Source: Isoetes taiwanensis (lineage: Eukaryota; Streptophyta; Lycopodiopsida; Isoetales; Isoetaceae). From it: a stretch of DNA of 64,000 nucleotides. The stretch spans positions 6,775,563 to 6,839,562 of the forward strand of contig JAJEKV010000014.1 in NCBI GenBank assembly GCA_021234155.1, read 5' to 3'. Position numbers and translations under genes: made by a program. Within the stretch, counting starts at the first letter, position 1. Each line of letters opens with the position of its first letter. This document shows positions 1 through 64,000 of the stretch, piece by piece. The notes under the pieces were generated by a model. That model did no database searches. It saw only the letters and a list, made by a program, of their open reading frames with translations, and was not told the origin of the DNA.

Positions 1-1165
1 TTCAGGAAAAGAGATGTTTTAGCATCAAGGAGGAGAACCATCCCAAGACAAGTTTTATCACTTCATGGGGAACATTTGCAATGAAGAAGATGCCTTTTAG
101 CTAGTGAATGTCTCTGCTACTTTTCATAGAGCACTGCATACAATCTTCAAGAATATGCCTTCTACTTCGTTTAGATTATTTCTAGATGATTTGTGTTTAA
201 ATACTTCCATCAAAGATCATGTTGTTTACCTTGCCAAGCTTTGTTCTATGTGCAGGAAGGGAGGGGAGCCTAAACCCAAAAAAATATGTTTTCTTATATT
301 GAAGGGGTCAGCTACTAGACCATGAAGTATCCACAAATGGGATCCAAGTGGCTGAAATGAAGGTACAAGCCTTAAGGAGCCCAATCCAAAAATTCTCAAG
401 CAAGTCAAAAGCTTCATAGATATGGTTTTGTGAGAGTGTATATACCACACTTTTCGCATGTCATAAGTCCCATTTCAAGCCTCATTGAGGTGGGAAAATT
501 CTCAAAAAATGAAAGTAAGTACATTCAAGTTGAATGGTCTAATTTGCCAAGCTGCATTTGACAAGATTATTAATGCCATATGCCATTCTAATCGCATCCT
601 CTGACCCTCAGAAGCCTTTCCAATCCTACATTAATGTCACAAAAAAGGCCATATTAATGGCATTGTTTAAAAAAGATGGAATAGTTTCATTTGCAAGTAA
701 GAATTGGTCAAAAACTAGATACCCAAGAATTTAGGAGATTGCAGTTGCCCTTATGTTTATGATTAAGAGGCAAAGCCATCTCTTCCAAAAAAAACCACAT
801 TCAAGTCCTAATGCAGCAAGATCCCACGTTTCTCCTTTTTGACGAAAACCAAACTAAAGCCAAGCTATTATAAAGTCAGACCTATGATATTTGTGTCAAC
901 AGTAGTTCATATGATCAATAATCCAAGTTATTAACTTCCTCACATGATTTTTAAATATGAAGATCTAGGAGGGTTGGAAAAGAACAATTCTTTCATGATA
1001 TTAACATTGATACTAATCTTGTGGTCTCTCATTTGAAGGTAGTAGACTGGCGGTAAGATGTCGGGAAGTATTTGGAGTGCAAGGAGCTGCCAAAATACTT
1101 GAATAGCAATCAACAAAGAAGATTCAAAGAGAAGCGGAATAAGTTCAGATTAATTGAAGATGTTT
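1..1165 (+). mobile_element. Ty3/gypsy pol relic (RT to RNase H-integrase linker)
   Basis: The plus strand at about 104-420 reads like the palm and connection part of a Ty3/gypsy reverse transcriptase: a LDDLC stretch, a regularly spaced DH...L..L....C.....PKK..FL pattern, then a G.LL.HEVS..GI.V segment. Weaker RNase H-like similarity follows to about 840. At 1050-1160 there is a typical RNase H-integrase linker, basic and ending VEDVLYR-like (here IEDVLCR). The order is right for one pol gene running off the left edge. It is an old fossil with many breaks, and no LTR is visible in the window. The subfamily cannot be assigned. The right end abuts a LINE fragment on the other strand. Confidence 0.6.
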
Positions 1166-1425
1166 TGTGCAGGCTTAAGCTTGTGTTCCTTGCACTCAGC
1201 ATGAAACCACTTGTTACGTGGGAAGAATGTGGTCCCCAAGGTCCATCTTCTCTCAAAGCACCTTTCTATAGCAGTCCCGATCACGTCAATCAGCTCACCC
1301 ATCTGTTGCTCTAGTGTAGGGTACTCCAAAATTTCTGCCAAGTCATCTGTGAGCGTTCGGGCATAAGCGTCTGCATGTTCATAATCTAATTGCAAGAAGG
1401 ACATTGGTTTGGCATTATATAGGAT
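1166..1425 (-). mobile_element. LINE ORF2 fragment (endonuclease-RT linker)
   Basis: The minus strand carries about 85 residues with the series LEQQMGELIDVIGTAIERC and then KWFHAECKEHK. The same series occurs in the LINE at 36.9 kb (LEQ.AGRLIDVLRAAAERCF and QWFDAECKKRKHW), where it precedes the reverse transcriptase. This is the segment between endonuclease and RT in the LINE family that has four other copies here. Both ends are missing. It is joined to gypsy pol debris on the left coordinate side, so either it landed there or the two were brought together later. Confidence 0.7.
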
Positions 1426-2370
1426 TACTTTAAGTACATTTGATCACCTAAGCATGGATGTCAAGATTTGAAAACCATCCCATGGTCAAAGATTGGAAGA
1501 CCCCTTGAGATTCAACGATAATTTGCATGATTCAAGCTTTTGGCATAATATTCTACTTCCTAGGCCATGATTTCCTATTTCCCAAGGCTTTTCTACGATC
1601 ATTCCACCCAAGCGCCATTGCTTCTATCTCATTTTCCCTCTGTCCCATTGCCATCTGGTAAGACCAAAGTTCCCAAGATCATCTTTCCTAGCCAAAGTAC
1701 ATCATCCGTCCATCACATATGAAAAATTGGTAAAATTCCATTAGTTTTGGCCATTTCTAAGGTCCACAAATATTTTCTCTCTTTAGAAAACCCAAAAAAA
1801 GAGAGGAAAAAGTAGGGAGAGAAAGTACACTTTGACATGACACTTCTAGCAAAGGCATAAAACTAGCCTTTTATTTTCAAAATCCAAGTACAATTGTGTA
1901 TACATGTCAAAGCTTTCATCATATCACCATGTCACCTCCACATCCACGTCACCTTCACGTCACCACCATATCATATCCATGTCACAAAAGTTTTTTGACT
2001 AGGAAAAAAGTTGTTTGCTGACTTTCTTGCCACATCACTACCATCACATTGCCATGTCGCCATTTGCTTGCCAACTTGCCACGCTTTTTGTCAAAAAATT
2101 ATTTTCCTATTTTCCTTTTTCCAACGGTTAGAAAATGAAAAAATACATGGAATGGGCTTTTAAAAAATCAAATTTGACCGCACACATAAAAAACGATGCC
2201 CATATCCTCCTTAAAATCCCCCATAAAAAACCCCTTAAAATCCCCCTTTTCGTGGAATGGACATGATTTTCAGAAACGGGGTATTTGGCCACAATCCTCC
2301 CGTTGTGATTTTGTAGATTAATATCCCCTTATTTGAATTTTTTTTATATCCCCCATTGCCATATGCAATG
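1426..2370. other. AT-rich spacer, no gene seen
   Basis: I see no coding potential. At 1920-2060 there is a loose run of CCACGTCACC / CATATCACCATGTCACC variants, and at 2160-2330 short CCCC-rich phrases lead into the following minisatellite. Confidence 0.5.
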
Positions 2371-2720
2371 GTCATACCCCTTTTTCACAAATAATGTTTA
2401 TACCCCTTTCTAGGAATAATACCCCTTTGTGATTTTGTAGTTTAATATACCTTATTCCGTTCATACCCCTTATTCTGTTCATACCCCTCTTCTCAACCAT
2501 CCTCCTTTTATGTTTAATATCCCCTTATGTTTAATATCCCCTTATTCCGTTCATACCCCTTTTATGTTTATACTCCTTTTCCGTTCATACTCCTTTTATG
2601 TTTAATATCCCCTTATTCCGTTCATACCCCTCTTCTCAACCATCCCCCTTTTGTGACCTTGTATTTAATATCCCATACTTAGTTAATACCCTTTTCTCAA
2701 CAATCCCCCTTTTTTATTTT
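2371..2720. repeat. CCCC-rich degenerate minisatellite
   Basis: Phrases such as TTTAATATCCCC, TTATTCCGTTCATACCCC and TTTTATG recur about every 20-37 bases in shuffled order. Two stretches, near 2500-2640 and 2440-2510, both end in CTCTTCTCAACCATCC. This is a tandem array with internal deletions and no open frame of note. Confidence 0.7.
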
Positions 2721-5394
2721 GTAGTACTTAGATCAGATAATAAAGCATATGAAGATGTAGATTTGAAAGCAGATAGGACGGAATTGGATGTATTCATACA
2801 AAGGCACTCATGCATTCGTGTTAGAAAACATGAGAGAGCTTTATGATATTGCATTATTTTTAGTGCTTTACTTTAAAGCATGCCAATGGATTGATAAGCT
2901 ACCGCAGTAGAAAGCATGGATTCTATAAAACAAATTATGTTCCATACAAAAAAAATAAATTATATGCAATTTCTTGATACCAAGACCATGAATATAGAAT
3001 GAACAAGTCAATAAATCAGTCTATTAAGAGATCAAAGATCAGTACATTAGTCATTTCTTATAGCCTGCCAACTAGAAGCTGACATCGAAAAACAAATCAG
3101 ATACATAAAACTAGGAGCTGACACAAATTGGCATGATATGATTGCATATTATGATCTTTTGCTGATTACTCTGTCTTCCAAATACTCTGTATGGTGGTTG
3201 CAAATCAGCCAACAAATGCTCAAGTATTTTGTAGACAACCAATGAGTTCTTATATATTGATGTATGTTGCTATCTTGACAAGTCTAAAATAATCGTCGTG
3301 GTGAGTAATCCTTACCTTCTGTAACTTGTATTCATTGAATCTTTTGTCATATTCTTCACTTTGGCTTTTATTTTGTATCCTTTCATTCACAAGATCTCTA
3401 TCTATATTTTTAAAAACATTTTATGGCATAAGAAACATGTGGAAGGACTCGTAAGAAATAATTAAGGTGGCTTACTCAAGGCTTGAAGCAATGCTTGGTC
3501 TCATATGATATGTGCTGGTGCTGCAATGCATGAAATTTTGACAAAAAGAAATGACACCCCTGAATTGATTTCGTGGCATGCGTGCCAAATTTTTATTAGT
3601 TTTTTTTTCCCATAAAACTAGCCTATCTACTCCTAAGCTACCTAAGCCTCTTTTTCTTCTATCCTCCTCTGCTTTGTATACCTCAGGCTGGGTTGAATCC
3701 CAAGTGGAGGTCCATGTAAGCAATTAAAAATGAACTTGTCGTTTCCTATTTATACCCGCTATTTTTTCTAGTTTCAGCCTATGGGATATTCCTGTTTTCT
3801 CGAGAACCCTAAACTAAAAATCCAGCCAGCAATCGCCTTTTTGGTGGTTACTGCGGTCCAAGCATGATCGATGCCTCTCGATTCAACTCTTTTCATGCCA
3901 AGAAAACTTTTTGCACACAAAAATGCAAACCAAAATCAGCAAATCATGTAAAAAAAAATACAAAACAGGAGACGTTTTAAGGGGGAATCAACTAGGACTG
4001 TAATTTTGAAAGCTCTTGCATGAAGGCTAATGTTCTTGATTGCATGCTTACAATTGAGATCAACCTTCATGCCGTTAGAAAATTTGGATTTAGAGGTAAA
4101 ATTTGAATTATTGTCCAAAATTATTCTGTGCCAATGACGTATGAGCTTGGGTTTGTTTGTAAAATGTTCAATTTTATGTCAACATCGATGACAATCCGAC
4201 TTTCTTAAAGATTTCTTGGTGCATTTGCATGTTGCAGTGTTTGTTCAAGGTTAGATTGAGTTGAAGTTTTGAAAATATCAGCCTGTGCATTATCATAGTC
4301 TATAAACAAGGTGTTAAAGAGTAGAAGATAGTGCAAAAGCAAAGAGAACTTATAAAAAATTTAAGTATCCATTGCTTACGCATTTATAGGTGCCAGTTAC
4401 GAAAACAAAAAGGATTTAAAGTTCAATATACAGTGCATAAATAGTATTTGCAAGTGTTGAGCATAATCAACTCATTCTAGAAAGAAATTTAAAAAACAAC
4501 TTCAGAAAACTAAAAAATCATCAAGTTCTAAGTAGTCTGTCTCAATTTTCATGTCATATTTGCTTATTTTAATGCCCAATATTTATAGGCATGTCAAATA
4601 TTGCTCGAGGTGTCGGATTTGAAAAGAGATTGCATTTGCTTGATCTGCAAAAATTTGCATTCTGCGAGGTCTGTTCACCAATTTTTGACTTGGTCAAGAT
4701 CTATCTTTTGAGGAAGTGCAAATTTTTGCGGCTAGACTTTTGATCATAGATTCTTTACATATTAAAACACTTGTTTGAATTAAAATGACACCAAAGTTCG
4801 AGATTGCTTGTGCATGGCATAAGTTTTGCTAAGACTGCCTTTTATTGGTTTTGGGATCCTCATCCTGGTCACGTGCCTAAGACCAGTAGATAGGATAGAT
4901 ACATCATGTCGATGCACTATTGATCAACCTAAGTGGATTACACGATGATGCTTTGTAAAAGATCAATGTGATTGATTTGAGGCACATGTTTAATTGTTGC
5001 CCAAAGCTTGGGGATCACCGAAGTGAACACGAGATCTAATTTTCTCTCTCACATAGAGTCATGTCGAGGTAAACCCCAACAAATGCAAAAGACAATACAA
5101 GAAGCATACTGCTGACTTGAATCTTGGGTTCAATAGGATATACATACAATATTTGATCCTCCTACCTACTTCTCCTCCCCAAGTACACTCGAGCAAAGAC
5201 ATTTCGAAGTCATCAATTTGTCACGTGATTCACGTGATGATTTGATAAATATATGTCAATATACATAATAATAACACATATTCAAGATACAAATTGGAAT
5301 TACATTATAGACATTTCAAGACATCCTATAAGTAGTTTGTCCATTGGCAACAAGTTAGCTTATTGCAATTTGCAACTTTGATCTCTTATGGAGT
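2721..5394. other. AT-rich spacer, no gene seen
   Basis: This is low-GC sequence without a convincing exon, element end or RNA gene. Short open frames at 3472-3723 and 3936-4118 on the minus strand match nothing I recognise. Confidence 0.5.
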
Positions 5395-5567
5395 AACTCT
5401 TGCCCTGTATTGTGTGTTGTAATGGGGTTTAGACCCCATGTTCTGTTTTTTGGGCTTCGGCCCTCTGTTCTGTTAGGGCTTATGCCCCCTTTGTTTGTTC
5501 TGGTCCCATAACCCGATTGGGTTCCGTGGACGTTAAAAATTTCTTCCTTCCGTCCTTCCTTCCCAAC
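5395..5567 (+). mobile_element. LINE 3'-end fragment with hairpin series
   Basis: The last 60 bases (GGTCCCATAACCCGATTGG, then GTGGACG, an A-rich link and CTTCC repeats) match the 3' terminus of the LINE that ends at 14830 (GGTCCCATAGACCGATTGG). Upstream are three short perfect or near-perfect hairpins, GGGGTTTAGACCCC, GGGCTTCGGCCC and GGGCTTATGCCC, separated by TGTTCTG phrases. It is either a severely 5'-truncated LINE or a SINE sharing the LINE tail. It ends in a TTCC-type simple repeat. Confidence 0.65.
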
Positions 5568-5919
5568 ACGCAAATCACAACTATGCAACCATACAACTTG
5601 GCAAAACTTACTTCAAAGCTTACTTCAAATGGATGCACATCACGAAGAAACTTGCAGATTATGCTTTGAGAGGTATATCCTTCTGTTCTCCTTTGAAGGA
5701 CTAAAATACAAGCAAAAGCAACAAAATTTTCATGAATATAGTACTGCAGCTTGCTGCCTGCATGAACACAGTATTACAATTTTCCACTTGAGCATAATAA
5801 TCTATATTTATATGAATTGGAATTTTTTTTGAATCTTAGCGCTCATACAAACAAAACTAATTTGTAGATTTACCGTTAAGATGAATATGGTATGCCTCTT
5901 ACGTGAACATACCTATGTG

Positions 5920-5922
<3 letters not shown>

Positions 5923-5977
<55 letters not shown>
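5923..5977. repeat. (GA)n microsatellite
   Basis: This is an uninterrupted GA dinucleotide run of about 55 bases. Confidence 0.97.
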
Positions 5978-5978
<1 letters not shown>

Positions 5979-6017
5979 AATGTGTCTTCCACGATGCTAA
6001 GTACTAACGGGACTCAA

Positions 6018-6121
6018 CATGCATGTATTGCATGCATGCATGGTATGCATGCACTGTGTGCATGCATTATATGCATGTAATGCATGCATTAGATGCATGT
6101 AATGCATGCACGCGTGCATGC
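6018..6121. repeat. CATGCATG / TGCATG palindrome cluster
   Basis: In about 100 bases the hexamer TGCATG or the octamer CATGCATG recurs some ten times, alternating with TATATGCATGTAA-type links. CATGCATG is the core of the plant RY element bound by B3-domain factors. The block is also an alternating purine-pyrimidine tract. No gene is recognisable next to it, so a regulatory role is not shown. Confidence 0.8.
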
Positions 6122-7189
6122 CAAAATCATAGGGTGAGAGTGCAAACTAGCTAGAAACACAACGCGCGCTCTATAAATGCTGTTGACATACCCTCACACA
6201 AATCCAACAATAGAATTGTATGCAAACCATAGCAAAATGACCCTATACGTTTTGCGCAACGAACCATTTTTTGTGATATTCAGGGCAAATTGATATGGTA
6301 TATGCACTTTTCCTCCCAATTAGGTCCACCTCCTAATGGGCTACAGAAAAAAAATACAAACACTGGCAACTGGCTTCTGTCTATGATCCACACTATTATA
6401 CTACAGCTTCGAATCAATGGGAAATCTCAACTGGCTTAAGAATAGGGAAGGCTTCTGGTTTAGAATCTGCAAACTGACATTGCCTCTGTGAATGGGTCTC
6501 TGGTATCTCTGGGATGCTCCAGAGAATGAAACGTTAGTCTATATGCTGGGAAGTCAGTCTCCAGAAAGATGGTCGATGGTTTGTTGTGATCGCTATCTAG
6601 GAAGAGGTCGATGCAAAAATGAAAAAGGACCATTAAAAAACTCTGACAGTGGTTGAAGAGTGAATGGCTATGATTGAACTCATATTTTCGACCACTTCAT
6701 CATATGGTTTTAGACAATACTCATGTATAGGAAGAAGAAACTATTTTGACATGGAGGGCAGTCCCACAACATGCAAAACCGGGAGCAGAACTCCCATAGT
6801 GTCATAATGGTAGATCCTTTCAAGGTGGGATGATCTTTTGGCATAGATCCGGCGGGTCTTGCATGATTTGAGCCTTTCTAAGGCAGCTTAGAGAACTCTT
6901 GCAGGTTTTATCAGATTATGAGCAGAAATCGAATAGGGTTTACATGCTCTTTACAATAAATTGCAAGCTATATGCCCATAATTTTATTTAGCAGAGCTAT
7001 TGAGCACTCTGTACAGATCCGACACGAACCTTGTAGGAATGAAGATAAACCATATATCTATTTTAATTCTGCAATCTTTATTTCATTGAGCTAAAACATG
7101 GTAATATAACACGCTGAACCCTAAGTTTTTATGTATCTGCTCTCTGCCAGTTCTTTACATGTTTAGTAGAATTATGCATCGTAGGAATG
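6122..7189. other. Spacer, no gene seen
   Basis: I see no coding or element structure. A CTATAAATGC box at about 6170 could be a chance TATA match. Confidence 0.5.
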
Positions 7190-8725
7190 AAGGAAGGAAG
7201 GAAGGTATTTTTATCGTCTAGGGAGACCAATCGGTCTATGGGACCCAATACAAAAGCGTAGCAAGCAGATTACTACCCGGATTAAAAAACCCCCGCCCCG
7301 AAGGGTTTTCGAGGGAAAAATCGTGGCAGCAATCAGCCTGCTGACAAACTGTTCCAATATACAAAATGCAAAAACACACAAATATATACACTCATCCACC
7401 AAGACCCGTAGTGCCCGATCACGAGCAGCCGGTAGTGGGGGCAAAGGTGAGCTTCGCAGATCCAAGTACCTCCTCAATGATATACGACCCCGAAGCACGA
7501 CCCACGTGTTCATCAGCAAATGTAGGAGCAAATCCGGCCGTACTAAGGGAGCATATCCGCCCGGACGGATCAATCTTTGGGCAACTCGGAAAGTGTGAGA
7601 CTCATCCTCAATGGCACCCGCTTGACAAAGACCGACAGAGCTCGCCCCGGGCGGGGCTCCCCAATCCACCGCCTGCCTCGAGCGCGAAGATGGTGGGCAC
7701 TGTGCGAATGGAGGCAATGAGTCTGCGCTTTTCGGGGGCAACCGGGAACGCAGGTAGAGCCAAGGGCCCCCAATTGCTAACACGGGGTTGATGTGCTCCT
7801 TGTAATGGGCCGCTTTGACCTGCTCTAGAGCGCCCGGGGTCTCGAGCTTGCCAAGGAAGCAAGCGCCCAAGTACTCCCGCAGGCCGCCACGACGGCCTCG
7901 GGTGTCCACTGCGACGCACCTCAGTGCTCCCGCGACGCTCCATCTGGCGAACCACTGATCTCTCTTACCCCTCCAACAGGCCCTGAGCCGCTGCGGCCCA
8001 TTGCAACCGCGTAACATATTAACCACTTTCTGAAAATAGACCCGATATGTCTATCAAGGGTCGCACGCCGGGCGTAAAGAATCCAGTTTCTGCAGCAAGG
8101 ACCGATAGGGGACCGGTTTCACCCCAAGTGCCCGTGCCAAAAATGCCTTCTGCACCTACTCCAAGTCATTCCAGGTCGCCAAAGAGACGACCGGGCCCCA
8201 AACCTCGACCCCGTACAGAAGGACAGGCTCGACCAGTGCCCGAAACAGATGTGAATGATGGCCCCAATCATAGAGCTCTGCCTGGTGACTGTTGTTCTGC
8301 ATGGCATAAAGCACTTTCCAGCCTGTTGTCACCCGCAAGCATATGGACACCTCCCAACAGAGCGAGGAGGGGAACTCCACCCCTAGGTACTTGTAGGTGG
8401 GCGTGACCTCCACAGGCTGTCCCCGATATGTGAGTGCAGGAGGCGTAAAGTGGCGTGAAGAGGATATGAGAACCACCCTGGTCTTGGCCAGATTCACGCG
8501 CATGTCTGTAGCCTGACAGAATGTGTCTAGGGCATCCAGATGAGACTGCATAGCTTCTGGGGTGTGGGCTAGAAGGTCGACATCATTCACATAGATGAGC
8601 TGGAGGATGACCTAGTGCACAAGCTGTATGCCATCCCCCCCATGCTCAGTAAGCCAGGGCTCTAATTGATCAATGTAGAGGCCAAAAAGTGTTGGTGAGA
8701 GGGTGCATAGCTTCTGGGGTGTAGG
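7190..8725 (-). mobile_element. LINE copy A, 5'-truncated
   Basis: This GC-rich island in AT-rich DNA is read on the minus strand. The 5' side starts in the RT catalytic region (a LFGLYIDQLEPWL segment near 8650, then DVDLLAHTPEAMQSHLDALD, with NLAKTRVV at about 8490). The RT thumb (KYLGVEFPSSL, VEPVLLYGVEVWGP) follows, and then a C-terminal domain that is open from 8026 to 7211 and contains WFARW, LREYLGACFLGKLE and AAHYKEHINPVL. The 3' end is a GC hairpin region plus a GAAGG (CTTCC on the element strand) simple repeat at 7190-7206. The RT half and the C-terminal half lie in different frames, so the copy is dead. A short phrase near 8548 is repeated at 8704, right at the truncated 5' junction. 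Confidence 0.85.
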
Positions 8726-9696
8726 GAGGTGCTACTGGTGATGTCCCAGAGCAAAGATCAACTCAACTTCCATTTTGCGTGTGTTTTTTTTTTAGCAGGC
8801 TCGCGTAACTCGAGGTTAAAGTTTCCCATTAATTCTAGTCTGTCCAGGGTCTTGTCACGTTGCCATGTTGCCAAATTATTCAATGCTTGGTGGATCCTTG
8901 CAATGTACAATCAATAGCTAGGGAAATTAGTCAAGCTTATGTTTCTTTCCTCCCTTCTGTTAAAGCTCCCTCTTGCTACATACATAAAGAGTGTGAAAAT
9001 CATCCATCTTAGGCTTGAAAGTGTCGCAGAAGTCTAGGGCATAGTTAAGTGCGCTTTTGAAGCATAGTTTTAGATTTTGAAGTTGAGATTTTAAAGCTTA
9101 GATTCCATAGTTATTTCAGGTTTTTCTATTTTACAACAAGTTTTAGTATAGCAGGCCTCACAATTTGGCAACTGAGGGATTAAGTTATTGCTTATCGAGA
9201 CTTCCTCAGTGGTTTAGAACCTCCAGATCACTTGAGGTGATCAATCTATCCAAGAAACTTGCAAAAATAATGCGAGGAACTCTAGCTTCAATCTAATAGT
9301 TGCTAATTTTGAAATATTAAACAAACTTCTCTAGATGGTAATCTTAATGTAGCCAAGTGACCCTCTTTTGCAATAAGCTACGCTACAACACATGCTACTC
9401 TGACCAATTGTCCACCCTTTCGAGGTGCCATTTCCACATTATGCACGAATGTGCTCCAAGGCATATTCGTTAAAGTAGACTATTATTTATCAGAAATGAG
9501 GATCTCTTCCGAACAATACAAGCCTCCCTCAAGGTATACAATCTTCATGTCGGCTAAGTTGCTCTAGAACTACAGAAGGCTAGCTTGATAAAGGACCTAA
9601 AATTCTATTTATACATTTGTTTGTCTATTTGTAATGTAAGAGTAGGATTTATGATGTGTTCTTGCTTTCCTTTAGTTGTTCGTTTTATTTTGCCTC
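8726..9696. other. AT-rich spacer, no gene seen
   Basis: No gene or repeat is recognised between the two LINE copies. The base composition changes sharply at both edges. Confidence 0.5.
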
Positions 9697-10317
9697 ATGG
9701 CCACAGAAGATGGGCCGGCCTGGGAAACCCAAGGCGAGGGGCCGCCGCACAAACGGTCCCGATCAGCCATCATGGACAGGGGAGAGTCATCCTCCATGAA
9801 GAAGGAGGCTCGGGCTAAGGCTAAGGCCCCCTCAGCGAGGCCAGCCCGGCCGGAAGGGATTGATTGCTCAGACCACATAAGAACTCCTGCCTCGGCAGAG
9901 AATTGGAGCCATGTCAAAGCGGGAGTGGAGGCTAACAGTGCTCGTATTGAGGCTAACAGTGCCCGCCTGGCTGGCATGGCAGTGGAGATGGAGTCCTCGG
10001 CATCCCATGTGCTCAAAAGGCAAATCGGGGTCGAGAAGAACCGCATCACAGGGCTGGAGACCCGCACGCTGCATGTGGAAGATGGCCTTGGCCTTGCACA
10101 CTTCGAGCGGCAGAGAGCCGAGCGGGAGGTTCTGTCGGCATGCGGGCCGCCTAGACTCATGTTCATCACTCTGGACACCATGACCACGGGAGGGGCGCAA
10201 TCTGCGGGGAGGCGATGGTCGGTCACCGGCCCCGGTCGAGTGGTGGGCGGCCACCACCATGGCCGCGGGAGGCCTTGCTGCTCTTGCGGACCCGGACACA
10301 ACCGGGATCTTGAGTAA
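9697..10317 (+). pseudogene. LINE B ORF1
   Basis: The frame opens with ATG at 9697 (MATEDGPAWETQGEG), exactly where the GC-rich element begins, so this start is preferred over the ATG 21 bases upstream. The first 60 residues are basic and low complexity (KKEARAKAKAPS). Residues about 75-150 are alanine- and glutamate-rich with heptad-like spacing (EANSARIEANSARLAGMAVE), a probable short coiled coil. ORF1 proteins of LINEs are RNA-binding chaperones that trimerise through a coiled coil; the role here is by analogy. The downstream frame is disturbed, and a proline-rich stretch at 10570-10700 probably belonged to the same protein. Confidence 0.6.
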
Positions 10318-11319
10318 GATCGCGGCAAAGCCCGCCCTCGGCGCCCGTGTCTTTGGGGCTCGAGCGCTCGCTACTTCGAGCACGGAGCTCGGGGGGTTGC
10401 GTGCAACCATCCACCAGTGAGAGCGGGGGTCTCCCTCACAGGGTTCATAGTCGGCTCGGCCCGGTCTGGCGGGGAGATAGCCAGCGGCCCAGCCACAGGC
10501 CACACCAAGAGGCTGTGCTCCCCGAGCTTCCTGGGGGCGAGCAGCGGCTCAGAACCGCTACCCGCCCACGGCCTCCCGCGCCCGGCAGCCAGCCCCCGCC
10601 TTTGCCCGCCCTCCAGCCACTCCACGCCATCCCAGCCACACTCGGCCACTCCACACCATCCCAGCCACCACCACCACCCCCCCGGCCACGGGACCCGACC
10701 CTCGCCCACCTTTGACCCTTGGCCGCGAGAACTCGGGGAAGCGCAGTGAGAGGCCCACCGGTAGTTCGAGGCATGCGAGCAGCGGGGAGAGTCTGCGCCC
10801 ACAACATCCGAACACACATTCTCGATGGGATGACATTCCCGGGCGATTCACATTTCTCGAGCAGCCCGTCATGGGGCTCGGGCCACCGTCGTGGACGCAT
10901 TGTCATATTCACGGTTGCGGATGCACACGTGCGTGATGCCATATTGCGCCCGGGGCGAGGATCTTTGAAGGGACATCCCCAGATGTGGGCCGGAACCTCA
11001 CACCCGTGCAGCAGGGAGGCACGCAGACGAGGCTGAGCCGGTCGGGAGGCATTACGCCACCAAGGGGGTGCCGCAGATTGGTTCGGTTCGGGATGCACAT
11101 TTTCCGGACAAACTGGCTCGGCCGCAGAGACCCCAACCCCAACCGGTACCGCGGGCCACCGCATACGCTTCTCCTACCCACGACCCCCCTTCTCCTGCTC
11201 CTACTCCTGCTCCCTCCGGCCCGCCCCCTCTCACCACATCTTTGCCTCCGCTCCATCTACTTCTCACTTTCGGCCTCTTCCGGGTCCTCCCCCGCTGACT
11301 CGAGTTGCGCATACCATCC

Positions 11320-12130
11320 CTGGCGACAAATAGGAATTGTGTCTCGGGTGGTCTCATGGAATGTCGAGGCTTCCCTTGGCGAAGGGGCGGTTTGAACTCC
11401 GTGGCGTAGATATGGATCTCATCTTTCTCATGGAACATGGGAGCATCTTTGAGCACGAGCTACGATCTGCCGGGTTACCAACATTTCTCGGTCTTCAATG
11501 CAATGCGGACGGAGGGGTCATGGTGGAGTGGCTTGCTACTACCGGACAATCTTGGCACATTGATTTACCCTCCGAAAGACAGACGCACGACACAACCGGT
11601 ACTTGTGGGTTCGTGTGCATAATACCCGTGGCAACCCTCTTTTTCGGCGCACTGTTATTTCCCTCACGCTTGACGGCACCTTCTATCGCGACCACCCCGA
11701 TCTGATAGGATGGACCCTTATGTCGATCTATATGATGACATCTGGCAAAGACCGGTTGGGTAGGGTCGTCCTTCTTGGAGATTTCAATGCAGACGAGGAG
11801 TAGAGCGTATGCGACTTGACCCCCTCGGCGACGATGTCCTGCAGGCTTCGCCCTTGAAACAACCCGCCCGCGAGGGGGGATGACGACCAGTCACTTTCGC
11901 TTTGGCGGACGAGTTGCTTTCTGCTATGTGGCATTTTGACTTGATAATTTGCAATGGCCTTTCACGGTGGCCTCGATTCACCATGAAGTGCACATGCGAG
12001 CGGGACAATCGGGGGAGGGTCTAGTGTGGTGGACTATGTGCTCGTGGTTGCGCAAGATATGCATCTCATCGGTCGTTTCCGGGTGGGCCTGAGGCGGTCG
12101 GGATGAGGAGGTCGACTCGAGATCACCTCC
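11320..12130 (+). pseudogene. LINE B endonuclease domain
   Basis: The opening VVSWNVEA near 11345-11370 is the first conserved motif of apurinic-type LINE endonucleases, and LLGDFNADEE at about 11772-11803 is the GDFN metal-site motif. The two lie in different frames and the stretch between them is broken, so the enzyme cannot be made. In live LINEs this domain nicks target DNA to prime reverse transcription. Confidence 0.65.
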
Positions 12131-12699
12131 CACTTTATTTGGACCTGGTTTGGCAAGCCGCGGAACCCCCACTATGCCAGCCCCTCGGCCCTCGGTTGAG
12201 ACTAGATTATGAGTGCGAGAGGACTACTGCCAGATGCTCATGGGACGCCCTCCCGTAATTATGCACCTCCACACTAGAGCAGCAGACAGACCGGTGACCG
12301 CTATTTACGGGATGTGAATGGATGTGCTTTGGCGCCCCCCGCATCGCCGCTCGGGTCAAGAACATTCCCGCGTAACCGATGGTTTGATGCGAGTGTAAAG
12401 AACGCATAGCGGCAGCCCCGTCACGATACGGATCCGGTACCGCTTGCAGGCCACCACCGCGGATCTGCCCATCCGGAAGGACACAAAGCGCGGGTACCTT
12501 GCCGTGCATCGGGGGGAGATGTTCGCCTGCTGGACACTCATCCTCGAACCTTTTGGCGCAGAGTGCTTCAAAGCCAACCCGACCCTCTGGCTGGGGACAT
12601 CACACCCGGGGATTGGGAGCGATTGCTTGCGGCAGCTCTATGACCCGCCCGAGGGACGATATACATACCCCCACGGGATGCCCCCATTGGTTCTCGTGG

Positions 12700-13790
12700 G
12701 CGAGGATGTTGAGGAGGGCCTGCAAATCGGCCGGCTAATGGGAAGGCAAATGACCTCGATGGTATCACGTGCCGAGTCACTTAAATGGGCGGGGCAACGC
12801 TTGTGCCGGGTCCTCACTACCACGTTCAGCATTGCGGGGAAGGTCTCCCCGACAATGGACCACAAGCGGGGTTGTTCCCATTCACAAGGGCGACCCCACC
12901 TTTGTCCGGCCAATTCTGGACGATCATGGTCGGTTCGGTATTTGCCAAACCGTTGGTCGGCATTCTCGGCAGCCGCTTGACCCGCCGGGCGAGGCGGATG
13001 TGCGCGAGCCCCTCACCGCGAGGCGGGCTTTAGACCCCGCCACTCAACGATTGACCATATCTTTTACATGCGGGCATCGATTGAAGACGGCCCGAATCAT
13101 CGGCCGGGACTTGTATTGTCGCTTTGTGGACTTCGCGAAGGCTTTTGATACGGTTCCTCGGGAAAAGCTGTAGGCTAGATCTGCGTCAACTGGGCTCCCG
13201 CCGCATGCGAGAATGCCATATCTGGTTGTATGAGAGTTGTTTTGGCGGGATGCGTGCCGACGCCAAGCATTCACCAAGAGTATCGGGTCCGGCAGGTTGC
13301 CCCCTCTCGCCAACACTTTTGGCCTCTACATTGATCGGTTAGAGCCACGGCTTCGCGAAGCATGGGGGATGGCATACGGCTTTTGCACCGGGTCATCCGC
13401 CCGCTCATCTATCGCGGGGCGATGTTGGCCTGGCGCCCACACCTCGAAGTTATGCGATCTCACCCGATGCCCTAGACACATTTTGTCGCTACGACATGCG
13501 CGTCAATCCGCCAAGACCGGGGGTGGTTCTCATATCCTCTTCACGTCACCCCATGCCTCCTGCACTCACATATCGGGGACGGCACTGTGGGCGCCACACC
13601 CACCTACAAGTACCTAGGGGTGGAGTTCCCCTCCTCCACTCTGGGGAGGCGCCTATCCGCTTACTTGGGTGACAAAGCAGGCCGGAAAGCTTTATGCCAT
13701 GCGTAACAACAAATCCCGTGAGCTCTATGATTGGGGCCATCACACACATCTAGCGCACCGGTCGAACTGTCCTTCAAGACGGGTCGAGGT
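12700..13790 (+). pseudogene. LINE B reverse transcriptase domain
   Basis: The palm motif YCRFVDFAKAFDTVPREKL is at about 13112-13170, GCPLSPTL is near 13300 in another frame, and the thumb phrase YLGVEFPSS is near 13615. The corresponding segment in copy C (35764-36189) is less disturbed and confirms the reading. Several frameshifts separate the motifs. Confidence 0.75.
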
Positions 13791-13851
13791 TTGGGGCCCT
13801 GGCCGCCTCTTTGGCGACCTGGAATGACTTGGAGCAGTCACGTAAGGCATT

Positions 13852-14580
13852 TTGGCACGGCACTTGGGTGAAACCTTCATCCCCTATCGATTCTCTGCGA
13901 AACTAGATTCTTGCCGCCAACGGGCAAAATTTGATAGACACATCGCCTATTTTCGAAAAGTGGTTACTATGGGTGATGCTCGGCCCCCGCGACTTTTGGC
14001 TTACACCGTGGGCCATGGGTCCCTTGGCGGCTTAGGGCCCGTTGGAGGAGTAAGAGAGATCGAGTGGTTCGCCAGATGGAACGCGGCGGGAGCACGATGC
14101 GTCGCATGTGTGGGCACAAAGGGCCGATCGTGGCGACTGCGGGAGTACCTAGGCGCTTGTTTCCTTGGCAAGCTCACGGGACCCCCTACTCTAGAACAGG
14201 TCAAAATGGCCCATTACAAGGAGCACATCAACCCCAGTTAGCCCGGGGCCCACGCTCTCTGCGTTCCCACCGCCCCTAAAAAGCGCAGACTCATTTCCTC
14301 CATTCGCCGCGGTGCCCACCATCTTCGCGATCGAGGCGGGCGGTGGATTGGGGAGCCCCGCCGGGGCCGGGCTCTGTCGGTCTTTGTCAAATGGGTGCCA
14401 TTGAGGATGAGTCTCACACTTTCGAGTTGCCCGGCGTTGCTCACGATCCGGGCGCATGCGGCTCCCTTAATGCGGCGGGACTTGCCCTTGCATTTGCCGA
14501 TGAACACACCGTCAAGATGCGTGCCACGGGGTCGTACATTCGGAGGTAATTGGACTGCTGAGGTCACCTTTGCCCCGCCG
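13852..14580 (+). pseudogene. LINE B C-terminal domain
   Basis: WFARWNAAG, LREYLGACFLGKL and MAHYKEHINP recur in copies A and C at the same distance after RT, so this is a conserved domain of the family of unknown function. A cysteine/histidine-rich stretch follows but is split between frames. Confidence 0.6.
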
Positions 14581-14830
14581 CTGCTGCCCGCTAATTAGGC
14601 ACTACGGGTGTGGTGCATGACTGTATATATTTGGGTGTTTCTGCATTTTATATGTTAGGACAGTTTGTCAGCAGGTTGATTGCTGCCACGGTTTTTCCCT
14701 CGAAAACCCTTCGGGGCGGGGGGTTTTTTAACCCGGGCAGTAATCCGCTTGCTGCGTTTTTGTATTGGGTCCCATAGACCGATTGGTCTCCGTGGACGAT
14801 AAAAGTACCTTCCTTCCTTCCTTCCTTCCA

Positions 14831-16344
14831 CTCTAAACATATTTCAATGGTCTGAGAGGTTTAAAAACTGTTTTGGCAACTGTTTGGAATTGGAGGCATT
14901 GAAACATGGTGAGTGGTTTTTCTTACTGCAATTTTTATGTTTTTGCTCTTTGTAAGCATTAGCTGTGAATGGACTGGCTGGATATTTAAATCAGGAGCCC
15001 CTGCTTGGGAGCCAGTTGCACCAGGTTAACACTAAGGTATTGGCGCTTGTTGATTGCTAATCATATTTAACGTTTCACCTTAAAAGCTACACTGCCCAAG
15101 CCCTTTACAGTTCCTCCTGCTTGTATGCCAACTGCTCTACCATTGTGGGTCAAGTATCTATTCAACATCCTTAAAAGCCCACCATGCCAACCTTTGATAT
15201 CCGCCAGCAAACTGAGGATGGACCAACTGGATATTGAATTCAGGATCTCTTGCCGGAAATCCAAGTGAGCTACATCTTGCATTATCATGTTCACATAAAG
15301 ATGACTGTATTATGGGGAGCCACTTAAGCTAGAAATTTAAATCGTGGAAAGATTTCTTTACACTTGGGCCAGTTTTATATTGAATTTTTTATAATAACTA
15401 CTCATCCATAATTGTCTTTTAGCCAATGGCATATCAAGTTCCATTTTATCTAAAAGAAAGGAAAAGCTTATTAACATATTTATCTACACTAACGCTCAAG
15501 TTTGTAGCTTATGTTAGGAGCTTACAAAAGCGCCATTGTTACTGCATTAGGATGAGCTATAGAAAGCCATGGAGAGCCAAAAGAGAGTTTGAAAGAACCT
15601 CTTAATTAGGTTAATAATCAACTATGCTTTATGACTATTTTATGGGGCCTTTTGAATGTGACTAGCTTGCCTGCTTACCTGATGCTGACTTGTGTTTAGT
15701 TATCATTAATAATGGTCGTTTTATGTATGATGCCTGAATCATTTGGATCTAACTATATTGAATTTAATGTTTTTGTATGTACAGTCTTAATTGTTAAGTT
15801 CTAATGTTTAAGGCCCATGCCTCCCTTTTGGTATCTTTACAGGTTAAAGCAGCTGCAATTAGTCCAGCAGAAGTGGAGCAGCTTTGCATCCGTTTGCTTT
15901 CTTATTTTGCAAAATTTTGAGAAATGGGGAGGTGAAAGGAATAGAATATAATAGAATAGAAACCAAGAGAAGATACTGCAACAGAATGAGATTGAAGCTG
16001 CCGCTGCTTTTCTTGCTAAAGAGAAGTATAAAATGCTATCAATCCATTCTTTTAGTGGCGGCCCATCCTTCTATGACTTTGTGAAGAATAAGCTAGATGG
16101 TGCGTTGCTTTTACTTTATATTACCATTAATAACAATTGTGATTTATTCGCCCCCTAATTCAGGTACCGTACATATCAAAGTATATATCAAAGTATTTTG
16201 TGAACGGTGCTTGTGTAAGGAACAGGCCAAGCGAGTTGATCCATTTATTCGATTGTCATTTCCAGAGGTTTCATTGCTTGAAAGGATTGGAAATAGTCTA
16301 AGATACAAGGTGAGTAATGCCACCATCTTAGCCAAATTGGCTAA
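14831..16344 (+). other. Spacer with possible exons of an unrecognised host gene
   Basis: Two exon-like stretches stand out. At about 15963-16093 the plus strand reads EKILQQNEIEAAAAFLAKEK followed by more open sequence. The second, at 16164-16309, is bounded by a good acceptor (TTCGCCCCCTAATTCAG) and a consensus donor (AAG|GTGAGT) and is open in one frame (..QAKRVDPFIRLSFPE..). I do not recognise either. If they belong to one plus-strand gene, LINE C at 16345 cuts it off. They could equally be decayed element sequence. Confidence 0.25.
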
Positions 16345-16783
16345 CCTATGACTTTAATCGCAAGACATCTGCGCCCTTTCATGGATAGATGAGTGCACAG
16401 GTAGCATTGCGGGCCCCGCTCTAACATGGGATTTATATGGTGTTGATAATGTGTCGTCTTGACCTGTTCAAGGGTGTTGGCATCCCATAGCTTGCTGAGG
16501 AGGCATGTGTCAAGGTATTGTCTGAGAGTGTGGCGAGCTGCCTCCGTTTGCACTCGGATGCGCCTGCCTGCATATTCCATCTGGCCAGCCACTGAGCTCT
16601 CTTTTCCCGCCGGCAGGCTTTTAGGCATTGAGGCCCCATTGCCATAGTGTAAGCGAGATTAGGGAGACGAGTATTGTCCATGTTGACCACCTTCTGGAAG
16701 TAGACGATGTGTCTGTCAAGGGCCCCCCTTTAAAGAGGCAAGAAACCTATTTTCTGCAACAGTATCTGGTATGGGACTGTGGA
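16345..16783 (-). mobile_element. LINE copy C, C-terminal part (left of the LTR element)
   Basis: The minus strand reads QWLARWNMQAG, LRQYLDTCLLSKLWD and HYQHHINPMLERGP, the same domain as in copies A and B. At 16690-16778 the nucleotide sequence follows copy A at 8010-8110, then stops where the LTR begins and resumes at 35300. Bases 16779-16783 (GTGGA) are the left target duplication of the LTR element. The usual 3' UTR and simple-repeat tail are missing on the left side. Confidence 0.8.
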
Positions 16784-18025
16784 TGTGACGCTTCCAGAAT
16801 CTATACAATGCGCCCATCGTACAAATATGGGAATTCCCCTCCCACGGCGCCTACATCACCATAGCAAGGCCCTCTGTCATACTCGAAGCATAAGACAATG
16901 GCTAGGGTAGTCCTCTCCATCCGCCCCTCCTGTGTACACTTTGCAAATAGGCTGAATCATGCTATGACGTGCTTGTAGCCCTCCGGAGATGCAATCCCAA
17001 GGAATCACCCTACAGGACTACTCCGGGTTACATCTCCCTGGTCCAATGAGGCAGGTCAGAGAGGCGTCTCCTTCCCGAGCATGACGGATCCCTGGGTGTA
17101 CTAGAGAACAAGTGCCCCCTCAGTGACCCCCGCATCTGTACACGACTTACTCCCCTAAATCTAAAGGCCGGCTCACCAGCCCGTTCGAGTCCAGGGCGTC
17201 CATATAGGCACGTTTCCTGAGACCCAGGGAGTGTCAGACCCATACCCGGCCCACACACAGTGACTGGCTATAAGCCTAGAACACTATAGGAGTATTGTAG
17301 CCACGCTAGGCAAGACCCCACCCCCGATTCACCATCATGCTCGTTATCTGGTGCTGAACCACATCATAGCATCCTCAGCCAGGTTGGCTCTTATGCATAG
17401 GCCGCAAATATTGGGTATTAAGGGGTCTAGTTAGAGATATCTCTACTGCTAAGAGGCTTTTAGGTCTCTACCCTTCCCTTAATTCCCAATACACGGAAGA
17501 AGCAGAAAGAAAAAATATAAATATCATCTAAGTATTCAGAACAACATACAAAAGAGAATTTAATCATTCCATATATTCAAAGAAGGGTCAGCAGAAATAG
17601 AAATTATCTAAGGACTAACCAGTCTCTTGGCTGGAGCAGTTGTCACGGAAGGCTTCCATAGCTTGAGGCCGTTGACAAGTACTGGCAAAGATGGGCTAAA
17701 GTTGGTAGCTGCTGCTCCTCCTCACTCGACAATACAAATTTGGGCAGAAATGGGGGGTAGGACCCCTATTTCTCCAACCAAAAGAGCAAGTCCCCCTTGG
17801 CCAATCGATTTGGCCCAGGTGGCACCCCCTTATTGGTGACCTTTAATTAATTAGACTCCAATTAGCATAATTAGGTTAATTATGCTAATAAAATCCATAA
17901 TTATCCATTGATTTCTAATAAAATCCATTTTAGGTGAACCCCCACTTGGGCCCTAGGCCTAGTTACATGCTGGTGACGTGTCATGATATGCATACGTATA
18001 CCGTATAAATACCTGGAACGTCACA
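16784..18025 (-). repeat. 3' LTR of the large gypsy element
   Basis: It starts TGTGACGCTTCC and ends GGAACGTCACA on the plus strand. It matches 33766-35299 along its length, though the two copies differ in length by about 290 bases. The polypurine tract lies just inside. Confidence 0.93.
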
Positions 18026-18038
18026 TTCTCCCCCCCTT
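18026..18038 (-). other. Polypurine tract
   Basis: On the minus strand AAGGGGGGGAGAA sits immediately before the TGTGACG of the 3' LTR. This is the usual plus-strand primer of LTR elements and fixes the element's orientation. Confidence 0.9.
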
Positions 18039-18439
18039 GGATTAATGCTGTCCTCGGCATTAGAGTTAGTGGAGATTAAATATGGAAAAGATAAGTCTCA
18101 TTTATTGAAGACAACAAAAGGTTACATATTCAGGGGGTAGGACAAAAGTCCTTTAACAAACATAAGTAGTAATAGAGTAATAACTCAAGAGTACACTCAA
18201 ACAGACAATTTCAAAAACACAAGTTGGCCTCCAGGGTGAGGCCCAGGTTCTTCTGCAGTCTCTCAGTACGCTCTACTGGCCTGCAGAAGTGAGGCACATT
18301 AGTGTTTACGAAATAAATTAAGTAGTGTGGTTGAAGGGACCACCCCCTTAAAAAAATTGAAAAAATATGGCGTAAGGAATGCATTATAGCCGAAGACGTA
18401 TGCATCCTATGATGAATACCTATATGCCCAGTTTCCCAT

Positions 18440-21218
18440 CTAAGATGCATGTAACCTAAACCCTACAATGATCCCTGCTGGATCTTGCTCATATGACCCC
18501 TGTCGGACTAATAACGCTATGCTTACCGTCAGGGTTGGAGATGATCGCATCTTGAATGGTTCGGTCCTGGCATTCTTTCGTAAAGTCCGGGTAAGTCTTA
18601 TCCAAATCCGCTTTAAGAACCCATGTTGCGTTCTCTGTACCAAGTATTGCAAAATTCGAGTTCGACGGGTTTGCTTATACGCGAGATCAAGGAGAGCTTC
18701 AGGCACAATCTCCAACTGATCCGCGGTCATCTCCAGAAGTGTTGGTGTATCAAGAACCTCTTCTGGATCAGGATGATGCTTCTTGAGAAGACTTACATGG
18801 AAAACCGTATGAATCTTCAAATGTGCAGGCAGATCCAACCGATAGGCTTGGGAACCTATCCGTTCGGTTAGGGGCCCGCCCATCTGGATGCAAGCTTCTT
18901 ACAATTGCCAATCTTGAGTTGACTTTAATCTTTAGCCAAACTGAATTCCCGACCTTGAATTCACTTGGTGTTCGATGTCGATCGGCAAGACTCTTTTATC
19001 GAGCTCTTGCAGCTAACAAAAATGCTCTAACTTCGTCCACAAGCGCTTGCATATCCGTAAGCAGCTACTAAGAGACTTCCACCTTGGAAACCTGATTATG
19101 CCACGTGTCTGGAGTGAGGCATTGATAGCCGTAATTTATCATGAAAGGAGACATCCTTGAGGACTCCTGTCTAGTGCTGTTATAGGCAAATTCTACCAAA
19201 TGGATGTAGTCTGCCCACCGAGATTGTTTGTTCCAGACATAGTTACGTAGCATATCTTCAATTATGGATTGGTACGCTCTGTTTGACCATCTGTCTGCGG
19301 ATGATAAGTTGTGCTCATGGCAAGCTTAGTTGAATAGTGCTGAATAAATCTTTCCAGAATGTGCACTAACAAACTTGGGATCCCGATCTGATATAATAGT
19401 ACGGGGCATCCCATGCAGACGAAATACCTCCTTGGTAAACAACAAGGCAGTATCCAATGCAATGTCTGTGGTACGACATCATAGAAAATGTGCCATTTTA
19501 GAAAGTTTGTCAATCACTACCATTAAGGCATCAAACCCTCTTAAGGTGCTCGGAAGCCCAACGATAAAATCCATTTTGCATTGGAGACATCGAGGGATTG
19601 CAACTCCCCTGGGGTACGCAACTGCTCAGCCTTTGTTTGCTGACAGATCTGGTATTGCTTAATGTATCTGGCAATGTGCTTCTTCATTCCTGGCCAGAAA
19701 TAGCTGGAGCAGATTTTGAAATATGTCTTCATAAATCCTGCATGTCTTGCTATAGGACTGTTATGCATATCATGAAGAATGAGCTTACGAACTCCTGATG
19801 TCTCGGGAACACATAACTTATCCTTATAATAAAGGAGTTCAACGTCCTTCTTATAATGGCGGAAGGTCTCCCTTTCCTTGTCCGTCCTGGCTTCCTTAGA
19901 TACACTTTGCCATATCTCCTGGAATTCTGGGTCTATGGGAAGGGCTTGCTGTATCTGCCTCCCAAACTCACTGGAGTGTGGATATAGCATTACAATGCGT
20001 TCGAGTGACCAATGGATGCTTGGAAAGGGCATCAGCAACAACATTATGCTTGCCCGGCTTATAGATAACTTCAAAATCATATTCCTCAAGGAATTCCATC
20101 CATCGTCTTTGTCTCAAGTTGAGGTGAGGTTGCGTGAAGATGTATTGGAGGCTTTGGTGATCAGTATCTAATTGGAATCGTCTTCCAAGTAAATAGTGCC
20201 TCCAAATGAGCAAGGCACGCACAACCGCGAGCAACTCTTATGCGTGGGGTGTCGCTGTTCTGCGTCGTTCATCTTTAGAGAATCATGGTAATACACCGAC
20301 CTTCTTGCATTAAAACTCCACCCGTAGCTATTTTACTAGCATCTGTGGTAACCCACTTATCCTTTTGAGGATCTGGCATGGTGAGAACCAGAGCTGTTAT
20401 CATCCTTCAATGATTGAAATTCGTCCTGAACCCTGTCTTTCCAATGTGCCATCCAATCCCTAACCTTTTCATACTTGGTCAGATCCGTGAGAGGCGCAGT
20501 GAGCTTGACGAAATCTTTGACAAACTTACGGTAGTAACCGGCCAAGCCTAAAAAACTGCTGACCTCAGACACATTGGTTGGAACTGGGCACTCTTTTACT
20601 GCTTCAATCTTAGCTGGATCTGTGGCTATTCCTTCTGCAGATACAATATGTCCCAGGTAATCAACCTTGGTGGTTGCAAAGCGACACTTGGAGAACTTGG
20701 CATATAGTTGGCGGCGCCTCAATTTCTGTAAGGCCAACCGAAGATGCCGTTCATGGTCCTCTAAGGTCTTACTATATATGAGGATATTATCGAAGAATAT
20801 AATGACAAAATCATCAAGGTATTCACGGAAGACATCATTCATGAGCCTCATGAAGGTGGCCAGGGCATTAGTCAGGCCAAAAGGCATCACAGTGAACTCA
20901 TAATGCCCATAACGCGTCTAGAAAGCATAATCCTCCTTAATCCGTATCTAGTGATATTCCCGACCTAAGGTCAATTTTTGTAAAGTACTTAGCCCCTTGC
21001 AACTGATCCATTAGATCGTCCGCCCGTGGCAAAGCATACCGATTCTTAATAGTATGCTTGTTTAGTTGGCGGTAATCGATGCATATTCTTAAGGTGCCAT
21101 CCTTTTTCTTGACGAAGAGTATCGGGACCCCGAAAGGTGAGGCACTGGGTTGAATGAAGCCTAATTTGAGGAGCTCTTGCAACTGCTTCTTAAGCTCTGT
21201 TAATTCAGGAATACTCAT
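18440..21218 (-). pseudogene. gypsy pol: RT, RNase H, integrase, chromodomain-like end
   Basis: From right to left on the minus strand: RT ([20 protein letters not shown] near 21100; [22 protein letters not shown] and [11 protein letters not shown] near 20880-20640), RNase H (LDTDHQSLQYIFTQPHLNLRQ near 20150; KHNVVADALSKHP), integrase zinc-binding and core regions (HAGFMKTYF, YHPQTDGQTERTNP near 19265), and the integrase tail with LPAHLKIHTVFHVSLLKKHHP and a weak chromodomain-like end. Order and wording are those of plant Ty3/gypsy chromoviruses. It is a fossil, broken several times. Confidence 0.85.
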
Positions 21219-22772
21219 TCGATATGGGGCCTTACTGGTAGGCTTGGTGCCTGTTCCAAGGTGATTTCACATTCCATTCCTCTAAAAGGTGGCAATCGAT
21301 GAGTCTCTTCGGGGAAAAGGGCATAGTATTCCCGAAGAACCACTGCTATTGCCGAAGGCAAGGTATCAAGAATTTCAGTCTGCTTGGACTTAGTTTCCAC
21401 TGAAGCAAGTCGAATCATGCCAATGATCCGGGATTTCCTGGGAGCCCTATGCAACTGGCGTAATGAAATACATTGCATAATGAGGATAACTGGCTTACCT
21501 GCTATGGTCACTCGGGTTCCATTGGATGCATTGAAGGTCACTTCCCCCTTCTCACAGTCAATGTTGGCCTTGGCAACAACCAGGAATTCCATTCCCACAA
21601 TGAGATCATAATGACCAATATCCATTATCTCCGCTCCTAGAGCAACAGGTGCTCCTGATAGCTGAATATTCAAATTGATGCATTGACCCCGTGTGTGACG
21701 TACAGCCCCACTAGCCAACGTAACTGGACGTGGCTTAGACTTCAAGGGAGTGAGCTGTAAAGCCTCTGCCATTCTAGAAGATGCAAAATTATGCGTGCGG
21801 CCAGTGTCCATGAGGATAATGAAAGACTTACAATCTACTTGGCCAACTGTGGAAATGACAGAAGGCTGATGGTTGGCTTGACCCGTTTCAATGGCAGCGT
21901 AGATATGAGACTCACCTGTTATATAGTCATGCGTGTCATCGTCAGCAGCATTGTCCGGATGGTTTGGGTCCCCTGCGGCTTCCCAATCCATGTCAGTGAG
22001 GGCGGCCTGCACCGTTTGTGTAATATAGGGGCATTCCTGCATGCAGTGTCCCGGGCGGAAACATCGATAGCAAGCCTTGTCCTTGCGTAACTGTTCACAG
22101 GCCTCCTTAGGAATGGCTTGGAGGATGTCTCTGAAAGCTCGCGCAGTGTTGGTAGACTTATCTGGTACGGTAAAGGAAACTTTCTTCTTGGACTTATCTG
22201 GTACGGTAAAGGAAACTTTCTTCTCGGACTTCTGATATCCGGTAGCGGCGGGAGGCCCCGGACTAGGTGAGCACCCCCTGAAAGGTGTATATCTCTTGTT
22301 CTGACTGAAAGAAGAGGGTCGCGATGGTTGATACTTGGGAGTATCCTCTTCTAGGCTAAGGGTTTTAGACTCTGCTTCTGCAACTGTTTTGGGGTCTATT
22401 GCTCGAACCATTTTCCTCAAAGTAGGGGATAACCCCTCAATGTACCCTTCAACTGCCCTGCGCTCATTTATCTGGGACATATAAGCGTAACCTCATGAAC
22501 TCATCCGTATATGACTGGACGGTTATGTTCTTCTGTTCCAGACGGTAAAAGGTTTGGATCTGTTGACAGCGGTGAACCCTGGGCACATAATGAGATTTGA
22601 AGGCTTTAGCAAAAACCTTATAGCGGCACCTTCCTCTCGTCAGCCCCTGGGAGCGAGCATATCCCTTCCACCATATACGAGTAGAACCTGTGAGATTGGT
22701 GGTGGCAACTTTCCCGATATCTTTCTCGGTCATTCCATACGACTTACCGAACACAAGGCCCCCAAAAATTAA
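21215..22772 (-). pseudogene. gypsy gag (C-terminal half) and protease
   Basis: The capsid-like start is GMTEKDIGKVATTNLTG and WWKGYARSQG (22750-22640). A zinc knuckle CYRCFRPGHCMQEC is near 22040-22080, with a short internal duplication (KKVSFTVPDKS twice) just before it. The protease DTG motif with HNFASSRM follows near 21800. Gag is normally longer at its N-terminus; the sequence beyond 22772 is unrelated. It is a fossil, mostly open over 420 residues. Confidence 0.8.
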
Positions 22773-25700
22773 GCATTACTAGTTCTTTACAACAATTTTT
22801 GCATAAAACCGCTATAATTAAGCAATGTTACTTTGTTGAAAAATCATGGATAGCTATTTACCACAGTTCACAATCATGGTTCTTTGTGATAGTTTATTAA
22901 TTCAATTTAATACTATGTTTTATTCTTATGCTTTAAGTATATGGTTAATAAGGCATGTAGGCAATGACCATTGATGATCTTTGAATTATTAGTTGTGTAA
23001 GTTAGAGTGGTTTCTTTGTGTAACTTAGTCTAGTTTCTTAAATAAATTGTCTATATCTTTTTCTAAGAGCCAATATTGTATTATCGCAATTAAACATCTT
23101 TGTTTTTATCAAAAAATGTGAGTAAACTCCTAATGGATTTTTCCCTAATTTATGGGTTTCTCCATCATGGCTTCATTCATGTTTTACTCTAGGTAATGAG
23201 TACTAGTTTATATAACAAACTATGCAATGTTTGTTGGATATCCTTTTATACTTTTTAGGTAAAAAGTCTATACAAAACCATTAAAAACATTGATGCAAAT
23301 TTTATATCAAAACATCAATGTTTATTATAAAAAAACGTATGTGGTGTCAGAAAGTAATGATAGATGGCCTAGTTTAATCTAGAAACATATATTGAGCAGT
23401 TCAAATGGCCTAGGGGTTTGAACCCTAGTATTTCCATTTCGCCTAAGCTCGTACTTTGCAACCTTGGCTAAATCCTGGCCTACACATATGCCTCACTGAA
23501 ATCTCTGAGTAAAATGACATTTGATCTCGGTCTCACTGATGCCAAAACATATGCAATCAGTAAAACTAAATTAGGAAATGATCAACATTTGACCAAAAGA
23601 CTTTCCAATTTGGCACAACAACATATTAAAAAATAGGAATTTACCAGTAGTTTGACGATTACATTAAAAAAAAATGCCAGTGTTCCAAATGCCTGGACCA
23701 CGTTGGCTGCTATGGACAATGTTTGAACTGGAAATAGAACTGAACTTGAGATTCTACACAAAGGCATTGTCTCTAGACTTAGTCGCTACCTGCAGAAAGG
23801 TACCACATCAGTTTCACTGGTACAATACTAAGTATAAGTGGTTCAAATAGTAATTGGATTAGTTCTACAGATGCACAAAAATGATGCAGTAATGCAACAT
23901 ACATATCATCCTAAATATCAAGTCTTCCGTTAGTTTCTCAGAGAATAGAATACCTGACGATATTTCAGGATCCCTAGATTTCAAAAAATCTGCATCACAA
24001 CAAGATTAAATGACTTCCCAACCAAATATATGATAAAAAACCTATAAAATTAAAAATCAGAATACAAAGTAGAAGATTTGGCGAACAGAAGGAAGTAAGA
24101 TGCTATGCCAGTAGAGATAAGGAGATAAACGCAATGAATGCCAGAAGCTCTACTTTGGCAAAGCATGCTCGGCGAATTAACTTCGGACCCTTTGCTGTTA
24201 GAAATAACAATAACAATTCTGCAAATCTCCACTACAGTAGGAGTGCAACAGAGTAAAATCCAAAAAGTACCTGTGAAATCTTGCATCAGTGAAATTATTC
24301 AGGACCTTTTTGAAAAGGATCTTTGAAATGCTCTATCCGACCACCAGTTCTATTGCATTACATATGAAGCCTTAATGCGAATTTCAATCAGAGCAGAGTT
24401 GGTTCTATAAATGTAACATAAGTCGTGAGCCACAAATTTAGCCAAAGACAAAGTATATAGTTAGCACAAAAGGGCTCATCATGGACACACACGTAAATAT
24501 CCGGCTAGATGTTTCACAAGACAATTACATATCTAAAGAACTAAAACACATAAATCCAACTTCAGATTAGAAATGGAAAGCATGATGTCTGAATACGGAA
24601 TACATAACATGTTATGCGATCAGAACAATATGAACATTTAAAAGGGAAGTTGGGATCTCATTCTACCACAATGGAAGGGGCTATCTGATCGGTGTCCATG
24701 GCAAAATGGGGGACTAAATTTCATTCTAATACAATCGAGAAATTAGGGGGGCCATTTTTTGTGCAGGTTTAAGAAGATCCAGGAGTTTTTTGCGCATGAT
24801 TAGGAGGCGACTCAAGGAAGTTGTAGATCAAGTAAAATGGTTCAGTTTTACAGATTCAACAATCTACGACAAAGTACCTTTCTATCTAAGCAAGCTTTTG
24901 GCAGAACCAAGATCTGTGGTCAATATCTGCGTTTTGTACAATGCATAGAAGCAATGCAATGGCCAGGTCGTCTCCAAGTTAGTCGACGCCGACTTGATAG
25001 GAAGGTGCACTCTAGCCATAGGAGGCATGTAAGCCAAGGTGGAGAGAGAGCAACCATCTAGTTAATTGTCATAGGATGCATGATAAGAAAAGCCATGACA
25101 GGAATTTCGTCATTACTCATGCCGTATCGATAACAAGTGTAGGCATTCGAGAAGAGCATAATCAGATCGCCATGATAGGACGCATGAAGTCATCGACCAT
25201 TATGGGAAAAGCATAAATTCCTTACGTCGTGATCAATTGCTAGCATTCATACCTAGGAATGAGCTAGTAGCCTAGCTCTTAGTTAGATTAATCAAGGATG
25301 TGGACCCCTTTAAAACAACATTGATCATATAATCTTAAGTATATTATTGTGGGGTGCATTGGGAGCACTCCACATGAGGGCATGTATTATAACGTTCTAA
25401 TAGGTCTTGTTGATAATCTAAAGTTTTGTCTTGTGTAGATATATTGGTTGAGATAAGGAAGAGAATAATCACATAAAATGATAACTAAACCTTTAGGAGG
25501 ATGTAATCCCATCCAAGGACACGTAATTAACCTTCAAGGTCCTTGTAAATATAATAAGAAACTATCTTATTTTAAGTATAGCAACTGTAAAGGATATACA
25601 TATAAGGTTGATACATCACCAACCAAGAGGCGAGCGAGAGTCACGCATTCAACACTTGGATATGATGATATAAACCCTAGCTGTGTGATTAATAATTGAA

Positions 25701-26134
25701 ATATTTTCTAAATTATAATTATGGTCTCGATAATGGTACGAAGGTATATTTTAAAGGCCTTGAAGTTATCAGAACCGTCAGTTAAATATAATACTATTGG
25801 AACTAATATATCCAATATTACTATAATGTTAACGTGGGAATATTACCTTAAGATAGTTAACTTAACTGCATGCATTAAAGGAGTCGAGAATCATGCAAGA
25901 TTCCAGGGTAATGCTTATTTAAGATCTTAACTAAACCGTGGTAAGGATGTAAATCCTTCCAAGGATAGGTGTACGACCTTCAGGGTCCTTGTAAAAAAAT
26001 AAATTAATTTCATGTATACGTAAGTGCGTCGTAGGTATATACTTCTAAGGGTAATGCAAACCCCGAGGAAGAGAATAAGAAGCACATGCTTAATTCTTGT
26101 GTATGATAATTAAAACCATACATATAATCTTGCC
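22773..26134. other. AT-rich foreign segment inside the LTR element
   Basis: Similarity to gypsy stops abruptly at 22773 and resumes, on the other strand, at 26135. The intervening 3.4 kb is AT-rich. On the minus strand, 24286-24060 and 23740-23640 encode hydrophobic, membrane-like stretches (for example ELLAFIAFISLLISTGIASY), the second preceded by an acceptor-like TATTTCCAG; they might be exon relics of a host gene, which I do not recognise. At 25497-25560 and 25935-26000 there are two related copies of an AGGATGTAA...CCAAGGA...TCAAGGTCCTTGTAAA phrase about 435 bases apart. A tRNA-like head (GGTTCAAACCC B box) lies on the minus strand near 23405-23475. Confidence 0.5.
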
Positions 26135-27187
26135 TGATGGTCGTGGTCGACAAGCTGTCGAAGATGGCACACTTTGTGCCTTGCAGGACCACCGACACAG
26201 CCTCAGATACAGTGGCTCTCTTCACAAAGGAAATCTTCAGGCTCCATGGTATGCCGAGAGAGATCATCTCCGACAGAGACCCGAAGTTCATGAGTGCCTT
26301 TTGGCAGGATCTTTTTGTAACGATCCAGACGAAGCTGTCCATGAGCACGGCCTATCATCCTCAGACGGATGGGCAAACAGAATGGACCAACAGAATCAAC
26401 AGAATCTTGGAAGATATGCTAAGAAACTATGTCTGGAACAAGCAGAGTAAGTGGGAAGATTACATTCACTTGGTTGAGTTCGCTTATAATAAGCACCAAG
26501 CAGGAATCATCCCAGATGTCGCCGTTCATGATCAACTACGGCTACCAATGTCTAACTCCAGACAATTGGCACAATCATGTGTCAAAGGTAGAGGTTTCGC
26601 AGCAAATGTTGGCCGACATGCAGCAGCTGGTAGAAGAGGTCCGAGGATATCTTCTCGCAGCAAGGAGTCGACAAAAGAGTGTCGCCGACAAGCATCGGAC
26701 GGTCAGAGAGTTCCAGATTGGCGACAACGTCTGGCTCAAGATCAAAGTAAAGCAGGCAAAGCTCCGCATCGGAAATTGTAAGAAGCTTGCTCCAAGGTGG
26801 GCTGGCCCTTTCATAATAGCCAAGAGAGTAGGTAACCAATCCTACAAGTTAGAGTTGCCAGCGCACCTGAAAATTCATAAAGTCTTCCACGCGAGTTTGC
26901 TAAAGAAGCATACTCCAAACCCAGAAGAAGTCTTGGACACGCCAACGTTGTTGGAAATGACAGAAGAGCAGCTAGAGATAGTCCCAGACTTGATCCTTGA
27001 AAAGGCGATCAAGAAGACAAGGAGATCAGAGTTCCTCCAATATTTGGTCAAGTGGAAACACTTGTCGGTGGAAGACGCGACATGGGTTAAGAAGGACCTG
27101 ATAAGGCAGTACCCGCAGTTCATGGAGCAATGGAACGGCAAGGTCATCTCCGAAGTAATCGGCTCAGGCATATCGATTTATGTCTAG
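26135..27187 (+). pseudogene. Nested gypsy integrase with chromodomain
   Basis: The integrase core is recognised by VVVDKLSKMAHFVPCRTT, the [15 protein letters not shown] motif and YHPQTDGQTE. The tail is recognised by LPAHLKIHKVFHASLLKKH. The last 60 residues (FLQYLVKWKHLSVEDATWV, then LIRQYPQF) fit a chromodomain, the module that lets chromoviruses recognise modified histone tails. It is better preserved than the copy at 18.4-19.5 kb; a few breaks. Confidence 0.85.
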
Positions 27188-28124
27188 ATTAATTGATGTG
27201 TAGTTAAGATTAATCTACGCACGCAGCCTATGCTATGTATGGGTTGCATGCGTAATTACCGATGATGGGACCACTATGGTGATCTCTAGGACGTGGTGTA
27301 ATGTCATTGTAGGCATGACCGCGGTTTTGCTTGAATTAGTTAGGCAAATGGTGAGCAATGTTGCACCGTAATGTAAGCATGTCCATAGGGGAAGGACATG
27401 CGATTAAAGGTAGAAGTGAACATGGGCGAGGATGAGATCATCAGGGATGTTCTCTAAACCCTTTGGCCCATGATGCACTGGGGTATGCATGATCAGGGAG
27501 GTCATGCATAAGGTAGCACCCAATCATGGGCTATGATAGGATCGTCTTAAACGACCCTTACGCTTAAACCCTCACGGGCCATGATCGAGTGCGTGGTATA
27601 GGCATTATAGGGCGCTGTCTCCACGGCCACGATGGAAGAAGCATCCTCTTCCTACGCCGGGAGATTAGTCATGCATCCATTTAGTTAATTAGATGGGTGG
27701 TTACCTTATAACCATAATTTTATTAATAATTAAAACGGTACTAACATAGTGTCGACCTGTAGGCCAATATAGCGCTCCGGAGGGCAAGGAGGTCGAGCTA
27801 CGAAGACTTGCAACACATGTTGCAAGGAATGAAGAGTACCTCGAAGGATAATTGTTTATGAAATTGTTAAATCTTGATAAACTTAAATGTCGTATTAAAT
27901 AAGGCTAATAAGTACCTTGCTTTAATAGAGTTATGAATTGATAAGTTATTGGGATAATGCAATGTTCTAGTAATGTTTTAAAAATATTACCTTAGAGTAA
28001 TTCTAATAATTGTGTAGGTATAATAATAATAAAATGTATGCATCAAGTTGGCTACAGGACAAGAAGATCCCAAGGTGGGGAGACCCACGATGCTGCGGAC
28101 AGCATCATTTCAAGGTGGGGAGAA
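27188..28124 (+). other. 3' noncoding region and polypurine tract of the nested element
   Basis: About 930 bases without a frame, ending in AAGGTGGGGAGAA directly before the LTR. A second AAGGTGGGGAGA lies about 45 bases upstream (near 28070), so the priming tract is duplicated. Confidence 0.75.
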
Positions 28125-29645
28125 TGTGACGTTCCAGCACAGTATACAGTCCCAGGACATATATAGTACTGCCTCGTCACGCATACACGCCATCCCGATT
28201 GACGTGTACGCCGACGTGTAGCTAAGCAAGTAGCACCCTAGGGGGCAACTTGCAAGTGTGTGCACATTTATTCATGTGTACACTTTAGCCCACTTAATTA
28301 ATATAGGCAAGTGGGCCACATCCAATTATCCCACATGCTCAAGGGCTAATAGAAACCCTAGCCCTAACTTATGGTCTATATAAGGCATCTGAAACCCTAA
28401 CTTTCTATTTTCGTCCACAGCCTTCTAGAACTTCGTTTTGCTTGCTCCAAGAGCCAATCTTGCCTCCCGAAGTGTGTCTGAGCAGCTTAGCTCATCAGCT
28501 TCCCTTTTTAGCTTCATCTTCAAGCAGATCTGCAGCATGGACGCATTCAGAGCAGGAGGAGCAAGCCAGGGATCAGGTATTTTGCCAATTCAATAGTCTA
28601 ATCCGCCTCCCAGGCATAGAGTAAGTAGGTTTAGCCTATTGAATCGGCCATAGCAGCCATCTAGACCTCTAGATACCAAGCCTTAACTAAAGAACCTAAC
28701 TCTGTGATTTAGATTAAATATTATTCTTTAGTTTTTCTATGATATGTATGTGATGATGATCTCTGTGGAATCATTGTATTGGGAAGGGGGGTAGAGGCCT
28801 TAAAAGCCTAGTAGTTTGATGCTCCTAGCTAGCCCTCTTTAATGCACTATTAAATTCGGCCTTTGTACAAGAACCAAACCTGGTTGTGGGTAGAGGGACC
28901 AGACTGGCTTACAAGGAGGTGCATGTCCTGGCTCATGATTACGTCCCTCTGGTAGTAAAGCCTATCGGGGACTACATTGCACTGCGGGCTTTGCATGGGT
29001 TCGACACTCTTGGGGTGGTGGACACCTTCCATGGAGTTCAGTCGAGTATGGGCAGTGGCCCTCTAGTCACCTTGAGCCAGCATGCCAACCTCTGGTGGGA
29101 GCAATCCCTACCTGCCCCATCGGAACTGGGGAGATGCAACCCAGGAGTAGCCCCTCTGGCTATGCATCCGGCGGGCTACAGTCAAGTCCCAAGACTTTTC
29201 AACCTACTCTGCAAAGTGTGCACAGGAGGGGCGGATGGAGTGGACTACCCTAAGCCATGTTCTTATGCCAGCCAAATCCATTTGCCATGAATTTTGTCTG
29301 CAATGACTTCTGGAGGCCCAAGCCATCAGTCATCCCTCTTAAGTCCGAGCCTTGGGTAGGATCTCCCTATGTGATGTACTGATCTTTGTCTATGCAGATA
29401 TGTGGTGAGCCATCCTTCGTGATGGTCCTGTGATGTTGATGTTGTATACTGACATGTATGTTACGCTTCCGCAGCTAGGTAGGCCCTGAGGAAGACAGGG
29501 TAAAATGACCCCTTCATTCTTCCCACTGGAACACATCAAGGTTGCAGTGATACGTGGAGGGCCTTGTATCAGCATGGAGCTGGTATGGGGGGTGCACTCC
29601 TGTTTGTATATGGTGAGTGCACTATATATAAGTAGGGGACGCACA
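28125..29645 (+). repeat. LTR of the nested element
   Basis: It begins TGTGACGTTCCAG and ends GACGCACA. It aligns, with many differences, to the LTRs of the host element read on the minus strand, for example around CTGCAAAGTGTGCACAGGAG at 29210-29230 and in the last 250 bases. A TATA box (GTCTATATAAGG) is near 28375. The open stretch at 28886-29290 is LTR, not a gene. Confidence 0.85.
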
Positions 29646-29650
29646 GTCGT

Positions 29651-30370
29651 AAGGGGATAAAGGATGGAGTATCGGATGCTCTCCCTTACTGCACGGGCCA
29701 TCTTATACTTAGCCCAAGCTTGAACGATCACATCCTGAAACTCGAAGGTTGGGCTGATAGTTAAAAGGCTAAAAAGGTCGCGGAGCGCGTAGTACAGTGT
29801 TGCCAAAGATGATCGTCGGCATCTTCGAAAGCTTCTTGTTTAGTGCAGTCCCAGTACGACCAACTTTGGCGGAGGGTAAGTTTTAGGTGCTCGTAGGCAT
29901 GGTCGCAGAGGATCGTAACAATCTGGAAGTCGTTGGTGGGGTCGTATGGCTCCTCCTCTCCTGCAATAAGCCGAAAATGGATATACAATTTATAAGTTAT
30001 TCCATATACTTCAAAGTCCTCAAAAGAGAGACAAGTAATATAGGAAAAACAAATTTTTGTATTAAGAAAAAGGCATCAAAATTATGGATGCAATAATACA
30101 TATAATTGAGTGGCCAAAGTTCGTACTCTATAATGCCTTATATGTATATCTAGGAGCTGGGTCCCACGTCTTGATCCATCGGTGTAGGGGGTGATGGTGG
30201 CGGCCGATGGCATAGCAGGGTAACCACTGGATCTACGGTGGTGGCTACAAGAGAAGCAACCTCTGGTGGATAAGCAGTAGCCAAAGGGGCTGCCGTAAGG
30301 AGCTTCATGCTCATCCACGGTGCTATGTCCTGACCCAAGGTTGTAAAGGCGAAGTCCCGCACTAGCACAT
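29651..30370 (-). pseudogene. Extra frames of the gypsy element, last part before the nested insertion
   Basis: Open minus-strand stretches (about 30370-30150, 29988-29761, 29806-29651) read on from the 350-residue frame. Recognisable only as protein-like: an acidic GEEEPYDPTNDF stretch and ISPTFEFQDVIVQAWAKYKM. No family identified. The nested element cuts them off. Broken, few breaks. Confidence 0.45.
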
Positions 30371-30453
30371 AAGTGAAAACGTGATATGGGAGCTTCTTGT
30401 GGCCCGCCAGGGCGAAGGTTCCACCACGATGCTTCGGCCTCTGGGGCTAGGTC

Positions 30454-31506
30454 TCAAGCTACAAAAAGGACCTGCCCTTGCCGAAAAGCCGATAGGAAGA
30501 AGCGTGTGAGGTGGTTCCCCAACGCTTTGCCCTGTGGTGCGACCGAAGTAGCCACTTCCTTATCGAGGTCCATGGTGACCTCTTCCTCCTTGAGCTCCTG
30601 TTTTTCCTCCTTAAGATGACTGGAGTTATGATAGAGATCTTCCCCTTCTTCATCTGACTCGGAAGGAATGTCGACCATATTAATATTTGGGACGTGAGGT
30701 CCCATGGCCGTAAAGGCTTTCTGAGGAGGCTGAGATGGAGGATCTTGAAGTACAAGATCTCTGAGCCGAAGAAGAGTATCGGTCGGCTCGATAGTTTCTT
30801 GATGAAACTGGAGCAACTGCTGTACTTTTGGAGGAAGCTCCACTGGTGTAAAGTCAATAAAATCATCTATGCAATATTCGGGCAGCTCATAGAGCACTTG
30901 TGCTTTATCTCGGCCCTTCAACCCGGCCACTACATGGTATGTCCATATAATATTCTCCAATAGGAGGAACTCCTGCCCTTGGTGATAGATAACCGGAAGG
31001 GCATCCAATCTGGTCAAGCGTGTCCTCTGATCCCAGTGTGGCGACATCTGTTCGGCCAACTGCTTCCACCAGATAAAGTCATCCATCCTTATATACTCGT
31101 CTTCTTCCTCATCTGAAGACTCAGGGACCTTGCCCTTTTTTGCCGACAGGGTGTCATCCTCCACATACTGGTCCATAAGAATGGCCAAGGCAAAGGCCAC
31201 TTCAAGGTATTGTTGGCCTTCATGTGTGACGACTGGTGGACTGCGGCCCCATCGAAGTTTACCCTTGAGTATATCGTATGCATGTGTGTCTCCGCCGAGC
31301 ATTTTCTTTACCACCGCTCGTTCTATGTAGAGCTGGGGTGGATCTCCCAAAGGAATGCAAAGGGGAAGCATGTCTTGAATATAGAACTCGAGGAAACCCG
31401 CGTAGTCAGGATGACTCTGCATGTTGGCTATGAGGTCTATCTTCTGGAGGAGGAATGGCTGTAAGAGATCAAAGAGTACTTGGGGGTGGGTCCCAGTGCT
31501 CTCCAT
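30454..31506 (-). CDS. 350-residue acidic protein of unknown function in the LTR element
   Basis: This frame is open for 350 codons on the element's strand, starting MESTGTHPQVLFDLLQPF. It has a helical-looking N-terminal half (LEFYIQDMLPLCIPLG, LEVAFALAILMDQYVED), an acidic patch ESSDEEEDEYIRMDD near residue 130, a middle part with WWKQLAEQMSPHW and YHVVAGLKGRDKAQ, and a highly charged end (SESDEEGEDLY, KEEKQELKEEE). It has no zinc knuckle, protease or polymerase motif, so it is not ordinary gag-pol. It lies 3' of the histone-like frame by about 275 bases. Ogre-type gypsy elements also carry an unexplained frame before gag, but I see no sequence link. Function unknown. Confidence 0.6.
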   Translation of the reverse strand: MESTGTHPQVLFDLLQPFLLQKIDLIANMQSHPDYAGFLEFYIQDMLPLCIPLGDPPQLYIERAVVKKMLGGDTHAYDILKGKLRWGRSPPVVTHEGQQYLEVAFALAILMDQYVEDDTLSAKKGKVPESSDEEEDEYIRMDDFIWWKQLAEQMSPHWDQRTRLTRLDALPVIYHQGQEFLLLENIIWTYHVVAGLKGRDKAQVLYELPEYCIDDFIDFTPVELPPKVQQLLQFHQETIEPTDTLLRLRDLVLQDPPSQPPQKAFTAMGPHVPNINMVDIPSESDEEGEDLYHNSSHLKEEKQELKEEEVTMDLDKEVATSVAPQGKALGNHLTRFFLSAFRQGQVLFVA

Positions 31507-31780
31507 CCTGATACCATTGAAGCAGGTTTGGGGTCGTCATTGGTGCTGCAGATGCGTGGAGGAGGAGGACAAAAGAAGAGATAAGAAATAGCAAACGAAA
31601 CCCTAAAAACTTTTAAGTAGCTTTTTACTTTTATGCTGACGTCAGCATCAATATTTAAATAATTATTGAAATTATTTATTTATTATTATTATTCGTTTTG
31701 AAACAGAGTTTTAGTAAATAAGATCCGATTATATTCATATCTATACAAAATTTGATACAAAAAGATGTTTGGTAGACAAG

Positions 31781-32167
31781 CTAGTTGTGGTCTCCCCGAA
31801 TTCTTCGGGCGAGAGCTAAATTTTTTGTCATAATAATGATCCTCTTCGCGTGGATGGCACAAAGATTCGCATCCCCAAAAAGAGCTACGAGATAAGCCTC
31901 AACAGCTTCCTGTAGTGCTAGAATAGCAAAAGTTTGGAAGCGCAGGTCGGTCTTAAATTCTTGGGTTATTTCTCGGACCAACCGCTGGAAGGGCAGCTTC
32001 CGTAACAGCAACTCCATGGTCTTTTGGTACTTACGGATCTCTCGTAAGGCCACAGTACCCAGTCTAAACCGATGAGGTTTCCTCGAAGTGGCTGCCCTCT
32101 GCGTCGGTGCGGGTTTCTTGGGCAAAGTCTTGCCCCCAGAGACTGGGTGAAGCCAAGCTGCATCCAC
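31781..32167 (-). CDS. Histone H3-like protein inside the LTR element
   Basis: From about residue 31 to the stop (32077 down to 31784) the frame aligns with histone H3 from Pro38 to its C-terminus, 98 residues, no gaps, about three quarters identical by my count. Conserved blocks include [42 protein letters not shown] and LARRIRG, that is the alpha-N helix, all three histone-fold helices and the buried Cys/His pair of H3. Loop 1 has the canonical H3 length, not the longer loop of centromeric H3. The preceding [12 protein letters not shown] stretch resembles the H3 tail around Lys14. The frame starts with GTG, so the true N-terminus is uncertain. It shares strand and position with the element's other extra frames, between primer binding site and gag. 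Confidence 0.85.
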
Positions 32168-32359
32168 CCGGTCTTGCCGGCGGCTCGAGCTCGTGTGCTT
32201 TCCAATGCTTCCGACAGCCTTAAGCTTCTCCTTATATTGGCTTCCCGACTTATGGGCAGTGGCTTTCCTCCGTCTCTTAATGGGAGGCTTCTCTGTCTGG
32301 TCGGGTCCGCGCTGGGTCTCCTGTTCTGTGTTGATCTGCTACTGCTGCTGGTCTTGGGT

Positions 32360-33067
32360 CTACTTGGCAAGCTCCTTCTCTTGCCGCTGCTGCTCAGCCC
32401 TCTCGGCCTCTTCCCGAGCAGCACGGGCGGCGGCCATGCTCTCTTCTGCTTCGGCAAAACGCCGGGCCGCAATCCTCTGGATCAGTTCTGTGTGGTATCT
32501 TTCCGGCCGGGCTTGCATGTCCAACTGAATTACTATTAAGTAATCCAGGTTAAGATAAGATGGGACCTCACTCCAAGTAAAACTTTGGGTAGCCTCATCA
32601 TATTCATATGGGGGAAGGTCAAGGGGATTGCAGTTGATGATAGCTCTCCCGTCACCCAGGTAGATACATTCATGCCCCCGAGCCTCTGGGTCACCCCTCT
32701 CCATTTCCCTGGTGTCGTCTGCACGGGCCAGCTCCCTGATGTGGGCTGCCTCCTTCCGTATAGCTTCCTCTTCGGGGACTTCCTCACACTCTGGTGGATA
32801 AAACTTGACCAACATCATAACTTGGTCAGGTTGCTCAACTATAGTGTATGGCTGTTTAAGAAGGTTAAGCTTTATCAAAAAGCGCTCAGAGAGATGAAAG
32901 ATAGGGTAAGGTATCCGATGCCCGGCAACAAAACATTGTACAAGCTGGACCAAGAGTAGCTCGACCTTGGCGGGGCCGGTAGCTAGATGTTCTCCTAACT
33001 GGGCAAAAATTTGGGGTATGTTGAGGGAGCCATAGCTCTGGGTACTTTTAGTACGTGCCATATTCAT
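32360..33067 (-). CDS. First extra frame of the LTR element: ARTK start, coiled-coil end
   Basis: This frame of 235 codons is the first after the primer binding site. It begins MNMARTKSTQSYG; ARTK-x-T is the start of the histone H3 tail. Residues about 15-90 look helical (FAQLGEHL, VELLLVQLVQCFVAGHR). The centre is acidic and charged (EEVPEEEAIRKEAAHIREL), and the last 50 residues are Ala/Glu/Arg-rich with heptad spacing (AAARAAREEAERAEQQRQ), a likely coiled coil. No retroviral capsid or zinc knuckle motif is visible. It lies just upstream of the histone-like frame on the same strand. Family unknown; it could be a gag replacement or an accessory protein. Confidence 0.6.
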   Translation of the reverse strand: MNMARTKSTQSYGSLNIPQIFAQLGEHLATGPAKVELLLVQLVQCFVAGHRIPYPIFHLSERFLIKLNLLKQPYTIVEQPDQVMMLVKFYPPECEEVPEEEAIRKEAAHIRELARADDTREMERGDPEARGHECIYLGDGRAIINCNPLDLPPYEYDEATQSFTWSEVPSYLNLDYLIVIQLDMQARPERYHTELIQRIAARRFAEAEESMAAARAAREEAERAEQQRQEKELAK

Positions 33068-33289
33068 TGGGCCTAGGCAAAGAAAAGAACAAGGAAGAGG
33101 GCACTAAGTTGAAAAGAGGTGGAAAAAGAGGCGCTAGAGGGTGATGGTGACGGTAAGCGCGAGTAGAGGTAAGGTGCTTGGAGCTTGGGTTCCGGCGGCT
33201 ATGGCGGACGGTTAAGGCGGGCGCGGGAAAGGAGCAAGGCAAGAATAATAAAAAAAAATGTCACTTCAGTTTTAAGTTTAATTTTTTTT

Positions 33290-33603
33290 TTTTTAAATCT
33301 TCCCTTTTTTTTTAATTTATACGACGGAATATGCGTTTTATACGGTCAAGCGCCGCTTCAATTATACGCGCTCCAAATCAAATTCTAAGACGCCAAAACC
33401 CGAGCGACGCCCGATTTGACTTTTGGCCTGCTTCTTCGCCCTATTGCGGCCGGGTGACGACGTCCCTAGGGTATTTGGACCACGCCCGACGCGTTGGAGC
33501 AAAAATCTCGTCAATCCGAACTACCTAGAGAAAGTTGTGGCGCTTACAAGACTCGAACCTCTGGCTCCACCATCTGACCTTAACCACTCTACTAGAAAAC
33601 ACT
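33290..33603 (-). mobile_element. tRNA-derived SINE in the element's leader
   Basis: On the minus strand a tRNA-like head starts near 33603 with an A box (TAGTAGAGTGGTTAAGG) and, about 35 bases on, a B box (AGGTTCGAGTC). About 200 bases of unrelated body follow, and an A-rich tail (T-runs at 33275-33315 on the plus strand). That is SINE architecture. No clear target duplication is visible, so it could instead be a leader that recruited a tRNA-like sequence. Confidence 0.55.
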
Positions 33604-33752
33604 CTCCTACACACTAATAGGTCATTCCCCCCATAACTAAACCGACTAGCATGCTAACTACAGAGTTTGACTACTTTAACCTAAGAGAAAGTACCGTCAA
33701 CTAATGAGTTAGGCTATTGGCCAGTGCAATGATTTTGGTCCATCAAAACCAT

Positions 33753-33764
33753 GCTTTGATACCA
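33753..33764 (-). other. Primer binding site (initiator Met type)
   Basis: TGGTATCAAAGC on the minus strand, one base inside the 5' LTR, matches the common plant retrotransposon site TGGTATCAGAGC complementary to initiator tRNA-Met at 11 of 12 bases. It fixes the element as running right to left. Confidence 0.9.
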
Positions 33765-33765
33765 C

Positions 33766-35299
33766 TGTGACGCTCCCAGAATCTATATGATGCACCCATC
33801 GTACAAATATGGGAATTCCCCTCCCACGGCGACTACATCACCATGGTAAGACCCTCCGTCATACTCGGACCACTTGGCGAGGAACACGGAGGTGTCATTC
33901 GTCCCACATCCTCTATGGGAAATCCTATACAGCAGAAGCATATATACACATTAGCATACAACAGTCATGCAAACATAATATACCACCACGAAGGGTGGCC
34001 CATCCATCATCATCAGTGAAAAGACAGTACAACCATAATAACATGAAATAAACACCATGACAAGGCGCTACCCTGGGCTCAGACTCCAAGGGGTCAACTG
34101 ACGGTCAGGGTCTCAAGATATCAACAGACAGAAGTATAACATGGCGTTGGCTGGAATAAGACAATGGCTAGGGTAGTCCACTCCATCCGCCCCTCCTGTG
34201 TACACTTTGCAGATAGGCTGAATCATGCTATGACGTGCTTGTAGCCCTCCGGAGATGCAATCCCAAGGAATCACCCTACGGAACTACTCCGGGTTACATC
34301 TCCCCGGTCCGATGAGGCAGGTCAGAGAGGCGTCTCCTTCCCGAGCATGACGGATCCCTGGATGTACTAGAGCATGCGTGCCCCCTCAGTGACCCCCGCA
34401 TCTGTACCCGACTTACTCCCCTAAATCTAAAGGACGGCTCACCAGCTCGTTCGAGAACAGGGTGTCCATATAGGCACGCCTCCTGGGACCCAGGGAGTGT
34501 CAGACCCATACCCGGCCCACACAGTGACCGGCTATAAGCCTAGCATACTGTAGGAGTCCTGCAGCCACGCTCGGCAAGACCCCACCCCTGATTCACCATC
34601 ATGCTCGTTATCTAGTGTTGAACCACATTATAGCATCCTCGGCCAGGTTGGCTCTTGTGCACAGGCCGCAAATATTGGGTATTAAGGGGTCTATCTAGAG
34701 ACATCTCTACTGCTAAGAGGCTTTTAAGTCTCTACCCTTCCCTTAATTCCCAATACACAAAAGAAGCAGAAAGAAAAAATATAAATATCATCTAAGTATT
34801 CAGAACAACATACAAAAGAGAATTTAATCATTCCATCTATTTAAAGAAGGGTCAACAGAAATAGAAGTCATCTAAGGATTAACCAGTCTCTTGGCTGGAG
34901 CCGTTGTCACGGAAGGCTTCCATAGCTTGAGGCTGTTGACAAGTACTGGCAAAGATGGGCTAAAGTTGGTAGCTGCTGCTCCTCTTCACTCTCCAATTCG
35001 AATTTGGGCAGAAATGGGGGTAGGACCCCTATTTCTCCAACCAAAATAGCAAGATCCCCTTGGCCAATCGATTTGGGCCAGGTGGCACCCCCTTATTGGT
35101 GACCTTTAATTAATTAGACTCCAATTAGCATAATTAGATTAATTATGCTAATAAAATCCATAATTATCCATTGGTTTTATTAGCATAGCCAATAAAATCC
35201 ATTTTAGTGAACCCCCACTTGGGCCCCTAGGCCTAGCTACATGCTGGTGACGTATCATGGTATGCATATGTATACCGTATAAATACCTGGAATGTCACA
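33766..35299 (-). repeat. 5' LTR of the large gypsy element
   Basis: It starts TGTGACGCTCCC and ends GGAATGTCACA on the plus strand, 1534 bases. It is followed by GTAGA, the right target duplication, and then directly by LINE copy C. Confidence 0.93.
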
Positions 35300-36930
35300 G
35301 TAGACTTCATCCCCAGGGTCCATGCCAAGAAGCTTTCTGCACCTGCTCCAAGTCATTCCAAGTGGCGAGGAAATCACCGGGCCCCAGACCTCGACCCCAT
35401 GCAGAAGCACAGGTTCTAGTAGTACCTTGAATAGGTGTGATTGGTGGGCCCAATCATACCGTTATGCCTTGTGGCTATTGTTCTACATTGCATAGAGTGC
35501 CTTCCAACCTGCTGCGGCTCGTAGCCGAATGGAATTGTCCCAGTTCATGGCCGATGGGAACTCCAACCCCAAATATTTGTAAGCGAACACCACTTCAACA
35601 TTTTGGCCACGATAAGTTAGGGTTGGCGCCCTTGATTGGCATGTGGACGGTACGAGAACTACCTTGGTCTTGGCTAAGTTGATGCGCATATCAATCATCT
35701 GGCAAAATATGTCCAGGGCATCGAGATGACATTGCATGTTTGCCTGAATGTGTGCTAGGAGGTCTACTCATCAGCATAGATCAGCTGCCTGGTGATCTGG
35801 TTTAGGAGTTGAGCACCAGTGCCTCCATTATCAGTGAGCCATCTCTCTAGCTGATCAATATACATGCCAAATAGTGTGGGAGAAAGGGGGCATCCCTGCC
35901 AGACCTCGATACTGCTCTCGAATGCTTGGCCCGCTGGTTGCAGTCGGCCTGTGCATGTCTCATGTAACCTGTACACCGCGTTCTGTAGTTCGACAGGGAC
36001 GTCTAGCTGTTGCAGTCTTGTCCACAGCTTTTCCCGAGGCACAGTGTCAAAAGTTTTGGCGAAGTCTACGAAGCAGCAATACAGATCTTGTCGACGATTC
36101 CTGTTGTCCTCGACCAGAGTCTGCAACGTGAAGATATGATCTATAGTTGAGTGTCTCGGCCCAAATCCCGCCTGCATGAGTGCCCGCACTTCTTATGCCT
36201 TTGCCCATCCTGTCAACTGCCGCTCGAGGATCCCAGAGAGAAGCTTTGCAAACACTGAGCTGATCATGATGGTTCGGCAATTGGCCGGGCAGTGCGAGTC
36301 ACCTGCCTTGTAGATTGGGACAACCATGCTAGTGGTCCATTGGGGGACCTTCCCCGCAATGCCTTGTTGAACACGTCGGTTAGTATCGGTGCCATGGATG
36401 GTCCTGCCCACTTGAGTAAATCCGCCTGCATGCCATCAAGGTCTGGTGCTTTTCCATTGGCTAGACGTTGTAGCCCCTGGGCTACCTCTGCCTCTGTGAT
36501 TTCCAGCACTGGGCCCTTTTGAGGGGGTAATGCGGCCCGTGCACCTTCAAGGTTATAGAGTTGCTGTAGGTATTGCCCCCACTAATCTGGAGTGATGTTT
36601 CCTGTGGGCGGCATTGGCCTCATGAGCAATCTTCGCTAGAAGGTCCTCGGATCCCATTCCAGGAGGAAGCACATCTCCTGTTGATGGGCCGCAATGTATC
36701 TGGCCTTTCTAGCCTTAAGGAAGTGCGGTATTGCTTGACTGCATCCGGGCATATAGCAGGATCTGTGACTTGGCAGAACCAATGTTTGCGTTTTTTACAC
36801 TCGGCATCGAACCACTGGTTATGCGAAAAGGCCGTAGTTCTCGAGGTTTGCCAGGGGCAAGTGCTCCCAAAACATCTCTCTGCAGCAGCCCTGAGGACGT
36901 CAATGAGCCTGCCTGCCTATTGCTCTAGCA
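35300..36930 (-). mobile_element. LINE copy C, RT part (right of the LTR element)
   Basis: Reading from 36930 leftwards: the endonuclease-RT linker (RLIDVLRAAAERCF, QWFDAECKKRKHW), LANGKAPDLDGMQADLLKWA near 36440, a 141-codon open palm (36189-35764) with GFGPRHSTIDHI, FVDFAKTFDTVPREKLW and QGCPLSPTLFGMYIDQLE ending at the YADE motif, then HLDALDIFCQ, NLAKTKVVL and KYLGLEFPSA. One or two frameshifts are visible. It is the best-preserved RT of the family here. It continues at 16778 on the far side of the LTR element. 5'-truncated at 36930. Confidence 0.85.
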
Positions 36931-37465
36931 TTGAGCACTGTGAGAATAGAATAGAATAGAATAGATTTTTTATCACGGAGACCGATTGGCCTATGGGACC
37001 CAAACAAAAAGAGAGCAGCAAGCGTATTACTGTCAGGATTAAAAAACCCCCGCTCCGAAGGGTTTTCGAGGGAAAAAACTTAGCAGTAATAAGTATGCTG
37101 GCACACTGTAGAATTGTATAGGACAGTTCAATACTGTCCCGGAGGACACAACTGAGTCCGTGCATCCATAACCTCCTGGAGGTATGACCATAGCAAACCC
37201 ACTGACACCGTATTCAATAACTCATGCAACGGTTGGCCATGCACTAGTAATCGAACATATCACTCTTGGATATGGGCAAATGCTGGGCAAATCTGGAGGG
37301 CATGACATTCATCCTCAATGGCGCCCTGGTGGCAACACTGGCAAAGCCTTTCCTCCCGTGCTTCCCAAGTCCAACGTCATGTCTCAATGCGGAGACGATG
37401 TGCACAAGTGCGGATGGAAGCTATAAGTCTGCGCTTCTTCATGGGCAAATGAGAAGAAAGTTGGA
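36931..37465 (-). mobile_element. LINE copy D, 3' end only
   Basis: A (GAATA)n run at 36942-36964 is the simple-repeat tail of a minus-strand copy. Next to it is the family terminus (GGAGACCGATTGGCCTATGGG) and the CCCTTCGGGG-type hairpin region (here TCCGAAGGG), as in copies A and B. The 5' side reaches about 37465, within the C-terminal coding region (CATCCTCAATGGCGCCC, compare 7600). It sits exactly at the 5' end of copy C. Confidence 0.8.
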
Positions 37466-37477
37466 AAACTAAAAAAC

Positions 37478-37548
37478 ATGAAAAGAAAAGAAAAGAAAAG
37501 AAAAGAAAAGAAAAGAAAAGAAAAGAAAAGAAAAGAAAAGAAAAGAAA
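37478..37548. repeat. (AAAAG)n microsatellite
   Basis: About 14 uninterrupted AAAAG units. It lies at the truncated 5' end of LINE copy D. Confidence 0.97.
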
Positions 37549-38371
37549 GGCCTACCTCCAGAATTTTATCTCCACTTTTGGGAAACTTTAAAAAAAGAAA
37601 GGCTTGGTTTTTCTTTTCATGGTTTTTGGGAAGCTAATCCTTTCGCTTCCATTTCTGGTAGCATTGGTTTTTAAAATTGATCACCCAAGTACTTATTCTG
37701 AATGGAAACCATTTCCTTGAGTAGTTCAATTTATATGTGCAAAGATTGTTACCTTAAAAATAAGAAAAAACTTTCAGAGAAAATATTCTCCTAATTAATC
37801 TGCATTTCTTCCAAAAAGATTCGTTCTTGATATAATTATGTTATTGTCATAGAAGGGGTGCACTAGATTAAGATTTCAAATAAAAAATTGCGTAGTTCTC
37901 AAACCTAACTTCAAGAGAGCATTTGATAATGTAAGACATCATGCTCTTGAATTTTCCTTTCTAAGCTTGGTCTTCACTGAGCTGCAAATCTCTCTCCTCT
38001 TATGAGAAGTCCTCATACTGCTTGGCATAAGGTGCTCAATGCTTCAATTTTTGATATGCAAGATATTCATATACATGTCTATCTTTTGGTCTGATCACTT
38101 CTCTTAGAATAAATACACGCTAGTGCTAGAACAAATGTCTCGTATTTGATGCCATCTACAGTTGCATTCAATTTAAGGTAGTTGAAAGAAGGACCCAACA
38201 AAGCAATTATAGTGTGATGCGTGCATCACATGTTTCAATTGAATGCTCCTAATATGGCATGATGTAAAAATCCCTCCTCATTTGCCAAGCCTTGTTTTTT
38301 TTTCTATTATATTACAAATCATGCACAAAAGCAATGCAAATGTAATGCAATCCTTTGTGCATGTCCTCTCT
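37549..38371. other. AT-rich spacer, no gene seen
   Basis: Nothing recognised beyond short pyrimidine runs leading into the CTCCCTCC start of the next repeat. Confidence 0.5.
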
Positions 38372-39888
38372 CTCCCTCCCTCCATGCCTCCTCCTCCTCC
38401 TCCGTGATGTACAAAACATGGTAATCGCGTGGTATTTACTTGTTAAAGCTATAGTAAATGTACCTCTTCTGAGAAGAAACTTTTTTGTCACATCAAAATT
38501 ATCCTACAGAATTTGCAGGCAAAGGTGTCCTCTTACAGAAGATTAAATTGGTTGCTTGGCAAACATTGGCAATATGAGTTTTCAGTATTATTTATAGCAT
38601 ATGATTGTTTGAGGTTTAGAGCACGTTGAAGCATAGGAATTGTCTTCAAAGTTCTAGGTTGAAGCAATTGAACCAGCCAATATATCTATGCTGCTATTCC
38701 TAAGCATGCACAACAAGCCTAAACTTGATCAATGAACATGGTTGCTAGATATGTAAATCACGACAATATCTCCTTAATTTGCTCATCCAATTATGATACA
38801 TGCAATTTTAATGAGAACCTCCATTTCGTTCTGCATAAACACTTGTCCTTGATTCTCTTTTCTATGCTGGCTAGCATATCCAGTTAATTTGAAGGTACAC
38901 TATTGCATTGAAAAACATTGTGACCTATCTTTTCTACCATGTAGATTGATTGGTGTTTCATTGCTATCTTTGATACTAAAATAAAATAATTTCTCACCTC
39001 CCCTTTTTGTCTTGAACATTTTTTTGAAAGATCTTGCAGTTAGTTTTTTTTTTTTTTTTTTTATTTTTTATTTAAGCTATTTTGCTTTAATTAAGCAATA
39101 TTGGAACATTTGTTTCAATAATTGTTTCAATGAGAAAATAAAGCTCAATACAGGATGTGGCCCTGCTTAAAAAGCACGGTACTTGTTTGCAAAAAGCCAA
39201 GTTACGGCAAAGGAGAAAAGCCATAAAATATGTTATTTGATAAGAGATGCTTATGGTGAGGCCGATTGTGATGAAAAGGGCCAAGTGTGGCTTTGTATAA
39301 GTGTGGCTTTGTATAAGGTATGCTATATCCATCGCGGTCTAATTTCTAAAATTATTTTTTAAGACCAAGTTCATGCATTTGGATTTGCTTGGAAAATGCA
39401 CATGGCAATCGTGGCCCTAAAGTATGGCGCCCAAATGGCCGCTTTTGTAATCCCCTGATTGTTCACATAGATCCTATGGCCATTCACGATCAGGATGCTT
39501 AGTTATGGCGGTTCTGCTAAGATAGGTATGCCAGGTTCTGCTAAAATAGGTATGCCAGTAGCCGCTTTTGCATGATGTGGAGAAAAAATCGTGGTAAGCC
39601 TTGGGTTTTATACTTTCTGTAAACAACAATAGAAGGTTGTTCTGCCCTGTAAGGATGATTTCGACCTATGCTACAAGGTTTCTGGCCTGTTCTGCTCTAG
39701 CTTATGGCAGTAAAAGTGCAGGTGTTTTACCTTAAGCGGTTGTTCCAGAATCATTGGGTTCTTGCCGGTTTATATAAGTGATGCATTTTCCGGTGGAGGA
39801 TAAAGTAGCTTGACAAGTTACTATGATATCGGCTACTTCTATTCAGACCAATGGAGTAGGAAGTCAAATGGTTAAGCAAAGACAACCT
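38372..39888 (+). repeat. 1.5-kb duplicated segment, copy 1 (order A-B)
   Basis: Part A (38372 to about 39040, CTCCCTCCATGCCTCC ... GATCTTGCAG) is followed through a T-rich run by part B (about 39062-39888, TTTAAGCTATTTTGC ... AAAGACAACCT). Both parts recur at 41811-43303 at about 99% identity but in the order B-A. No gene is recognised; a TATATAAG box lies in part B near 39771. Confidence 0.95.
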
Positions 39889-41810
39889 ACGACTGATGGG
39901 AGCGCAAAAAACTCAGGTTTTTATGCATAAAATATTTCCTGTCACATGATGTATAGAAATGTAATGCTGTAAAAAGAGCGTGATCCCAATAGTTCTACAG
40001 ATTACTATGCCATTCCTTTTTAGGGATAAATTGTTTACTATATTTTACTTGCTCCAATATGAATGCCTTGATCATAAACGTCTGGTTAAATGGCATGGTT
40101 CAGAACTGTGATGTTTAAGCAACTACAGCTATATGGGTTTGCTTGAATGAAATAAATGGGCTGAGTTTTCTAACCGCAGTGGGATCTTGACCGGGTTTGT
40201 TAACATGGTTGCACAGATAGGCATCCTGCTGGTGTAAGTCTTATGCAGGATAATGATTCACTAGTTTGTGTTATCTGATTAATACTATAGACCTATATGT
40301 GCTAGGATGCTTGTAGCATGTCTAGGCATCTATTATTTAAAGCAGCCACTGATTTATTCTTACGTGCTTGGATGCTTGTAGCACGTCTACGCATATTATG
40401 TCTAAAGCAACAAGGTTTGTTTGTTGTAGTTTAAAATGATATAAATGTTTGGATATGCTATGAAATTGACTATGGTTATCAAGGTTGCCGACTAGATTTG
40501 GGACTAAGAAATTAGTTCTCGTCTAATGGTAATGCTTGAGACCATAATGCTTGAGACCAAATGGGAAATTTAAAATATCGTATTCCAGTTTCCTTTTCTT
40601 GTTAAATGTCACCTCAGGGCAAAAGGATACAATTGGTGATCAGCGATAAGCTGAGAGACCCAATGTACCTTTTGGCCCTTGCACATTTACCATTATCATG
40701 CTAATTGTGTATTGATTGGTCGCGCAGTGCGGGTTCTCTCCTCCAATTGTGTTTATTTTGTTTGTTAGAGTTGGCTTTAGCTTGAAGGATGTGGAATATC
40801 GAAAAAAAGACATGGACAAAGGTTTGGAGTCATCATCCATTGGAATATGGGCTGCAATATTGACGATCTACGTATTCAAAATGATTTAGTAAGACAACTA
40901 TTTTAGATTACTGATACACATGGTAAGATCCTTTTGGCTCAAGTGTATCCATGCCAAGTTCTGGGCATAATGTTCAAATTATAGTACATAGAGTTTATAG
41001 TTTATGTAACTGCACATAATTCGAATTGAATATTGTAGCAGATGAATTGCATCTATTTTATAATGATTCTAATGAGTAAACAATGGTCTTCAAATTATTT
41101 AGGCTTTGGGAAAAGAGGTACTAGTCTAGACTGGCTTGCCCAGTTTAGATATTAGGATGATAATACTGCCAAGGGATTGACCGAGGCAGATGCTGGTCTA
41201 GCGTTTGCTAGTTTAGGCCGGGTTTTTTTTAGACACTTCATTTCACTAGGGACACCTGGTGATGCCTCTCTCCCTTTGCTCTAGGTGATTTTGAAGATTA
41301 AACATTTTTGGGAGCTTTCCTTTGCATTTAGTATTTGGTCTTTTTGTTTAAATAGACTAAGCTACATGGTTATTTATGTGCAGGTTGCATATGAGGCTAT
41401 GCAGATTGCTTATGCCAGGGTATTCTATTCAGGTACCCTGGTTATGAATAATAATTCATCAAGAACGTGCATTAATGGCAGATGTCATTATTACACATAT
41501 GGCAATTGCTATATTATGCCACTTGGCTAAAATCCTTAATACAAGGATATTAGGATATTGTTTGTATGCTTATGCATGATGAAAGGGCAATGTCCAATGT
41601 TAAATTGGCTGTTGCAAAGAGGAAGTTCCTACTACAAATACATATTGCAGTAATGAAAGGGTATGTATTTGCATTAATTACATTCTATATATATGGCTAA
41701 ATAGCTATAGGGTATGGCATTACCCCCACTGTAATGGTGGGGTCTTGCCATCCCTATAATTACAGTTTTATATACAGGGGTCATGTTATACTCTACGGAA
41801 GGTGGTAGGG
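39889..41810. other. Unique spacer between the two permuted copies
   Basis: 1.9 kb, AT-rich. A 52-base open stretch near 41383-41432 (VAYEAMQIAYARVFYS) has an acceptor-like TTATGTGCAG before it, but no known protein fits. It ends GGAAGGTGGTAGGG before a T-run. Confidence 0.4.
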
Positions 41811-43301
41811 TTTTTTTTATTTAAGCTATTTTGCTTTAATTAAGCAATATTGGAACATTTGTTTCAATAATTGTTTCAATGAGAAAATAAAGCTCAATAC
41901 AGGATGTGGCCCTGCTTAAAAAGCACGGTACTTGTTTGCAAAAAGCCAAGTTATGGCAAAGGAGAAAAGCCATAAAATATGTTATTTGATAAGAGATGCT
42001 TATGGTGAGGCCGATTGTGATGAAAAGGGCCAAGTGTGGCTTTGTATAAGTGTGGCTTTGTATAAGGTATGCTATATCCATCGCGGTCTAATTTCTAAAA
42101 TTATTTTTTAAGACCAAGTTCATGCATTTGGATTTGCTTGGAAAATGCACATGGCAATCGTGGCCCTAAAGTATGGCGCCCAAATGGCCGCTTCTGTAAT
42201 CCCCTGATTGTTCACATAGATCCTATGGCCATTCACGATCAGGATGCTTAGTTATGGCGGTTCTGCTAAGATAGGTATGCCAGGTTCTGCTAAAATAGGT
42301 ATGCCAGTAGCCGCTTTTGCATGATGTGGAGAAAAAATCGTGGTAAGCCTTGGGTTTTATACTTTCTGTAAACAACAATAGAAGGTTGTTCTGCCCTGTA
42401 AGGATGATTTCGACCTATGCTACAAGGTTTCTGGCCTGTTCTGCTCTAGCTTATGGCAGTAAAAGTGCAGGTGTTTTACCTTAAGCGGTTGTTCCAGAAT
42501 CATTGGGTTCTTGCCGGTTTATATAAGTGATGCATTTTCCGGTGGAGGATAAAGTAGCTTGACAAGTTACTATGATATCGGCTACTTCTATTCAGACCAA
42601 TGGAGCAGGAAGTCAAATGGTTAAGCAAAGACAACCTCCCTCCCTCCATGCCTCCTCCTCCTCCTCCTCGATGTACAAAACATGGTAATCGCGTGGTATT
42701 TACTTGTTAAAGCTATAGTAAATGTACCTCTTCTGAGAAGAAGCTTTTTTGTCACATCAAAATTATCCTACAGAATTTGCAGGCAAAGGTGTCCTCTTAC
42801 AGAAGATTAAATTGGTTGCTTGGCAAACATTGGCAATATGAGTTTTCAGTATTATTTATAGCATATGATTGTTTGAGGTTTAGAGCACGTTGAAGCATAG
42901 GAATTGTCTTCAAAGTTCTAGGTTGAAGCAATTGAACCAGCCAATATATCTATGCTGCTATTCCTAAGCATGCACAATAAGTCTAAACTTGATCAATGAA
43001 CATGGTTGCTAGATATGTAAATCACGACAATATCTCCTTAATTTGCTCATCCAATTATGATACATGCAATTCCAATGAGAACCTCCATTTCGTTCTGCAT
43101 AAACACTTGTCCTTGATTCTCTTTTCTATGCTGGCTAGCATATCCAGTTAATTTGAAGGTACACTATTGCATTGAAAAACATTGTGACCTATCTTTTCTA
43201 CCATGTAGATTGATTGGTGTTTCATTGCTATCTTTGATACTAAAATAAAATAATTTCTCACCTCCCCTTTTTGTCTTGAACATTTTTTTGAAAGATCTTG
43301 C

Positions 43302-43303
<2 letters not shown>
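41811..43303 (+). repeat. 1.5-kb duplicated segment, copy 2 (order B-A)
   Basis: Part B' (41811-42637) is joined directly to part A' (42636-43303) at AACCTCCCTCC, with two bases shared between the two source edges. Only a handful of substitutions separate each part from copy 1, and A and B are diverged equally. The outer edges of this copy both lie in T-runs, the same place where A and B meet in copy 1. Confidence 0.95.
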
Positions 43304-43352
<49 letters not shown>

Positions 43353-43586
43353 AAGAACGTGATTTACTTCATATTATACACTCAAAATATTACAAAGGAC
43401 TTCCATAAGTAAGAAATGTCCCAGAAGCATCAATCACTTTTAGATGATCACTCCATATTGGAATTTTAATACGATCACGCCAATTGGAGATCTGAAAGCA
43501 ATTATACAACTTCTTACGAATTTCTTGAAGCACCACCTGAGAAGAAATACGCTTATCATAAAATACGCTTATCTTGCAGTTTTTTT
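43304..43586 (-). mobile_element. Poly(A)-tailed retrocopy fragment with target duplication
   Basis: A run of 48 T (43304-43351) is the poly(A) tail of a minus-strand insert. The insert body is 43352-43570 and the far flank repeats ATCTTGCAG plus T's (43571-43586), matching 43295-43303 on the near side. The minus strand is open for about 50 codons (QVVLQEIRKKLYN, SNWRDRI, GTFLTYGSPL) and ends about 40 bases before the tail. I do not recognise the protein; it may be the end of an L1-type ORF2 or a processed host mRNA. A 13-base phrase (AAATACGCTTATC) is repeated at the 5' end. Confidence 0.7.
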
Positions 43587-45278
43587 ATCTTACCAACACT
43601 GTCCTTTTCATGGATTTTCAACGCGGGGCATAGAATTTGGAAAGGAACTTCGTGAACGAGTAAGTCCCAAAAGGTTCGTGGTTACTCCATGTCTGGGTGA
43701 AGATCATTTGTTGTACAACTTTTTTGAAACATAATTAGAGCAGTTGAACATTCTGAATGAATTTCAATTTTCTTTCTCATCAAAAGAATCCACGGGTAAC
43801 CTGTACGCATCACAATGAATAACCTCACTGAGCAAGAGCTCGAAGCACTTCAAAATGAAAATGTATAGTTCTGGAAGTTTGCAGCATTTGAACAAGACAA
43901 TCATAGAGTGGCATGTTGATCCTATTTTCTGTACGGCAACTTTCAGTGCAGAATCAAAATACTATGCTGATTCGCGATGATGTTCAAGGACCTGCTAAAC
44001 ACAAAATTTTTTGAATGACAAAAGGCAAGTTTTAATTGTTCTTACCATATAGGTGACCAAGAACACCCAATGAACGCATCAACTATAGAAGAAACCATTA
44101 AGCATGCAAAATAGGCAATTGATTTGTATCAAGGATGGCCAGTCTTGGTGTATTAATCTTTGTTATCATTAATATAACATGTTGACTAATTCAATTGAGG
44201 ACCGTATGTACTTGGTTAAATGCAAGATGGCTCAGAAGATGCTTCTTTGACAAGTTTTTTTGCAACCGGTACAATATCTGTGTTTTTGTGTTCAATGAGG
44301 GGCTTATTAGCAATTGTGTCTTAAGAGTGGACAAAAAACAGTCCTCATGACTGATAATAGTGGTAACACATGATTTTCTAAAGATGGTGGCTTCTTTAAA
44401 AAGAAAAAGAAGCAAGATATGGGAATAAAATTTGAAGAGCTCGATTTTGGAACTGCCTCACAAAGGGATGCAAGTAAATATAGCATCTTGCTCTATGAAT
44501 GTGGTATAATGCTTGAGCACAATGAGGTCTAAATCAGTTTCAAGTCGCAATTCATGTGCAATTGACCACGTCAGTTCTTCCAATGGATTATGATACAATT
44601 GTGGAGCTCAAAACCATAGCCTTGTACACAATGATTCTCCTGCAAGGAACTGTAGAATGCTTCAAATTTAAGCTCTCGGTGTAAATATTGTTACCTATCA
44701 ATTAAGCTCCTCAAGTAAGTATTCTTACCCACCAATTGCGCACAATGAGTGTTAGAAACAAGGATATATTCCAATATCAAAGTTGCAAAATTAGAAAATG
44801 ACTGACCCTTTGCCTATGTTCTTTATGGTATTTACACTGCTCACTCCTCGAATGCAACAGTCTAGGTGCCCAAGTAAGTATTGTTACCCAGCATGCACCG
44901 AGTTCCACTCCGCGTGGAAATGCAAGACCTTAGGTACAACAAAGAGTTGGAATGCAATATCTAGTTACAATAGCTTACCCATCCCAAATAAAAAAGCATT
45001 GCTATTTTAGAAGAACAAGCAAATTATAACAACAAAAACAAAACATTTATAGATCAACATTTCATTTGCCTGATACAAATGCATATTCTTTTTAATGGCT
45101 ACCATAATGTCTTTTATCCATTCCATCTAGATGCCTAGTTTGAAGATTGCTTTATAATACTTTGTCTGGTAAATATTTTCTTCAACAATTTAACCTAATC
45201 AATAAGTGGCCCCTTACCTCGAAGGCTAGATGATCCACGTGTCGAAAAAAATCTGAGTGCTTATGGCTTAAGCGGTCC
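43587..45278. other. AT-rich spacer, no gene seen
   Basis: No supported gene. Short frames at 43444-43734, 44191-44415 and 44798-45010 match nothing I know. Confidence 0.45.
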
Positions 45279-45708
45279 TTCAAAATTCGATGGCCGTTCT
45301 GGACCGTCGCCTAGGTTAGAGCTCCACAAAGGTATGCATCGATGCCTTATGATGATCCACAAAAATAAATCAGGGTTTTGTTAGCTCTATTTATCGCAAC
45401 TCTATTTCAGCCTTAATTAGATTATATTCAAGATCATAGTTCCCGGCATCACAGGATAATTTGAGTTGGATGTGGCTTAAGCCATTTGATCATGATCTAG
45501 AATAGACTGTTTTCAAAATTCAATGGCCGTTTTGGACCGTCGCCTCGGTTAGATCAGAAGATGCTCAACAAAGGTATGGATCGTCGTCTATGGTTAGGCC
45601 AGAAGATGCTCCACAAAGGTAAAATAGGGTTTTTATAGCTCCTATTTATCGTAGCTTTACCCAATTAAGATCATATTCAAGGTTATAGTTCCCGTCATCA
45701 CAGAATAA
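45279..45708 (+). repeat. Imperfect direct duplication of about 190 bases
   Basis: 45279-45460 and 45511-45708 share CAAAATTC.ATGGCCGTT.TGGACCGTCGCC, TATTTATCG and TTATAGTTCCCG.CATCACAG in the same order. The copies are diverged and the second holds a further small duplication (AGATGCTC.ACAAAGGTA). Confidence 0.8.
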
Positions 45709-47079
45709 TGACGTCCTGGCATTTGAGAAGTGAGTTACTCTGCCATGCCATTTGCATTTCGGGTTCTCACTTTGGTATGGACCAACATGTCTATTTGCCA
45801 GAGTTTGCTCTGTAATCTGTGCAAGTTGATGTTTAGATGTGGTGGGGTCAGTTCTAGCTGCAAAGGCATGTGCAATGCATTCTTTAGTAAAAACCTCTGC
45901 ATGACATGATAAAAGTTTTATCTGATGAACAGGGCCTGAGTGATAATTTCTCTGGTGCTAGCCTTTATATGGCAATTATGCAGTCTATGGCTTTTACTTC
46001 GTCAACACAAAGGTATGCCAGTCTGTATGTCTCTTAAGTCGGCAGCTGCCTTCAATGCGTCAAATAAGAAGGGGCGATTTGAACTCAATGCATCAGCATA
46101 TGGCTATGACTCTTTTACATTAATTATTGGAATTTGAAGACCAAAACGTCCCCCTTTGCTAGGATGTAGGACAATAATGGTAGTCAATCCACATTTTGAT
46201 CTACGTACCTTGCTGCTGATGTGTTACAGAACCAAAAATTCTATATGAAAATGCAGCATTCTGTATCTCTAATGTGGCCACTCATCGCTCCTTCAGCCTG
46301 CCATTTCCTTCCTAGGTTTATCTTAATCAATTATTATCAGCACATAATGTTGCAAATTGGTAAAGAACGTATATGTGCTGGCACAAGGTCAATTCTTGGT
46401 TCGTTTTTGAGGTTATGACTCTGCATATTGTGTAAGCCTCCTATCTTCTCTTGGATTATAGGCTCTGTGATTATACTCAGTATAATAGGGTACCTCTGCA
46501 TAGGCATCTTCAAAACTAGTGGCTAGACATAGGCATCCTCTAAACTAGTGGCTAGATGGAGTATTATAGTTTGGCAGCTTCCCAGCTCCAGACAATTGCA
46601 TCAGAATATATTTGTCATGTTCAGGGCTGTGCATATGCTCAGTATAATAGGATACCTCTGCATAGGGATCCTCTAAACTGTTGACTAAGCTTCCTGAGGA
46701 GTACGGATGCAATAGAATTGACAATTCCTCTTTGGAACAGTTAACTATCCATTTGGCGTTATTTAATTTGTTTGTTTGAAATTATTTTCTCGGTTTAGGC
46801 TTAGCGTGATTTAGCTGAATAATGTTGAAAATTAGGTACTTGTGTCCTTTTAAGAAAGTCTCGTCGCTTCCAACTTCAAGAAAGTTCTGTAGTGGACCCT
46901 CAGCCTGCCGTAACATCTTGCAGTCTTGTCCGCTAACTTTCTTCGTATTTTGTTTGGTGGGTAATGCCTAACTATCTAGTTCTTTCTTATTGTAACATCT
47001 ATTTTTAAGATACTTGTTTGAGGATTTCTTATTACGGTTATAGACGATATCGTGTTACGCATATGTAGGTCTTTGCAGG
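45709..47079. other. Spacer with a short local duplication
   Basis: 46461-46524 and 46621-46682 repeat CTCAGTATAATAGG.TACCTCTGCATAGG.ATC, and the first contains an extra ACTAGTGGCTAGA doublet. No gene seen. Confidence 0.5.
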
Positions 47080-47157
47080 CAGCTCAATTGGGTGGAAGGA
47101 TTATCTCTTAAGGGTCTTTATTCTGGTTTAAATGGAAACCTTGCTGGAGTTCTACTG
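47080..47157 (+). pseudogene. Possible relic exon of an S-adenosylmethionine carrier gene
   Basis: After an acceptor-like CTTTGCAG the plus strand reads AAQLGGRIIS in one frame and LKGLYSGLNGNLAGVL in the next, then a donor-like GTAAGT. Together these resemble the plant mitochondrial/plastid SAM carrier segment GGKIVLKGLYSGLAGNIAGVLP. A one-base frame change splits the two halves, and no other carrier exon is found nearby, so a pseudogene scrap is the likeliest reading. From memory of the family only. Confidence 0.35.
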
Positions 47158-50154
47158 TAAGTGCTTTCTTGTTTATTTACAGGTTATAAATTTCCATTAA
47201 AAAACTCTATTTCACTATGTATCAAAGGCATGACTCTATGAAGAATTATAATATTTTAGACAACTTATGGAACAAAGCAAACAATTGTTAGGACTGCTAA
47301 GAACATCCACATCCGCATGAATTTTTGGTGCTTATGACAAGCAGGTTTGCGAATGCATCATATTTTGCTCGAATGTTTAAGCATGAACGCAAGGGAAGGA
47401 GGACCCTAAGTGAAGTTATTTATGCCTTTCAGAACTTCGTAGGAAGTAAAGGATCATAGATGGCACAGGGGAGTGCTATTCTATTAGGGTTCAGAGGGGC
47501 CTTACATCCTATGCCTGGAGGCAATTGAACTGGACTAACTAATCGGGTGCGTACGAACCTGTCAAGCAGAAGCTACTCAAAAAATTTCCAGAGAATTTTA
47601 GTTCAATTGCTGGTTCGAACCTCTTGTGTTTTCCTGTCATTACATAGTTTAGCCCATTGGTTGTTCTTACTTGGTAAAACTGGCCATTGAAACCAATACA
47701 TGACTTAAATTGAAATTCTAGTAAGAAAAGAAACCACATCTACTAGCAGCTTTTAAAAATTCCTGCTTTTAAATAACCATGACATATGATGAAAACAACA
47801 AAAGTTGAGGGCCCAGTACAAGTGCATAGTACAACTACATAGTCCCAGATATGGTGATATGCCACACTGTTTGCTACGCGCAATGTTACAGATTTATGTA
47901 GATGAGACTGAGATGCTGGTTTCTGGTGGGCAGAGAGGATTAGCTGCTGCTCAATAGTATAGAAACGGTCGAGAGAAATGGCCTCTCAGCCATACGGTCC
48001 AACAATGCAACATCAATGCTTTGTGACGGAGATGTCTAAAGATTATTTACATTTAACTTTAACTTGTCTCATTCGGGGCTATGACGATGCATATTGCTTT
48101 TTTGCAGAACTTGAACATGGAGCGACCTGTTATTGCTAAAAGTTTACGAAAACTTAAAGAATAAGAAGTAAGAATTCATTGTTGTAGGGGTTTAATTGAT
48201 GAAGGTTATCATTGTTTTGATTCTTTGTTACAAGATTATCTCTTTAGACCACTAGCAGATCATTGCAGATGCATGCTTTCGCTTTTAAGCAGAGCATGGC
48301 AAATAGATGAAGTTGAGGACTTTTTAATAAAATACCAATAGAGCCTGGTTTGGTGGGTTGGGCTGAATTCTTGGGGTGTTCTCAGTGTCACGAGAAAAAC
48401 GCACCTTAGATCATATGTTTGATGAATTCTGGGCAGATAAGAAAGAATTCTTATGAATGAGTTGGGAGTTCTATGATAAACAAATAAAAAAAGGATTCAG
48501 TCAATTAACGATCATCTTCAGGAAGGCAAGTTGCTTGCTGCTTATGGAAGTCAGGCTTGTTTCAATAAATTAAGATCATAAATGATATTACGCTGTGCTA
48601 TTGGTTTAGTGGCTGTGTTTCCAGCTCAAGGATTATCCAGAAATAAGATTGCATACTCTTTGTGTCTCTAACTGCCAACTGTGGCAAATAAGAACCTTTT
48701 TCCTTTCTAGAATTCTTGTCAAGTATTCTGTTTGATCTCTCATAACCTGGGTATTACAGTTTGATATTTAAATTTTGGGGTGTCAAATCATTTCATGCTT
48801 GGGGTGTCAAATCATTTCGTGAAATCATATAAGAGTCTTGATGGAGACTTTAGTGTTTGTATAGGTCGATCTAGAACTAAGTTTTATTTCAAACAAGCCA
48901 CTTTTGAAGGGAAATTTATTGACTTCCTAGACTGAGGGAAAAATGTGTCTTCTGGGGTGTGGGGTTCAATTCTCCAATCTCCTTTTTTAGGTGCCTTACT
49001 GCAGCTGTTTAATCTAACTTTCACGAACAGCATACATATATGGAGTCAGAGCTTTCCTAATATGCACTTTCAAATGCCAAGTATAATGATTTCAGACTTC
49101 AGCTTTTCATATTTGCTGATTGTACTCGATTATAAGTCGTAGAACTCTTGTATTTCACCAAGTAACAGATTAAGAAAATCAAGGAACTGCGTACCTTCTA
49201 TGTGGTGTAATAGAATCATCTTCTCCACATGATGGTCTAAGAGAATCATCTTCTTCACATGATGGTCTGATGGATAACACTTTGGTTACAAATGGGATGC
49301 AAGGACATCCCATATTTTGATATGCCACCACATTAGAACATATTCTACTTGTCGGTGGTGATTCGTACATGGTTCTCCATGCTCGATCTCGTAACTTATA
49401 TCCTAAGATACCATATTGAACTACAGAAGAGAATAAATAAAAAGTATTGAGTCAACCCGCCAATAGAACTTGAAAGCTCTTGTATTGCACTTGACTTAAA
49501 AGCTCTAATCGGATCATAACGCTTGGACCATGATGTGACTTCTAAGATAATAGGTTTGAAACATGAGAGTTGTTTTAATGCTAAAATTTTCATATCAGTT
49601 GGCATTGTCTATTGCTCAATGCTAATTTGAAGTTAGTTTGCATTTTAATTGATACCATATGTAGGTTGTAGTGGATATAAGTTGTCACTTTTTGTTATCT
49701 TGCAATATTGACCTTGCTTAGTGGTCTTGTTCAACAAGATATGCCTGTGTGTTTTTATCTTGAGTAAATGCAACTTGTATCCTTGACCTCCAAAGAAAAG
49801 GGACTAGCAAAAATGTGCAGCAGAAGGCTTGGGCAATTTTAAGCTTGAATTCGCTATGTAAAATGGAAAAGGTAGTCACATTCATTATATATAGTTTTAT
49901 TATGCTTTTGGAATGGAATTGAATTAAATAATATGACAACAAAAATTATTGAGGTCATGAAAGTGTGAAAACAATGTAGAGTGTTAGCTTTATAGAGCAT
50001 TGTTTTAAAACATGAATAGTGTAAGGAAAGGGCATAGGGATTTATGAGATATGAATGAATTGAAGGGAAATTTCGTGTAAACGAATCTAATGAGAGAACA
50101 AATATAACGGAGCATATATTGGTGACAACGAGGTGAGTTAAATGTTTAAAATAA
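47158..50154. other. AT-rich spacer, no gene seen
   Basis: At 49211-49268 a 30-base phrase (AGAATCATCTTCTCCACATG..) is tandemly doubled. A stretch at 47345-47457 is open (FARMFKHERKGRRTLSEVIY) after an acceptor-like CAG but unrecognised. Confidence 0.45.
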
Positions 50155-50224
50155 ACGAAATCACAAGGATTTGAACCTATGCATGTAACTATTGAGCCTA
50201 ATATGAGGCCACTAGGTTGCCACA
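50155..50224 (-). mobile_element. tRNA-like head (SINE or tRNA relic)
   Basis: On the minus strand an A-box-like TGGCAACCTAGTGG is followed about 35 bases later by a perfect B box (GGTTCAAATCC). The stems do not fold into a good tRNA by eye, so a SINE head is likelier than a working tRNA gene. Confidence 0.4.
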
Positions 50225-52518
50225 GTTCATGATGATTTTGAAGTTAAGTATAATAATACAATGTTCAACAGTTGCCTAGAAACTACAGATTCTAAGTGTT
50301 CATTTGTTTCAAACTGGCCAGTGATTTGTAAGGTACGCATCTTTGTCAAAATGTAGTAAAAAAGGCCTATTCATGAAGAACTCAAAATAGGGTTATGAGA
50401 ATGGATTAAAAAAGCTGGTTGGCTTTTGGTAATAGAGCAAATATCCTTAGCATTTTGTTAACAGAGCATTATCCTTAGCATTCGAAAGTTAACAACTTCT
50501 TCCCTCTTTAAGTCTTCGCAACATATGCCTTCAATACCAATTTGCGACCATCAACAGCAAAAGCAGATTAGGCTTGGTGAGAAGGCGGAAGCGAAGGTTG
50601 CCACTTAAAAAACAAAAAATTGCATTAAGGTCAGTAGTCGATATTTCATAGCCATTCCTCAGCTGCAGAGCTTTCGTTAAAGGAGTTTTAAGAAATTTGT
50701 TACAAGGCTAGATTATAACCACAAGAAACTAGTAAAAGTGAAAGGGAAAGTTGACAGAGACTCGGGAAATACTTTTACCAGGCAAACTTATCAGCTCAAT
50801 CTTGTAGACGCAGCACCTTTTTCAATCTTTGAGTGAGAGTGACCAGGATGAAAATGTGAATATTGGCAGCTAGAAATGTGAGGAGGCTAACAAAAGACAG
50901 ACGAGAGAGGTGGCAACACTTGGTTTGTTTTCTATCAAACTTAAAGGCAAGGGACAAGTTCATTCATTCCCATGACCCAATGGAATTGATATTTGGTTAA
51001 GTTCAGTGTCTCAACCGCAAAAGACAGTATTTGCTAAATAAAACTATAGCTGGTTAGAGGAAGAAAATGGGAGCAATATGCCAGCGTATGAAATCTAGGG
51101 AATTTTCTTGCCAATACAAAGAACACGCTGTAGAGGCTTCAACACGAGACTCTCATTTCCATGGCCTAATCTCAGCCTTGAACGCTACTATGGTTAACAC
51201 TACCAGAAAGTTTCTTCATTGCCATGGCCTAATCTCAGCCTTGAACGCTATTACGGTTAACACTACCAGAAAATTTCTAGCTGCAAAGAATCACAGATTG
51301 ACAATGGAAATTCGTGGTCAAAACTGTAGTAAGAAAAAAACAGAGACAAATATGGCTAGGTAAATTTGGAAAGTTGCACAGTATGGAAAAGCATTTTGGG
51401 GTTAGGGCGAACCCAATAGGTACGGTTTGCTATTTTTCTCAACCGTTTTTTCTAGATCAAGATCTAAGGACCAGGTGAACGTCCACATTAAATTGTAGGA
51501 CACGTAGATAGCCTAGGCTTTCAGATAAGGTGACACTCAAGATAGGGTTGTTGCGCCAAAAAGAAAAAAAGAAGGGGGGGAGGGAGGAGGGAAAGGTTCA
51601 AGGAAAGTGCAAGTTGTGGGGATCTCGAAAAAGTTTCACCTCAATTGTAGCTGCAATTGTAACATATCTGCTGCCGCTACACATGATTAGGTTTATCAGG
51701 CATAAAAGCACATATTTTATAATGTTGGCACTCTTTTGAGCGAAATGGTTTGTCAAAAGGAGGAAGAGGAAGAGTGGCACAATTTGAAGTGCATTAAAGG
51801 GGATTGTGAAAAATGTGGTAAACAAAAGATTCCCTTATGTCCGAAAGAGACTGATCAGAATAATGAAGATGATGTTGAGCTCTGAGCTCAAGGCCTATCG
51901 GGTCTCATTTTTCTGCTGATGCTAGAGCACATAGACTGTTTTCAGGCTTGCTTTTCAGATCTAAAAATGTCATATGTGTTATTCTTTAGGTGTGGTTTAA
52001 AATTGCACTCAATGCAATATGAAGACCGCACTTACCGTGATAAAGACTGCAGTCATTACAGTAGGATTTCTTGATCATTTTCTAAATAAGTTAGGTAAAA
52101 TGACACTCAGATTTTTGTGTTGCTTGCCTTAAAGCTGTTTGTGGGCTTTTCCCCCCCTCCTCTATCCCAACTAGAGGGGAAGGTGTGATTGTCCAGACAA
52201 TGGAGAGAAGAGGGTTGATGATTGCGTGATTAGAGGATGGCAGATCTGTGATCTTGTGAGCCATTTTACCATAGGTCTTGTTTGATTTGTTATGGGGCTG
52301 TCATGACTTCTTTGGCTGCAATATCTTGCTAGGTGTCAACTTATGGTAATGTCCTCTAGGAATGCAAAAGGCACTCTCCTATAGTACCTATGATTGGCAG
52401 GGAATGTGATTATTTTCTCTTTGTTTTCTATATATATATACAAGAAATTTAATGCGTCTTACGGTGCATGTCCGAGTTTTAGCATGTTCCTATGCTGCAA
52501 GTTCTTGTCGTGCCCTAC
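50225..52518. other. AT-rich spacer with a 63-base tandem duplication
   Basis: At about 51156-51281 a unit containing CCATGGCCTAATCTCAGCC and AACACTACCAGAAA occurs twice with a 63-base period. It lies in a 98-codon frame (51067-51363), which therefore shows a repeated peptide; I regard the frame as accidental. Nothing else is recognised. Confidence 0.5.
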
Positions 52519-53232
52519 ATTCTAAAAGAATCTTTTGAGAATACTCTAAATTCATAGATTCTCTAAGATTCTACCAAGGTTCTCTTGGAGGTTTCGTGGA
52601 GATTCCTCTAAATTTTATAAGATTCCCTCTTCCATTAGATTTCTGTAGATTCTCCAAGATTCTATGAAGATCCCCCTAGATCCCTTTAGATTCTCTTAGA
52701 TCCCTTTAGACTTTATGAGATTGCCCTAGATTCCCTTACATTATATGAGATTCAAAGAGATTCTATAAAGATTCCTCTAGATACTCTAAGATTTCATCAA
52801 CATTTTTTTAGATTCCCTCAGATTTTATGAAAATTCCCTTAGATCCCTCAGATTTTAAGAGATTCCCTTAGGCTCGTAAATATTTTCCTAGATTCTCTTA
52901 CATTTTATAAGATTTTCTTAGATTCTATTAGATTCTTCTGGATTCCTTTACATTCTAGAACTTTTTAGAACATTCTAAGACTTTTTGGAACATTCTAAGA
53001 CTTTCAATATATTCTAGAACTTTCTGGAAGTATTTCCCTAGATTTCCTTACATTCCCGTAGATTTCCCCTACATTCTAGAACATTCTAAAACTTATTAGA
53101 ACAATTTAGAACTTTCTGGGAGAATTTTCTTAGATTCCCCCTAGATTCTCTTATGTTCTAGAACTTTCTAGAAGATTGTAGAACTTTCTAGAGCCTTCCA
53201 AAACATTCTAGAACTTTCTTGAACTAGCTAGA
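52519..53232. repeat. AGATTC / TTCTAGAA minisatellite rich in heat-shock-element-like motifs
   Basis: The first 450 bases are a degenerate array of TAGATTCCCTTAGATTCT-like units. From about 52940 the unit changes to ATTCTAGAACTTTCTGGAAG. In that part alternating TTC and GAA triplets are spaced by two bases; from 53156 to about 53193 eight such positions follow each other and six are perfect (TTCtaGAActTTCtaGAA first). That is the pattern of a heat shock element, but it may be only a property of the repeat unit. Confidence 0.75.
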
Positions 53233-53394
53233 ATGTTATAATCTATTTATCTTAATGGGAACATTACCCTTAAGTATATTTGAAACATAAATCATTCTTC
53301 CATGGGGTTGGGGGGTCAATGGCTAGGGTTCGAATTCCCCACACAACATAAAAATTTTAAAAGCCTTTTCTTAAGGGATGAGCATTCAACTTGG

Positions 53395-53765
53395 GCCATA
53401 GGATCTTGGACCCGATCAAGGGTCGAGATCTCACCACGTGACAATGATTAAAGCAACATGAGCCATAGGATCTATTACATATAATTCCCAAAGTCATGTG
53501 CACCGTAGGATATATGCCAAGCCACGTGAGCCGTAAGATCTCGGATCGACGATCAGGATCGGATCAACCTAGACCGTAGGATCGATTACATATACTTCCC
53601 AAAGCCATGTGCATCGTAGGATATGTCCCAAAGCAACGTGAGCCGTAGGATCTCGGACCGACGATCAGGATCAGATCAACCTGGACCGTAGGATCGCATC
53701 TGGGCCGTAGGATACGTCCCAAAGCCACATGAGCCGTAGGATCTCGGATCAACGGCCAGATTTAG
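53395..53765. repeat. 110-base tandem repeat with CGTAGGAT submotif
   Basis: About three units. CCCAAAG.CATGTGCA.CGTAGG near 53488 recurs near 53598, and GAGCCGTAGGATCTCGGA.C recurs three times. The octamer CGTAGGAT appears throughout at 20-40-base spacing. Confidence 0.8.
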
Positions 53766-54954
53766 GAGGACAAATATAAGAACATATATATGTTATGATA
53801 TGATATGATATAAATAAGGCCATAGTCAGTAGTACTTAGTAGTACTTCTGTTGCAAGGAAGCAGTTGAGGCGGCTGTAGGAGTGGGATAGTGGGAACTTT
53901 GGGTCTAAGATGCACCTTTGAAGAACCACTTATAGTACCTTGCTTATGGGAAGATGAAGAGCAATTCTCCTTAGTACACATAGTTATATTTTTGCTTGAA
54001 ATCCTATGGGTTATGCTTCAAGGTAGCAGGAACATATTGATGGAAAGGGTCTACATCTTCTATAGTACTATGGATGGGAGAAAAGAGCGGAATTTGAAGA
54101 GTGCACTTCTAGCTCAAAGTCTCCTAGCTGAAAAATAAATTCTTTCAGGTATATATTTCGGGAGTTTGCTTCAAGGTCTGAATGCATTTTTTCTAGCATG
54201 ACTCTAACTAATGCGGCGGACTTCCCATAGTTTCTGCATGGATGGAAGAGGGCCATGCCCTTTTAGTACTGAATGAGACGGAAAGAGAGGCTCATATCTA
54301 CCTGCAATAATAGGGAACAGGTTGAAGATGCTTTAACCTGAGTACAAAGGCATTATTATAGGGTGGTTTCTTAGTTCAGTAGCTGCCTTTTATTATTCCT
54401 TAAATAAGATCATGTACCATTTCTATATTATCAATAAAATTAAAATATCTTAGCCTTCGAAAAAAAAAAAAAGTTGGGATCACGACAACATCTAATATCT
54501 AAGCATAGATGCTTTATTTGAAAATGCCTCTTGTCTCTTGTAGCACATGGAAAGTGGATGTGCCATGAGGTAAGATACAATGAGAAATAAAAAATAGCTA
54601 TGGGGTTTTATGATTGGACTAGGTACTGCACTAACTGTATCAGCATAGACATGACAACTAATATCTAAGCCTAGTGAAATATAGTTGTCCTATAGAAGCA
54701 TTATTTGAAATTACCTCCTGTAGTAGATGAAAACGGAATGGGCCATAAGATACTTGTCTCTTATTCTTGCAACGTGGCCTGCAATATTCTAAATGGAATT
54801 AGAGAAATAGAATTGTTTTTTTGAAAATTGAGTCTTAAATGTTTATTGATGTTAATAGCTTTCAGGCTCGTAAATCAATGACCTAGAATTCTTCATTGGA
54901 CCATTCACGTAGAGCATATAAGGAAACTTAGCCTACCTACTAGTAGTTAAAACA
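53766..54954. other. Spacer, no gene seen
   Basis: An AT-rich stretch with a short A-run at 54461-54472 after AATAAAATTAAAATATC, which could mark a poly(A)-tailed insert on the plus strand; no source recognised. Confidence 0.4.
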
Positions 54955-55310
54955 AAAGAGGAGAGGACAACACTTCTAGTATTATATGACATGTGATACA
55001 ACTATAATAGCACTTCTAGTATTATATAATACATGACACAACCATTATATATAGCAACAAGGACTATATGACACATGATAATGACACATGACACAACCAT
55101 GATATATAGCAACACTTCTATATGACACGTGACAATGACACGTGACACAACCATGATATATAGCAATACTGCTACTATTATATGTTACGTGACACAATCA
55201 TGGTATAAAACGACACACTTGCAATCATGACACTTGCAAGCAAGACATGTAAAAGTAACTACTAGTGCTATATGACACGTGACACAACTATAGCAATACT
55301 TCTATCAAGT
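54955..55310. repeat. Degenerate GACACATGACACAACCATGATATATAG repeat
   Basis: Variants of TGACACRTGACACAAC followed by ATATATAGCAACA recur six or more times at irregular 40-70-base intervals. Several carry the palindrome CACGTG in TGACACGTGACA. Confidence 0.75.
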
Positions 55311-56449
55311 GAGACTAATGGCATGCCAAACATAACATTTGACATATGTCATAAATTTCTCAATACATGAGACATAAAAATGAGTAGCAATATATGATAT
55401 ACACTTTTAGATTATATGATTGGAGTGAGATGCATTTGTTGTTTGTTATATAAAATATGACAGGTGCATTTAATGTTGGTTTTATTGCATCTGGTAGCTT
55501 CACATTGTGCTTAAGGCTCAAAACTTTCTGTTGCGCATCTTTGTTTTTTTTTTTTTGGGTTGGAATTTTGAAAATAAAAAGGGATTTTTTAGAATCGATC
55601 AAGAAGTGGTAAATTTCCGTAAAAGAAATTACTTTGCTACTAAATTATTGATAAGATAGGGAAACTTAAAAATACACGTAGGTAAACTGTTGCCATGTCA
55701 CGCATGGTTTCTAAAGGAAGGAGCTTGCAACCATCTCAATTAATTTCCCTCCATCCCATAATCTGGACAGTTTGGATTAAAAAAATCACAATCTAAGGAT
55801 TTTTAGGGATTTTAAATATTTTAAATATTTTTAACATATTTTATATGAAATAAGTTTTTAAAGATTTTTTCCAAAATTTTAATCTTCAAAAGATCTTAAA
55901 GAACGTTTTTTAAACGTACGGATTTTGACGTATTTAACAACATTGGAACAGACAAAGACAAAGAAAGAGGGGGCCTCGCATCGGCCCTCTAGAACGGCCT
56001 CCACAATGATGAGGTCACATCAACCGCAGCCTAAAAGTGAGTCAGAAAAACTTAATTACCTTTAGGAAGTTTAACATCTGTTTTCCTGTTATCAACAACT
56101 GATATATCCGTTAGCATAGCATTGTAGCTGGGGAAAGTCTGTCAGTGAAAGCCACATTCTTCGTATTTTCAAAGAGCTACTCGAAGTTGAACATTAAGAA
56201 ACCTTACAAAAGTATTCTCAAGTAGAACTCATATTAGAATGCATTAAAAAAAAGACGAATTTATGTAAACCAGTGCATCAAGGGAGCTATACCTTGTAGA
56301 ATTGCTGGATTATGTGTAATTTGGCAAATGACAGCTCCTCAATCTATGAAGGGCTAGTGACAGAAATGTGTCTACTTTGAAAACTTGGGGCAACTTGGTT
56401 ATTGTTTTTTTACTTTTCTTTTACGTTTTTCCTATCTCACTAGCTTCAG
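55311..56449. other. AT-rich stretch upstream of the dynein exons
   Basis: No exon is certain. 5' exons or the promoter of the dynein gene may lie here, but the DNAH1 N-terminus is too variable to find by eye. A pyrimidine tract (56403-56449) leads into the first recognised exon. Confidence 0.4.
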
Positions 56450-57211
56450 CAACTGCAGCAAAGGCAAGGGTTGATGACATGGAAGATGAGGGTGCCCGAG
56501 AGAAGGGTAGAAAAAGGGCAGCTTCAGAAGTAAGCATAGACATTCTATACTAGATAGATAGATCATGTGGAAATATCTAATTTCTTGGTTGCACATTATG
56601 AAGGTTTTCACAGATGGCGACGAAAGTACTTCCGATCCAACAGTCATGGTTCCATATATTACGAACGTTGGAGAAGTCCCTCGAAGAGTAGAAGTTGAAC
56701 GGTAATATGCCACGATCCAGAAGAGGCATTATGCATTGTAACCAGAGTTGGAGACAGAATCAAACAAATAGTACACTTTATGATCACTTTTCTTGGCTAA
56801 CTATAGAATTTTGATATTGACAGCAAAAAGAGGCTATATGCTACGCAAGACATCGCAGAGCTTATTAAAGCTGAAGGACTAGATGAACTCGATTTCGGTG
56901 TTGACCAAAGGAGGCTACCACTTTATTGGTTCGATGATACTAACTTTGAGCGCCGCCTACCTTCTAAATGGTGAGCTTTAAACTTGGAACATTCCATATG
57001 GTTTACTGCATTCCTTGATAGTGGCAAGATATAATTCCAGTGTCTATCAATTCAGGGTAGATAAAGTTTCGAAGGTTTATGCTGAAGCAGCATTCATAAA
57101 TTATGAAGGCAGATGCATATGGAAAGATTGTGTGGTCCTAGACTTTGTCGAGGATACCAATACATATCTTGTGCAGTGGGATGACACAGGACAAACATCA
57201 TGGCTACCAAG
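56450..57211 (+). CDS. DNAH1: Axonemal dynein heavy chain, DNAH1 type: 5' exons
   Basis: Four exons with matching phases: 56450-56529, 56604-56701, 56824-56970 and 57056-57211. The first is charged and variable. The second ends GEVPRRVEVER, the third continues with KKRLYATQDIAELI and LPLYWFDDTNFERRLPSKW, and the fourth ends DTNTYLVQWDDTGQTSWLPR. In order these match the human DNAH1 N-terminal region (PRKIEIERRKQQYLSLDIEQLL, LPLKVFDNEDFDCRTPREW, EKKLYLV, YWVPR). DNAH1 is a single-headed inner-arm motor that bends cilia and flagella by ATP-driven sliding of outer doublets; this part is the tail. Upstream exons are not identified, so the start codon is unknown. It implies flagellated sperm. Confidence 0.88.
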
Positions 57212-58559
57212 GCAAGAAACATCTTAATATGCGGACTTGTTTTATTCTATGCCATGTAGCTTTAGGTGTTATATAATAAGCTTACTAAATGATAGCATCC
57301 ATCGCGGAATAAGATATTCTGAGCCACCACAAGATGACTATGCATTTGGGGGCTCACCAAAAATAATCTCTGATCTCAAGGAATAAAGAGCTAGGCAATA
57401 TTCTAACTATCTAGAAAATGGAAACTAATGCTGCCATTTGTGCTTAGTCTTAGCATTAGCATGACAAATGGGATGCTCCTACCAATGTTAAACACCTTTG
57501 AGGGAGTCTTTAAATGAGTATTATCACATGCGAAGCTTTTTTTTACAATGAATTATATTGTATCTGGGCTGATAAACCCGACGGGCCTTTAGTAAACATT
57601 AATAAATCAGCCCCCCTCCCCACCAAAAGTTAATAATGTTTCAAACTTCAAGACAAGACTTGGAGTTTTCAATAATTCTTTATTTCTTCCTCTCTCTGTT
57701 TCATGCGTCTTCAATAACCTAAACTGGCAGCTTCATATGGACCATAAATGGTCTCAATCAGAGAAGCTTCAAATATTTCTCCCCTCTAGAATGAACAGGA
57801 GCAATTCTTCTATATCCCATGGTATATTGCTTGTCAAACTTAATGCGAAAACCTTGCAACTTGAAGTAGCTTTTCAACAGTGTCATATTAACATAAGTTA
57901 CAACTTTGGGGACACTAGAAGGCCAAAAGACATTATATTGTCTGGCTTACGTTCCTTAAAAAACCCTGGATGACTGCTTACCAGCTGTCCACTAACAGAA
58001 GATAGTTTTCGAATGAACAGTGATAACAACAATGCATACAATGGAAAGAAGAGGATCTACTAACAAAGCTCCAGAGAGCGCTACACTCCGATAAATCTAA
58101 CTGCTAGACTATGGCTTATATAGATGTGCCATGTCAGCTACAAGCGTGCTGTGACACGTCAGCACAGGCGTGCTATGCCACGTCAGCACACACAAAGCCT
58201 AAACATCCTAACGTCTAGTCATCTTATTCTAACAAACAGTTTAGTTGTCTTCCAGTCAGCTGGAGGTTGATATTAGTCAGGTTCTATCGAGGACGAAAAG
58301 CGTTTCCTGTCTGATCTGGGAGTGGTTGATGTTATAAACTATCCTTCCTATTACATATTGCCTTTAGAAATAGAACTTTGCAGTAGCAGATGAAGCATTA
58401 TGACCAGAAATGTGTTAGATCTGCTTGTGCATGAATATTTTTAATGAAAGGGCACCCTGAGACCAAGAAATATGATGAAACCAAAAGGTCCAAAGCAAGC
58501 AGCGATGTCTTATTTTTCCAGTTAAGGACGAGTCACACCAGGAGACGATGTAATTGAGG

Positions 58560-58990
58560 GTTCAGCGAAGACAAGGAAGTTTTCCAATCTCAAGGGAATA
58601 AAAAACAGGTTATTATTGAGGCTATGATTGAATATGACATCTCAGAATCCTTTGAAGAGCCACAAGTGGAAAGTTACTTTGCGTTTCCAACTTTAACAAT
58701 CACCCAGTTTGGATGTGAAGCCTTAACAGAATGAGGAGCTTGAAACACACTTGAATTGCCGTCACATGCTTCCTAGAATTAGAACCGAGAATATAAGAGT
58801 GGAACAATCTGCACCTCAGCCCCATCGAACATATCTGTCCACAGAAAATAGCAGTGACATTTTGACTTCTCAGCAGGCCTTGAAGCTCTACCATAATTGA
58901 TTTCCCATTCTTGAAGCTGCCTTTTGGTCCTGCAACCATCGACTTTATGGTCCTTCCTTTTTGCAGTTAAAGCACTAATTTGTCATCGTG
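58560..58990 (-). mobile_element. Possible copia gag scrap
   Basis: Minus-strand pieces near 58970-58900 resemble a zinc knuckle (CFNCKKEG and HKVDGCRTKRQ), as in Ty1/copia gag. Old, broken fossil; weak evidence. Confidence 0.3.
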
Positions 58991-59500
58991 ACTGACAATT
59001 AAGTATGGCACTGATGATGAAGGTATCTGGAAGTGGTGCTGAGAGAACCATATTTATCATGTGAGAATATGAAAGATGTTAAGGTAACTTTTAGGTCTGT
59101 TTGCGGCATAGAGATTCTACTCGACGTACATGGATAATTACACGGATGCCATGTGGGTGCTGCGTGGCACTAATTTAGTCTACAATTGGTGTTAATCCTA
59201 GGTATGACAAGGGCAGTTTATCTAACAGAATGACCATGCTGGTTCAGAATAGCTGCTTCCGCACTTATGTTAACACCATTGTGGCAGTATGAGAAGCTCA
59301 ATGTGGATTTCATTAAATGGTACTATTGTTGAACAGCAATTCTTTTTGTCTGATTAGCACATAAAAGCAAGAAATTCTTCTGTTTGTAGGCTTCCCTTAG
59401 TTGCTGCCAGTATTTGCCTATTAAAAGGAAGCCATATAGCCTCCTCAGGGACACTGGTGTGAGAAAACTCTTAGGAAAAATATGCAATGCGCACAAACAA

Positions 59501-59560
59501 GGTACATAGCCGTGTGGTAGAGCACTGGCTTGCAAGCAGGTGGTCCTGGGTTTGATTCAT
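59501..59560 (+). mobile_element. tRNA-like SINE head in the dynein intron
   Basis: An A-box-like TAGCCGTGTGGTAGAGC, a TGC anticodon-like loop in CTTGCAAG and a B-box-like GGGTTTGATTC are correctly spaced for a tRNA. The acceptor and T stems are not closed, so it is a SINE head or tRNA relic rather than a tRNA gene. Confidence 0.5.
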
Positions 59561-59854
59561 AAAACTTAGTTTTTAGCAAGTTCTAAGAGCAAGATCAGTT
59601 CAAGAAGCAATAAAACAATATTGTTTTGCCTTGGTTCTTGCTGCAGTTCTAAGCACACAAAAAGCTATAATGGGCCAATGTTAGGAATATTGCATATTTC
59701 ACCTTTTATGATGACTGTACGCATGCCTATGCTGACTCCCATATGTTGCTGACATGGCGCACCTATAGTTTGCTCTTGAGCTTAAGGCAGGCCAAAGGTT
59801 AATACTTGAGTCTGATCATGAAGATATTTTATCACCATTCTTCCCGACATTGTT

Positions 59855-60290
59855 TATGCAGTGAGGGTGTTTTCAAGGTTTATGTATCATCCTAAACAGC
59901 CACACTGGAGAGCAGCTAAACGTATCTTGCATTACTTAACAGGCATACAAACAGGGCATTTTCTATACCAAGCTTGCAGATCCTTACTTTATTCTCTGAA
60001 TCTTATATGGCTTCTACAGATGTTGATCATAGGAGGTGCTTCACAGGTGATATTTCATTCTTTGGAGCTAATTCACTTACTTGGACCTCAAAATTACAAG
60101 CTACTTCTGGCTTCAGCACAATCGATTCAGAGTGAAATGCCTTGTTGCATGGCAATACAGGAAATGATATGGTTTGTTCATCTTCATGAGGATTTAGGTC
60201 TCAAAGTAGAAGCAATACCGATGTATTATCATATAGTGGTGCAATTCAGCATGCGAAGGATTATAAGATGCATACCTAGAGTACTTTGAA
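59855..60290 (+). mobile_element. Ty1/copia RNase H relic in the dynein intron
   Basis: An open stretch with FSRFMYHPKQPHWRAAKRIL followed by HYLTGIQTGHFLY is the well-known segment between RT and RNase H of Ty1/copia. Further on, ASAQSIQSEMPCCMAIQEMIWF and LHEDLG fit the RNase H end. Fossil fragment, broken; no LTR seen nearby. Confidence 0.8.
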
Positions 60291-60948
60291 GCAGATATTG
60301 CATGTTGTTCATTATGTTTTTCCTCGGGGGATCATATGTCCGTAGTTAGTTTTTTCTTGTTTTTTCTCTCTAGGGTGCGCTAGTCATTGGGGGCCGGGGG
60401 GCTTGCATTAGGAGTATTCCATATCTCTGACTGTATGCACGCCGATGCTGACTCAAAAGGACTATCTAGATCTAGAGTTTACTCTTGAGCTTGTAGGACT
60501 TGTTTACATGTCAGCTATTCGCAGTATTTCGCGATGCCATCTCTAGAACTCAAAATGTCCTCCCTCTATTGTGGCCTTTATGGTCGTCAAGCAAAGTCCC
60601 AGCTTTAGTCCGCCAATCTCCTACAACTATGTACCATATTCCTTCAACGACATCTCCAGAGCTGAAAATGTCCTCTGTTGTGGCCTTCGCGATCATTTAA
60701 GTAAATTTTTCTGGCCCGCCTCAGAACCCTAACCCCATGAGACATGATGTGCTAACTTATCATGTCAGGTTTATCTAGCTTTATTTAAAGAAAATCTTTA
60801 GCTGTAAATGAAAATACACTCTACCAATCAGTCTTTATATATTCTTGTTGACGTTTTTATTTCTGTTGTTATCGAACTGTGTGATGTCATTCGTTAAGCT
60901 CCATGAGAAACTTTTGGAACTGTATTTGTAATTAAGAAGGGAATACAG

Positions 60949-63900
60949 GATCCAGGTGCATTTTATGGCAGAAGATCCCTTTTTATTTGCAAAGAGAATT
61001 GTGCAAGCATGCAAATTGAGAGAGGAGGCAGAAAACCTTATGGTAAGCTATATTCCATGTGCATTTTTCCGAATCTTGTTTTGAAACGATTCTTGCTATT
61101 TTTTCTTTAGTTAGCTGTTTGTTTGCTCTGGCTCTCATGCATCTTCTATTTAACCTTGAATAAATTATGCTTTTATTTTATATATTTACCTGCTGTTGAG
61201 TGCCCTTTTTTTAGGGTGTCGTTTTTGATTTATCTTTAATGTCTGTTTTGCTAGAAATACAACCTCTACATTAATGGCATGCCTGTTGAAGATATTGCAT
61301 CACTGAGAGAAGATCAAACCAGTCGAATTTTGGGACTTGTTTATAATACAAAGGAAGTGCGTGAAAGCAACATAGTAATGACGGATAGGATTAAAGAAGT
61401 AAATTTGGATTATGCACATGCCATGAACAAGATTGTATTTGACGGAAGCTTGGCACGAAAACCTACTTCCTGCAAAGATTTTATTTTGCCATTGAAGATG
61501 GATGTTCCTCCACGAAGTCCTAACATTGTTCCCCAGTAAGTGACAAAATAGATTATGGGCATCTGCTTACGTGTGATTGTTAAATACCCCAACTGTTTAT
61601 GTACAGGTATGGTTGCCATCAAATTCCAAAATACGACTTTGAGGAGAGATGTAGTGAGTTCCACTTTTCTTCATGTCTCACAAGGCCTGAGGTTTTGGTG
61701 GCAAATGTCAAACTAAGGCCCGAATGTAATAAAATTCTGAGTGCATCCCTGTTTAATACTCATTACACAAAAAGCCTCCGTTTGGAGGAATTTGAGCAAA
61801 TGCAATTTCAAACGATTGAGCAAACATCAGTTTATTTAAGAGACGGGTAAGTTACATGCTACAAAGTTTTGTGTAAAGCGACTTATGTATTGGTACATAG
61901 ACAAATCAGATTGAAATGCATTATGCAAGTATAATCATCCTGATTCTTGATGAGTCTAGAGTGTTTATCAGGATACTTGTCTATATTTCCTAGTTGCATC
62001 ATTTCCTGGTGTTCCTTTAGTATTGCAATCACTGGCATTTTGCTGTTTGCGCAACATGGTTAATCCAACTTCTTCTATTATTTCTGCCATTTCATATTCC
62101 ATTTTGCTTGGACAACAGAGATTATAAGTTGGCATTCTAGAGCACTGATAATGGTGGGCTCAGCTCTGATATTTTTTTCCAATTCAAACTAGCTCACCGA
62201 ATGTTTTCGTTTTAGGAGGCTATTAATTCGATCTTTTTTATATGTCAGATACATAGTTTGTCATCTTTGTTGACACAATTTGGTTTGATAAACTGTGGAA
62301 TAGTACTGTATTCTAGAAATTTTATAATGATTTAGTAACGTAGAGGGATTAGAAGTGATAATTTAGCGAGTTTTCTTTTATAGTTGGACTATGTTGCTGA
62401 AGAATATAATTCGAAGCTCTTTCAAAGACGTTGGGAAAGGATGGTTTAATATTAAGGAACAAAGTATGAAAGCATATGAATTTAGCAAGATGCGGAGGTA
62501 TCTCCATGTGGTCCAGTACATGATGGAAGACTCTATACGATTTCTTGTGGAAGATGGGCTTATGAACTTTTGCAACTTCATTGAAAGGCATTGTGGCAGT
62601 GCACGTGTTGATATACGAAGTTTGGATACTGTTATCACCACTTGGCCCAGCCGTGATTACGGAGTGAGTGAGTTTTGAATGTTTAATGATTTGTATGATG
62701 GACCAGATTATGAAATGCAAATGGATTATTTAACGTAGTGGCATAATTTGAAATATCTCTTTCCACCATCTGAAATTTGAAATACCTCTTTCCACCACTA
62801 AGTTAGCAATCTGGTGGCTGAGGCATAAAGGGTCCATTTCTCTATTTGGGTAGTGATTTGCTATGGTGGTAAGGAACCATTGGTTTCTATTATATGTTAC
62901 ATCTCAAAGGATGTACAGAAACCAGGAACTTGGATTTAGGTTAGTGATTGGGCTATTAGACGAAGCTCATTTTTTAGTGTAACATTGTTAGGAACAAGTG
63001 GCTGGCCTAAATTACTTGCAGGGATAATTTTGGGCTGTAGTGCAAAGGTGCCCAAGGTAATTTGTTAAGGAGATAAAACTAGGTGCATATTTTTGCCATT
63101 GGCACTGTTATGACAACGCCAATAGCAGGAAAGGGTCCTAACAACAGGCAATATGCTTGTACCCAATTTCTTGGTAAGTATGTTAGGATGTGTTGCTGAC
63201 TATTTCTTTCTTGTTCTAACCATGCCAGAGACTATGCTATAGTTTCCTCAGGATGCAGAGATATTGGAAAATGTAATGTGATGAGGAAGGGGTTCTGGTT
63301 CCTATGTAGAAGGTTAAGTAAAAGCTCTTCCATGATAGAAAATATAAAAGGTTAAAGGTATCTTGAGTATTGAGAGGTAAAAGAAAGATAGACCTTTGAC
63401 ATCTAAAGGAGATCGCTTGCCTTTATGAGACCAATGATATAGATAAGTGGGTCAAATAGACTTTAGAAGCAAGGCGGCATGTTCCCTTCTGTAGACTTTT
63501 GCCCTGAAGCAGCATGAACCTGCATAGGGGTTGAAGGAGGTTTCCTTCTAAGGTTGGTTATGCACCCCCTTGGTAGTCCCTGTTGCACATAGGTCTTATA
63601 GATAAGTTCCTAAATCGTACACTTCTACAACGTCACGGTTATGGCCTTGAAATATTATTGAATTAGCATCAATGCATTGCAATATACTTTCTCAAATCTC
63701 GGATCCTATGCATGATTATTTGGTAAGTACTGCTAAAAGATTGAGATGACATATTATTGAACTAATGACATGGGAAGAAACTAAGTGCTGCTTATTATCT
63801 GGCAGATCATTAAAAAGCCTCCACTCTTTTATTTGGACCTTCTGAACAAAGATTCAGAATCCTTCACTTACAACACACCATTGGAAACTTTTGAAGAAGT

Positions 63901-64000
63901 AATATGTAAGGCTTTTGATAACGTGGTTATTTCTTTGCAATCAATCTCACAACTGGAGCCTTTTATTATGGAGAACTTGTTCTGGAGTCAGGTTCCATTG
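60949..64000 (+). CDS. DNAH1: Axonemal dynein heavy chain, DNAH1 type: tail exons, 3' truncated by the window
   Basis: Exons 60949-61042, 61255-61535, 61607-61846, 62384-62663 and 63806 onward, joined by GT-AG introns with consistent phases. Landmarks match human DNAH1 in order: IQVHFMAEDPFLFAKRIVQA (human IQLLFCAEDPCMFAQRVVQA), YNLYINGMP, EVNLDYAHAMNKIVFD, SCLTRPEVLVANVKLRPECNK, LEEFEQMQFQT, DVGKGWFNIKEQ, YMMEDSIRFLVEDGLMNF and LFYLDLLNKD with YNTPLETFE. This is the N-terminal tail that binds intermediate/light chains and the doublet; the six AAA modules and microtubule stalk would lie beyond the window. All five exons are open without a break, so the gene looks alive. Assignment to DNAH1 rather than another inner-arm chain rests on the shared order of variable motifs. 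Confidence 0.9.

Follow-up and report, generated by a model that had tools for sequence, protein, structure and literature searches.

A chromodomain Ty3/gypsy retrotransposon of Isoetes taiwanensis carries a histone H3 fold under strong purifying selection

Histones in mobile elements

Few host proteins match histone H3 in conservation or in regulation, and it is on the H3 tail that transposon silencing is written. Histones are also encoded by giant viruses and bracoviruses; unlike the case described here, these are DNA viruses and involve no LTR element. The closest precedent comes from fungi, where hAT DNA transposons carry captured H3 sequences in Pyrenophora tritici-repentis (PMC3538342) and in Pseudocercospora fijiensis and its relatives, with all copies but the original inactivated in the latter group (PMC6710886). 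As in Isoetes, a mobile element captured and amplified an H3 coding sequence. The H3-like protein of P. tritici-repentis (H3L) is described as having insertions in the tail and as fully matching neither H3 nor CenH3 (PMC3538342). The Dothideomycete elements differ in being DNA transposons with inverted repeats, reported at tens to hundreds of copies, which are nearly identical in P. tritici-repentis and RIP-inactivated in P. fijiensis (PMC6710886). In contrast, the Isoetes element is an LTR retrotransposon in which H3 is fused to the first open reading frame (ORF1) and whose copies are diverged and strongly constrained. A hAT identity was rejected for the Isoetes element, given that LTRs and gag-pol are found instead of terminal inverted repeats and a hAT transposase. 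The fungal elements are the closest precedent and not members of one family with it.

Among LTR elements, the Isoetes element shares gag, protease, reverse transcriptase, RNase H, integrase and chromodomain with plant chromoviruses, to which it adds three ORFs before gag, one of them with an H3 fold. Extra ORFs beside gag-pol are likewise described in Ogre elements of plants and in LTR elements of bdelloid rotifers (PMC6431247, PMC5408684), and the word 'histone' is absent from the accessible text of the first of these papers. It is also absent from the main text of two Isoetes genome papers, one of them PMC8566536, and from that of a plant gene-capture review from 2026 (PMC13317346). Among the titles and abstracts listed in literature searches (20 of 748 and 10 of 574 for two of the queries), a scope outside which most subscription papers and preprints fall, there was no LTR element with a histone. 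A sequence-only reading of this locus had named no described LTR element with a captured H3; the literature searched agrees, though H3 is carried by the hAT DNA transposons of fungi (PMC3538342, PMC6710886).

Anatomy of the H3-carrying element

The H3-bearing element is a chromodomain Ty3/gypsy LTR retrotransposon, and one copy lies on the minus strand of the 64,000-nucleotide stretch of Isoetes taiwanensis DNA analyzed here (the window). Its 5' LTR (TGTGAC...GTCACA; 33766..35299, minus strand) and its 3' LTR (16784..18025, minus strand) match at 92.9% identity across 1148 bp and at 91.2% across 102 bp, with ~288 bp of the 5' LTR (33868-34155) missing from the 3' LTR. They are flanked by a target duplication, TCTAC (35300..35304, minus strand), with one mismatch against TCCAC at the opposite end (16779..16783, minus strand). 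The primer binding site TGGTATCAAAGCATGG (33749..33764, minus strand), which we take to be of the tRNA-Met kind, runs as TGGTATCAAAGC from 33764 downward, one base past the 5' LTR, and the polypurine tract CCAAGGGGGGGAGAA occupies 18026..18040 (minus strand). Paired LTRs with TG...CA ends, both priming sites and a 5-bp target duplication together are those of a Ty3/gypsy chromovirus.

The histone H3 fold of this copy is open from Pro38 to the C-terminus (31784..32077, minus strand) and corresponds to the C-terminal domain of ORF1 in open copies. Its 98 residues read clean from the minus strand (32077-31784), and the plus strand of the same interval encodes no H3. The segment matches the Pfam Histone family (E=9.4e-37) and H3 chains in the PDB (best E 4.7e-48); the alignment to H3 is ungapped from aN to aC, both PDB alignments inspected were gapless from Pro38 to residue 133, and 76 of the 98 residues are identical to a host H3.3 gene. 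The sequence-only reading had reported just such a gapless segment, about three quarters identical to H3, on the element's own strand, between primer binding site and gag, and enclosed by both LTRs, both priming sites and a target duplication. All of this was recovered, the duplication being TSD-like with its one mismatch. The observation is correct and understates what is present: the larger ORF1 that ends in the H3 domain, the three extra ORFs and the H3.3-like look of the donor were beyond its reach.

Upstream of the fold, the frame runs on to a 235-aa ORF (32363..33067, minus strand; MNMARTKSTQ...) that encodes the N-terminal domain and linker of ORF1, in frame with H3 and separated from it by two stop codons. 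ORF2 (30457..31506, minus strand) is still open over 350 aa in the window (466 aa in copy L045), and an ORF3 remnant follows (29390..29839, minus strand; 164-166 aa from stop to stop in L041, L043, L045, L047 and L049); both belong to families without known relatives. The gag and pol pieces span 22492-18440 and comprise, on the minus strand, the gag C-terminus with a zinc knuckle (by eye) and an aspartic protease (RVP_2) at 21215..22492, a reverse transcriptase fragment (RVT_1, E=5e-20) at 20357..20917, the zinc-binding domain of integrase at 19541..20113, and the SH3-like C-terminal part of integrase with a chromodomain remnant seen by eye only at 18440..18898. This broken integrase and chromodomain piece gave no Pfam chromodomain match.

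Other repeats lie in and around this copy. Nested inside it at 26128-27187, on the plus strand, is a piece of a different chromovirus that by eye runs from integrase to chromodomain, and ~250 bp at 29110-29359 are LTR-like (73%) in inverted orientation. The flanking sequence appears LINE-like by eye, as does a 1.5-kb inverted repeat (80% identity) at 7184-14829, with related pieces at 35306-37448. Two direct-repeat pairs at 38372-43337 (98.4% over 702 bp and 99.6% over 825 bp) follow one another as A B ... B A, A ending in T-runs; they represent either an unusual element, nested or rearranged, or an artefact of assembly.

In the host assembly (1,658,258,908 bases, 1110 contigs), the 98-residue H3 query returned 8018 first-look candidates; this number, like the 8952 of a companion search, counts unverified candidates and not copies. 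The best 150 were scored and all match (E<=2e-47), with identities to the query of 84-91%, the window itself aside. Many sit in frames between 400 and 508 aa long, and in 136 of the 150, a list ranked by match, the match is free of stops. The stops within the other 14 are all TAG or TGA with a single exception (L020, TAA), a bias that C-to-T changes would be expected to leave where sites are methylated. The H3-carrying element is common in the genome of its host, a quillwort from an old lineage of plants.

Ten copies were studied with ~20 kb of surroundings each, read as paired 10-kb tiles. Their H3 match had led to them and their long frames decided the selection, so that the presence of H3 is by choice and its place is not. 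The position of H3 is constant across all ten, where it continues the frame of one and the same ORF1, and the order is ORF1-H3, ORF2 and gag-pol parts, several downstream frames being broken. The sequence-only reading had asked whether H3 would recur at this place in other LTR elements, which it does in these ten copies, and had considered that a stray processed H3 pseudogene, bounded by its own target duplication or poly(A) tail, might have landed in this single element. The H3 part has no intron, as such a pseudogene would, but all 150 scored places match and the fold keeps one place and one open frame with ORF1 in ten of ten copies, which leaves this origin a vanishingly small chance.

LTR pairs were found in eight of the ten copies and are 90-97% identical, a range that omits a 98.4% repeat in L037. 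The latter is a 1.1-kb tandem duplication inside ORF2 (5070-7328 in coding orientation). All four copies with both ends located have target site duplications of 5-6 bp (CTAGC, GTTAT, CCCTT and GTGACC). The primer binding site TGGTATCAGAGC appears at the same position in seven of ten other copies, the pattern being unmatched in the remaining three.

ORF1 of the ten copies measures 411-430 aa and consists of a ~190-aa N-terminal domain, a Q/E-rich linker, a basic stretch and an H3 fold that ends near the normal H3 C-terminus. It is followed by ORF2, ORF3 (~165 aa) and gag-pol. Gag, protease, reverse transcriptase, RNase H and integrase were recovered in order from pieces of L045, L046 and L048 scanned separately, with a chromodomain after integrase in L048 (PF00385, E=4.3e-8). 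Because the Ty3 capsid, protease, reverse transcriptase, RNase H, integrase and chromodomain are all separate and typical, ORF1 is not gag. A query with the N-terminal domain alone, made without selection for H3, returned 3319 candidates; among the best 150 scored, 66 lie in frames of at least 400 aa, long enough for H3, and 84 in frames of <400 aa, for which the reading covered the match alone. At E<=0.001, no relatives of the ORF1 N-terminal part appeared among the best 8000 candidates from 5.8 billion proteins (the linker being of low complexity) and none of ORF2 among 2550 candidates scored from the same number. Against Pfam and PDB profiles, both gave weak, scattered matches only (best E 0.031 and 0.067).

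The region between the ORFs holds candidate regulatory signals. Between ORF1 and ORF2 of the window copy lies TGACGTCA (31637..31644), the core of the palindrome ATGCTGACGTCAGCAT (31632-31649), which we take to be a CRE/C-box-like, bZIP-type site. The same core occurs between ORF1 and ORF2 in seven of the ten copies (L031, L039, L041, L043, L045, L047 and L049), near 4904-4958 in coding orientation; such an 8-mer is expected about once per 64 kb, and a shared location is not expected by chance. Furthermore, in eight of nine copies with the ORF2 ATG located, it is preceded by a pyrimidine tract and by an AG 4-5 bases from the ATG (50 nt inspected), and similar acceptor-like sites seemingly precede ORF3 and gag in four copies inspected. 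The tract and AG before the ORF2 ATG suggest that subgenomic messages may be made by splicing.

Origin of the H3 domain and selection upon it

The copies share a set of diagnostic residues. E77, T86, F87, I89, L90 and L124 are present in all 37 element copies compared, A102 and A107 in 36, and A125 in 35; among the best 120 of 8000 scored H3 relatives, none has more than four of nine marker residues. L052 represents another kind of element copy, with F87, I89, L90, A107 and L124 alongside Q125 and A86, and is the only copy that retains a remnant of the tail, an STGGK-like stretch ahead of the fold. A tree of 47 sequences separates the element copies as a whole, L052 among them, from the outgroups with support of only 82; for the main group, which excludes L052, support is 98. 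Silent sites are saturated against the host gene in all 37 copies. Taken together, the shared residues, the tree and the saturation of silent sites make it probable that the domain goes back to a single old capture, with an H3.3-type gene of the host as its source.

A canonical plant H3 query identified 15 host H3 genes that match end to end in one frame (E<=1.5e-67), followed by a gap to E=1.6e-51, where 135 more scored places start; many of these, judged from the list, are places from the earlier H3 search or frames of >400 aa. L051, the single host gene that was read, resembles H3.3 (T31, Y41, E77, H87, L90). Its E77 and L90 are common to all 37 copies and its Y41 to five of ten, and its H87 is replaced by F in all 37. 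We take Y41, H87 and L90 to be marks of plant H3.3. By E77, L90 and, in half of the ten copies, Y41, and by these only, the donor looks H3.3-like. CENH3 has a diverged fold with a longer loop 1. An identity as CENH3 was rejected for the element's domain, which has no gap against canonical H3 and is identical to host H3.3 at 73-87 of 98 residues (37 copies, aligned with H3 alone). As a control, an H4 query returned 69 candidates and 43 matches, 16 of them full-length genes in frames of 107-146 aa, with a longest frame of 176 aa. The H4 matches being few and in short frames, H4 was not amplified as H3 was.

Of the element parts that we measured, none is as constrained as the H3 fold, which is under strong purifying selection across deeply diverged copies. 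All ratios are pairwise, and the copies were chosen by H3 match or long open frames, a bias that lowers dN. For the fold, mean dN is 0.057, dS 1.29 and dN/dS 0.044 over 37 copies (666 pairs), and dN is 0.045, dS 1.17 and dN/dS 0.038 over the ten copies, with dS saturated in none of the 45 pairs. Ratios for the comparison parts are rough owing to saturation of dS: 0.16 for the ORF1 N-terminal domain (dN 0.189; 27 of 45 pairs saturated), 0.23 for the linker (15 of 45), 0.076 for the N-terminal part of ORF2 (8 copies, 28 pairs; ORF2 dS saturated in 15), 0.115 for ORF3 (8 copies; 14 of 28) and ~0.21 for gag-PR-RT (dN 0.197; 4 copies, 3 of 6). The zinc-knuckle-protease segment was left out, with four of six pairs saturated and mean dN undefined. 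The dN of H3 is about four times below that of the N-terminal domain of the same ORF or of gag-PR-RT, and L043 and L045 differ in their H3 at 28 silent sites and in no amino acid. With its place fixed in ten of ten copies and silent changes far outnumbering amino-acid changes, the earlier suggestion that a host H3 was captured and kept under constraint is borne out. The anatomy of the H3-carrying element and the constraint on it are, in our judgement, very nearly certain.

This pattern of substitution bears on the proposal that H3 is a passenger, a functionless host fragment carried along by a successful family. Captured host fragments are described as common in plant LTR elements (PMC13317346). 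A passenger, however, would drift toward a dN/dS of 1 and lose its frame, and the value of 0.038 at a mean dS above 1, together with the stop-free H3 part in 136 of 150 scored copies (even if that list is ranked by match), makes this explanation highly improbable.

All ten copies keep the canonical H3 residue at 66 of the 98 positions of the fold, including R49, R63, K64, R69, R83, C110, H113, K115, R116, K122, D123, L126 and R129. We assume that these residues contact DNA, H4 or the second H3, with arginines among them entering the DNA minor groove and C110, H113, D123, L126 and R129 belonging to the H3-H3 and H4 interfaces. Positions changed in the element are 86-87, 102, 105, 107 and 124-125, and these changes could alter contacts with chaperones or H4.

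The canonical modifiable H3 tail is missing, and the N-terminal domain, linker and basic stretch of ORF1 stand in its stead. Homology to the H3 tail before Pro38 is weak and was not accepted for the main group: 512-1670 of 2000 shuffles did as well in the ten copies, compared with 351 of 2000 for the window and 33 of 2000 for L052. Mimicry of the tail was rejected as well. ORF1 of the window starts with MARTKST, close to the MARTKQT of H3, but among 23 ORF1 starts compared (some from overlapping loci) MARTK occurs only in the window (L001) and L003, with MARIK in L007 and MANTK, MANIK and similar starts elsewhere. An ARK(S/T) motif resembling H3K9/K27 lies in the basic stretch of six of the ten copies and is weak against shuffles, arising in 296 to 776 of 20000 for the three copies tested.

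Possible uses of an element-borne histone

Since selection on H3 is stronger than on the element's own gag-pol, making a histone is implied to help the element spread; this points to a mobile element that puts a histone of its own to use. Furthermore, strong constraint at the surfaces presumed to contact DNA, H3 and H4 indicates that these histone contacts are most likely still made. We give a probability of about 60% to the following account. A chromodomain Ty3/gypsy lineage would have taken up an H3.3-type coding sequence from its host, probably in a single event long ago, and joined it to the C-terminal end of ORF1. The H3 domain of the ORF1 protein (ORF1p) would fold with host H4, no H4 being amplified with the element, and host chaperones would load ORF1p into nucleosomes on element DNA or target chromatin. 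The ~190-aa N-terminal domain and the Q/E-rich linker would then be displayed where the modifiable tail of H3 would be. The likeliest use would be that element chromatin escapes being read as ordinary silenced chromatin, or that the element complex is tethered to chromatin.

Taken alone, nucleosome entry as the working mode of ORF1p may be proposed tentatively from sequence, at somewhat less than even odds. With similar caution, the element may encode its own functional histone variant, in which ORF1p, together with host H4, would replace host H3 in nucleosomes on element DNA; with its ~320-aa tail, the chromatin around element copies would no longer be normally readable to the host machinery that silences by reading H3 tails.

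Two other roles share parts of the same evidence. ORF1p could be a second nucleocapsid-like protein of the virus-like particle or pre-integration complex, with its histone fold and basic stretch binding element RNA or cDNA. The basic patch ahead of the fold (KRRRK, KRWRK, KHRRK or KHRKK in ten of ten copies), the position of ORF1 upstream of gag-pol, and the retention of the arginines presumed to contact DNA would all suit this role. However, a Ty3 capsid and a zinc knuckle are already present in the element, and the presumed H3-H3 and H4 interface residues are as invariant as the arginines, which exceeds what binding of nucleic acid by itself would require; we consider the role unlikely. Chromoviruses use chromodomains in targeting. 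ORF1p could accordingly act as a tether, its H3 domain marking or seeking chromatin and its N-terminal domain bringing in the integrase complex, in concert with the chromodomain on integrase. The presence of that chromodomain and the H3.3-like L90 of all 37 copies are consistent with such targeting, but the L048 chromodomain apparently keeps only one of three aromatics at the positions that we take to form the HP1 cage. Methyl-lysine reading is therefore doubtful, and targeting by a tether as the principal function of ORF1p seems improbable, to about the same degree as the nucleocapsid-like role.

With its ~320-aa replacement tail and diagnostic changes in its core, this natural H3 lends itself to work on the nucleosome. 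If the element does encode its own functional variant, a histone would be borne by a retrotransposon and maintained through selection acting on the element itself. The H3 kept by this retrotransposon, taken with the independent captures by hAT transposons of fungi, suggests that acting on chromatin in this way is a course that mobile elements have taken repeatedly.
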